A DNA stretch of 64,000 nucleotides from Branchiostoma floridae (taxonomy: Eukaryota > Chordata > Leptocardii > Amphioxiformes > Branchiostomatidae). A model generated the notes under the pieces. It was not told the DNA's origin. It did no database searches and worked only from the letters and a program-made list of their open reading frames with translations. Location of the stretch: contig NC_049986.1 of the NCBI RefSeq assembly GCF_000003815.2, positions 6,006,868 to 6,070,867 of the forward strand. The letters run 5' to 3'. A program made the translations under genes and the position numbers. This document shows positions 1 through 64,000 of this stretch, one piece after another. The stretch's first letter is position 1. Every line of letters starts with the position of its first letter.

Positions 1-129
1 AAACTATCATTACCTGGCGAGGTATGACGTTTGTCGAGAGCACTGACGGGGTTAAAGTTTTGGATGTTGTGATTTAGATGAACTAGAAAGGGATTTGTCG
101 GGTTAGCGGCCGATTCCACGGGCCGGCGG

Positions 130-300
130 GGGTGTTGGAGGGACGTCCCCTATGCCCGATGACCATACCATTTCCGGAGGAGCGTCCCCTAATTGAGGGA
201 GAAACATCCCCTTTCCAAGAGGAGCGCCCCCTTGAAAGTCGAGGAGTGTCCTATTTTCTAGAGGAGTGTGCACATTCGCGAGGGATGTCCCCATTCGATT
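130..300. repeat. degenerate short tandem repeat
   Basis: About five loose copies of a roughly 30-bp unit built around gaGGAGCGTCCCC-like words. The unit keeps a frame open on both strands, which explains the short ORFs here. I see no gene in it. Confidence 0.45.
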
Positions 301-604
301 GGTCGGGGTGTATCTATGAAACGTGTGACTCAGACGTCGTCTATTGTTTACAGAAAAAAATGTTCAAACGTCGAATAATCAATACTTCACGACGCAATGT
401 TTTTCTTCTGTGTTACAACATACTCGCACCAACAATGATGCCATCAATGTTTTTTTTTTTTTTTACTCACTAGTCACCACGTAACAAGGCCTGAAGGCCA
501 CTCAATGTTACGGGTTAAGTGATTGGAACTGTAACAGCAACTCTTCGCCCTAGGTCAGAAACATCATGATTGAGACCTGCCCAATTGCTCACTATGAGTG
601 AGGA

Positions 605-935
605 CTAACTGACCCAATAGGCAAAGCAGGGGTTACGAGGGCTGCTCGGGAGATTCCCTACCCCTATTTTGGCCGGAATGGTTTGATCCGCTCGGGTGGA
701 TGTTCGCACATGTGGCGGTTTCTTTAACGTGCATAGGGTATGGCTCTCCCCATACACGGGACCTCCATTTAACGTCCTATCCGAGGGACGACTCATTTTT
801 CACTTGAGTAAAGTGAGGAAAGTCGTGTAAAGTGCCTTTCCCAAGGGCACAAGACCGGCAACACGGCAGGCGGATTCGAACCGGCGACCTCTCGGTCACG
901 GGCCGAATACAATACCACTGTGCTATGCGGCCTCT
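605..935 (-). repeat. tRNA-derived SINE, nearly complete
   Basis: Read on the minus strand, the element starts with a tRNA-like head. It has an A-box-like TAGCACAGTGG and a B-box-like GGTTCGAATCC near 930-860. A conserved body follows with the words GGCACTTTACACGACTTTCC and GGATAGGACGTTAAATGGAG, then GTTAAAGAA and CCACATG. The same order of words recurs in at least eight other places in the window on both strands. The body resembles the Deu-type SINE core known from amphioxus and other deuterostomes; that family name is from memory. Confidence 0.8.
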
Positions 936-1234
936 ACAAATTTTACAACAATGTGCTGGTAAAGTGTCGTCTAGCTTTCGCAAGTAAGAGAATAATGAAA
1001 TGTTAGATAATGGTTTATGTAATAACTTCATTCACCCAAGCTTTTTCGTGTGTTTTTCGTTTATTGATTCTGTTGACTGAGTTGGAGGATTTCTGCTTTA
1101 CTGAACAGCGAACACGAGTTATGAAAACAGACAAAGTTCCGTACACGGATCGAACATTTGAAGGACTTCAGTGAATATTACACATATATCATACACTGTC
1201 TCTGATGCCTTCCTTGTTTCTATCGTTGCCTTAT

Positions 1235-1570
1235 GCCTTACATACAGTCGAATAGTATCAACACCTCCTTTAGAATGTATTTCATAAGAAATGTATCAGC
1301 GTGTTATGAGAAGGACGAAAAGAATCGGTAATGAAAATTATTCAGATCAAAAGGTGTGATATGGACTATAAGGACGTAGGTTTCTGCTTACTGACAAGTA
1401 GATACAGTAGAATACAGTAGAATAGTATCAACAATAGAAGTGCTCCTTTAAAATGTATTTTATAAGAACTTTATCAGTGCCTTCTGAGAAGGACGCAAAT
1501 GAGCAGTAATCAAAGGTAGGCAGATCAAAAGAAGTGATATTGATTAGGACGTAGGTTTCTGTTTACTGAC
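1235..1570. repeat. imperfect tandem duplication upstream of the LamG-VWA gene
   Basis: Two copies of a roughly 165-bp block lie side by side. Both contain TAGAATAGTATCAACA, then AATGTATTT.ATAAGAA, GAGAAGGACG, CAGATCAAAAG and GGACGTAGGTTTCTG in the same order. The copies differ by scattered substitutions and small indels. They lie 450-790 bp upstream of the start codon, so they could carry regulatory sites, but nothing specific is recognised. Confidence 0.7.
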
Positions 1571-1656
1571 AACAGACGACTACGTACAGTATGACATGCA
1601 AAACGGAAAACAGGTTGGGTCCTTGAAATAACGAAGGCCGACTTCACTGATTGGTG

Positions 1657-1663
1657 TATAAAT
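1657..1663 (+). promoter_or_regulatory. possible TATA box of LamG-VWA gene
   Basis: TATAAAT lies 366 bp upstream of the predicted start codon at 2023 in an otherwise gene-free stretch. An upstream noncoding exon cannot be excluded, because TTTACAG just before 2008 could also act as a splice acceptor. Confidence 0.2.
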
Positions 1664-2022
1664 GATCACGTCACATAGAAACCAATGGGAGAAGAGCACA
1701 TCACTACGACATAACGGTTAGTACCTGCCACGCGGGCGCATTTTGACTTCGTGTCTCGACTATTTCACATCAGCTGAAGTTTTATTTCTTGAAATACATC
1801 ACACGGTAAGTAATTTCCATGCTCCTTGTGAATAACAAAGTTAATACTATTAAGTAGAAGGTAGTTTCAAGTGCCATTCTACATCGGTGGTATTTCCAAT
1901 GACCATAGATAACTTTTGAGTGGAAAAGAGTGGAAGCAATTACACTCATAAAACATATATATACACTCTGGCTTTTGTGATCATTGAAAATTCTGTGATC
2001 TTTACAGTGAGTAGTCAGAACC

Positions 2023-5000
2023 ATGGCTTGGGTATTGGTCTCTGTTCTTCTGCTGTCTACCTCGATTGGCATAGCAAATGCACAAGGTGAGTCTGGATTT
2101 TGTCTTTTTTTAAAGTGTGTATACTGATTTTATTTGCACTGTAGAACATTCAAACACGAATTCCTTCTACTAGTTATTTGTCATCTTGAAAGGATGTTAA
2201 ACAGGCAAGAATTATTTTCTGGGTAATAAGAAGAGAAGGACATTCTGATTAGCATTATCAGCGACAAACTAGGTACTTTTATATTTGCAAAAATCAAGGT
2301 TTGAGCAATACATTGGGTAAAGCATGCGCAACTTTGGCGTCATCCTCGTAGCAGCTAGGAAGGCCATCCGATAACAATTCACGAGAGATAAGTTTTAGAT
2401 TAGGCGAACAACGAACCAGTAAAAAAAAATTACCTTAGAATCACTCAGGTACCAGCCCGGCAGACGCTCAAGCCATCTAATTGTCGGCCATAGAGTCGAC
2501 CAGGTATCTGTTGAAGTCACACTTAGTCGGAAATTTTGCCGGAATCGTAAAAGAAGCCTATACTATATTCCCAGGAGCTGCACGATATTTGACAATAAAT
2601 CAAAACTTTACGTAGATAGGGATAACTCGGGATGATACATTTAATCCATCAACCCTCGGTGACCAGCTATATAAGAGCCACACAGGAATCGGCCACAGAG
2701 CCACCCAGGAATCAGACAGAGAGCCGCCCAGGAATCAGACAGAGAGCCGCCCAGAAAACGGTCAGAGAGCCGCTCAGGAATCGGACAGAGAGCCACCTAG
2801 GAATCAGTCACAGAGCCACCCAGGAATCGGTCAGAGAGCCGCCCAAAATCGGACAGAGAGCCGCTTAGGAATCAGACAGAGAGCCACCCAGGAATCAGTA
2901 GGAGAGCCGCCCAGGAATCAGACAGAGAGCCGCCCAGGAATCAGTCAGAGAGCCGCCCAGGAATCTGTCAGAGAGCCGCCCAGGAAACGGAAAGAGAGCC
3001 TCCTAGGAATCAGTCACAGAGCCACCCAGGAATCGGTCAGAGAGCCGCCCAAAATCGGACAGTACCGCTCAGGAATCAGACAGAGAGCGAACCCAGGAAT
3101 CAGTCAGAGAGCCACCCAGGAATCGGACAGAAAGCCGCTCAGGAATCGGACAGAGAGCCGCCCAGGAAACGGTCAGAGAGCCGCTCAGGAATCGGACAGA
3201 CAGCCGTCCAGGAATCAGCCAGAGAGCCGACCAGGAATCGGACAGACAGCCGCCCAGGAATCGGACAGAGAACCGCCCAGGAAAAAGACAGAGAGCCGAC
3301 CAGGAATCAGACAGAGAGCCGCCCAGGAATCAGTCAGAGAGCCGCCCAGGAATAGGAAAGAGAGCCACCTGGGAATCAGTCACAGAGCGAACCCAGGAAT
3401 CGGTCAGAGAGCCGCCCCAAATCGACAGAGAGCCGCTCAGGAATCAGACAGAGAGCCGCCCAGGAATCAGTCAGAGAGCCACTCAGGAATCGGACAGAGA
3501 GCAGCCCAGAATCGGACAGAGAGCCGCCCAGGAATCGGACAGAAATCTAGTCAGGAATCGGACAGAGAGCTACCCTGGAATCTGACAGAGAGCCATCCAG
3601 GAAACGGACAGAGAGCCATCCAGGAAACGGTCAGAGAGCCGCCCAGGAAACGGACAGAGGGCCGCCCAGGAACCGGTCAGAGAGCCACCCAGGAATTGGC
3701 CAGAGAGCCGCTCAGGAATCAGACGGAGAGCCGCCCAGGAATCGGTCAGAGCCGCATAGGAATCGATCAGAGAGCCGCCCAGGAATCGGTCAGAGAGCCG
3801 CCCAGGAATCGGTCAGAGAGCGACCCAGTAACTAAGCCTGAATGACACCTAAAAATCAAACGGGGATGTGCTACGGAATCGGCCAGAGAGCCACTATTGA
3901 ATCTGCCAGGAAGCTGCCCAGTTGTTGGTCTGGGAGTCTGCAAAGAATCGGCCAGAGAGCCGCTCAGAAAGCAAGAAATAGAAACGGGAGCCGCCTGAAA
4001 ATAGGCCTGGCATTCGCTCACAGATTGAACAGGGATCTGCCCTGAGGGATGAAGCAGAAATGGAACCGGAGCCGCCCAAAAATAGATCCGGGAACGTACC
4101 AGCAATAAGCCGGGAGTGCACAGAAAATGAACAGGGAGCTNNNNNNNNNNNNNNNNNNNNNNNNNNNNNNNNNNNNNNNNNNNNNNNNNNNNNNNNNNNN
4201 NNNNNNNNNNNNNNNNNNNNNNNNNNNNNNNNNNNNNNNNCCCATATAATCTCAAATAAATGGTTCCAGCCAACTTGATCACAACATAATTTCAAAATAT
4301 CACGTCATGATATAGTCTCAAAGTTTCAAAACTTTCAGATTTTATCATCTAAAAAAATTGGTGCCAATATAATGAGTCGTTTAAGAGCTACGGGAGATAG
4401 AATGGGGGGGGGGGGGGGGTGGGGGCTCCAAAGCAACAGGGATTGGGAAAAAAAAGCCCAGTCTGAATAGGGATAATTCGCCGAAGTATTATTGGGGGGC
4501 CCTAGTTGTACACGGGAACAAAAACAACACATCCGGTATGGCATGTCCGGCTCGGGCTTTTCCATCGGTCCAATGCGGACTCTGAAGTCTTATCTCCTGA
4601 TCTGGCGAATAATGATAGCAACAGCCGTCACAGAGAATTTTTCCTTTTTTTTCTAAAGTTTTCGTTTTCTTTATCAATCTACATAATACTGCGCCAACGT
4701 CCCGCCACCATATAAGACATTAAATAAAACCAATCAGATAGCGAGCAAATAACGTGCAGGCGAAACTTCCCCAATTATTGATGCGAACGCATAAATATAC
4801 TACAGCGTATAAGGAAGTCAACGATATAATTAAATGTAGGGTAAACATTTCCAGCCAACAGTGCCTCATTCACCTGACTAGTCCTTCCTCTTTTATTGTA
4901 TGTTATCGACACAAAATTTAAGAAGAGTTCGGTAATGGCATACCTCTATGAAATATTTAGAGCTTTTGCACATTTTATGCAAATAACTAAACATTTACAT

Positions 5001-8000
5001 AATTCATGCATGGTGATGTTCATAATTGACCAACGTACACATGCCACGAGTATTAGATTCCAAAATTGCATTACTAAGTGGTCTTCCAATTTTGCAAACA
5101 TTATGCAAATCAGTCCCTCTCCACCTATCATAAATTACATGCGTTACATTTATTTAAGCCATTTATGGAAAACAAAGGAATCATACAATTTTTGCACTTA
5201 TTATGCACATTCAATTTGACTTAAATGTCATTATATGCATGCCATGTAACGTTACATCGTTATAAACATCTTTATCTAAGCTCCCTACATGCCAAAAATA
5301 ATGCAAAGCCATCGTTTCCTTCTTCAATTATCATCTTTGGAATCTCGAAACAAAACGCCCCTGCAGTTCCAAGGTTAAGCGACAGGGGGACCAGACCTGC
5401 CAACCTGCCACTCAAATGTCTACATCGTGCCCGGGGCAAGTGATACCTTCAAAGAAAATTTACATTTTTTTTTGTTGTTGTTTGTCTTGAAACAGAACCG
5501 GTAGGCATGTGGCCCTTAAACGCACAGTATGGTACATCAGACGTGACCGGAAACGGAAATGACGGAATAGCAACAGGAACCCAGCTAGCCCCAGGTCCGT
5601 TCGGCAACGCCGATGGCTCCTTCCTGTTCTCGGGAACCACGAGTTCATACATGGATATTCCTAACAATGGCCGGTTGGATGTGCGCTACTCGTACACCAT
5701 ACTGGCCCACATATACCCTACCGGTCAGGCTGGACCAATATTCGACTACATCAAAAACTACAACGGATGGGGGATGCACCTTTGGCAGACAGGTCCACAG
5801 CAATTGTTTATGAGGTGAGTGAATACCATTTGAAATCATCTTCATTATCATATCCATGAAAAACATACCAAATATCATGTTGATTTGTTGTTCCCTTCTT
5901 CGGTTATTCTTCTTAGAAGATTTTGGTAAAAAATATACACCACATATCCCTTATGTCACAAGCTATTTGCCATCCAAAAATGAAGACCAAAGCACATCCA
6001 GTTCAAAAGATTAAAAAATGAATTTCTGCTGCAGTACCAAGGTCACATACCAGGTGGCCAAAAATTGACCTTGACCTTTGTTTTCCTAATACCTACCCAC
6101 AAACCAAATATCATCGTAATCCATCCAGAGGTTCTTGAGTGATGCTCACTACAAAAATCCGGACACACAGACAGACAGACACACACACACACAGACATAC
6201 CCAAAACTATATCTCCATTTTTTCATGGAGATAAATATAAACTTCTTGGCGAAGGTAACAACGAGAGTAACCAGAAATCATTTGCTGCAGGACGGTGAGA
6301 AGAGATGGCAATTTGTCACCGCATGTTCTTGTTAACACGCTTGAACAAAATGCCTGGAACTACGTGGGTGGGACCTACGACAGTGGCACAGGCATGTCAT
6401 CCCTCTGGAACAACGGCCAACTAGTCGGTCAAACACAGCTCACAAACGTTCCAAGCGTCGCATCTCAGTACCCCATCCGAGTGGCTAGGAGGAACGGAGA
6501 CAGTCGGATCTACTCGGGTCGGATCGCCTGTCTGCAGCTGTACGACTACGCCATGACTCAAGAACAGATCATTGCTGCAAGGGAGAAATGTGTCGGTGAG
6601 TTTGATGTGCAACACATGAGACAATTGTTTTGTCAAAATATAATTGAGCAGTTAGATGTATACATCCTCCTAACGCCCGGTCCCCAACGGCACAACCTTA
6701 TGGGGCCCTGCTATCCCATGCCCTATTAGTGGCTATTATGATTGTCGCCACAAACAAGCTGTCGACCAATCAGAGAATAGGCCTTTCTTGGGCTTGTTGT
6801 TGTCGCAAGCTGTCTCGCAAAGGCCGCTGGGAAGCTATCAGCCAATCATGTTACGTATTACCATGACTTTGTTTGCTCACCATGCCAACGCCCGATCCCC
6901 AACGGCTGACTGCCCATATAAGGGCAAGCTCATTAATATTCATAAGCAAGGCACCCCTAATAACCGAATACTGTGGCTGAGTTGTCAGGGGTGATATCAT
7001 AGGCTTTGCCATGATTGTCAACCCTGAGTGTGAGGGTGGATGTATAAGACTTGAAAGCAAGAGGTAGTGCTTTGTGTGGCGTAACTGGTAGACTATTGGC
7101 CTTATAATCTAATATATAAGATCCTGGGTTTGATACTAACCTCCGACAATGTACCATTGGGACATGACCTTACACGACCTCCCTTATTCCACGCAGCTAG
7201 GTGTAAAAATGGGTACCTGAATTCCGTCGAAAGATACATTAAAGCTACCTTATGTTTGTACTTTGTACATGTATGTGACACTGTTTCACAAGTTAGTAAC
7301 TTCAACTGCCACTTCGCCCTTGTTTGTCCAAACGCAAAGTTGAAAGAAAACAAGAAGTCTTTTTTTACTCATTGCCAGTGTCCTTGGTATTTATATAATT
7401 AAGACATGTTTAATTATTTTCAACATGTTATTTTCAACATGTACAAGTAGGAAGTTTTTATCATTTAGCGTTACTGCTACGGTATTATGACGTCATTTTC
7501 ACCCAGTGCAATGGGGATGTAATTTGCATATTTGGTATCTGTGGATGCATCTAAACGTATCGTAATGTTAACATTCCAACTACATTGCTTAGGTGTTATA
7601 GGCATGAGGGTCAGAAAAGACAAAACAGATCGTTACAGAAAGTATTACCTATATGTGTCACTAATGGGATTTTTTATTCGAAAACTTTCTTTTGCTGTAG
7701 TCGACGTCTGTGCTATCGACACCGTTTTCCTGCTCGACCGCTCGTCCAGCATACCACGTACCGGGTTCAACCTTGCCAAACAGTACATCTGGGGTTTTGC
7801 ACAATGCTTCACTGACCAGGAAATCGGGGTGAGTTTTAAAGGCACCCGGTGCAATATTAGACAATTGGTACAATATTGACATTTACTTAATTAAACTAGC
7901 ACATTTGTATCCTTATATTATACTTTGATCGTTTAAAAAGAATGTACAGACATGCTATAAATAGTCCACTTTATTTATTGTATCCAACAATAAATCAGCA

Positions 8001-10874
8001 CAGGATCGAGTCGGTAACGGTTTCCTGTGTCGGTAATCTTCGGAACCTTTCGGGACACATCGGTCATGTTCGCTTGCGGTCCGAAAACATAATAATAGCT
8101 GCCCAAGCTGCACTGACAACGCTCAGATTTTCAGCGCTCAGATTTTCAGTGCTCAGATTTTCAGTGCTCAGATTTTCAGTGCTCAGATTCTCAGTGCTCA
8201 GATTCTCAGCGCTCAGATTTTCAGCGCTCAAATTTTCAGTGCTCAGATTTTCAGTGCTCAGATTTTCAGTGCTCAGATTTTCAGTGCTCAGATTTTCAAT
8301 GTGTTCTCAGTACTCAATGACGTCTAAACTTTGTTCAATGAGGGTCAATATGCAATGGCATAGTGTTATTTAAACCTCCGGTCCTGTGTGTAAAGTCCCT
8401 TTCAAGACTTTAAAGGCCCTATTAATACATTGGGCTCCGTTAAGATCTAAGTGTTGATATACTTGAAGTACTCCATCATTGAAGTCGAAATCTACCTTTT
8501 TCATAATGACTTCCAGAAAAAAAGTTAAACAATTAATCACAAGAGATTAATCTTAAATATGGTGTTCATTCGTAATATTGAGCCAACGAGATCGGTCGTG
8601 ATATTCACATTTTTACAAGGTTATATTTTTTCATTGGGTAGGGAGTCAAAATTTTCAACACGACTGAATAAACACAATGACCTTTCCTTTTTTTGCTTTT
8701 TTTCTTCATATGTAGGTTGGAGTTATTGCATACGACTGTGTACCTAAGACAAGTATAAAACTAGGAATCTTCACTGCAAGCAACTCAGCTGACCTGAGGT
8801 ACGCCATTGGCGATGTGGAGTTTACCGGGGGCATCACCCGAACTGCAGCAGCGATTAAATACATGACACAAACGGTAGAAACTCGATGTTTGGTCTTGTT
8901 TTAGACTATACATGCACAAGTTTAGTATCGTTAGAAATTCACCTATTTGCACATGTATGGCTGTGTTGATTAGATCAAACGTTGTAAAAATGTTGGAATG
9001 TTTGAAGTAGAAACAATGTAATCTTTTTTATAGACTCTATTTCCATACATTTTTTGGTTCCTTTTTCTGCTTTCCTTTTGACGTAATGTTGGTATGTTTT
9101 CACAGTTTGTATTTTTGATTGACAGATTTCTTGCCATTGACATCATAACGTTTAAGTTTGTCTAATTAAGAATTATTTTTTTTAATCTCAGAAGGTGGGT
9201 TGGCGGTGCACCTGTTGTATTCCAAATCGCTTAATGCCATGCTCATGATATTTGTTGCTTTTGTCCTTTGCTTCTTTAGGCCGATTTTCGTGAAGACGTA
9301 CCCCGGGTAATGATTATTATAACTGATGGAAACGACGGGGGCGACCTGGTATTAAAATTTTTATTCTTATTTTTACAATACTCAGATTACGTTATAGGTA
9401 TACATTCATCATGAAGCATCAAAAACTGGGATTAAAATTAAAGTGTCCGCGCCGACTTTGACGTCTCAAACGGCTTAAGCTAGGACAACCAAACTTGTTT
9501 AACGTTTTCTAGAATGTTGTTGGCAACAATATTAAAAAAGATAAGTAAATTAAGCTTATATTTCTTGTGCTGCCATGACAACGGGATTTTGAAGGGCATA
9601 GTTTACAGAATTTACTAATTTTGGTTGAAACAATTGGGTTTTCATATTTTCTGGCTAAACTACACTTGTTTGATACATTTTGACATCTAACATATTTAAA
9701 TGAAACATATATAGTTATATATTAATAATTCATGCTAATATGATAAACGATCATTATGACGTCATTTCGACGTAGTTGTGGTAGCTAGTTGTGACACCAG
9801 AAGTCTTAGAAGACTTAGATATGGAAGGTTAAGTTTCTAGTAGAATTTGGTAGGTAATTGGGTGACCACGACCCGAATTAGGAAAAGGTATCCTTGTTGG
9901 AATTGCATCAATTTTCGGAATGCACGTAAAATGTGGTCCCGGTAACAAGGTGAATGATGAAGCATAATACTAATATATAACTAAGCATTGATAACAATGC
10001 CCAATCGAATAAATGGTCACGACTAACCTTGGGTGGAGAGTAGTCAAGAGCTAAGTCGTAGAAATTTCCTAGCAGTAGAGAGCTATTTTTATTGTCTTTT
10101 CAGGTTGCAAAAGTTGAAGACGCACGGGATGCAGGGATCACTGTGTACGTCGTGGCCAATGGATTCACAGCCCTTGTGAACAACGCTGCGCTTGAGGCCA
10201 TCGCTGGTGACCCTGCCAATGTCTTCAGCGCATCAGGCGACCCCTGCGATCTCGCCAACCATATTTTGGAGTTGTGTGGTGAGTGTAACCTATATGTACG
10301 TGTTTGATACTTATCAAATGGTAACATTGTTTATTTTTTTATTATCGAACTTCCCATATCAATGGAGGGTGAGCCAAAACAGGTGACTGGTCACCTCGAC
10401 ACGTTGTCTCCCCGAAACAAAGAGAATGCAAAAGTAAATGACAAGGTACACAATTTTATAAACAATGATAATTGGAAACAAAGTATAAATTCATAAACTA
10501 AATGGAAAATGCATAACTATTAATACAAAGTGCAAACTGAAATTCGGGTCCATTTAAAGGGAAAAAACGTAGAACAGGATTCTTTTATTATGCTGCTTAT
10601 TAACAAGTTATAACTAACGCAACGGTCATGACATTGACATTGGCGTGATCTAACTATGTAATGTTTGATTATGCTGTGGCTTATAATTTTAAACGTAGAA
10701 CATTTTGCTAAAATGCATACCATATCTATAGATTAACAAAAATAATGTTAACATGCTTTATTAATATGTATCCAAAGTAACCTTACATTGATATATGTAC
10801 TAGTTTAACGACGTTAAAATGATTTGCATAGTATTCAATCTCACGTTTAATGTTTACCTTAATCAACAGGCTAG
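2023..10874 (+). CDS. secreted LamG-VWA domain protein, 8 coding exons, about 407 aa
   Basis: Coding exons are 2023-2086, 5496-5814, 6291-6595, 7701-7828, 8716-8874, 9280-9348, 10104-10278 and 10870-10874. All have GT donors and AG acceptors, and the phases agree throughout. Residues 1-20 are a hydrophobic signal peptide ending in ANA. Residues 25-229 form a LamG-like jelly-roll domain, starting near MWPLN and ending with a cysteine. Residues 230-405 are a von Willebrand A domain. Its metal-ion site is complete: DRSSS at 242-246, the threonine in GGITRT near 313-315, and ITDG with D341. Such VWA domains usually bind ligand through a divalent cation outside the cell. The last exon supplies only two bases and a TAG stop, so the chain ends HILELCG. 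A partner or pathway cannot be named; an extracellular-matrix or secreted recognition role is inferred. The start fits because it is immediately followed by the signal peptide. Confidence 0.85.
2675..4140. repeat. 23-bp minisatellite in intron 1
   Basis: About 50 copies of a 23-bp unit, roughly GAGCCGCCCAGGAATCGGACAGA cut here at any point, run from 2675 to about 3835. Degenerate remnants continue to the N gap. Units vary at a few fixed positions (AATC versus AAAC, GGACAG versus GTCAG). Because the unit length is not a multiple of three, ORFs in it are short and not conserved. Confidence 0.93.
4141..4240. other. assembly gap, 100 N
   Basis: The run of exactly 100 N at the end of the minisatellite suggests a placeholder gap, so the true array length is unknown. 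Between 4241 and 5495 I see no coding exon, only intron sequence with a poly-G run near 4405-4425. Confidence 0.95.
5955..6245 (+). repeat. dispersed repeat ending in cCTCCATttt-CATGGAGataaat hairpin
   Basis: This carries GCAGTACCAAGGTCAC, then TTGACCTTGACCTT, CAAATATCAT, ATCCATCCAGAGGTTCT, an ACAC-rich stretch, and a terminal hairpin of CTCCAT and ATGGAG. The same series of words recurs near 26540-26790 (minus), 46290-46940, 53340-53680 and 56975-57240. It lies in intron 2 of the LamG-VWA gene. The family is not named here. Confidence 0.75.
7071..7240 (+). repeat. degenerate tRNA-derived SINE
   Basis: A tRNA-like head (TGTGGCGTAACTGGTAGA, then GGGTTTGATACTAAC) is followed by a decayed body with CCTTACACGACCTCCCTT and GGGTACCTGAATTCCGTCG. 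It is the same family as the copies near 605-935 and 44501-44790. It lies in intron 3. Confidence 0.65.
8121..8299. repeat. 15-bp tandem array in intron 4
   Basis: About twelve head-to-tail copies of GCTCAGATTTTCAGT, with small changes (C for T at two sites). The unit is five codons long, so it keeps a frame open that would read [10 protein letters not shown] repeats. It sits inside an intron of the LamG-VWA gene and lacks splice sites that would include it. Confidence 0.93.
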
Positions 10875-11621
10875 AATAAGACACGCAACGTCTTCAGAAA
10901 TGACAAGACAATCGTCTTGGTAAGTACAGAAGTCCGCAATCTGAGACTTCTTGATTTATTTAAGGCAGGCATGATTAAACTAGGACACATTTAATTAAGA
11001 AAATTAATTTTTTCTAAAATAGTAAATTTTCTGACGGAGAACTAATGGCGATTCATCAACTTTAGTGGCGCACGGAATGATTTTTTTCCTGAAGACTGAC
11101 TCTACCATTGACTTCCTTCCTTTGCCAATAATTAGACTTCTTTATTAGAATTTTCCCGATCCCTCACATAACCTAGTTAACGTAGACCTATAGCTTTCTA
11201 GTGTATCGTAAGCATCTGGCAGTTTCTATTTTAAGCAGTTGAAACGTTTAAAATACAATGAAAAGACTTTGACTTCCCCTTTGTTATTATACACATATTT
11301 GACCTAAACAACTATTGTTAATATTGTTGTGATAAACAGTAAGTCAAACAATGTTAACAGGAATGTATTTATATTCATTGACAGGAACGTAGGAGGAAGC
11401 AACTCACGGAATAGCATGAATGCTTGAAATACCCGGACACTTCATCTTATTCGTCTGGAGAGTACCTTTAGCCTTTAAAATGAGGAAATCAAGAACAAAG
11501 AAAAACTACAATATTACAATATGAAATTAGAAAAGAAATATGACTTGAACTTCAAGACTGTGCCATATCATCGTTTTTGTAGAAACGTAACTATTCCTAT
11601 TAAATCCTATATGGGCAGCAC

Positions 11622-12055
11622 TAGGGCTGGGTATCGGTACAGCGTACCGGTACAAAACCGGTTTTTCTTATTGAACCGGTCCAGAAAAACCGGACCTGAA
11701 AAAATTAGGTGAACCGAATGTTGGACCGATTAGAAATTTAACAGATTATTTTATCAGACATTCACATGTTCTGGCGCTTGCAGGTAAAAGAAAATAACAA
11801 GAGTGAAGTAGAGTAGAGTTTTTAGTAATTTCTACCAAGTTTTACAGCCAATCGTACAGGTACAGTTAGCGTTGTAGGATTTTATAACGCAAGTGTAAGT
11901 CTAATACTCCACCAAACAGATTTCTTTGTAGTGAAATTGACCATTGGTACGAGTCATAACTGCATCAGGTCCAGGTTCAGGTCCGGACCTGGACCTAATC
12001 CTTTGGACCTGAACCGGACCTGGACCTGAATTTTCTGTACCGGTACCTACCCCTA
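11622..12055. mobile_element. hAT-like MITE, copy 1, with 8-bp target duplication
   Basis: The 434-bp element starts TAGGGCTGGGTATCGGTAC and ends GTACCGGTACCTACCCCTA, an imperfect terminal inverted repeat. It is flanked by a perfect 8-bp direct repeat, GGCAGCAC, at 11614-11621 and 12056-12063. An 8-bp target duplication with a TAGGG terminus fits the hAT superfamily. The interior is rich in CAGGTCC/GGACCTG words. There is no ORF of note. Confidence 0.85.
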
Positions 12056-13028
12056 GGCAGCACTAACATTTACCACACACCAAAGCTGAACTCTATTACA
12101 CTTAAGAATATAGCAAAAAAATTCTAAATATATAATATTCAAACTTTTCAGTCAGCTCAATCTTCATCATCTCTTTCTCATTTAAGGGTCAAGGACAATG
12201 CTCATGAAATATAAACAACAAAATTGAATACATTTTAAAGACTAATAAAAGAAGGACAGACGCTAGTAGCTTGAGAGGCAATATTCAATTTTCTCTTCTC
12301 GTTTTTTCCATTGAAGAATTCCGTATTAACAACTACAGGGTGCATTGATACATATAAACCTTAATAATATGTACAATATGAACTGTCTTAGATGCATATG
12401 AACACTGCCAGCTCGGAATACACAATAAAACTTGAGGCAAAAGTCATAACACTGTATCGTTTTTGTTTTGCATGAATGTTTTGTTACTTCTCTGAATTTG
12501 GCAGGTAAGTAGATGTCCATAAAAGAGAATACAAGGGTGATGAACTGGCCATCTAGCTTCTTTCAATTGTAATGCAACAAAACATCAGACCTGGTACATA
12601 TTAGGACGCTAAGAATAGAAGGTGAATGATGAAGCTTTATGGAAACTGCGTGCAAGTATCCCGCCACACAAATAACGTTCCGTTGCGTATCTATTGTATT
12701 CGCGAAAGAACACACAAAACCATTGGACGATAACAACCAAAATCGCTAGGGGGCGTAGGGAAGTGAAGTGACGTGAAGTGAAGTGAAGGAAGTAGTGCAA
12801 AGTTCCTTGACCAAGATCGGTAGCATATCAGGGGATTTATACGCGGGACCTCCGTCGTTACGCCACGTGACCCTACCCCCTGCACCTATATAATGATCTT
12901 TATTTGCATGCTCCTGCCCATATTCATGGGCTAAATGCAGCAATTCGATTGTGTTACATGGGATTCTAAAGGCTAAGTACTTTTACTTGTAGTGTTACAA
13001 TTGGATAAATAATACAACTGAAGCTTTG

Positions 13029-13250
13029 CTACCACAGTATATCTAACGCCTCTTCCCTTTTCTTAAAACATGTGTATACGAACTCACAGAGTTTTTGTTG
13101 TACAGCGTTATCTGTGCTTGACATTATACGTACAAACAGGGTGTCTTTTGTTAACTGTTTACATCGTGTATCTATATTGAGAGCGCTGGTAAAAGAGTTG
13201 CGTATATCATTGTATACGGTCTGAGTTACAAAGTGTACAGAGTCTGTCAT
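13029..13250 (-). other. unassigned 73-codon ORF, possibly a retroelement remnant
   Basis: The minus-strand ORF is rich in charged and aromatic residues, with a segment ending QQKLCEFVYTCFKKREEAL. This looks like plausible protein sequence rather than random translation. No splice partners or neighbouring exons are found, and I do not recognise a domain. It may be a fragment of a mobile element. Confidence 0.25.
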
Positions 13251-14299
13251 TCGGAGAAGTCCGGTGGTATCTTCTCAATATAATAATAACCTGTATTGCC
13301 AGTTCATGCCCGAGGGCTAATTGCAGACAAAGTAAAGTAGTGGTATACATAATTGTATTCTTTACAGAGAAGGAAAATGAGATCTATAGATAAATCAAAA
13401 GAAAAATAATGTCTAATCTAAATCTATTTCTACTTGAGCTTTTTGATGTGTTTGACTTCTTTTCTGAATGCAGTCGGAGATGAATTGTCCAACATTTTCA
13501 TATATAAGGGGTTGGACGACTTAAGCAAGAAGATTGATTTTCTTGGTCGGTAAGGTGAGAAAAGCTTGGGAAAGATTTGTAGATTTTAAGGAAAAACTTC
13601 AAGTTGTTTCTTTCGGAATTGTAATGTGAAGAAGATTAAGTGTCATCGGTCTTTAGATAGCTTGAATACTCATCTGTGTACGCCATCACTACAGATAAGG
13701 CAGTGAACAATGGATGTGAACAATGACATGTAAATTGTAGTTAATCTTTCACTGCTTTCCCTGAACAGTATCTTCCCAGTATATGCATGGCGCATTGATC
13801 GTACGCGCGCGTTCATCAGTCTGGTCCGCGGCACCGTTATGGTGATGTATGCGGCGGGAAGGCGTCGGGCTGAGCCGCCAAACGTCTGAAACGCCGTGCG
13901 GGCATGCGGTCAATTAGGCCAACGGAAAACATGTCGTGTTTTGGGGTTTCCATAAAAATTAGGCGCGGTAGACGGGGGTTTTCATATATATCCAGACGGA
14001 AGTGTTCAAACACTATCAAAAATTTGAAGATTGGAAACAGGTATTTTTGGAATGAATTACGTTAAGCGTATTCAAGTATTAGTATCAATTTAGGAAGCTT
14101 AATATTACGAGTATTAGGACACCCAAAAGCCTTTTAGAATAACTGTGACCAAGGTGGTTGAATAGGGGACCCTTTTCAACCTCCTTGCTGTGACGTAACG
14201 TAAGGTTTTGATGTCTCATTAGGAATATACAATGCAGGCAATTTTTTCTTTCGTTTTTTTGCCCATTTTTAACACGTATTAGTTTTGTGGTACTAAGAA

Positions 14300-14703
14300 T
14301 AGGGGTAGGTACAGAAAATTCAGGTACAGGTCAGGTGTAGGTCCATAGAATCAGGTCTAGGTCCGAACATGAACCTGCACCTAATTATCTATGAAAACTT
14401 ATTAATGGGTGATATTAGATACAATGGTCCATTTTGCTACAAATGATTCTATTTGGTTGAGTGTGCGGCGTCCATTGGCAATTTTAAGTTCTATCTTCAT
14501 GTAAACAACGCACACTAACTGCCCCTGTTTCAGATAAAGTTTGACCGTAGAAGCTTGGTAACAAACGTCGCCCTTTTTCTTTTTTTTAGACCCGTAAGTT
14601 CCAAAACATGTAGAGGCCTGCCGATATGATATGTTCATTTTTAATCGGCCCAACAAGAAATAAGCGGTTTTGTACAGGTACACCGTACTGATACCCGCCC
14701 CGA
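14300..14703. mobile_element. hAT-like MITE, copy 2, degraded
   Basis: This starts TAGGGGTAGGTACAG and ends near GTACTGATACCCGCCCC, the same termini and interior CAGGTCC words as the copy at 11622-12055, but in the opposite orientation. No matching 8-bp flanks are visible, so one end is mutated or lost. Confidence 0.7.
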
Positions 14704-15462
14704 AAGCCCCCATCACACGAGAGCAAGGAATTTGCTCCCGTTCTTTTGGCTGGCCCGAAAGTTTTCACATACTTAAAACTTTCGAGTGCATTTGAAGTGG
14801 AGAAATATCGAACGACATTCAAAGTGTATTCCAAGTGTATTCTAACTATTCAAACAGCAGTATGACCGCATTCTACGGCATTCCAACATTATTCGAAAGA
14901 CTTATATCTCATTCGATGGAGAACCAAAACGGCAAGCCACTTCGAATAATGCCAGAATGTGGCCAAAAAGGTATCTGGAATGCACTGCGAATTTCTAGAA
15001 TACACCGACAAATTCCCAGGAAAAGAAAAGAAGTTTCATTCTGACGGCATTTTGGCTCATTCCTTCTCGTGTGAAGGGGATATAAGGTCCTTTTGGAATT
15101 CCCACCCGAATGGCCCCGAATGTGGCAGGAATTTTGCGAATACTCAATTCCTGCTGTTTCTGTTTGAATCCTGCTAATTCGGTTTCAGTGTGAAGTCCCA
15201 ACGCTAGCTGTAATATTGACATAAAATAGCCTTAGGAGAAATCAATCGGTCTGACGATCGGCGGACGCCATGGCACATTTGGGGTGACCCGTCGGTCTGG
15301 GTCCGAAACATTCATTATAATTCCACTTCATTTCCACAGAAGGACGTTTTCTCATAGGTACAATTCATCAAGAGATTAGTCATCTTATAAAAATTGTAAT
15401 GATACGACTCAGTGCTGTTCGCATGCTTTTCTAAGACGTTAAGTACGTATTTCTGGTGGTGT

Positions 15463-15895
15463 ATCTTGTATACTCTTCCCCTAGTGCCCTAAGAAAGCGT
15501 GCTTTACTTGAAACGTATACATATATCGGACTTAAGAAATACATCTTATTTTGTTTCCGAACCCTTGCTGTGTTTATTTTCAATATCCAGAAGCATTATG
15601 AGTCTCCAATCTATCGGTTTCTTGTGCCTATATAATAAATGAAAATGGAGCGGAACATTTTAAAGACAATAATTTCCTTCCATTTGGACATCTGGTTTGA
15701 ACGTACGAACGTATATCTTGTATACTCTTCCCCTAATGCCCTAAAAAAGCGTGCTCTACTTGAAACGTATACATATATCGGACTTAAGAAATACATCTTA
15801 TTTTGTTTCCGAACCCTTGCTGTGTTTATTTTCAATATCCAGAAGCATTATAAGCCTCCCATCTATCGGTTTCTTGTGCCTATATAATAAATGTC
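15463..15895. repeat. tandem duplication, period about 252 bp
   Basis: Two highly similar copies of a block of about 180 bp begin at 15463 and about 15715. Both run from CTTGTATACTCTTCCCCTA to CTTGTGCCTATATAATAAAT. They are separated by a 72-bp segment (15639-15711) that reappears almost unchanged at 17415-17487. The two blocks differ at only a few bases, so the duplication is recent. Confidence 0.85.
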
Positions 15896-16123
15896 CCTGG
15901 ATCCCAAGCCGGGCATTTAGCACGGAATGAGATGAACGTGTTAACGGCGTCAGAGGGGGCCATTTGGTCCTGCCGAACTCAAATCCATCATGGCTAAATG
16001 TACCGGTGTGGCAGCAAAGCGCGGAGTGTGTCTGCGTCCGTACCTGTCCTGAATGTACGATGACTACAGGCACGTCCGTTACACAGGGCCGCGTGTCGTA
16101 GTACCACGCCTACCGCCGCCAGG

Positions 16124-16130
16124 TATAAAA
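16124..16130 (+). promoter_or_regulatory. TATA box of the ADAMTS-like gene
   Basis: TATAAAA is set in a CpG-containing stretch. It lies about 30 bp upstream of a plausible transcription start near 16151-16158 and about 150 bp upstream of a strong splice donor at 16279. Confidence 0.55.
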
Positions 16131-16154
16131 CACGCCGTGCCTAACCACGCAGGT

Positions 16155-16278
16155 ATAGTTAGCACACCTGTATGACCAGCCTTGCTACCGGAAACTCACG
16201 TACACTCGCGATCCAACGTTTCCTTATCAACAAAACCTACACCAACCGTACCTTTCAAAGTCTGGCTTCTGTACTAAG
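16155..16278 (+). other. predicted noncoding first exon (5' UTR) of ADAMTS-like gene
   Basis: The stretch between the TATA box and the donor ACTAAG/GTGAGT (16278/16279) has no long ORF. The matching acceptor is inferred at 22010-22011, after a strong pyrimidine tract (CTCTCTTCCCCTTTGCCAG). It leads into the exon that holds the start codon at 22030. The implied first intron is 5.7 kb. The link between the two is an inference from signals only. Confidence 0.45.
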
Positions 16279-17574
16279 GTGAGTACAGTTGAGTTCGATT
16301 TTCTCTACTGCTATCGTTTGGTCTGGTGTTGTTTCTATACTGTATTTGGGTGTAGACAGTTTTTACACATACCAGCGGCCGAACCACTGGAAGATTAGAT
16401 CAAAATATTTACCTGTGTCTGTTTATACACACCTACTAGAAGCCCACTGTCTGGAAGAAGTCTACAGTGTCTATGATTTAATAATCGTATGTATGTAAGC
16501 AATCTCTACCTTTTATTACACATTTTCAATTTTTATGAATGAGTATTTAACAGTTCGTGTGATTTATGTATAGAAATGTCGTTAAATAGTATCATTTTTG
16601 CGTGATTTTTTTTTTTTACAAACCAATTTCTAATCATTTTTTCACTTGTAATCTTTATCGTATTTACCAAGTATAAAGGCATAGGCAATTTATTAGTGTA
16701 ATTGATATGGGCGATGAAAAATTGCCAAATATATATACATATGTATATATAAATAGAGATCTTGTTGGTTATGAGTTATTTGACTTATGTACGATGGTTG
16801 AAGTGCAATTCTAAAAATATCCGCTGGGTGTATATCTGAAGTTTTCCTTTATATTCCGTTTTAGTTCTTAGAAGACCGGAAGATATAAAAGTCTATGTCC
16901 ACGACTTTGACTCTCTTTTACAATAGCAGACATATCTGTATGTTTACATACAATCATGGCGCGGCGGTCTCTTACAAAGGGGTACACTCACGGCTTTAAA
17001 ATTCAGCGGGGATACCTTTGACGCCCCCTCTCTCTACGTCACTACAGTCCCTGTCATATGACAACAATTAAGGGGATTAGACAACATTAGTCGCTTCCGA
17101 TTGGCATTAAAAACACCAACTCAAAGGTCAGCGTCGCGTGCGGCCCCCGTTGGCACCAACCAAGCGTTTGAATCGCACCGGTATTTTTGGTATGCGGTTT
17201 AACCATAGCATGAATAAGAGTGTATACAACGTATTCACTATATAAAGGAAGCAGGGATATGTGACGTTGGTTACACGAATGTGGTAAAGCATGTATACAC
17301 CAGAAAGGATTTCAAAAAGACTGGTCTTGAAATAGCATTACTACTACCTGGTTACACAAAAACAACACGTACACAAGTTCCAAAACTTCCGTGGGAATGG
17401 GTCAGTGTACAATGTGAAAATGGAGCGGAACATTTTAAAGACAATAATTTCCTTCCATTTGGACATCTGGTTTGAACGTACGAACGCCTTGAAGTCATTT
17501 CTTAGTATACCCTTGTATTTGATTCAGCATACAATAGGTTTCTCACACATCTAGCAAAAAAAAAATCGAGAGAG

Positions 17575-17905
17575 TGACTTCGTTCTCACGTTTGTCGTAC
17601 GATTGGTCTACGACAGCGAATGTCGGGCAAAGTGACGACATTTACATAAACGTCTGTGCTGTAAAAATCCAATTGTTTTTGAAGTTTTAATGCCAAAGCT
17701 TCCGTAGTTCCTTTTTGACTGTCGTAATCTTGTTGAAAAGCCGTCATATGCTGTCGCGCGATGTTTAACGTATTTAGAGAATTCTCAAGCAGGCTGTGAC
17801 AGAACCAACAACAGAATCATCATAAGGAAGCTCTGTATTACACGACACATCTACAAATTTCTGACGACTGTCCCGAGTTTACAATCGTGCGACAATCGTA
17901 CGACA
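17575..17905. mobile_element. inverted-repeat element with GTCGTACGAT ends
   Basis: GTCGTACGATTGGTC near 17595 is answered by AATCGTACGACAGCC near 17895 in inverted orientation. The interior shares, in reverse complement, the words TTGGTTCTGTCAC and GCCTGCTTGA.AATTCT with the element at 25555-25740. Non-autonomous; superfamily unknown. Confidence 0.6.
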
Positions 17906-18173
17906 GCCGAGACCGAACCTACAGCGCATATATCATTTTGACACCTGTATATTTCTTTATATTTGATACTAATATTTAGTTCAAGTCTACTTTTAACTTG
18001 ATACTTTCGATGGATAACTGTAGCGCACCCCATACAGTCGATATGTCATTTCCGCTACCTGAAAACATAGCACAGAGCATTTTTCCACTACCCGTTGCCC
18101 CCAGCCGATTGGCGAACTATTCTAACTATGTTCCCAACCCGTCACTCATTCAAAGCAAGAGACAGGCCATATA

Positions 18174-18387
18174 CTGTAAATGCATTTAACTTTGCGGGGA
18201 TTTAATTTCGCGGTAGCGAGAAGAAGGACTTTTCGCGGTGGTTTTGAAGACATTTTGCGGTAGTACCATGCAATACTTTCTTACTGCCATGGAAAAATGT
18301 TCGCGGTGGTTTGAAATTCGCGGTGACGCGGCCACCGCAAAAACCGCGAACATTAAACCACCACGAAAGTTTCTGCATTTACAGTAG
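18174..18387. mobile_element. palindromic MITE with TA target, copy 1
   Basis: Terminal inverted repeats read CTGTAAATGCA at the left and TGCATTTACAG at the right, flanked by TA on both sides. The interior is made of TTCGCGGTGG and TTTGCGGTAG words and their complements. A shorter relative lies at 60584-60737. A TA target is typical of Tc1/mariner-type elements, but the superfamily is not proved. Confidence 0.8.
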
Positions 18388-19064
18388 TAACCTAGCTTTA
18401 AACACCTGCCGCAATGTTTTGACGGAAGGGTGTTGCCCCACCACTACAGTGTGTACATTTTTTGTGTACATCAATTATCTGCACAATAACAAACCTTCAC
18501 GTGGTGGGTGCATCAAAGTCGCGCCGTCTTTTGTCACATGTACAAACCTTGCGTTCAGCACAATACAAGGACGCTAAGAGAACCATGCAGGTGTTTCCGG
18601 CTTCGCACAGCAAAGAAAAAAAAAGTTGTGAAAGATTGTGGACATTTGCCAATTTGGCATGAAGCCAAACTCATCCAAACGTTTAAAGGACTGGCGGCTT
18701 TGGTATGATTAATGGGTTCAAGACACTAAAGATACGATCCAAAATCAGGTGTATACGTGGAGATGTCTGGTAGTATGTTCTCGCGTTCCACCGTTTTTGC
18801 AAGCTGCGCCTAAACAGCCTTCAAAAGGATTTAATTAAATTACGAGGTGTTTTGTAAACATGAGAGCTGTCATTCAAAAGGTGAAGGACTTGTGATAGAC
18901 AGAAAAACAAATTCTAGTTTTCTGATGACGTGTTTTTTTGTTTAAAAAAAGTTATCTTGTTCTAAAAAAAGTGTAAAACACGATAATTTTGTAATAGTGG
19001 CATTGACGATGACATGACATTGACATTTTTTTGTTTTCAACAGGTATAGCTATTTTCGTGCTAT

Positions 19065-19065
19065 G

Positions 19066-19097
<32 letters not shown>

Positions 19098-19124
19098 AAC
19101 ACACGCACATTCGCAAACGCAAGC

Positions 19125-19173
<49 letters not shown>
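19065..19173. repeat. CA microsatellite
   Basis: Interrupted (CA)n followed by a pure run of about 45 bp. It produces spurious THTHTH and VCVCVC reading frames on both strands. Confidence 0.97.
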
Positions 19174-19175
<2 letters not shown>

Positions 19176-22029
19176 ATACACACGCAAACATCATTTATTA
19201 CCCAGTACAACAAACAATTATTCATTTGACATCGATATCATTGGCAAAAAGAATTGCTTGCTGCAAATCTGATATTTTCTCTCCACCACAATTCTTTTGG
19301 GGCCCTTGAAATGTTCAAAATAAAAATCGTTTTATCCAATCAAAATAACGGTCGTTTTACCCAAGCAAATTTAGAAATAACAATCTTTTTCATATCTAAT
19401 CAAATACTGTTACCGAAATAATCTATTCCACTTGAGACCATAAATAACAAGTGGCAAAGCATGCAAAAAAAGGCAATATTAGTCCATCATCTGAAAAAAA
19501 GTCTAAGACAAATTTCCTCTACCGTATACGTGATCTTAGCGCAAGCTTTAACGTAACTAATGAGTTTAAATTTATCCTCCTTGGCGTTTCTTGGCATATG
19601 TATGCAGATTGCAAAAATATTGAGATAGAGTGAAAAGAAACAAGGCAGATTCCTACGGACTCACCCTAACTATACCAAGAATGGTATAGCCAGTGAGATT
19701 ACAGACGGTACTATTTGTGGGACTCTTGGTGAAATGAATGGCCTATTTACACTCGTGACGATAGAAAAGCATTGACAATTTATAGAATACAGTGTGTTTT
19801 TAAAACTCAACATATAGAAAATGTATGTAGAAAATACACTAAATAACAAATGATTCCTCATAGGCTACACCCAATACGTAATGGTACAGCCTGGTGAATT
19901 TATGGATGAGGTGACTTTGTGGACGACAATTTGTGCCCAGATCACCAAATCCTTGAGAAATCAACGAGATAAAACGTTATGCAAGTTATACAAAAAGATT
20001 ATCCTATAAATCAAATAGATTATCTTAAATCCCAAATTTATATATAAAAATTCACTAATTAAAACTTCGAATTATATCATTTCAAATCAGTCAAACTTGG
20101 CATCTGTATTTCAACATATCATAGGTCTAAGGGGCTAGACCTTTAACATCACTCACTCACTCACTCACTCACTCAATAATCAAGATGGCAACATTTTAGG
20201 TTCCACTACAGAACCCCAGAAAAAACGCCGGGGGATGGCGTTTTCTATATTGTTCGTCGTTTTTCTAAACCCTATTCGATTAAAGCACACGTGTACATAT
20301 GCACAAATATACAAACGCACGCGCATGCACACACAGACACGCGCACGACACACCTAAAACGTTTCTTTCCCGGTGGTGGCTAACCCCCCCTAGGTTACTG
20401 AGAATGGTATAGTCCGGATAGTTTGCAGACGATAATTTGCTCACGGATTCCGTGTTGAATTAACGGCCGATGTACTCGCTCGCTGACAGATAAGCAGTGA
20501 TATCTAAACATACCGTGTTTGCTTTACACTTGATAGATGAGTCACAGTACTCCTTACTATACACAGACTGACTTACGAAGCGAAGTATTAGAAACTGTGG
20601 GCAAGAGTTGGAACCTCAGGTCATAGTCGATAGAGTAGGCAGGGTGAAAAGAAACGTATGTAAAGCGTTCCAGTGTTACTTTGTAATCTATACGTACAGT
20701 GCAAGGGTTCTTTCTAGTGGCCGACACAATTTTTACAGGTTTGCAATAGCAAAACCAAACGTTTTAAAACCCTTGAACATCAATTAAGAAAAAAATCGCC
20801 GTAAAAAAGGAATATTGAGAAAATAGACAAATTATGACAATACAATGGAAAGGCACTTTCACTGGTTCAAATAAAAAATGCTAAGGACCTAAATTTCTTT
20901 TTTTTTACTTACTATTGGTTTACATGGGCAAGAAAAGTACGGATACTGACATATTTGTTTATAGCAATGACAATTGTGTCAACCGTTTTTAAACATCTTT
21001 AATGGAATAGATATCAATTAGCCTGGTTACCAAACCCCAGCCCGACCTCAACTATCTATAGTGCAGGGGTCTGGCCGGATGGCATAGGCCGGGTTCTCAA
21101 TTTTGCACCTTATAGTGGGCAAAAAACTCCACCAATGGAACAGCACAGGATCAGCAGAAGGTAATTACACCCCTGCCATGATTGGTTAATGACCTCCAAC
21201 TGTAAATATACTTTTGATAAATTGAGCAACTTGTAGAATATGTACCTAATTAGTATTGCTTTTATTGCTTTTCATTCCTTTAATTTTTTAAGGTAATAAT
21301 CATCATCATCGGTCGACGTGATCAAACATGTTCGCACATGTTTACACTCGACGGGGTTATACCGCCCCTTACTGGGGTGACATACCCTTTCGTATGGCTA
21401 ATTACAAGACGGGGATGCGCCAGGTCTAATACAGTTACATTTTATCGGTTAATGCACGTGTTAAATGTCATCTCAACGAAGGAATTTGCCTCCTTTAAAT
21501 AAACGTTTGGAACCTCTTGAAAGGACGCCTAGCGATTCTCATGAGACACTGCAGTACTGCACTGCATGACCGCAGTTGAACTCATACAAAACGACTCGAG
21601 CCAAAAGCCATTGACAAATTTTGACAGCTCGCTCCTTTCTTTCATTTGGTTTGCTTCCAACACAGGTGGAACCCATTGGCTTCAAAATGAAAACTCATAA
21701 CAACTCCGCTATATAATCTAAATTTAACGCTCTGCCAAGTACTCTATTTTTAATATCGACTTTGTAGTGCTGTGAGAAATAAAAACGTGAAAAATTTAGG
21801 TGTATAAAGAGGATATTCGGAAGTGTTGAAAGACGCGTCCATGTAAAAGGGGGGAGGGGGGCGCACCGTCTACGACATTTGGGGAGGTGTGACCTAGACT
21901 AAAGAATCCCCATATCGAGCGTTCTTGTTGTAAACAGGCTGGCAATGATGCCATCGCGTCCTTTCCTTCTTCCCAGACGTTGTTTAACGTGTCTCTCTTC
22001 CCCTTTGCCAGGGTCTATTGTTAAATAAC

Positions 22030-25000
22030 ATGCGGTTGTCGCCATTTGGTGTCCCCTACACGTCTGGGCGAGTCATTATCTTCCTCAGCTTCGTCGTCCA
22101 AGCTCGACTGTGGGTTCGGGGACAAGAGGCCACGTCCACCGCACGGGAGGTGAGTTAAGAGGGGGGGGGGGGGGGGGTTAATTTTAGACGTCTAGATGTT
22201 TCTCCCTATCCCAACTTACTCCCAGACGCTCAAAATTTGTACCACTGACGAAAACCACGTGGGGGCGTTAGCTTGTATTTAAGTAGACCTATACTTATGC
22301 TGACGGTTTAGACTGAGATATTGTCTCGGCATGTGTCAATTATTTCTCATTTGACTTAATATTAAAATGTTGGATTATATGTAATTGAACGTGGCACAGC
22401 ATTGCTATCCAAATGACCCCCCCCCCCATCTTTATAAGTAGCCATCGCAAGGCTAAGCGTTGATTTAAACTTTGCCCTAACTGACAGATGAATCCAGAAA
22501 GAATATACCTTTCGAATATCATTTTTAAATTCTTCACATTTGCAAAACTAGTTTACAATCTTTTCATTGAAGATTTCCAATGAACCCTCTCTTCTGTGCA
22601 GATGTATATAATGTATAAATATCTGTGTGGGTTGCAAGGTGTGACACATTGCTTAACACAAGGGATTCGGTTTTTGTCATACGTTGCCAATGTATATAAC
22701 GGTAGGGTCTAACAGGTGATTTTTGCATGTCTGCAACACGACTAATGGATCTCTTGGGCTATCTACTAACACGTATGAGAATGAATGCTTTGAGAGAGAG
22801 GCTTTGAGAGGCTTTATTTTGTCGATTAGCTGTGATACAAAATTGTAAAATGTACACTGCTAATCTTCCTGGACATAAAAATGCACACATGACAGAACGT
22901 AACACAATCACATATTTACAATTATGCTTGAGAAAACCCGTGTCAGTTTGCCTTAGTATTTTAGCCTACCTTCGGTAAGGTCAAAACCAAGAGGTCCCTG
23001 CTTTAAAACCTTGAGAAAGGCACTTTACACGACTTTCTTCAATCCACATAGCTGTAATTGAGTACCTACTAGCTTCAGTCAGGGCCGTCCCTCGGATAGG
23101 ACGTTAAATGGAGGTTTTACGTGTTTTAGTAGAGCCACATCTCCACACGTATTTATTATAAGAACCCACCACACTTATAAAAAAAAGAGAGGGTTTTTCC
23201 CGGTCACGGTGCGCGGATCAAACCTTACAGTCTGAAAATGTGATTGTCGACATTTTTGTCAATCCTTCCACAAATGTGGTAAAGCTAAATGAATGAATAT
23301 ATTTTTCAGTTGTTGGTCTCGGGGTGTTTAACCGACCCAGTATGTGTTTCTGTCAGCCTGTCTTCTTTGCTAACCTTTTTGAGTAGTTTTGACCAGAACG
23401 TTGTGACCGACTCAGTAAAAATTCCCCGGTGTGCGCTAATGAACTTGGTCGGCGGGTTGCACTCCCTGCACCGTAGAGATGGCAGCGAGCTCCCGATGGT
23501 ATGGCTAACGGGGTACTTCTTACAGCATATGCCTGTATGTTGTTAACGCTAGATGGTTTAAAGAATTCTCTCAACACAGATGCACCTTACATGATACCGC
23601 TAAGCAACGTTGTAGTAAAAAGACATGTACATCATGTGCCCCCCTCCCCAACTCCGATATACACGTGTGTCTATATTACCATAAGGGTCAGCTGTTTTGA
23701 GAGACTAGCGGGGTTAACTGCGGTTAACCAAAAACCGATGAGGCAAGAAATCTTTCTCAGTAGGAACCCGAGTCTTCAAATTTCATATCATTCAGCATGA
23801 AAAAAACCATCACGACGGGTTGGCATACTGCGCCCAGCATGAAAAATTCATTTGTTACCATTCTTTCATTTCTTTTCGTGACCTTAATTTAATGAAATGC
23901 GGCCTGCAGGACGATTTAAACTTCTCATATTTAAAGAAATGTTAGATATACATCTATAAGATGTTTTCCTTGGTGTAGTTATGTTGCGGTGCGCGCGCGC
24001 GCGTGTGTATGGAAAAAGGAAAATAGTTGTCTAGTAGTTTTCTGAAACAATTTTATGTACATAGTGCAGGACACCGATGAAGGCAAAACCGGTGTCACAC
24101 CAAATACTTGCCAAGTGATGTATTGCCCCGGCGTGGAGATATTAATGTTAGGGTCGGTTTAGGATTAGGTTAGATACATAAGATACAATACGAAGTACCA
24201 GTCTTATCAGGCCTGCGAGAGGGCTGGGACCGAGGCTGATACGGAATACACCGTGTTAGATTTTATTTATGTTATACCCACCCTAGAAAATATTATGTTT
24301 TGATGCTAGTTACATGTACGTTAGAAACTTGGTTCAAACCAATTATTTAATTTTGCGACACCGGTCTGTGAATGACTTGATGGGGGTTGTAGTTAGATAA
24401 CGGTAAATGGCTATATGTAGGTTAGCGTTAGAATTATGTTCAAGGTTAGGTTTCAGTAGAGCGCTTGGGTTATGGTAGAATTTAGGGTCAGGGTTAGTCT
24501 CTACGTCGCTAGAAAAAGTCTGCGCTGATTTCTGCTTCTATATTATCACGCCAGAAGAGTGGGACATACGTCATAGGTATACTCGAAAACCCCATTCAGT
24601 GCCCGGTACTTATTTAGCAAGTGGGACTTATTTGGTTTGACACCGGCGGGCAGTTAAAAGTGTATCAAATCCGCGGAACTGATACAGAAGCGTTAATGAA
24701 CTTGAAGTAGTGTTTGTGACAAACCAAAAGATTTACCACGAACTTGATTTGTTTTACCCTTTGATGTGGGAAGATAGTCTCCACCGCACTTGACCTTGAC
24801 TGCGATTTTCTCTCTGAAGTAGGTTTTCATGTCATCGACAATTTGAGTTCAAAGCGGGCGGGCGGTTTGATCGTCTATGGGCCGTACGGTTGAACCCTCT
24901 CCGTTCTAACTCTGGAAATGTATACAACACATTCCGTGGGAAAAGTAGTTAGGCCTTGCTGATTTAATTATATGGATGTCATCCCCTCAGAACCCAAAAG

Positions 25001-28000
25001 TTTGGCCAATAAAAGTTGCATTCATTATGAAATCTGGGTGGCCAGGAAAGTTGAACAATTGACTCAACACACATAGTATGCCAAACAATAGATTTTTTAA
25101 CTTTAGTTCTTTCGCGTCTTCTTATAAAGACCTTAGAATTGACGTTGGCATTCTACGTTTTCTGATTTTTTTTTTAATATACGCTATGTATTTATTAATT
25201 TTGCGCTTTACAGTATATATGAGACCTTTTTTGGTGGGGGGGGGGGCGAAAAGCCGATCGAAGTGAGCACAACATCGGGACAAATCAGCGGTGCCAAACC
25301 CGTTACCTCCGGAGTTTGGGTCAAACACCTTACCGATTGCGCCATACGATGCCACAAATATTTTTTTTTAATGTAGTTTTTTTTTTTTTGCTAGGACGAA
25401 ACAACAGACTACACTAGCCGAGCTCAGGAACTTAAAGTGGTGGAAGACAGTTCCTACAGCGAGTGGAGTATATGGACGGCCTGCTCCAGAACTTGCGGAA
25501 CGGGGGTGTCCTTTCAGCAAAGAAAATGTCTCACGGTCAAGTAAGTAAGGGCATGGTCGTCATGCATGTTGGTCGTGCGATCGTCGTACGATCGCTAATT
25601 TCGGGCATTTTTAAGGACAAATATGTACGTCTCCTGCAAAGTGTGGTTGGATCCATGTCGGAAATTGGTTCTGTCACGGCCTGCTTGAAAATTCTATGAC
25701 ACCAAAATCGTACGACGATCACACGACCTATGTGACTGCGCCCTAATGTATTTTCGTATGCACCAGAAAGTAGTTCATCAAGCAACTGGATATGGTTGAT
25801 CAAGCAACTGGTTAAAGTTACACTGGCGAAAACTGGTGGATTCCAGTTGAAATGTCTGACCGTTTCCAAAACCATATCGAGTTGCTTGAGTAACTACTTT
25901 TCGTTGTATCCTGTTACCTGGATGTCTAACTTACATCGACGTATTTTCGTATGCTTTTATTCACATGCTTGTTCATCCATAAATCTACTCATTAATCAAT
26001 TTATTGATTTATTCAACCATTTACATTAGTTATCGTTTATTTACCTATCATTCATTCATTCGTCATTCATCAGCGTTTTATCTAATTTTATATTTATTCT
26101 TTCGAGCTTCAATGCATACGTAAATTGATTGTTTTATTCAAATCATTCATCTGTATCAATATAAAATTCGTTTCAGATATCATCTTAGCATGTATTCTTA
26201 AATTTTCATGTAAACCTTGCTCCCTGTCTGAAATATTGTCTAACTTCTTCAGAAAGTGACCTATTTAGGGATTTTGTTTGTTTGTCATTTGTTTGTCACC
26301 AGGAGGTACATGTAATACCAAATTTATCTGTTGCTTGTCCTTAAAATAGTCATGTTGGCACTTAACGAAACCACCGGTATCAGGATAAGCCCCTCTCCCC
26401 ACCTAGCTAGTAGACTGGTCAGGGTCAGCAGACAAGGCCTCCGCCAAAAATAACAAACCATCGCCGAGCCGTCATCGATCAATTTCAAGTTGAAACGCCT
26501 GTTTTAACCCTGGCATGCGTTAAAGCTAGGTCAGGAACACATACAGATTTTTATCTCCATGAATAATAGAAATATTTTGTGCGTCTCTTAGTGTGTGTGC
26601 ACGTGTGTCACAGTGTGTTAATGTGTTTCCAGATTTTTGTAGTCAGCATAACTCATGAACCTCTTGATGGATAATATTTGGTATGTTGGTAGACGTTGAG
26701 ATGACAGAGGTCGGTGTTGATTTCCGGCCCCCTAGTATGTGACCTTGGTACTGCAGCAGAGCCTTTTTCGTATTTTTTTACCTAGACATACCATGGTCTT
26801 GTCCTAACGGTTTTTTCTTTGACACCAAAATATTGTAAAATTGAGGAAATAGAAAGTTAGACTATCTTTACCCAGAGCGATTTAATCCTATTGCAAACTA
26901 AAACAAGGTATTAACACACGTGAGGGGAAAAAGACTGAAATCAGTTTAGCGTACTAGCACCAATAACTGCCACCCTTCCCAGTGAAATCATTCTTCAAGT
27001 CACGTTCCGCACATGTGGTAGAAATAATCTGACAGGCTTTTCGTATTTCATATTTCAATGTCCCACATCGCTGTCTGCACGTGCGGTTATAATACACAAC
27101 ATATGGACTTCTATGTTGCTTATCACGGGGGGGGGGGGGCAAGGACAAGTACTCCCGTTGTCACACTAGGAATGATACAGGAGCAAGACCATACGTTCCC
27201 TACACTGCCCTAAAGAAACATGCTAACCACTTACCGTTAACCGTTATTTTGTACGACAGGAGGTTAATTCCGATTGATGAGGTGCACGTCAGCAGTGTCT
27301 GCTACGGGGGGAGAAGACGGTACAGAACGTGCAACCGCCAGGTAAGTTATCGAATACAACCATTTTTTAAATTTATTTTTTTATTTTTATTAAGAACAAC
27401 AACAACAATGGTACATTTGTCAACCACTAAGACTAGTGTTTGTACAGTCGAGTACTATTGCACATGGAGGGATAACATATACTGGTGTGTCTGGACGAAT
27501 AACATGTGTAACTTAACATGCAGTACATGGGCAGTGGAACAGTCAGGAAAGACAAATACATGTTGTACATTTGTCAAAATATGGGAAACCTTAAGGAATA
27601 TGTACAGTCTGTTACTACACTATGATCAAACATGGAGTAGTCTAACAATAGGTGGGGTTGATGCCAAAATATCAATAGTAAATTTGTCAATCAATCTACA
27701 TTAGCTGTCAGTCTAGTATTGTATATTCGAATACAACGATATTCAGACCGGGCTTTTGGGGTCAATCTGTGACGAGGGGGGGGGGGGGATTCTTTTAAGA
27801 CCCGCGTTTGAATCTCCTTTATCTCCTAAACGGTTTATCATATGGTCAGAAAAAAATAAGAAAATGCTGTAAAACGAAACAACAGGGGTTGATAGAAATT
27901 TTACGACATTATGATGTGATATAACGTCAAAATTTCCTTCGATGTGATACAATAGAAGTAATGTTGCAAGAACCTAGGATAAATTGTAACTTTAGAATGC

Positions 28001-31000
28001 TGATGCCGTCCTACATAATACCATACTTAATTTAGATATGTTTGTTTACCTACCCTTTATTAAATGCATAAAGTTATATTTCAATTCCATTAAATTCAAT
28101 TCCAGTTATGTCCACTGGGAAGTCGAGATTTCCGGTTACTGCAGTGCGCGGCGAACAAGGGTAGCACGGGTCAGGACTGGACTCCGGTCTACACTCCTAA
28201 ACCTAACAGAGGTACGTGTTAACAAACTGGGTTTATTTCTATCATTGTTGTTTGTTGGTGGGCCAGCTACCCCCTCTTTACAGCAAGGGGCCGAATTGAA
28301 AGGAGTTTACAATATGTGGGGGTAAATCACAAGGGTTCGGAGTGGCACCATTCAAGTGACCTCAATACGACAGTTAGGAGTGGCTGCCATTCAAGTGGTC
28401 TCAGTACCCAGTTGCGGCCATATTGCTGTAGGGTTTCATCCACTCGCACCGGAATGAACCCCTACTCTTTTCGATAAGTATGGATAACTAAGTAAGCAAA
28501 CTCGAGATGTCGAATATTGGACCTCGATGTAACGTCCTTTATTTCTACTACTGCCAGTCAGACTGTCGTCCTACTGACCTAAATATCATATACTTACTAA
28601 TATCATATAACAACATCCAAATACAACTATTCAATCTATACAATTGGGTAATAAAAACGGAAATTTACTTCTGGACGTTTTGAGTGACATCCATCACTCG
28701 CCTTCAGTGTCGCTAGAATGAACTGGTGGAACAATTCAATTCAATTCACTGGAAAAGTTCATCCAGTCGTTCATCCAGTCGTAGAGATTGTATTGTATTT
28801 GAAAATCGTTTACCTGGATGTCTAACCTTCATAAACGTGTCATATAACAACATTTTCACGTGTATTTCAGGGCACAGGAGACGAGGTAGGGGATGGGGGC
28901 GCACCACATCAGTCAGCCCCTGCGAGTTAAGGTGTAAATCCCCAGATAACCAGGTCCAGGACTTCGGACATGTTCAAGACGGAACTCCGTGTTATCAAGA
29001 CTCAACTGATATCTGCATAGCAGGGAGATGCCAGGTATATTAACGTGTTTTTTGTTGTTGTTGAAGAGGTTCATTAGCCGCGTATGCATACAGTTACTAT
29101 CAATTTTCTTCCAACAGCGACTGTTTTAAAGGTGGAGTACGTACCTCCATATTTTCGATGTCTAACAGCACATCTTGATCACGGAGAATGATCTAGTCTC
29201 GATCTCGCGAGAGAACACGAGACTAGACGAGGCTTGCATAGATTCTGTCTGGAAGAAAAATTAGTAGTAGCTGTGTTTTTTTATTTACATGTAAAAATAT
29301 GATGTCTTTATTGTTGTCTCAGAGGACTTGACGTTGAACGTATAAGCCCTTTTACAGAGATCAGAACGCATGTGCGGCGACAGGAATTCTAGGTAATATG
29401 TCAAAGGTAAATGCCCCGAAAAAGAAAACAAACCCCGTCTCGGCGTTGTTATGCAAATCGAAACACAATGGTCGAGACAATGACTGTTTTCATTTTCATC
29501 ATATAGAATTTCATCATCATCATATGCCTACTAAGAGAATAGTGAACAAGATTATTCTATAGTTCATTAAACTGTATATTATTACAAAGAAAAACAAACA
29601 AAAATGATACCCAGAGATGCTGCCAAAAATGCGAAAAGCTGTCTTAGTGGAGATAGTAAATTCTATATAGATCAGTATGATTTTCATGATGTTTGTGATG
29701 TTCGAATGACACTTGTGCTATGTTGTAGCCTATAGGATGTGACGGGGTCCTATACTCAAGAAAGGAGTATGATCGGTGTGGTGTTTGTGATGGCGAAGGT
29801 GACACGTGTGAGGTCATCAGGGGTACATTCCAGGAAACCATTTCCGCTTCCGGTGAGTAAATATGAAATGTTTTCACGTCCTCATTAGGTGTTACATACA
29901 TTTTCGATTTTGCACACTCCCTCATTGGTAATTGACTATCTGATCCGTAATTATGATGTCATTATTTATCATTATAAATGTTTGATATAATATTCTTAAA
30001 TCAATATCATTTATTGGCTTCGGTTCGGGATAGCTTTGCAATCCGCATACATTTTCTCCTCTCAGCATGTCTTCTTTCTTGCTCTTTACATGTTCCGAAA
30101 ATAAATTTTGAAATGTGCGGATGAATTAAGTCAAATTCAAATAAAACCCTGCGGGTACGGTGCTATTTGTGGGCACAGCGGGGCCCCAGATTTTCTTTTT
30201 TTTTTCTAAAAATAAAAAACTTGGCCTTGATAAACAGAACATTTAGACAAAAGTACAGGATATAATGCAACTTTGAAAACTAACGTTTTCGTCTGTTAGC
30301 TTCATGGAATATTATTGTATTTTTTTAATTTCTAATTGTTCTTACTGCAGGTTATACATCTATTGCCCAGCTGCCAGTAGGCTCCAGAAAAGTCAACATT
30401 ATTCACCAACGGACCAACGCAACATATCTCGGTGAGAGACTATCTCATGGGCATATGGGAATAGATATCTTATCAAACAATTTTATCCTAACGATAATCA
30501 AGCTTGTTTGACGCATGCGATATACAGTTTCTCTGTTTTTCTAGATAGTTGGTGAATAGCAGGGTTATTAACTTTTTTACATACAACTGCATGTTTGTCC
30601 ACAAATCAAGAGTTAACATTTTAATGACCACCTGTCATCTACTTTTGTAAATGATTTCTACTTTACTCTGCATTGCAGCTAGGTGTCGCCACTAACAATA
30701 TTATTCCAACCGTAAAGTTCTGACGCATATATAATGTAACAGAGCACAGTATTTTGTCTGAGATCCTCAATAATAGGTCAGGCATAAAGTAATACTTGCA
30801 AAAGCCGAAGTCATCATTCTGTACACAACCGTGGCAATGGGCGTAAAATGCTATCAAACACACAAATATTGTTTTATCTTAATCAAAAAAGAATCTAACA
30901 AATAAGAAGCCATTACATATATTTTTTTTATTAGGCAATAAGGCATAGCAATGTCTATATCACATTGAGTTTGTTATCAACAATAAGCAAGAAAGTAAAT

Positions 31001-33305
31001 ATGATTTCTTTATTGCTGATTTCAATGTCGCACACTTAAGCCCTCAGGAATGGCAGTGACGATTTCTACTTAAACGGGGACTTCGTCATACACCCAAGCC
31101 CGAGATCGCTTCTGGTGGCGGGCACGGAGCTGCACTACACACGCGAGGAGGGAGAGGGCGCCGTTGAAACCATTACCTCCGACGGACCAACTACCGAAGC
31201 TTTGCACGTATTGGTAAGCTGTGACTGTGTTTTCGTAGACGAACTAAATCACTCCTATTACGGGTTTATATTCTAACAAAAAACACTTAAAGCTTCTAAG
31301 TGGCTATTTAGTCTTGTCTTGAAGATGTTAAAACTTTTAGTACAGACAACTTTATTAGGTAACTGAAGGGATTCCACATCTTCACCGTTTTTGCTGCATA
31401 GGATCGCCTAAGAAACACTTATACCTTGTTATAGCAATGTTCTCTTTTCTCTATAGGTGCTCCATGCAAGTATTCCTGGTTGAAATATTTCCCTTATATT
31501 CATGATGTTATATAATTGTGCATAACGTACAAGCGTGTAGCCTGTATTTGCACAATCTCTCACTGGCTGGGGTTACTGACCCCCTCCTAGGGCGGCGGCA
31601 ATTGTAGGGCCGGCCGCAAGGAGCGCGATTTTAGTCAGGCTATACAAATGTTTCGTGCTTTCTCATTTTTCTTCAGCTGCTAAGTGCTGCACCTAACGTA
31701 TCATCCGTGACGAGTTTTGAGTACACTATCCCAAGGAAACCCGTTCTGAGACAAATCACTGTCTTGAGGCCATCTGAAGAAGTCCGCCAGCCAGTCAGAG
31801 TACTTTCAGAAGAAGAAGAATTCCTTGGAGGACCCTCTAGGGGGTTTCCTGTATACTATAAACCACGGTCCGAAACATCAGCACCTAGACGGGTCATACA
31901 CAGAGGTATGGTGTGACGTGGTGATTTGTATTTCTTTGTTTTTCGTAACCATTAGTGATTTATCTTCATGTTATGTTTTTCGTTAAATGAGCAAGGGCAT
32001 ATATTTTTATGTCTCTACGTAGTTAAGAAAATACACTTTGGAACCATTCTAACCAATCGCAATGTAATTATGTATAGGCATGCCGTATTTGATTATCTGA
32101 ATTCACTCAGCTGTCAATTCTTATTTTCTAATTTGCTTTTGGACAGACGAGGACAATATGGCACTGCACTCAAGTTATTAACTAACTAGTATATTGACAG
32201 TGCCACATACATAGTTAAGTCATTTCTTTTACCTCGAGCTCCCCGACAGAATTCAGGTACCCATTTTTACACCTGGATGAAGTAAGGAAGGTCGTGTGTT
32301 AAGTGTTTTTCCCAAGGGCACAACGTCGGGGGCACGGCGGGTAGCGAATTTAGGACCTCTAGATTCTAAGCCGAACGCTTTACCGGTTACTCCACACACG
32401 ACGCCACACGAAGTCTGTATTCAATAGTGTGCCCTAACTACGAATCTTTGTTCAAACGTAGCCAGAGCCTCTGCCGAAGCAGTAGATGAAGACCAGGCAT
32501 CTGAGGACCCCCGTCCGGTGATCCCCGCGACAGTCTCCGTACCCCTCACCAGACAGCCGGCATCCACGGCTACCAGACAGGCAAGGTAACACGATCTCCT
32601 CAAACATCTCATTAACACGAAAACATTGCCATAAAACTAAATTTGTAGATATAATATTTATGATACAATTTAAAATTTTATAGCCGTGCACAAAAATAAA
32701 GCGCTCACCAACAATCTGCTCATATCAGTCCTCTGACCCTTTTCAAGTTGTAATGATTCAAATCTCAAATGTCACACATCTAGACCGGAAGTGTGACGTC
32801 AGCAAAGGGTCAAAGGTGCTTAGGAGTCGATATCGGTCCTCGTCTGAATACAATACTATCGCTGCCAAATGAATGTGAAAATGAGTCGATGAATATTTTA
32901 AACCACGGAATCGATATAATCGTTAATTATATAAGTAATGTTATCCTACTTGCACTTCTTTGTTTATTGACATTATCAATGTAGTATCGTATGTTTTCCG
33001 TTTTATTGTAGCACTTCAATACCGCGGCAGAGCATCACAACTCCGGATCCCAAAAAGTACCGTTGGAAACTAAACGGAAGAGTGACGCCTTGCAGCACAA
33101 CGTGCACGCCTGAATTAGGTAATAAACTGCGCAACAACTCATTTTTTTTTAAATTGGTATACATATAAGACAAGACACAGTGGTAAATGCACTCTAGCAA
33201 AGCTAATATCAACATTACTACTAGGACATTTAAAAATAAAATGAACAAAGGACAAAACAATGTGAGGTCAAATAAAATAGTAGTACAGCAGTGGGGTGAC
33301 GGATC

Positions 33306-33378
<73 letters not shown>

Positions 33379-36300
33379 CAAGATTTTAAAGGAAAATGTT
33401 CAATCAATTTGAAAACGGTTGGTCTGGAGTATGTATGTCTGTGTAAGCTGCATTATATGGGTATTTGTTTCTGTTGGTAAAGTGGGTGAACCCCTGAGTA
33501 AAAGTTGAGTTAAGACTGGGTCAGACGAAGTTTTCAAATCAAGGGTTAAAAGGTCTTGAAGATTGCAGATCTCATTTCAACAAGCTTTACTGATCGCAGT
33601 CCTGTGATCGTACGGTCACTTACCTTATGTCATTATCGTACGATCTTAATCAGTATATAACCAAATTAAACACCGAAAATGGTGTTAGACAGTCTTTTGT
33701 ATATCACGGCAGCTAAACTTAACAGTTCACATACATAGCTACCTCCTACGTCCTTACAATATCGTTTTATATCTTTAGTAAGATCACACGAAATACCACA
33801 TACTAAAATATCATAAGAGTCTAGTATCAAATGATAATGCTGACCACAAATTTAAATGACTGAAAGCACAAAGACAGACTGGCAGACACCCACACACAAA
33901 TACCGACAATAACCTAGGACCATATCTTCATTTCTTTGGAGTTTAAAGCTACAGTAACGCTTGTATTGTTGAAATGTTTGTTGATTTTGTTTAGCTGACT
34001 GAAGTTGGTGTCCAGTACTATTGACGAACATTCGTATTGTGTTATGAACCGATGGTGAGGTCATTGATGCAGATGAGATTCAGCCAAACGACAGAGACTG
34101 CAGAGCTTACATAACTTTATTCCTTCCCTCAGGAAAGGAATTGTGATATATATCTATATATACACATTGTGATATATATGACTTTCAGGTGTAGTGACGA
34201 GGTTTGCCATCTGTGTGGATAACGATATGCGGGAGATACCGGAGGCCTACTGCGATGCCCGGATGAAGCCGACTCCTTCCTTTGACTACTGCGTTGGGAA
34301 ACCCTGCAAAGCAAGGTAATGACGCATGGGGGCGTATGTGCTCAAGAAAAGTCTATGATGCTAAAAGCCGCTCTTGGCGAACACCTGTTAAATCAGATGC
34401 AGAACTAGTAGTTTTACATCTGAACTGAGAGAATTGGTAGTTGTGTCCTATTATGAGTATCCTCCGTCTACATGGACGTCGATTACTGAATCTATTTGAG
34501 TTAACGAGAGTTCGTGCAAACCGTAGGGCGTAGGCACAGCTTATCCCTTTTAGAGTCCAGTCGACAAAGGCCCGAAATGTCCAGTGCAATCTTCTATGTT
34601 TATACACCTTTCTCACGCGGCGACCACAATAGATCGAAAACGAGATCAATGAGGAAAAAAGACAAAACTTATTTCCAAACCACACAATTTTCCACAATAC
34701 AACACAAGATCAAATATAAAATAAATTATAACAAGTGGTATATATATGCACCAAAAGATGTAGCAATTTAGAGTCACGTAGACTGCCCTCATAGTACCTT
34801 AAGAGTCATTGCAGGAGAAAACCAGGCAAAACCAGGCAGAGGTCGGAAGATGGTGGTCGGCCAAATCAACTCAAACTTTTTATGTGTGATAGGTATGGGG
34901 AACTATGAACAGCCATATGATTAAAACCCTCCAGCTATTTTTCGTTATGGCGTTCTGGGGCCCCCCTCTGAGACCCTCCAAAATCAAACTATTGATGACT
35001 GAAAATTACTGAAATTGCGATGCCTATTCTGATACTTCTGATTAAGATATGACAAAAAGTTTTATATTCCCATATTTCATGTCTTCTTAAGTTTTACTGA
35101 CAAAAATTTGAAGATGAAGTATTGAAATTAAGAGGGTGTTACAGGGGGTTACCAGAACCAACGAAAACACAATTTTCAACTCTCTGAATTTCTGTGATAT
35201 TTAAGGGGCTTGTTCTCCGACAACCAGCAATTTAAATGAATGGTTTTACCTTTACTATAGAGAGGAACATCTACTAATTGAAAATCAAGCGTCGTCTAAT
35301 TGGGCCATGTATACCACGAGCCGTGAGCGGGGGGGGGGGGGTCTTTATGGGGATTTTCCAGGTTTTTGACTATGTTAAAACAGGTAATAACTGCTCACTA
35401 TATGGGCTAATGGATGGCAACTTTTTGGTGTCCCTGTGTAGGATCATTGCTTAATTGTCAAAAATGCTTCAACTAATTGCAAGTAATTATTGGGGCTCTG
35501 TATGGGGGATATAAGGCTACTTGAAAATGAATTATGCTGGTTTTGCCCACATTTGTTGCTCTGTAAGTCCTCAAATAGTACATAGTACTTACAGAATCAT
35601 AATGATTACGTATTTACCATGTGGTACTTAATAAAAGAGGCTCTGCATGGGGGTTATCAGGTCTCCACGTACATGATATACTCTAACCGTCATTGCATCA
35701 GAACTCTGGCAGAAGCGAGAAGAACTCGGTCAGCAATCTTCTGCGCATACTTTGCATGTGAGATAGGTGGGTTGGGGAATTATAAATTAAGAGCCATCGA
35801 ATTAAAAGTCCCATGTTCTTTATAGTATAGAGTTATGGATCCCAATGGCTGCAGTAATTACGACGGGCGATGAAGGCAAGTATGATGTGGAGTGTTTTGT
35901 CCACATTTTCAACAACTGCCGACAGGACTGGTCAGCTGTCTGTGCTATTCTGCAAAGTGTACTTGAGACCGTCAAGTCCGAGAATCTTTTACTAATAAAA
36001 GTGTTTTTGAGATATTGCAGGGTGCTATCACTGTTCTCTGCTGATGTTGTCTCTGCCAGCGATCGGTCAGAAAACTAGCATATCAGTTCTGCGCTTAGAC
36101 TTCTCAGACCCTCAGGAGGCAAGGACATTTGTGACCGCAAGATAGCATCAATGAAAAACATGATGTCTTGACCGTTGAAGACATGAAAGAAGCGTCGGAG
36201 TCCCATGGAGGCATAGAGGACTGTAGAATGGCGGTGACACAAACAGGTGAAGCAAACTAAGAGCAGTGCAAGGCAAAAATGGGAAGGTATCAAGTCATAG

Positions 36301-39300
36301 AACAATTTCTTGTTTGCAACTGATTGAGACATACTAGTACGAGTCTGGAGAGCCTTTAAATTTGGTGTTGGGGTTGGAGAAGTGGTGAACTTTGTCACGG
36401 TGCCACAGATACATGACCTTCCAACCCTGACACATCACCGTTTGGTACCCCACAGTCACAAGTTACATCACAACATCGGCAGTTGGTCAAAGTCAGCGTT
36501 GTTCTGCTGCCCTGAGCCAGGATATATGACAGCCTTCAGCTCAGCCAACAAGCTAGAAGACGTTGGAGAACACTTTAAAGAACTGGAGCGGGATTCCAAC
36601 GTTACATAGTATTATTACATTGTACAACAGAACAAGCAGTGGGCTCAAGCTGTGACTGCTAATGGCTAGGGGTGGGTACCAGTACAGAAAATTCAGGTCC
36701 AGGTCCGGCTCAGGTCCAGAGGATCAGGTCCAGGTCCATTCCTGAACCTGATTCATTATGTGAGAACTTGTGAATGGACGATATGCAAAACAATGGTCCA
36801 TTTTGCTGAAAAAATCTGTATTGTTTAGTATTCGACTCCCACTGGTGTGTGACTGTGTAAAAGTTGGTAAAATTACTATAGAGTGTACTCTGCTTCGCTC
36901 TTGTTATTGGCCTCGACCGATAACCCCGAAAACGTGTGGATGCCTGATCATATAATCAGTTCATTTTTCAATCGGTCCAACATCCGGTCCATCGATTTTT
37001 TTCAGGTCCGGTTTTTCTGGACCGGTGCAATGAGGAAAACCGGTATTGTACCGGTATCCAGCCCTACTCATGGCCCTGGCCTATCCTCACAGTCACAAGG
37101 AGAAGAATCCGGATTGGGCGTCATACCAAGTTGTCAATGAAGGCTAGGCAATCCGGACGAGGAAATGCGGCCAATGGATGTCAGACAAGATGAAAACTTA
37201 GGCCTATCTGACTGACATTTTCAATCGGGGGCTACGTCTGGGCAGAAAGCTGGTGCCGTGCAAGTGGCCCACGAGATGTGCACAGCACGTTAGGGAATCT
37301 GATGGCAAGCGGTTGTTCCAGCCCAGCGAGTGGCACACAGCCAAGCAGATTACAAGCTATTTTACAAGACTTTCAGCAGCACAAAGACAGCAAGAAAGCA
37401 CAGAATCTGTGGTCACTGACATGGAAGCGATGGATGAGGAAAGCGAGTGGCATGCAGGCCCTTCGAAAGACAGTGTATACTTTAATTCTAAGTATTGACT
37501 GCAGTCATGTTGTCATGTTTGAAGACACAAACTTGTGCAAACTGGCTAAAACCAAAGGTCTCAAATCAATAAAGCTAAAGCAACTGAAGTGCATAACAGA
37601 TCATTTCCATCTACCCATTACAGGTTCTACGACAAGGAAAGTCATACAGGCATTAGAGAATATCCTATCCACATGTAGATGTGTTGATTTTTATTGTAAT
37701 TTGACAAAGTTTTGTAACATGATTTTTACAATTGTGTAGAAACTCTGTTCCAAATATGTGAATTTTTAGGCCTAGCCACAATTGTAATCTCTTACCCTTT
37801 GCAGGTAAAAAATTACATCAGATCCAGCTTATTGTACTAGTCCAAGAAAACTGAATGTGTGCATTTGTGAATATGCATTTCAGCAGTGCGTTTGTGTATT
37901 TTGCAGACTGTATGATCCATTGTAATAGGGTTCTAAATGTAGGTTTCTCATAGACTTAATGTTTCTAGTCTGTCCTTATGGTGATGAATAAATGAGCAGT
38001 CAGGCATACTAACAAACCATTGGTATACTTTTACACATCGTATTTGGTAATAGCTAAAATTCTTTGTTAGGGTCATGTTTCTATGTTGTAGATTGCCTAT
38101 CATAGTATGCGGTCATTCATGTGGCCTGCAGTGCAGTAAATAGTATGTGGAGTATACTGATAACCCCCATGTAGATCCTTTTTCATTATGTATTACATGG
38201 GGAAAGCACGCTTTGTAAGGGACTTATACTAATTGACGTCTTAGAGATACTTAGATGTGTAAAAGCAGCTTAATTTCATTTCACATACCCTTATATGCCC
38301 CATACAGAGCCCAACTGAATAGCAGTAATTAGTTATAGCTTCTTTTGACGGTTAAAAAGACAGAGACACAAATAAATGACATAACTTACCCCATATTGAG
38401 CACTTACAGAGCAACAAATGTGGGTAAAACCAGCATAATTCATTTTCAAGTAGCCTTATATCCCCCATGCCTTGCCTTGCCTAGTCGACCCCCGGAGGGG
38501 ACGGGGTAAGTCCATGCACTACTTCAGCCCACGTCTGCCTGTCTGACATGACCGCTGCCAGGTCCTCCTCCGCTAGCCCGGTATCCCTGGAAAGCAGTCT
38601 CGGGAAGGTCAGCTTCCGGGAGTGAGTTTTTCCTCGAGGCCTCCACAAGAGGAGTGAGGAAACTACCTCTTCACTAGCCCGAAGGCAGTGTCCAGCAAAC
38701 TGTGCCCGTCTCTGTCTGAGTCTGTGAGAGACCCTCGGAAGATCTCCATAAATGTCCCTTATAGATGGGTGCTGCTTCCAACAAATGTTCTGTGCTTTGC
38801 GCAGGAGTAGTGTGTACGTACCATCAAGTTTCCTCTCCAGGCGAGTTGTTAAGGTCCAAGTTTCAGCACCATACAGGAGAATGGGCTCTATTACTGCGCG
38901 GAAGACTTGTACCTTAAGTTTGTTGTTTATGCTGGAGCGCCAGATCTTATCCAGTTTGTTACAAGCATTCCAGGCCATGGCTTTCCTAATGCTTAAGTCC
39001 TTTTCTGAGTTCATAATGTAAGACCCGAGATACTTAAAGTCCTCGACTTCCTTTAGGCAAGTTCCAGATAGGGATTTGAGATCAGTTGGTGCAATAGTAA
39101 TACTTGTACTTGTTTTTATGAATTCAGTTTTTGCTGCATTACAATAGAGTCCAACTTGAGCCGCTGCTTTCTCGAGAGACTGCAGAAGATCTTCAGCATC
39201 CTTGACTAGGTGTGCTAACAGTGCTAGATCGTCTGCAAAATCTAGGTCTGTAAGATTCACAGCTAAGTGTCGACTGCTTCTTCTAGGTTGAATTTCTATA

Positions 39301-42300
39301 CCCTTTTCCTGCATGCTGTCCAATGAGAGACGTAGTACATAGTCTAGCACTATGATGAAAAGAAAAGGTGCTAATGTGTCTCCTTGCAGGACACCGGCTG
39401 TGACCTCAAACGGGCTTGTTTCACCATCGGGAGTTATCACAGTAGCAGTGGTGTTCGTATATAGTGCCTTGATTGCACTGACGATGGGTAATGGTATTCC
39501 ATACAGACTAAGTATCTCAAACATAATGTTTCTGTCTATGGAGTCGAAGGCCTTTCGGAAATCGACAAACAGTAGTACAATATCCCCCATACAGAGCCCC
39601 AATAATTACTTGCAATTAGTTGAAGCATTTTTGACAATTAAGCAATGATCCTACACAGGGACACCAAAAAGTTGCCGTCCAGTAGCCCATAGTGAGCAGT
39701 TATTACCTGTTTTAACATAGTCAAAAACCTGGAAAATCCCCATAAAGACCCCCCGCTCACGGCTCGTGGTATACATGGCCCAATTAGACGACGCTTGATT
39801 TTCAATTAGTAGATATTCCTCTCTACAGTAAAGGTAAAACCATTCATTTAAATTGCTGGTTGTCGGAGAACAAGCCCCTTAAATATCACAGAAATTCAGA
39901 GAGTTGAAAATTGTGTTTTCGTTGGTTCTGGTAACCCCCTGTAACACCCTCTTAATTTCAATACTTCATCTTCAAATTTTTGTCAGTAAAACTTAAGAAG
40001 ACATGAAATATGGGAATATAAAACTTTTTGTCATATCTTAATCAAAAGTATCAGAATAGGCATCGCAATTTCAGTAATTTTCAGTCATCAATAGTTTGAT
40101 TTTGGAGGGTCTCAGAGGTGGGCCCCAGAACGCCATAACGAAAAATAGCTGGAGGGTTTTAATCATATGGCTGTCCATAGTTCCCCATACCTATCACACA
40201 TAAAAAATTTGAGTTGATTTGGCCGACCCCCATCTTCCGACCTCTGCCTGGTTTTCTCCTGCAATGACTCTTAACAGTGCAAGATACCATTATATGCATA
40301 AATTAAATGCAAATATTTGACAGACATGCAGCCAAGACGGACATTCTTTTCTTTGCCACATTGGCCTCGGTTTCGATCTATCATGGTCGCCATGTGAGAA
40401 AGGTAATTATATCATGTTCCCTCTTGCTAGATGGATCACCAGTGACTGGACCGACTGTACGAAGACTTGTGGAAGCGGAACGCAGAAGCGGACGGTCCGG
40501 TGTTGGAAGGTGATCTCCCGAGGGTTGGACACGACAGTCTACGATGAACTTTGCAACAGCACTGCAAAACCGCCAGCGACCAGGGAATGCCATTCGGAAC
40601 CCTGTCCGCCCGAGTGGTGGACCTCTACCTTTTCACAGGTCAGTACATTCTACTAGTGCGTATATCCTAACACTCTGGCTATACAATTACCCTTACGAAA
40701 CCGGGCTGAGGTCTCCACATTTGTGGGTATATGGCCTCTAACCGGCATTCACCCAATCAGATAAAAAATCGGCGAACATCGATTCTCTGATTGGTTAACA
40801 GCTGGTTAGAGGCTACGCCCACAAAAGTGGAAACCTCATTCCGGTTTGACTATATTGTTTGGCTCGTGAAAGTAGGTCTTCGTAAAAATCCTTGGGGTTC
40901 TCCTACAAATGAAGTGGGCAGACAGCACTCTTAGCACAGCAGGAGTCTCCCGATAGTGTGGCTACCAGGGCTACTAGTTAAAAGGTGGTGGTGGTGGTTT
41001 TGTTATTTGATGTGAGCCCAACTGAGTCCATACAAACGGTATTAAACATATAGGACGTAGACAATGCAGACCACAACAAGGCCGACAGCAACACATCGGA
41101 AACGGAACCAGAACCGGAATCCGGATTAGTTCTAAATCCGGTATCAGAACAACCGTTTCCGGATTACGAGCCGGTACCGCTACCGGAACCGGAAGCAGAG
41201 ACGGAGGAGGACGGACTCGATGTTACTGATCTGGACGCGTGTAGACGTGCCACGTGTGGTTGGCAGTGGGAGATGTCACCTTGGTCCCCGGTGAGAGCGG
41301 CATAAAAGGCCATAAAACGCTGGTGGAGGGTTCTACTAATCTTTGAAAAAATCTTTTCTTCCATATGGTCCTGTGTATTCCTTCTTCTTTCCGACGTACG
41401 AGGGGCGATCAATAGCATCTGAGTTTGATTTGAAAAGAGCTGTACATCTGAAATTTTGGGGCATATTTATAAAGTATTAAGTCTTTTCAGTCAAGTCAAT
41501 AATCGCTTTGCAGGCGAGATCAATTTAGGTAAGGGAGAAGAAAAAACATGGAAAATTTGTTATCTGATGTTTACAGTTCAACTTGTTCTATTAAAATTTT
41601 TGCTAATGTCTTCCAACGATTGGTTGATTGATTCGTAGATTTCATGGCATGAGGAACATGACCCACAGAGATCTTATCACAGTTAACCCTTATTTTTACC
41701 ACTAACATACCTATGGATCACCGATTTCAAAATGACGTGGGGCTCAGAGCTTTTCGATCGCCCTTGTTTGTACTGATATTCACTATGTCAACATTCTTTA
41801 TGCCTCTTACGCTTGTATCCAAGTTCGCTATACATCGACAGATCTTTGAAATGCCATTGGTTTACGTTGAACATCCTTATTCTTCATAATAACATCTATT
41901 TCGGAATGTCCTGCAGCCCTACAAGATATGTTGTTCGTTAGATTATCATTTTATTTCTGTGGTGAATATGTCAGTGCTCAGCGCAGTGTGGCCCCGGGAC
42001 GATGACAAGAGAAGCGCGGTGCTACACGGAGTCAGACCCGTGTGATCCTATCCGTAAGCCCCTCACGGAGAGGGTGTGCAACAACGGGCCGTGCATGGAG
42101 ACCACGTGGGCAGAGGGCTCCTGGCAACAGGTATGGTGCAACACTTTCAATTAGCATGAATTATGCATATCTGATTATCAAAAATTTAGATTTTATTCAT
42201 TTATAAAATAACACAAATTTCGTAGCTAAAATACATTGTTAAAACCGAAATTAACGATTTTTTATTTAAAAAAAATTGCATATTAACAACTGGATGCCAC

Positions 42301-45300
42301 GGCATCACGAAAAATGGTAAATCTCCTAACTTTGAAAAATTGTTGTTACTAAATTTTACAACGTTCTGCGACGTTCTGCGACATAAAAATTGGTCGCCCC
42401 TCTAGCCCCCCCCCCCCTTCCTCCCTTCCGGTCTGTTAATTTAGGGTTAACAGCTTGTCTGATTAAGGGGTTGCATGGAGTTCTTCGTTGAAATAGATTT
42501 AACTTAATTTGGATCCACAGTAAGCTTGGCAATTTTGTTAGCTATTATTTCGTGATAACTAAAGTACATCATTTAATGACGAAATGTTAATTTTGTTGCC
42601 CTTCCCTAATGACCTCTATAAAAAGCAGCCGGTAGGCCGATTTGATTAGCTTCTCATAAAAAAATTAATTCCATACAAATGTTCCCGATGTTAAACGTAA
42701 AACTATGTATCTTTAAGTTAATCATTGCTATCTACCTTGCACAAAGTTTTTAGTATTTCAGGACTATGATAAATTGTTTTCTTAACGTGTTGATGTGATC
42801 CTAGTGCACAGGTAGATGTGGAACTGGCGTCAGTACACGGGAAGTCACGTGTCAATCACGTGACGGCGAGACGCGTGAGGATAGAGCCTGCAATGCTACT
42901 GCACGGCCGCTAGATGTCATCAATTGCGGAGACCAAACCCATTGTGGCCCAAGATGGCTGCCACAAGCCTGGCAACCGGCAAGTCTACAATATTTTACAT
43001 GAGGTTATAAATAAAATATGTCAAATAGCTATGTGTTTTTATGAATTCGTCGGAAAATGTCCCTACGTTTTGCTTTGCACGTAAGTTACAATTTCAAGGT
43101 TACATTTGAAACTTTAGATTTCAGTTAAAATTTTGGGCTTGAAGCTTTTGAAGATGGATTTTTGTATGAAATTTGAGAAATACTCTTTTTACAAGTTAAG
43201 CCATACTTTCGGTAGCAAAACCTTGCACTACCTGAAAAAAACTGTGATGTTGTCAACAAACACATCTCAAACTACATACTTAACATTACTAAGAAACGAG
43301 AAGAAGCCGAACAAATGTATTAGACTAGTTTTAGAATCCATGTTTTAGAAACCATGTGTACTGCATTACTACCTTTTGTATCTATATGCCTGTACTTAGC
43401 CTGATAGGGCATGAGTGGGCTACTATTATTATCAATCTTGAGGTACTGCAACAATACCAATTCCATTTCGAATCCAGAATTCGAATTTTTCAAACACTCG
43501 GTGCACTCAAAATACGTTTGAATCATTCTATGATTTATGCTTATATGATAACAGTAGAAGCCGGTGTATTAATCCAAGTTATCACCCGGTCTGGAACACA
43601 AGTATCGAACGTTATCACAGCCAAAGTAACACATAAATAGTTCTCAAAACTTTCACATTTCTCATTTCAGTGTTCCGCGACGTGTGGGGTAGGTCAGCAG
43701 CGGCGGAAGGTTATCTGTGGCGGAGTGGTTAACCGTCAGTTCCGGGAGTTCCGTGGTGAGATCTGTAACCTGGACTACAAACCGCCGGAAACACAAGTCT
43801 GTAACGACGTGGACTGTCCACCCACATGGTTCGCTTCTCCTTGGGGACCGGTAAGAAACGGTTCATACTATAATGTCTCATACCAAAGTTTCTTCTACAG
43901 TTTTGTGAGTTGGCAAAGAGCACCTTTATACCAAAGGGCTACGATGTTTGCCACAAAATTTAAGACGCAAAATTTATTACAATGGCAAAATTACAGTAAA
44001 AAACAGTTTCTTACCGCTTTGTGATGACGACACAATGGTTTCTGGTCAAATTAGAAAGATTGATGCATTCAAAATTTGTAGAAGAACTATGATCGTTGAG
44101 TAATACTCGTTGAGTACTGGGGCATCGTCGTTAGTTTAGAACAGCGCTTACATATCGTTCAGTGTAATAAAACCAGCTGCTGCCGCGCAACTTGTCTGCG
44201 AATTAAGCTGGAGTGGCACGCTTAAGGTTGGTTATAGTCGATCCAGAAATTCCGGATTCAAGTAAAAAAAAAAACACTATTTTCGAAGTTATTTTTAAAT
44301 ATTTTACCCACCCCCCCTCCCTCCAGTGTAGCACCACGTGTGGAGCAGGGGTACGGGGACGGGAGGTCGTTTGTTACCATGGAGACCACACGTCCACGTC
44401 ATGTGACCCTGAGACCATGCCTGTCATCAAGATGTCCTGTATGAACACACCCTGTCCCAGAAGAGACGATGAAGGTAAATAGATAAACAAATGTGGGATC
44501 GTGTGGCGTAATCGGTAGCACTTTGGGCCCAGTCCAAGAGGTCAAGAGTTCAAAACCTGCTATGTCTTTTGCCCTTTGGAAAGACACTTTACACTGCTTT
44601 CCTCACTTTACTCAGGTAAAAAAAAATAGTACCCAGCTTCGGCAAAGGTCGTACCTCGGATAGGACGTTAAATGGAGGTCCCATGTTTAGGAAGAGCCAC
44701 ACCTCACGCATGTTAAAGAACCCACCACACGTTTTGAAAAAGAGTAGGGGCATTTCCCCGTGTGCAATGGTGCAGATCTTTCCGTCTAGAGTTGATGATT
44801 CACTTCCTTCACTAATCGTTAATAGCTTAATTATCGATACTTTTTTATTTCCTTTTTCTCGTGCATGATATGATATTAGGGGTGAATGTCTGAATTACAT
44901 TGAATACGCGATGTTTTTGTCTCAGTATAAAGTGGGCAAAAATATGTTTTAGGTAAAAATGCTGCTGCATGCAATTTTTTTTATTCAAACGGAACTAACA
45001 AATATTTGAATGAGTAAATCGCTTTTAGGTGGTCCATAGTTGACAGTCTAGACAATTTCAATTTCCATTTCTATTGTTTAAAATCTCACGTGACAGATAT
45101 TTTGTCCAATGTACAACAAACACATGTCAACGCGCAAAAAAACTTACACAATTATTTTACCATCGTCACAGTCGACGAAAACTGCATGGACAATTCGGCA
45201 GCCAATTGCGAGCTGGTGTTGCGAGTGAACCTGTGCGGGCATTGGTACTACAAGAGGGCCTGTTGCCACTCGTGCAGCAAGGTTCCCACTACACCCAACC

Positions 45301-45407
45301 CTACAGGCACCGTCATGCCCACCAACTCTTCCAGGACACAGCGGCGCCGGAAAGTACGCATGCGCAGTAGACTTAGTTTCCATGGCGACGACTTTAGGCG
45401 TCCATAG
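22030..45407 (+). CDS. ADAMTS-like protein (ADAMTSL4/THSD4 type), 19 coding exons, about 973 aa
   Basis: Coding exons: 22030-22149, 25395-25540, 27260-27341, 28106-28211, 28871-29034, 29729-29852, 30351-30431, 31041-31213, 31677-31905, 32462-32585, 33012-33118, 34189-34315, 40431-40638, 41054-41290, 41975-42130, 42805-42978, 43671-43850, 44327-44474, 45172-45407. The phases agree at every junction. Residues 15-30 are a hydrophobic secretion segment. TSP1 module 1 lies at about 61-118 ([14 protein letters not shown]). The ADAMTS cysteine-rich region spans 119-233, with [18 protein letters not shown] and [12 protein letters not shown]. The spacer runs to about 360, with [15 protein letters not shown]. 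Then come a Pro/Glu-rich linker, a TSP1 series at 465-895 and a PLAC domain at 896-930 ([16 protein letters not shown]). No metalloprotease domain is present, so this is not an ADAMTS enzyme. Vertebrate relatives are secreted and bind fibrillin microfibrils; that role here is inferred. The intron after exon 16 uses a GC donor. Exon 14 inserts an acidic stretch after an aborted TSP1 start. Confidence 0.9.
22975..23240 (+). repeat. SINE body, tRNA-derived family
   Basis: GAGAAAGGCACTTTACACGA, CCTCGGATAGGACGTTAAAT and AGAACCCACCACACTTAT occur in the family order. The tRNA-like head before it is decayed. It lies in an intron of the ADAMTS-like gene. Confidence 0.8.
24088..24657. mobile_element. 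possible inverted-repeat transposon remnant
   Basis: CCGGTGTCACACCAAATACT near 24090 pairs imperfectly with the complement of GTTTGACACCGGCGG near 24635-24650. Flanking words for TTGCCAAGT and CCCCGG also pair. The arms are about 45 bp with several mismatches. No ORF lies inside. Confidence 0.5.
25225..25355 (-). repeat. SINE head fragment
   Basis: On the minus strand, GTGGCATCGTATGGCGCAAT then GGTAAGGTGTTTGACCC resembles the tRNA-like head of the SINE family. The body is missing, and the fragment ends at a poly-G run. Confidence 0.5.
25555..25740. mobile_element. short inverted-repeat element with CGTACGA ends
   Basis: GTCGTGCGATCGTCGTACGA at the left is answered by ATCGTACGACGATCACACGA at the right. 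The interior shares words with the element at 17575-17905. It lies directly after the exon 2 donor at 25541. Confidence 0.65.
26540..26790 (-). repeat. dispersed CTCCAT-hairpin repeat, minus orientation
   Basis: Reverse complement of the family seen at 5955-6245. It has TTTATCTCCATGAATAATA, GTGTGT runs, CATAACTCATGAACCTCTTG, ATAATATTTGG and TGTGACCTTGGTACTGCAGC. Confidence 0.75.
32240..32415 (-). repeat. SINE, minus orientation
   Basis: On the plus strand, GGTACCCATTTTTACACCTG, GAAGGTCGTGTGTTAAGTG and CCCAAGGGCACAACGTC are followed by a tRNA-like head in reverse complement (CTCTAGATTCTAAGCCGAAC, TACCGGTTACTCCACA). Confidence 0.75.
33311..33374. repeat. AT microsatellite
   Basis: Pure (TA)n of about 64 bp in an intron. 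It gives the YIYIYI frames on both strands. Confidence 0.98.
35840..37500 (+). pseudogene. decayed ORF of the TTAA element
   Basis: Protein-like fragments occur in shifting frames. A segment at 35845-36078 has [16 protein letters not shown] break follows, then words such as [14 protein letters not shown] near 36110-36160 and [20 protein letters not shown] near 36175-36230. After the MITE comes a tail near 37250-37370 with [20 protein letters not shown]. The order and spacing suggest one protein broken by frameshifts, stops and an insertion. It resembles multi-copy uncharacterised invertebrate proteins in style, probably a transposase or an associated protein. Family not proved. Confidence 0.45.
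36667..37066. mobile_element. hAT-like MITE, copy 3, nested
   Basis: The 400-bp element starts TAGGGGTGGGTACC and ends ACCGGTATCCAGCCCTA. It is flanked by CTAATGGC (36659-36666) and CTCATGGC (37067-37074), a 7-of-8 match and so a target duplication. It is the same family as 11622-12055 and is inserted into the decayed ORF of the TTAA element. Confidence 0.82.
38469..39579 (-). mobile_element. 5'-truncated RTE-like LINE with intact reverse transcriptase ORF
   Basis: An uninterrupted minus-strand frame of 373 codons (38481-39602, its first codons lying in flanking DNA) encodes reverse transcriptase. It shows [13 protein letters not shown], the [11 protein letters not shown] motif, and the FADD catalytic box with both aspartates. 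The C-terminal region, [11 protein letters not shown] then [12 protein letters not shown], is typical of RTE-type elements. The endonuclease part is lost. The 3' end, just after the stop codon, is two to three copies of a GCAAG unit instead of poly-A. An 11-bp target duplication, ATATCCCCCAT, lies at 38458-38468 and 39580-39590. The LINE sits inside the right arm of the TTAA element. The intact frame indicates a young insertion. Confidence 0.88.
40639..45171 (+). other. introns 13-18 of the ADAMTS-like gene
   Basis: No further gene is seen between the exons here. Apart from the SINE at 44501-44790 and a poly-C run near 42407-42418, it is ordinary AT-rich intron. Confidence 0.6.
44501..44790 (+). 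repeat. tRNA-derived SINE, nearly complete
   Basis: The head GTGTGGCGTAATCGGTAGCA with GAGTTCAAAACCTG matches tRNA A and B boxes in position. The body has GACACTTTACACTGCTTTCC, CCTCACTTTACTCAGG, CCTCGGATAGGACGTTAAAT and TTAAAGAACCCACCACAC. It lies in the last intron of the ADAMTS-like gene. Confidence 0.85.
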
Positions 45408-45635
45408 CGAGGCTGTATTATGACGTCAGTGTTGTCTGCCATGTTGTAAGGTCAAACCTGGAAGTTGTATATACACATAGGCAATTGCGGTTAAAATACA
45501 CGTTGCATTACGCAAAATTTTAAACAAGATGGCGGCTATGACGACACTTACAGACAGACAACATATTGATGTTGAACATAAATGTATCCATGAGGAAAAA
45601 ACAAAAGATTTCGATAAAAAATAGTGATACAGAGA

Positions 45636-45660
45636 AATAAAAATGTAAACATGAAATAAA
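45636..45660 (+). terminator. poly-A signals of the ADAMTS-like gene
   Basis: Two AATAAA hexamers at 45636-45641 and 45655-45660 lie in a 19-bp duplicated stretch, about 230-250 bp after the stop codon at 45407. They are the likely 3' end of the transcript. Confidence 0.5.
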
Positions 45661-46289
45661 AATGTAAACATGAAATTTAGTCCAAAATCAAATTATGTTT
45701 GAACTGTTATCAAATATATGTCTTCTCTTAACTCAAATGCGTGATTGTATGTACTTTGCTGAATTACATTTGCTTAATCATTATGTAATTATTATTACAT
45801 ATCATTTTGCACAAATAGAAGAGATTACTATGAATGTAATCATATTTTTTTTGCCTATTGAGAGAAAAGATTGTTGAACTAGAGTTCAACGAACCCATCT
45901 CTTCGCCAAATAATCATGCCTTTATTCAAGACTTTAAGGTCTTATTCATGTATTACTAAATCATGCCTTTATTTAAGACTTTAAGGTCTTATTCATCTAT
46001 TACTAAATAGTACCTACCCCCAAACCCCACAAATGCTACCAAAACAAGACCTGATTGTACAAGATGACCTGATAGTACCCCTGGTCAATCAGAATTTCAA
46101 GCTTTTCAGTGTCCAGCTCACGGCTTGTCAGTGTTTCCTCCAGCAAAAACATCTGTCAAACAGATGTGTCCATAGATATAGGTCAAGTGAGATACATGTA
46201 TATACAAAACAGTTTATTTCTGTTAATTGGCCACTGATTACAATTAAATGCATCTTTCCATGTAGATTATTATTTTAAGTACTCATTCT

Positions 46290-46980
46290 ATCTACATACC
46301 AAAAAATCCTGATGATCCGTCAACACGTTCTCGAGTTATTCTCGTTCAAAGTTTGAAAGGAAATCGGTGCCTGCAGTTCCCAAAAAGCCGCTAGGGGGTC
46401 CAAACTCACAGCACTTACTCTCTGCCCCAAGGGCTATCTACCACTCAAAAATCATGACCACAGCATATCCAAAACACGAAGTGTCAAAAATAAAAGTTTT
46501 GCTGCAGTACCTTAGGCAGTCACTAGGGGGCCCATTATCGAACTTGACCTTCGTTTTTTTGACCCCCACCCACCTACCAAATATCATCAGGATCCATTCA
46601 AGGGTTCTCGAGTTATCTTGCTTACAGACAAACGCACTTACATACAAATCCCGCTACAGCGCCGTAGGTAAGAGCCAGGTAAACCATTTTCGCACTTGAC
46701 CTTCCTCTCCAAAACCGCTACACACCTACCAAGTTTCTTGAAAATCGCCCAGCTAGATTTTGACTTATGCTGCCCAAAACAAACTGCAAAAAACATACCA
46801 AGCTCGCTGCAGTACCGTAGGAAAACGCCAGGTAAACCGTTTTCGAACTTGGCATTCCTTTCGACAACCGCTACACACCTACCAAAAATCACAAAGTTCC
46901 ATCTACAATTTCTCGAGTTATATGCTGTTGACCTACATACAGACCCAAGTCGACAAAAACATACTCTATCGCCATTGGCG
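46290..46980 (+). repeat. cluster of dispersed repeats with internal duplication
   Basis: Three related segments carry CAGTACCgtaGG, CCAGGTAAACC.TTTTCG, CTTGaCcTTCCT and ACCGCTACACACCTACCAA. They share the words of the CTCCAT-hairpin repeat family, without the hairpin. Confidence 0.6.
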
Positions 46981-47667
46981 AAGAGAAAAATGGTATAATA
47001 GCATCAATCTAATAAAAAAATATCTTAGCCATGTATAAGTATATTTGTACTGTATCTAGATTATTTCTAGAATATTTTGTACATGATTTTATTGACAACT
47101 TTTGCGACGCAAGGCAGTATAAGAAAATTAACACCAACTATTTGTTTACTTTTGCAGCAGCGCAAATATGGCTTCCAGAACTATACTGATTCTAATAGAA
47201 ATTTGTTTCCTTGTTATTTTATATTTATAATTACGTCTGGGGCTGTTAGGTGGATAGCCGTCAAAATCGGTGATCAATTGTTTACGTAAACACTTTTTAA
47301 AAGTTTTTATACAATTATTTAAGGTATTTATTATGTACAAAAGGTGCCTACTCGTACCCGGATTTTAAATCTACACCTAATGTAAAGTATTTACAGTACG
47401 TACGACGTGTTATGTGTGCATTGATTGAAATATTTACGGTGCTATCTTATTGTATATGCGAATAAATTCATTCGTATCTACGATACATTCCACAATATTG
47501 CCATGTAAATATTTCTTGTGCTATTATGACGAATTCATGCATCCATAGAATTAAGAAAATAAATTATAAACAGTTCTACCATTCCTTTACATTAACTGTC
47601 TTTATCTCAAGCGTTCTCTTACTTTTGCCTTTGTTTGTGTATGTGGTGTACTGTTCACCAATGAATG

Positions 47668-48309
47668 TGTGTGTAGTGTTCAATCCAAGAACAGGAGTGT
47701 TTGAGTGTGGAAAGTTTTCACCACCAAAAACGTGTATTTGTGTGTGGATGGTGTTCAGTACCAAGGACAGGTACGTTTGTGTGTTGATAGTGTTCAGTAC
47801 CAAGGACGGGTATGTTTGTGTGTTGACAGTGTTCAGTACCAAGGACAGGTGTGTTTGTGTGTTGATAGTGTTCAGTACCAAGGACAGGTATGTTTGTGTG
47901 TTGATAGTGTTCAGTACCAAGGAGAGGTACGTTTGTGTGTTGATAGTGTTCAGTACCAAGGACAGGTATGTTTGTGTGTTGATAGTGTTCAGTTCCAAGG
48001 ACAGGAATGTTTGTGAGTTGATAGTGTTCAGTACCAAGGACAGGTATGTTTGTGTGTTGATAGTGTTCAGTACCAAGGACAGGTATGTTTGTGTGTTGAT
48101 AGTGTTCAGTACCAAGGACAGGTATGTTTGTGTGTTGATAGTGTTCAGCACCAAGGACAGGTATGTTTGTGTGTTGATAGTGTTCAGTACCAAGGACAGG
48201 TATGTTTGTGTGTTGATAGTGTTCAGCACCAAAGACAAGTGTGTTTGTGTGTTGATAGTGTTCAGTACCAAGGACAGGTATGTTTGTGTGTTGATAGTGT
48301 TCAGTACCA
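47668..48309. repeat. 39-bp minisatellite, cut by gap
   Basis: About 15 visible copies of a 39-bp unit containing GTGTTGATAGTGTTCAGTAC and CAAGGACAGGTATGTTT run into the N gap. Since 39 is 13 codons, frames stay open for hundreds of codons on both strands (VLIVFSTKDRYVC in one, GTEHYQHTNIPVL in another). The open frames are a by-product of the period and not evidence for a protein. Confidence 0.93.
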
Positions 48310-48720
48310 NNNNNNNNNNNNNNNNNNNNNNNNNNNNNNNNNNNNNNNNNNNNNNNNNNNNNNNNNNNNNNNNNNNNNNNNNNNNNNNNNNNNNNNNNNN
48401 NNNNNNNNNNNNNNNNNNNNNNNNNNNNNNNNNNNNNNNNNNNNNNNNNNNNNNNNNNNNNNNNNNNNNNNNNNNNNNNNNNNNNNNNNNNNNNNNNNNN
48501 NNNNNNNNNNNNNNNNNNNNNNNNNNNNNNNNNNNNNNNNNNNNNNNNNNNNNNNNNNNNNNNNNNNNNNNNNNNNNNNNNNNNNNNNNNNNNNNNNNNN
48601 NNNNNNNNNNNNNNNNNNNNNNNNNNNNNNNNNNNNNNNNNNNNNNNNNNNNNNNNNNNNNNNNNNNNNNNNNNNNNNNNNNNNNNNNNNNNNNNNNNNN
48701 NNNNNNNNNNNNNNNNNNNN
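48310..48720. other. assembly gap, about 411 N
   Basis: The gap begins within the 39-bp array, so array length is not known. Confidence 0.97.
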
Positions 48721-48883
48721 AGTGTTTTATGATGCCAATTCAACTCTGGATAAGATAGTTAATTTGCAAATGCAGTATCTTTGAACCATGAATGAAAGAA
48801 AGCGAACCTGCACAACAAAATCAAAATGAAATGTATTTACATTTTGCATATTCAAACAAAAAGGAAAGAAGAAAGAAAAAATT

Positions 48884-48926
48884 TTGATGCTTTTAGAACA
48901 AAAATAACCTGTTCTAAAAGCATCAA
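48884..48926. other. perfect 17-bp inverted repeat
   Basis: TTGATGCTTTTAGAACA (48884-48900) and its exact complement (48910-48926) are separated by 9 bases. It lies 170 bp beyond the SCYL3 stop codon, on the 3' side in its transcript, and could form a hairpin in the SCYL3 3' UTR. Confidence 0.85.
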
Positions 48927-49095
48927 CATGCATTTTCCACGTTACAATAAGTGAAGTATTTTTCCAACTTGAAGATGAAAATAATTAATTGCAACTGAGG
49001 AACCTCAACACCCATGTTTGGAATATGTACCATGTACAATTGTATACCATTGAGAGTCTATTTTCCTTGTAGTAGACTAGCTGTATTGACACCTG

Positions 49096-52000
49096 TCAGT
49101 CATCATCTTGTATTGTCAAATCTGCATCCTCCAAACTGATGTCTTCCTCATCACCCCATCCTGCTTCCACCTGGGGACAATCAACAAGAAAAAACTTTAT
49201 GAGTATGTTTGAAACATTTAAACTTGAAACAAAAGCTTACATTCTGAATCTTATCATTTGCTAGGTAAGTTTTCATTGGTTACATCGGTCCATCATAGCT
49301 GACAACTATTTAATATGTACTAGGTGTTTGAATATTGTGCCGATAGTGAGCAATAGGGTCTGACGTTGCAAGAAGCTTTGTGCAGTGTAATGTTAGGGTG
49401 CTTGGCTCCAATCCCAGAGGTTCTGGGTTCACATCCGCCGATATACTGACATTGTGCCTGTAGGAAAAGCACTAAACACCAATTTCCTCACTTTACTCAG
49501 ATAAAGGATTATCTAGCTTGGGTATAGGAACGCCCCTTAGACAGGCCCTTGAATTGGGGTCCCTTAGTTGACCAGAATCACACCTCGAGAATTAGACAAC
49601 CGACCACACTTATAGAAAAGAGTAGAGGACCTTCCTGGAGTGAGTGGATCAAATTAATTTGTCCTAATAAGCACTGTGTACTCTTCAGTACAAACCTGGT
49701 GTGTTATGCCATAAGGCTTCTTACCAAGTATGCAATAAAAACAAAAGCATGAACCACTAGTCAGTTACAACATCATTCTAAAGTTAAATTTAAAGACCAA
49801 AATAATAACACAGTTTATCTAATATAATTCAGAGTTTACATATAAGAGATGAATACCTCTGTATCCTGTGCAGCAAAAACAGCAGACAGTTCCGTGTGTT
49901 CCTGATTACTGCTTTGCCCTCCGAAGTTGTTCCTTCACGGACACTTCTTCACCTTCTGTNNNNNNNNNNNNNNNNNNNNNNNNNNNNNNNNNNNNNNNNN
50001 NNNNNNNNNNNNNNNNNNNNNNNNNNNNNNNNNNNNNNNNNNNNNNNNNNNNNNNNNNNNNNNNNNNNNNNNNNNNNNNNNNNNNNNNNNNNNNNNNNNN
50101 NNNNNNNNNNNNNNNNNNNNNNNNNNNNNNNNNNNNNNNNNNNNNNNNNNNNNNNNNNNNNNNNNNNNNNNNNNNNNNNNNNNNNNNNNNNNNNNNNNNN
50201 NNNNNNNNNNNNNNNNNNNNNNNNNNNNNNNNNNNNNNNNNNNNNNNNNNNNNNNNNNNNNNNNNNNNNNNNNNNNNNNNNNNNNNNNNNNNNNNNNNNN
50301 NNNNNNNNNNNNNNNNNNNNNNNNNNNNNNNNNNNNNNNNNNNNNNNNNNNNNNNNNNNNNNNNNNNNNNNNNNNNNNNNNNNNNNNNNNNNNNNNNNNC
50401 GATATCCTTACTCGCTAAGATCTTGGTGTCTTTCGCGGGAACTATGTCTAAGTCAACTTTTTCTCTTCTTCGAAACCGTGTTCTTGTGGAAGACCTTCCA
50501 TTTTTTCAAGCTCTTCTTCTATCTCTTGGCTTATTGCATCATCCTTTTTTGCCTGGGCCACGCCTACTGATGTGTCCTCCCAGTCTGACCAATCGTCAGC
50601 CTCCTCTGTGGTGTCATTCAGCCTTGTTTCCATGGCAGCGATGACTGGATTGGTGGAAGCCCTGGTGTCACTGATTTCAATAACTGGATCTATTTTCATT
50701 TCTTCTTCATTTGCTAAAGAATAAAAAAAAAACATGATTATATAACACTTAAAAAATGTCCAGAACATATTGAATACACAAGCAAATGAATATAATGAAC
50801 AGTCAGGTAAAAGAAATAAAAAAAGGAATCAAGGACCTCTGTTAAACATTTTTAGTTATCATGAATTTCTTGTTTCATTTCAATTTAGTGTAAATTGGTA
50901 ATACACATTTTGCCACTGGCTCCCATAATGCAACAAACATGCATATAGTTATTTAAGGACAGGAAATAAGATAAACTTTCATAACTGTTCTGGGATCTTT
51001 GACCTGACTTCCTGTCAGTACATTGTACCTAGCATGTCAGGAAGTTAACCATGTTAACACCATAGAAACAAGATCTGACAAATCTCTCACTTACTTCATG
51101 TTACACAATGCACACTGCACTTTAACACATATCCAATCTAACTTCACACAACACTGATCACTTCCTTCTAGCTTGTGGGATCAACTTTGGACCCAGGCCA
51201 AACTAACCTTCCCATCCTGCCATCCTTCCCATCTCTCTTTAAATCATTTCCTGAATCACATATTCATCCTGCCACTCATTTCAAATTACACACATAAACC
51301 AATAACAAATGGGAAATGTATGCCAAATTTTCCTACCCTTTGAAAGTAGTCTCTCTTGTTCCCTTTCAAGTCTTTTTCTTTCTCTTTCCTTCCTCCTTTC
51401 TTCTGATCGTCTCTTCATTTCTTCTCTCTTTCTCTCCCTTTCCAGCTGACGTTTAGCAGAAATGCTGTCGAGATCTCTTGAAGGTTTAACACTGTATTGA
51501 GAAAAAAAATTAGTTGTGAAAAAATTTTTACAGGTTTGTCTTTATGGCAATTTGTAAAACAGTTCGACACAACAAAGATTAGGAGCAAAACTGATAATTG
51601 GTTTTCAAAGTCAAAAGTATCAGTACAAAGGAGTTGGTCATTTCAAGGACAATTGATAAAATTCAGTGTATAAAGTACATGTATCTTGTAATAGCATTTA
51701 AGTTCACAGATACAGAAATTTGAGGTAGAGAGAAAATGGAGTGCTCAATTTTTGCAGTGTTCATAGTTCTATTAACAGTAACAAAAACCTTGGCGCCTTA
51801 AGTTAATGGACATGGAGTCAGAAACTACCCACTGGAGATGGTTGCTGCAGACAAATAGTACAGTGGCTTTCAACTGACACTGATCATTTTTTGATAGATA
51901 ATAATATAATTTCATAAATCATAGATATGTGTTCAATTAATGCGTCTTCAACGTAACAGGTGCCTCAAACACTTTCAGGTACTGTACAATGCATAGCACA

Positions 52001-55000
52001 TACATCTACAGTTTAAGCACTTAGACAAGAGGGTAGGTAGGGATAAAACAGATCAAGAACTTTCATCATCATGGAGGTTCTGAGTTCGTGGTAAAGTGTA
52101 ACATAAACCCACTGCAAACATTTCTAGCATGGACAGTCTCCTTACCTAACAGAGGGTTTGGCAGCCTTTGGAGGTGAAGACTTGATATCAAATGGCAGGT
52201 TAATGACCCCACTCACAGCTGTAAGGTTGGACACATTGGCATTGCTCCTAGACACTGTAAAGAAAAATTATAGTGAAATGTTTAAATTAATAATATTTAC
52301 ATTGTTAAAATATCCAATATGCATACCAAAATTTTTACAATATATAGTTTTGAAGAAAAATTTACAGAAAAGGCCTGGCAAAAAAGTCATGGTGCTGATA
52401 GCATAACTACAGTGTAGTGTTAAGATCAAAGCCCAGAGGTCTTGTGTTTAAATCCCCTGATATGCGCCAAAACTGTGCCCTTTTGGAAAGATTACTGTTA
52501 CAAGTTTCTTCAAGTCACTCAAGTGAAATTGAGCACCTAGCTTTGATAAGCTATGTTTCTAAGGTAGGATGTTAAATGGGAGTGTTTGAGGAGAGCCAAA
52601 ACTCAAGGACAATTAAAAGAACCCACCACACTTATCACAGTATCCATTTCAATTCTTTTAGTGGTTTGATCCCATTTAATACGTTAAAAAGTAAAATTAT
52701 TATTTACAAAATTTTCTGTGACAACATAAACCCCTTACCTTCAGGAGAAGACATGTAGGTGGCAAACTTTGGTCGACCCTCCTTGAAAAATTTCTTCCTC
52801 TGCCCGCCCACTACTACTTCTCCCCCCAACACTGGAACCACCTCTGCCAGGGCCCGAAAGGTGGCTGCAACAATCTGGTCATTGGTGTCCTTCAGGCCTA
52901 GCAGCAACTGTGGGATGAAAGGAAAAGATACTGTGAGATTTCTTTTGACAAAGGAGGGGAAAGGGGGTTTACATGTTTTGTGTTTGCAGGTTTGTGTTTC
53001 CATTTCTATTGTAAAACAAGAGTCTGAAAACTCAAACCTGCTAGAAATATTTTGTTTTGTGATGGTGCGTATGGTGTGTTGTGGGGGTTGATATGGTTTG
53101 ACGTTTGGCAAAATTATTCCATCATTGTTCTTAAGTTATATATCTACCTATGGTAAACAGTGAGATCCAAAACTACACCTTTCTGATGTCCTCACCATTT
53201 CATTTTTATTTCTTATTGTTACACCTGCACCTGGCACATACATTGTATCTCAATGTGTATATAATGGTTCACACCATACAGAGGTGACAGCGATGGTCAC
53301 AGTTGCTCTTTTTTGCTCCTTGGAAGATTTTGACCAGAATGCCCCAGCAGTTCTAGAGCAAGCTGCTAGAGGGCCCAAACATACAACACTTCTTCCTTAC
53401 ACCACAAGCTATGTGCCACCAAAAATCAAGACCATAGCATATCCATGTCAAAAGATACAAACATCCAAGTTCTGTTGCAGTACCAAGGTCACACACCAGG
53501 GGATCCAAAATTGACTTTGACCTTCGTCTTTCAAACACCTACCCAAATACCAAATATCATTACAATCCATCAACAGGTTCTAAAGTTATGCTGACCACAA
53601 ATATGTGGAAACACAAACAGACACACACACAGACACACCAAAAACTATACCTCCATTTTTCATGGAGGTAAATATCATCACAATCACACGTTCTGTTCTG
53701 GAGATATAGCACTGGAAACGACCCTTCCACACACTCCCATGCTACTGAAAACACAAAACAGATGTTACAGCTGCTAGCTGTCCCCAAGGAGGTTGAGACA
53801 GAGGGAATGAGGCCAGATCACTCCATAACAGGAAAAGGGGTGTAAATATTTTTTTAAAAACGAACCACAAAACAACAGCAAACTTCTAATCTACTATAGC
53901 ACAATAGGTCACACACTCTATCCCCATAGCAAAGGGAATCGCAATCCATCCAGAGGTTCTAGAGATATCGGTCCGGAATCACAAAGATCCCTACCAGAAA
54001 CAGTACATGCTTTTCTCAAGCATGTAATAAAGCATTTGCAGTGTCATGATTTTGTGGTAAAAAGTGACTGCAAAAGCTGTGTAAAGAAAGCCAATGTTTC
54101 AACAATCTTTCATCATTCTGTTACATATTAAAATCTTTTAAAATGTAAATAAAATTTTCTTTATGATGCACACTAAAATTGGAATAAAGATTGGCACCTC
54201 CCACAAAATACAAATCCTAAAAGTGTTATTACTACATAGTTGAGCATGTATATTCTAAAAATAATTCTTACTGGAAGATTATCACTCTTAAAAGTTTACT
54301 TCAGTCCAGTAAATGTAATATCTAAAAATTTTCAATAAACTTTTCAATAATGTCTTGAATGACTTCAATGTTGAAGGGTACCTAGCAGAATCATGAGTAT
54401 TGATAAGTGTCATATTTCTGTGAAAACAACTGTTAATAGCAGAACATTGAATACACCCACCTGTCGCAATATCCTTCTCCGGATGAGTTCAGGATCGAAC
54501 TGTTCGGCAAACGCGGGGAAATGGTGCAGCAGGATCATCCGCACGTGTTCCTCGTGCACCGCGAACAGGTCGGCCAGGATGGGGATCACGTGTTCACGGT
54601 ACACCGCCGCGGGAAGGATGGGGTTCACCTGACCTGGGATGAACTCCTCCGACCGGTTCTTTTCTGAAGAAAAATGATCGATACATAATGTCATGATATG
54701 CCATGGTGTTATACATGTCATTCCATACAGGTTAAGCTGATGCACTTTGAACTGACCTGTAGATGGGGCAATCAGGTTCAGCCATGTCTAAATGCGGTCA
54801 CAGAACACTGTAGGGGTGACGTAAGCATTAGCGCAGGCACCTAGAGCCCACGGTGAGAGATCTCAAATAAAAACAAGGCTTTAAACCATTGAAAAGCCTT
54901 TCTTGGTGGGATTTTATGCAAAATCTGGGCATTTTGGGGGTGGCTGCAGTAGGAAAGTCCCTACACTGGTAGAATTAGTTGTAAAAAATGACCTTTCTCC

Positions 55001-58000
55001 ATCGAGGGGGTTTCCGCACCCCCCTGAAATAGTGGTATTGTCGCCAGAATGGTGTTTTCAGCCAGATGGGCCAATCCAAGGGCTCTAATCAGGGGGGTGT
55101 ATCAAAAGATTAGCCGTATAGAAATTCTTGCCAAGGAATTTGCCGAGACTGGATGTAGCAGGCTATCATTTGAAGGTAAGTTTGTATGGCTTGAACTTTT
55201 TATTCTTGAGATAATTGCATATTTGTTTCCTCAACTCTCCCATTGGAACGCATGTATTAGTGGGTGAAATTCTAATGTCATCGTCTCCCCTGTACTTGTC
55301 TGCCACCCTCATCCCTTAGGCCACAGCAAGTAAATTTTATGGATGACATCAGCGCGCACATTAATTTTCGCCTGATTTCGGAAAAAAAAACAAGAATTTT
55401 TTTCTTCTGTAGTATGGTCAAATGGCACTAAAGTACCAAAATGAGCAAATATATTGCGTTGTAGCCTAATAATTGTACTTGTAGAATGGGCACTTGCGAG
55501 GTACCCAGGACCGTAGTTGTAGAAATAAAACTTATTGGATAGTTGTAAAAGTGACATCAATATGGAAGCTATGAGTGTGGTTACCACCTTTGTTGGTGAT
55601 GCTAGTCTTCCACACTAGTGTCACTTTTACCACACCAGTACACGTCTTAAATACAGGAACGAATGCCTTGTTGGCTCTGATACATGCATGTACCATGTTT
55701 TGTCCCTTTCATTCTTTGTACAACAGTCATCACAACTTTATGGTGCCTATATCTTGTTTTTTTTTCACCCATCTTGGTTTTTTTTCGCCCTATCGCACTA
55801 TTTTTGCAGTCTGCAGAGGATGTCATCCATAAAATTTACTTGCTGTGGCCTTACAATAGTTTGGGAATTACCATAAAGTAGTGCATCTTAATACTTGAAA
55901 AGGCTGTTACAGGGCGTATTCTTCTGTGCAAAACAGCTATGCTGAATGGTAGTGGACAACATCAGTTTTTAAGTTCAATTATGATGTTTCTTTGTCGGCA
56001 TGAACTTGTGCCACGATACTGTTACCGGGTACTGCCTGTCCGTCGGCAGAATTCCATGACCTCCGCTGCAGTCAAATATAAGCGATTAAAAAAAAAAGAC
56101 AACCAGGCAAATTCAACTATATCTAAAAGACTTAATCTTATTTTCAACATCTTGTAGATTGTACCCTGAACTTCAACATATAAAACTCTTGTGCAACCTG
56201 CTATAGGTGATTTTGAGGTTCCCTGAAGGTTAAACTGGCATATATAGACTGACCTGTAGATGGGGTAAGCAGGTGTGAGTAGAAAGACTCCACAGCTACA
56301 GGTTCAGCCATGACAAGTCGAGTCATCAGTTGAGGTACAAAATGTACCAGCCCCCCTCCCCCTTGTCTTAAGGTTAAGCTGACATATATAAACTGACCTG
56401 TGGATGGGGTAAGCAGGTGTGGATAGAAAGACTCCACAGCTACAGGTTCAGCCATGACAAGTCGAGTCATCAGTTGAGGTACAAAATGTACCAGCCCCCC
56501 TCCCCCTTGTCTAAAGGTTAAGCTGACATATATAAACTGACCTGTAGATGGGGTAAGCAGGTGTGGATAGAAAGACTCCACAGCTACAGGTTCAGCCATG
56601 ACAAGTCGAGTCATCAGTTGAGGTACAAAATGTACCAGCCCCCCTCCCCCTTGTCTAAAGGTTAAGCTGACATATATAAACTGACCTGTAGATGGGGTAA
56701 GCAGGTGTGGATAGAAAGACTCCACAGCTACAGGTTCAGCCATGACTAGTCGAGTCATCAGTTGCGGCACCAGTCTTGTGGCCACCAGAACGGGGGGCAG
56801 ACTGTAGACTTTGGCTGCCAGCATGCTATATGGAATACACATTATACAATCATGTAAGTGTAAAACTACTGTACATAACTTTGTAATACTTTGTTCTGAA
56901 TCAGTAACACAGAAAAACAAAATTAACACTCAATTTTTGTTGTTGTAGTTTTAAAAAAAACAGACACAATTGCAAGCACAGGTGCAGTTTGTTGCAGTAC
57001 CAAGGTCAGCCAACAGGAGGCCTGAAATCAGGGACAATTGTCAGGTCAACAACACCTACCTGCAGACTAGATATCATTTCATTCAGAGGCCAAGATATTC
57101 TACCAGACATACCCACACACAAATGTTGTTTCCTGCAATACCAAGTCTGGCCACAAGGATGCCCAAATTCATAGAGGACTGTCAAGTGAACAATAACTAC
57201 TGGGACTCATGTTCCAAATATCATCACAACCATGCAGAAAAGAAAGGTCTGTTACTACTTCATCTTTTAATGGAAATGATAAGCTATCATATAACAGAGT
57301 GTCATAACAGATGAGAATATGCAACTTACCTAAAGAAGAAGTTCTTTTCCTCCTCATCCTTGACAGTAATGTTCTTCAAGAAGTTCATGATCTCCAAGTA
57401 GTCATTCCTTGGAGAATTTGGGTTAAGAGTATAATAAGACATAAACATCTGAATAACATTAAGCTGGTATGTGACACTGAACAGTGGTTATGATGTATAT
57501 TATTTGTTTGTTTGTATTGTGTACCTAGTAAACCATCTTAATGGCATAACACTAAGGTTTCTACTGAACCGTACAAGTGGCACATCTGAACCAATTAATT
57601 TGATCTCCAGAGGACCTCATTCTGGTAAGGACTCCAACATACTTTGCAATAAGTTTACAAAATGTAGTTTAGTTCTCCTAAAACATTGGACCTCCGACAA
57701 ACATTCTATAGAAGGGACGTCTCTTACCAAGCTAAATGCTAATTTCAACCTGAGTGTTGTGAGGAAATTTCCAAGGTTCGAACCCATGAACTCTGTGGGC
57801 TTTTTTAATTATACACCCTACAGTTACAATACGAGGTGCCACAGTTGTAGCCAAACATAGAGATTCAGTCAAGCAAATCATATCACTGATGAGTTGAAGT
57901 TACAGAAAAGACACTAACTTTTAATTTGGATGAATTTCCCAATTTCATTCATAAAGTCATAAGAGTTAAATTTTGTTACTTTCAAAATCTTTCTCCTTTG

Positions 58001-61000
58001 CGTCTTAGTGGAAGCACTTACTTGAAGATTTTGTTGGAAAGGAGAGTCTTGAGTTTTGGCCTGGCGCTAGGATCTGGGTGTAGAAGTCCCTCTGACACAG
58101 ACAGCTCAAACGTTTTACACATTCCTCCTGGAATACACACATCGAGATTAAATCTTCACATCCTGGGCATACTTCAAATGAAAACGTGCAAAAAAGAAAA
58201 ACAGTTGCCTTCATTATCAGGGCTCGAAATACCACCTGCATATGCAGGTTAGTGCAGGTAAAATTGGAGCTGTGCAGGTATTTTTGGTGTCTACCTGCAC
58301 CTAACTTGCACTGGTCCATGTACTGGGTTTTATGTCATAAGTGTCCTATGATGTAGATGTACAAAATGTATGTGGATTGTTATTAGCTGCATAGACTGTG
58401 ATACCACCTATAAAGTATAAAAGAAAAATAGCAATGGTTCCTGAACAATTTTAGTATGATCCATACTTCCTAAATTCAGAGTGGTGCAGGTAAAATCTAC
58501 CTGGTGCAGGTAAATTTTCAATGTTACCTGCACCAGTGCAGGTATGCAGAAAAAAGGATTTCGAGCCCTGATTATGAAATCTAAGTGGTTAGGAAGGTTG
58601 AACAAATGTCTGAACATGGTTAACTGAATGTCAGTCTTTTAATGTTCTTTCACATCCATTTCTTCAGAATTTACTTTGGCATTCCACAACATATCAAGTA
58701 TCCAATTTGTATATAACTTACAGTATCATATTTTCTGCAAAATATGACATATACTTGCTCATTCTGTAACTGCTTTCCTTGACAGTATACAATCATGTAT
58801 GGTCAAAAGCATTTTTTAAATGTATGAAAATTGTGAATATCATCCTTAGTACATGTAATCAAATCAACATGCATGGCAATATGACCAAGCACTCACCCAT
58901 TTCTGTAAGGTACTCCAACATCTGTTCAGCGAGGATGCCAAAAGCGTAGGCATCCCTTGCATGACCACATTGCACATTCAGAACATATTTCCCTTCCTAC
59001 AAAAAAACAAAAAACATGGCAGTTAACATGTAGACACTGACACTTTGATATCTAAATAGGTAAAGGTTAGGTTAGTCCCATAGCCTTTTTAAGTTTCTAA
59101 CTGAGTGGGTTGTTATCAACTGTATGTCAGGCACATTATTTCAACCCTCTTCTTCAACTGCCTTTTACCCTCCAACCAAATTCTGGTACTTATTTTTACG
59201 CATAAATGGAGTGAGGAAAGATATTTAAAGTGCCTTCCAAGATGAAGGTTGAATACCGCGGGATTCAAACAAAGGACCTTTGGATCCTGGGCCAAACACC
59301 TTTTCAGCTGTTAAATTGCCAATACAAGATAATCATTTTACATTTTACTGAATAACAAAGTATATACAGTGAGAGGATTGGAAATGTTTGTCATGGCAAT
59401 TTATGTGGCAAGTCCCTGTTTCCATTGTTAGTTAGTACATTTGTAAACTTTTAGGTGTGTTGATTATCAACTATCTAGCATTAAAAGTTAGAAAAGAGTA
59501 CTAGTATTGTAGTGTCCCATGCTTTCTATTTTACATTGTCTAGACCACGTGTGGCCATATGTGTATGTAGCCCTTTGGAAATAACAATGCAATAAAAGAT
59601 TATCGTCATTGGGCCACACCAATATTATTTGTTGCTTCTCCGGATTTGCCCTTTCCTTTCTGTCCTTCCTTTTTTTCATTCAAATAAAAATTCCAGAGAA
59701 AAAATTATACAGGTTTTGCTATCAGAAACCTAATTTGTGATACATGACAAACTAAATGGACTAAGGTCAAGGAAAGTGTAACTAAATGACCAACCTTTTC
59801 CTCTGGTGGGAGATACTGGGGGTTGCGAAGATGACGACCTTTGTCTAGATACTGGAAGAAAATGAATTTAGCAACTACATTATATCATATTATTTCAAAC
59901 AATTTTTGTACAGCTATTATATACATGTACATGTACATGTACATGAATATAGAAATCAAGCAATGCAGAAGCATACATATATCTGGAATGAGCCTTATTT
60001 ATTATTCTACACTGTAATTCGAATAAAAATAAGCTACAGAGCTATATTCTTAAACATCAGGTGCTATCCTTGGTGCTGATTGTGCAACCAACTAACAATG
60101 AAATTCCTCAGTTTAATACCATGGGTAACTTTATTCAGGTAATCCTTTAGGTGTTTTACTATATCCTCTGGTAGGTCTAAGGAGTAAGGTACGATGTCTG
60201 TGTCAATGTAATATAATGAACTATCACATTGAGATGAATTTCTCGGTCGTATTGCAATGAATACAAATACAACACAGACAAATGCATTCAGAAACACCCA
60301 ATTACAAGGTAGTCCGTCCCAATTGTACATTGTATTTATCTACATTGTATGCCGAGAAAATACACGTTTCAATGGTAAATACGCTTGAAATTGAGTAAAT
60401 CTGGTGTCCTGTACAAAATACAGTAAAAACAGCTATTCCAAAGTCCAACTCCGGTACTTGACTTGAGTTTTTGACAATGGCTCACTCAGCACATGAAAAA
60501 GGTATTCTATGGAGGACTGAACTAGTATTGAACCCTGTGTAATAACCAAAGTTATCTCCCAGTGTAGGCACAGGTATGATATACTGTAAATGTATTTAAG
60601 TTTGCGTAGATTTAATTTTGCGGTAGCGGGAAAATAGACTTTTCGCGGTGGTTTTAATTTCGCGGTAGCACCATGCACTTTAATCTCTTACTGTTAATTA
60701 ACATTAAACCACAGCGAAAGTTTCTGAATTTACAGTACATGTTGAGAACTTTACCTCAGGAGATGCCTGTTCAAACTTGCAGAGATGTTCAAAGCCTCCG
60801 AGTCTCCAACTGCCATCCCCGCTCACATAGATACTGGACATACACACGTTGTTATGGCACACTCCACCCTAGGAGAAACCAAAGAAATATACTGTTGGTG
60901 TTACTTCAGCTAGTTTTGCAGGGATTTGACTTAATCATGCAAGGAATCATCCAGGGAGGAAGAAATAAGGTCAACGGATCAATGGATTGACGTTAAATTG

Positions 61001-62131
61001 GATATTTATATTTTAATATGGGATACCATCCTTATACACATTTCTATATATATGTACAGTCAAACCTGTATTAGCGGCCACCTTTGCATAGCGGCCACCT
61101 GACCATAGTGGCCACTTTTTGTCAGTCCTTTGGATTTTTCCCACTGACCTAAGCATTAAGAAATAGTCTACAGGGGCCACCTGTCCAACGCGGCCACGGC
61201 CACACGATTTCCGGTCCCATAGATACAGAAAAACTTCCTATTGCAACCATACGGCGACCTTATGTCACCTTGCGACGAGTTTTAAATCGTAGTTTGCGAG
61301 GATTTGGAGTTCCTAACAGGGTCATTTTGGCAGTAGCGGAAGGTACGCATGCCTTGAGCGATAAAGTGCAAGTCTTTGTCAGCGGATTTACCGATCGAGA
61401 CAATGTTATTTGGTGAAAACTTTTAGAAAATGACAGTTAGTAGTACATACCCTTTCATGGAGAAAGCTGAGGGCCTCAATCACGTTAAACATTCCCGCGC
61501 AGATTTCCGCTGACGTCAGCGTGTCAATGACAAGCTCCAGTGGGCGCACCGACTCCGTGATGAGGTACGTCCCCTCCACGTTCTGACACGTGTCGAAAAA
61601 CCGCAGGATCGTGGGATGGCGAAGGATTTTCAGTTGCTATTGAAACATTTGGAAGAACTTTTGAAAGTTGGCCTTGTGTGCAACAAAAATCTCAAAATTA
61701 TCGTTATTCTCCATAGTTACTTGTACTGTAGCTATAATGAAACAATAGTTAGCAAGGAAAAGCATAAATGTAAGAACATATCTCATACAAAATCGCAGGA
61801 ATTTGAAATAATTTCTCTCTAAAACTACATAACCACCCCCTTCCCATTTCCGGTGTTACAACTTACATGTATGACGTCAGCACCGTAAACACCACACGTA
61901 TAATTTTTTAAACACAACAGTAATACTAATGTCTTACACCATCTAGTAGTCCCCTACCTTTGCGGCATTCTGTATAACAGGGTCCTCCTTGGCCTGTGTG
62001 GTCTTGTGAACGAACACGGACACTTTGGACCCGTCCTTCTTCCGTGCCGAGTGAAGTGTCCAGTTTTTCTCCGAAGTTTGGACCTCTTCCTCAAAGTCAC
62101 ACCCTTGCAAAGTGCTCGACTCGGAACCCAT
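49096..62131 (-). CDS. SCYL3: SCYL3/PACE-1-like pseudokinase with HEAT repeats
   Basis: Exons in transcript order: 62131-61958, 61636-61451, 60868-60755, 59851-59795, 58996-58897, 58127-58022, 57407-57330, 56825-56686, 54663-54461, 52907-52739, 52254-52146, 51491-51337, 50713 to the gap, a part at 49959-49857, and 49170-49096. Phases agree up to the gap. The protein starts MGSESS, a myristoylation-type N terminus as in vertebrate SCYL3. The kinase-like fold spans about 20-265 but lacks catalytic motifs: CHNNV at 124-128 replaces HRD and GGF at 144-146 replaces DFG. HEAT repeats follow to about 440 ([21 protein letters not shown]). Then come an Arg/Glu-rich helix, an acidic DDWSDWED motif and a C terminus with [10 protein letters not shown]. 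Human SCYL3 binds ezrin and is found at the Golgi and lamellipodia; the same role is inferred. Exon 8 is followed by three extra partial copies, and the exon at the gap is frame-broken. Confidence 0.9.
49361..49640 (+). repeat. tRNA-derived SINE
   Basis: A head-like stretch with AGAGGTTCTGGGTTCACATC, then TTTCCTCACTTTACTCAG and a decayed body (CCCTTAGACAGG, GGGGTCCCTTA, CCGACCACACTTATAGAAAA). It lies in the last intron of SCYL3. Confidence 0.7.
49857..50713 (-). CDS. SCYL3: SCYL3 exon region interrupted by an N gap, apparent frame breaks
   Basis: From 50713 the frame reads [15 protein letters not shown] and then the DDWSDWED motif. It stops at 50448 just after EEEKKLT. One frame over, [18 protein letters not shown] continues to the gap and looks like real coding sequence. 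On the other side of the gap (49960-50399), [13 protein letters not shown] runs into a stop. A neighbouring frame, [18 protein letters not shown], joins correctly in phase to the last exon. Single-base errors in low-quality sequence next to the gap are the simplest explanation. Real frameshifts or unseen introns are possible. Confidence 0.55.
51337..51491 (-). CDS. SCYL3: SCYL3 exon 12: Arg/Glu-rich helix
   Basis: This exon encodes about 51 residues, of which most after the first dozen are R, E, K or Q ([16 protein letters not shown] and so on). It is a likely single long helix or coiled coil. It lies between the HEAT region and the acidic DDWSDWED motif. In sequence style it recalls the charged C-terminal region of SCYL1 more than the human SCYL3 tail as I remember it. 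Confidence 0.8.
52391..52665 (+). repeat. tRNA-derived SINE
   Basis: Head GTGCTGATAGCATAACTACA, with AGGTCTTGTGTTTAAATCCC in the B-box place. The body has GATTACTGTTACAAGTTTCT, TAGGATGTTAAATGGGAGTG and AAAAGAACCCACCACACTT. It lies in a SCYL3 intron. Confidence 0.78.
53340..53680 (+). repeat. dispersed CTCCAT-hairpin repeat
   Basis: TTGCAGTACCAAGGTCACAC, TTGACTTTGACCTTCGT, CCAAATATCATTACAATCC, a CACA-rich stretch and the hairpin CCTCCATTTTTCATGGAGG. It is the clearest copy of the family. A second partial copy lies near 53936-53975. Confidence 0.8.
55319..55850. mobile_element. PIF/Harbinger-like MITE with TTA target duplication
   Basis: The 532-bp element has 29-bp inverted ends, GGCCACAGCAAGTAAATTTT at the left and its complement at 55822-55850. 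TTA flanks both sides (55316-55318 and 55851-55853). A 3-bp TTA duplication with GG...CC ends fits PIF/Harbinger. It lies in the intron just downstream of SCYL3 exon 9's 5' side and has no transposase. Confidence 0.8.
56254..56825 (-). repeat. SCYL3: in-frame 144-bp tandem array of a SCYL3 HEAT exon
   Basis: The full exon 8 is 56825-56686. Three further copies of its 3' part end in the same donor at 56542, 56398 and 56254, exactly 144 bp apart. Each copy reads [19 protein letters not shown], then the PHLLTPST end. The spacer in between is a 31-base sequence starting GT and ending AG. The whole stretch 56825-56254 is open, because 144 is 48 codons. Copies differ by only a few bases. Each extra copy also has an acceptor (56654, 56510, 56366) that keeps the incoming phase 2 and outgoing phase 1 of the original exon. 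Confidence 0.93.
56975..57240 (+). repeat. decayed dispersed repeat copies
   Basis: GTTGCAGTACCAAGGTCAGC, GGGACAATTGTCAGGTCAAC and TAGATATCATTTCATTCAGA occur, then a second weaker copy starting near 57128 (CTGCAATACCAAGTCTGGCC). They are related to the family at 53340-53680. Confidence 0.6.
58218..58570. mobile_element. short transposon with CAGGGCTCGAAAT ends
   Basis: The 353-bp element has ends CAGGGCTCGAAAT and GATTTCGAGCCCTG. ATTAT flanks both sides (58213-58217 and 58571-58575), so the target duplication is 5 bp. The interior has many TGCAGGTA words in both orientations. The CAGGG end suggests a hAT-related element, some of which make short duplications. It lies in a SCYL3 intron. Confidence 0.8.
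59150..59312 (-). repeat. SINE, minus orientation, partial
   Basis: TGGTACTTATTTTTACGCAT, GGAGTGAGGAAAGATATTTA and AAGTGCCTTCCAAG are followed by a tRNA-like head in reverse complement (GGGATTCAAACAAAGGACC, GGGCCAAACACC). Confidence 0.7.
60584..60737. mobile_element. palindromic MITE with TA target, copy 2
   Basis: CTGTAAATGTATTTAAGTTT at the left and CTGAATTTACAG at the right, flanked by TA. The interior has TTCGCGGTGG and TTGCGGTAGC words. It is shorter than the copy at 18174-18387, which has an extra central palindromic block. Confidence 0.78.
61058..61230. repeat. GCGGCCACC-rich dispersed repeat
   Basis: TACAGTCAAACCTGTATTAG, followed by four spaced copies of a GCGGCCACCT/AGTGGCCACTT motif. 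I have seen similar sequences as common invertebrate repeats, but cannot name the family. It lies in a SCYL3 intron. Confidence 0.6.
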
Positions 62132-63901
62132 TTTTTAGCCCCAAATAATGTAAGTTGGGGAAAACTCAGTCACAGATATGTTCCACACATTCCAAGATAC
62201 AATAGGATAGTTTGAAAGCGCAAAATTGCGCGGAATTCGGCAGAAATAGGCGGAAATTTCTGGAGAAAGTCTTCGACTTCTCACTATTTTGCTCTTGTCG
62301 ACGCCATGTTGGCTCTTTGGATTATTACATCGGTCAAAAGGGGGGAAGGGAGTAAAAAAATAGTTCTTTTTCTTTCCTCCAACATGGTTTGGTATCGTAT
62401 AGGTACAAATTCTATTTCTATACATATACATATTTGACTCAAGAATAGAAATAGTACTAAATTTTATACTTTGGATGCAATCTTAATACTCATTAAATTT
62501 TCATACCCTTACATAATTGGACTAACCCAATGTGATGTGTGCTTTCACATGTTGATAGCATAAGAACGCTTCGATTAAGTTTGGCACGCGGAATCTTGGA
62601 ATATAGGCACTTCTTAAGAAACAAAATCCAAAATGAAATCGAATGATATTTTGTATAACATTTTAATGGTATTATTCCGTGCCTTTAGACACCGTAACAT
62701 GATTTTTCTTTCATGTCCATGCACCCTTTCAAGCGTCTTCTAGCGACTAGATCTGAAAAGACAGGATATGTAGACCACTTGTTCTTGTGACTCTAGGTTT
62801 ATCGAGGGGGTTCTATTCTAGTCCGTGCATCCAGATCATTTATCATAACTAGGTAGAGAATTTGATTTGATTACTTTATTCTAGAAGGTGTGACTTTTAC
62901 ATTGTTTTGCATGCGTTAAAGTGTAACAAAAATACTAGATTATACTAACGTTACATGTACGTCGACATCGCAAATCCATATCTTTCGCAGTCACACACAC
63001 ACGCACACACACAGACACACACACACAAACACCCCCCCCCCCCACACACACACACACACACACACCTGTGTTCAACTAAAAAATCATTTTCAACTAACAA
63101 ATCATTTTCCAGATGCTGAGTGCTTAGCAGAGAAAGCAGAATGTTCCATTTTTCGTAGGACCTGGCCGAGGGTCAAACTCACGAAGTACTGACCGCGAGG
63201 CGTCAACACTCTACCCACCGTTCCTATTGTTTACACCCATTGTTAAAAAAAGGTGCCTATGGATATCAAGTCGACAAAAGTCGTTTTCAAATTGCAAATA
63301 ATTTTGAAAATGTTTCATTAGACAACAAATGCTATACACGGGTGTTTAGGGGCACACACATACAGGTACCACGTTGAACTTTGAGACGTAGGTCAACTGT
63401 TGCTCAACTTATTGAATACTTCTCGCCCTTATCAAACACCAATGGCATTTACTTCCTCGTCGGGTGTTTGCTTTTACCGGGGGGCGCAGAAGAGTTATAT
63501 GCGGTATTTGATTACAGTCCTAGAGCCATTGTTAACATCAAGGCACTGGCAATTGATATCCCCTTGAATACCTTCGATGTTTACATTGTTTGGAAAGTTT
63601 TAGGCGTGGTCTCTTTAGTTGTGTAGCGAGCAAGTTTAGACATCAATTCTGAGGGAAAGAGGACTGTACGATCTTTAGAATTTATGTGGAGAAACTAGTT
63701 AACTCTGCAGGTGTTTGTATCTCAACTCGCTCGCTGTCTTTGTTGGGAAACTTTGCAACGATACACAACGGAGAACCGATACAAGGTGGACTTTGCGCGC
63801 TGGGTAAGGTTCCCCAAGGTTTCGCAGTGGATTTAACATTCAGTGCTCACCCGTGAACTCTTATTTTACGAACTCTTGAGACGGGTTACACGAAGACTAC
63901 A
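62132..63901. promoter_or_regulatory. shared upstream region of SCYL3 and the gene starting at 63902
   Basis: The two predicted starts face away from each other, 1.77 kb apart. On the SCYL3 side, AACATGGCG (minus, 62302-62310) is close to the YY1-type motif found near starts of many TATA-less genes and lies about 170 bp before the start codon. A CA/C-rich microsatellite lies at 62993-63064. No coding exon is seen. Confidence 0.4.
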
Positions 63902-64000
63902 ATGGCCACGAGACGCAGGAACACCAAAGACATAGAACTTACCCTAGAGAAGAGGGGAGAGGACTACAAGAAGAAGGTAGAGGCCGTGAAAACGAAAGAA
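63902..64000 (+). CDS. 5' end of an unidentified gene, 33 codons to window edge
   Basis: The ATG at 63902 opens a frame that runs without a stop or clear donor to the end of the window. The residues are very charged (MATRRRNTKDIEL then EKRGEDYKKKVEAVK), consistent with a helical or coiled-coil N terminus. Base composition rises sharply in coding-like codons here. I do not recognise the protein. The frame starts close to a CpG-rich stretch and is head to head with SCYL3. Confidence 0.55.
   Translation, partial: MATRRRNTKDIELTLEKRGEDYKKKVEAVKTKE

Follow-up and report, generated by a model that had tools for sequence, protein, structure and literature searches.

Tandem duplications that cover exon/intron boundaries have been described in several amphioxus genes. 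In the globin genes they are minisatellite-like and are known as mirages (Ebner et al. 2010, PMC3087553). The units are reported to measure 150-160 bp in BflGb6 and 157 bp in BflGb9, and BflGb6 to carry 6 and 3 units on two haplotypes. The same paper describes concerted evolution of the globin mirages with the cluster boundaries excluded, as well as AG/GT signals in many of the repeats, which could serve as cryptic sites and lead to alternative transcripts; nevertheless, the Adh3 data and the globin RT-PCR are said there to suggest regular splicing despite the mirages. A boundary-duplication (Rogers-type) mode of intron gain has been proposed for such arrays and, according to a supplementary legend, one globin mirage was aberrantly assembled in the genome draft (PMC3087553).

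The Adh3 mirage of Branchiostoma (Canestro et al. 2002) has units of 10-72 bp, as quoted in PMC3087553, and the papers citing it report that regular splicing is unaffected and that the array is somatically unstable. In lancelet PGBD5, imperfect tandem repeats of 60 and 108 bp overlap splice sites and their copy number differs between two assembly versions, Adh and troponin C being cited as further similar cases (PMC3902484). For amphioxus huntingtin, tandem repeats and scaffold assembly errors are reported, and the available part of that text mentions no boundary arrays (PMC2206037).

We analysed an array that resembles these, located at the 3' end of a SCYL3-like exon in a stretch of 64,000 nucleotides of Branchiostoma floridae DNA (hereafter the window). 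In the literature collection searched, SCYL3 together with amphioxus led to a single paper, on a fluke kinome, and the titles listed for mirages included none on SCYL3. Its preliminary description as unusual is overstated, given that boundary-spanning tandem arrays have already been described in amphioxus as mirages.

The host gene was modelled as nine minus-strand exons, from 62131 to 54461, which join into one open frame of 386 residues with GT at the nine donors, AG at the eight acceptors and agreeing phases. The exon borders were picked by reading, and the exon/intron boundary of the array rests on this gene model. More candidate exons are found inside the ORFs 52707-53135 and 50451-50828, outside the joined model. 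The modelled protein matched the profiles Pkinase (3.1e-10) and PK_Tyr_Ser-Thr (1.4e-7), and its comparison with PDB gave 28 distinct sequences at E 0.01, one of which is yeast Cex1 (3vwa_A, 1.3e-4), which we take to be a SCYL relative; the 27 others are named as kinases of other kinds. The open frame and the Pkinase and Cex1 matches support a SCYL-like gene, as had been proposed, and the choice of SCYL3 rather than another SCYL protein is our assumption from similarity to the human protein. The features of the locus are listed in Table 1.

Table 1. Features of the SCYL3-like locus and of its tandem array (positions in the window).
Feature	Position	Strand	Basis or detail
Preceding SCYL3-like exon, 78 nt	57330..57407	-	gene model
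Authentic exon, 140 nt	56686..56825	-	acceptor ccatatag/CAT, donor ACAG/gtcagt; phase 2 in, phase 1 out; in-frame join to both neighbouring exons
Following SCYL3-like exon, 203 nt	54461..54663	-	gene model
144-bp tandem array over the 3' end of the SCYL3-like exon and the start of the next intron	56226..56770	-	TRF to 56764, exon/copy similarity to ~56770
Splice donor 1 (authentic), GTCAGT	56680..56685	-	U1 duplex -8.0 kcal/mol
Duplicated donor 2, GTCAGT	56536..56541	-	U1 duplex -8.0 kcal/mol
Duplicated donor 3, GTCAGT	56392..56397	-	U1 duplex -8.0 kcal/mol
Duplicated donor 4, GTCAGT	56248..56253	-	U1 duplex -8.0 kcal/mol
Exon-like part of copy 2	56542..56626	-	3 mismatches with the authentic exon within the last 85 nt, each a synonymous third position
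Exon-like part of copy 3	56398..56482	-	sequence comparison of copies
Exon-like part of copy 4	56254..56338	-	bears the sole nonsynonymous difference, P to S
Decayed relic (exon end, donor, intron start), ~62 nt before the next exon	54726..54786	-	local alignment; internal deletion by eye

TRF placed the array at 56226-56764, with a period of 144, 3.7 copies, 97% matches, 0% indels and a score of 1022. The similarity between exon and copies continues to about 56770, with mismatches at -80 and -83 that are both third positions. One 144-nt unit (56542-56685), used as a BLAST query against the window, retrieved itself, two more full copies (99.3 and 97.9%), a 79-nt partial copy inside the authentic exon (98.7%) and a 28-nt partial copy at 56226-56253 (89.3%). 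The four donor positions, 56685, 56541, 56397 and 56253, are spaced by exactly 144. TRF, BLAST and donor positions thus agree with the original view of one ancestral exon and three partial copies at exact 144 spacing, and the coordinates first given, 56254..56825, were also correct. The minus-strand frame is open over these 572 nt and stays so as far as 56204, a stop following at 56201-56203. Since 56825 is the first base of the exon and 56254 the last before donor 4, 572 nt is the length of an exon only if that donor is used.

The repeat unit is composed of the last ~79-85 nt of the 140-nt exon, the donor CAG/GTCAGT, ~28 nt from the start of the intron and another ~31-37 nt that are unit-specific. 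It therefore crosses the exon/intron boundary and includes the donor, and does not lie inside a conserved exon as first thought. When the unit-specific sequence was compared with the upstream exon part, its score in direct orientation was 10, where the shuffles had a 95% level of 16 and a maximum of 21. In inverted orientation it was 19 (95% level 17, maximum 24), just over that level in one of two tests, so that an inverted origin is possible. Elsewhere in the window, its best match outside the array is of 13 nt (E 0.036).

Between the two inner copies, whose donors are 56541 and 56397, 2 of 117 compared positions differ. Six differences separate the outermost copy from copy 2, and four of these fall in the intron part of the outermost copy. 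Where the authentic exon departs from all three copies, the mismatches are confined to the stretch 62-86 nt upstream of the donor, on the side of the other edge. Such homogenised inner copies and diverged edges form the pattern of an array homogenised by exchange that leaves out its edges, for which these few copies offer modest support. The diverged edges would also fit a homogenised array and not a brand new one, and the suggestion that the array is recent or polymorphic is plausible by analogy. The decayed relic reached a local alignment score of 65, and 500 shuffles gave no more than 32. Moreover, when 30 overlapping windows of the intron were scanned, four scored above their 60 shuffles and all four cover the relic (54726-54786), which falls in the repeat families D3 and D7. 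Its presence in the array's own intron points to an older repeat history.

Also in the intron of the array, a 33-nt perfect inverted repeat at 55318-55851 has its arms separated by 468 nt; it resembles a MITE-type element, and its flanks possibly show a TA or TTA duplication by eye. In addition, short ACCTGCAC-rich repeats occur in a SCYL3-like intron at 58242-58510, enclosed by a 21-nt, 95% inverted repeat whose arms occupy 58210-58230 and 58558-58578.

We consider it probable that the array is a boundary-spanning minisatellite of the amphioxus mirage kind, in which donor 1 is used and copies 2-4 are intronic. The segment duplicated in tandem would have comprised ~80 nt from the end of the exon, the donor, the first ~28 nt of intron and ~31-37 nt of unit-specific sequence, and the array would then have been homogenised by unequal exchange. 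Four equal donors would compete in the transcript. By analogy with the published mirages, donor 1 would end the normal 140-nt exon and copies 2-4 would be removed as intron; if donors 2-4 were used instead, the protein would gain 48, 96 or 144 residues and stay in frame. The array should be tolerated whatever donor is used, since its period of 144 can be divided by three and the new sequence is without a stop.

The predicted pairing with the 5' end of U1 is equal for the four donors of the array (-8.0 kcal/mol), all of them being in phase 1, and over the nine modelled donors of the gene, the array's donor included, it ranges from -6.5 to -13.3. According to the donor used, the predicted exon would have 140, 284, 428 or 572 nt, in every case in frame and without stops, and the modelled part of the protein would have 386, 434, 482 or 530 residues. 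As the four donors score alike, the donor itself favours no copy, the first included, and since they are both equal and in frame an isoform ladder is possible. These equal donors of common phase, together with the 284-, 428- and 572-nt exons lacking stops, speak for a coding array, with donors 2-4 regularly used and a ladder of SCYL3 isoforms lengthened by one, two or three 48-residue segments in the region that follows the kinase-like domain, perhaps with differences from one individual to another. We regard such regular use as unlikely, in part because an open frame of this kind is not rare by chance. In 5000 dinucleotide shuffles of the 58 nt of new sequence per unit, the relevant frame was open in a fraction of 0.297, and in overlapping 58-nt windows taken from two introns of the gene it was open in 790 of 1940. 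With a further factor of 1/3, because the period must also be divisible by three, these fractions give a chance of ~0.10-0.14 that the array is open, which makes the open frame unremarkable and weak evidence for coding.

Also in favour of a coding array, five of the six differences in the last 85 nt of the exon are synonymous and in third position (chance 0.018), a count that omits a seventh difference at -86, at the edge of homology. This bias could hint at coding constraint. Three of the synonymous differences separate the authentic exon, presumably constrained, from the copies; since only two of the three differences among the copies alone are in third position (chance 0.26), constraint on the copies themselves is not demonstrated. 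Regular use of donors 2-4 is further opposed by the published mirages, which seemingly leave regular splicing undisturbed (PMC3087553, PMC3902484), and by the lack of any HEAT match in the products considered below.

Reading through the array had been expected to add three extra HEAT-like units to the protein. This is not supported, as about 19-22 of the 48 residues per unit would come from intron and unit-specific sequence, and profile searches found no HEAT family at E<=10 for the read-through ORF or at E<=1 for the spliced protein. A structure model computed from the single read-through sequence had too low a confidence to be of use (mean pLDDT 43.1, pTM 0.29); it placed helices only in the parts derived from the exon and strands in the rest, and it speaks neither for nor against a folded product. 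The read-through ORF matched PF25520 AAA_lid_TANC1 (2.3e-10, 40.9 bits, cut-off 29.1) over four stretches, the best one of 28 residues. We did not accept this as a domain and read it as a weak match of the exon part summed over the copies, the spliced one-copy protein being without it (E<=1). The match to Slx4 (6.3e-5, 23.3 bits) was under its cut-off of 24.8, and T_cell_tran_alt (0.1) and PUS7L_N (0.19) were the other profile matches. No profile matched the two ORFs neighbouring the read-through ORF, and a phmmer search of the latter against PDB gave nothing at E<=1.

A second alternative is that the array is an assembly artefact, whether a wrong copy number, a false array or merged haplotypes. 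The three N gaps in the window mean that the scaffold is a gapped one, and the aberrant assembly of a globin mirage in the draft (PMC3087553) and the different PGBD5 repeat numbers of two assembly versions (PMC3902484) are precedents. Against this, the copies bear distinct differences and the relic in the array's intron argues for a real repeat history, so that we judge an artefact improbable; a wrong copy number alone would be compatible with a mirage.

Acceptors were evaluated with a scoring matrix built from the eight acceptors of the gene. The best of the 27 AGs in 56226-56685 scores 4.7 and is located in the outermost intron part; a score of 3.5 is shared by three AGs at equivalent places. 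This is a weak test, as the real acceptors when left out of the matrix range from -0.2 to 10.8 with three of the eight below 3.5 (-0.2, 1.9 and 3.2). Out of 676 background AGs on the minus strand of 50500-62100, 98 score at least 4 and 144 at least 3; because so many score as high, the AGs of the array are ordinary. Those of the inner units that score 3.5 are just 19 nt past a donor, which leaves the AG of a later unit as the sole possible partner of that donor. Extension of the exon would be the simplest route for the copies into mRNA, separate exons being another possible one. That an intron is being born here, the copies being separate exons with new introns between them after a Rogers-type boundary duplication, is very improbable given how ordinary the AGs are, even though each unit has a donor, each inner unit has an AG (3.5) within the range of the left-out real acceptors, and this model of intron gain has been proposed for such arrays (PMC3087553).

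A lag scan of the window detected nine tandem clusters, the SCYL3 array included, and seven of the other eight were viewed as six-frame translations, without gene models. At 47666-48309 there is a 39-bp tandem array of 16.6 copies, many units of which carry the donor-like sequence CAG/GTATGT; it runs into the N gap 48310-48720, and six-frame translation revealed no exon next to it. The region 2674-3828 holds some 50 copies of a 23-bp tandem repeat, and a near-identical direct repeat with 252-bp spacing, apparently noncoding by six-frame translation, occupies 15447-15910. Cysteine-rich open frames are present on the plus strand at 40321-45407; the sequence is presumably thrombospondin type 1-like and, in our estimation, resembles an ADAMTS-like gene.

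With a boundary-spanning minisatellite as the probable reading, the SCYL3 array is a clean natural case of identical competing donors at fixed spacing and all in frame, in a gene whose conservation is enough to tell the authentic copy from its duplicates. It could serve to study the choice that the spliceosome makes between equal donors, and the ways in which duplicated boundaries are tolerated or turn into new exons. A more speculative and unlikely prospect is that the four equal, in-frame donors form a length-variable splice array. The SCYL3 proteins made from it would form a ladder, with additional segments of 48 residues that vary with the length of the array in the individual or tissue; if true, a minisatellite would directly tune protein length beside a kinase-like domain.

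Among the described systems, the globin arrays of BflGb6 and BflGb9 are the most similar, sharing tandem duplication of a boundary, a similar unit length and splice signals in many copies. BflGb6 also shares the homogenised inner units and diverged edges, and BflGb9 the duplication of the 3' boundary of an exon. The gene is a different one, and the SCYL3 array is known from a single assembly sequence. Features recorded for the SCYL3 array are a period that is an exact multiple of three and a frame of the gene that is open over the whole array. The Adh3 mirage is likewise a boundary-spanning minisatellite, but its units are shorter (10-72 bp). PGBD5 has in common with SCYL3 the tandem repeats over splice sites and a protein model partly guided by similarity, and differs in that its repeats are imperfect and the gene is another. 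The SCYL3 array spans a boundary, according to the gene model, has a donor in its units and is homogenised inside and diverged at the edges, and its 144-bp unit falls in the published mirage range of 10-160 bp. Most likely, it is one more gene in a known lancelet pattern and not a new expansion of a protein repeat.
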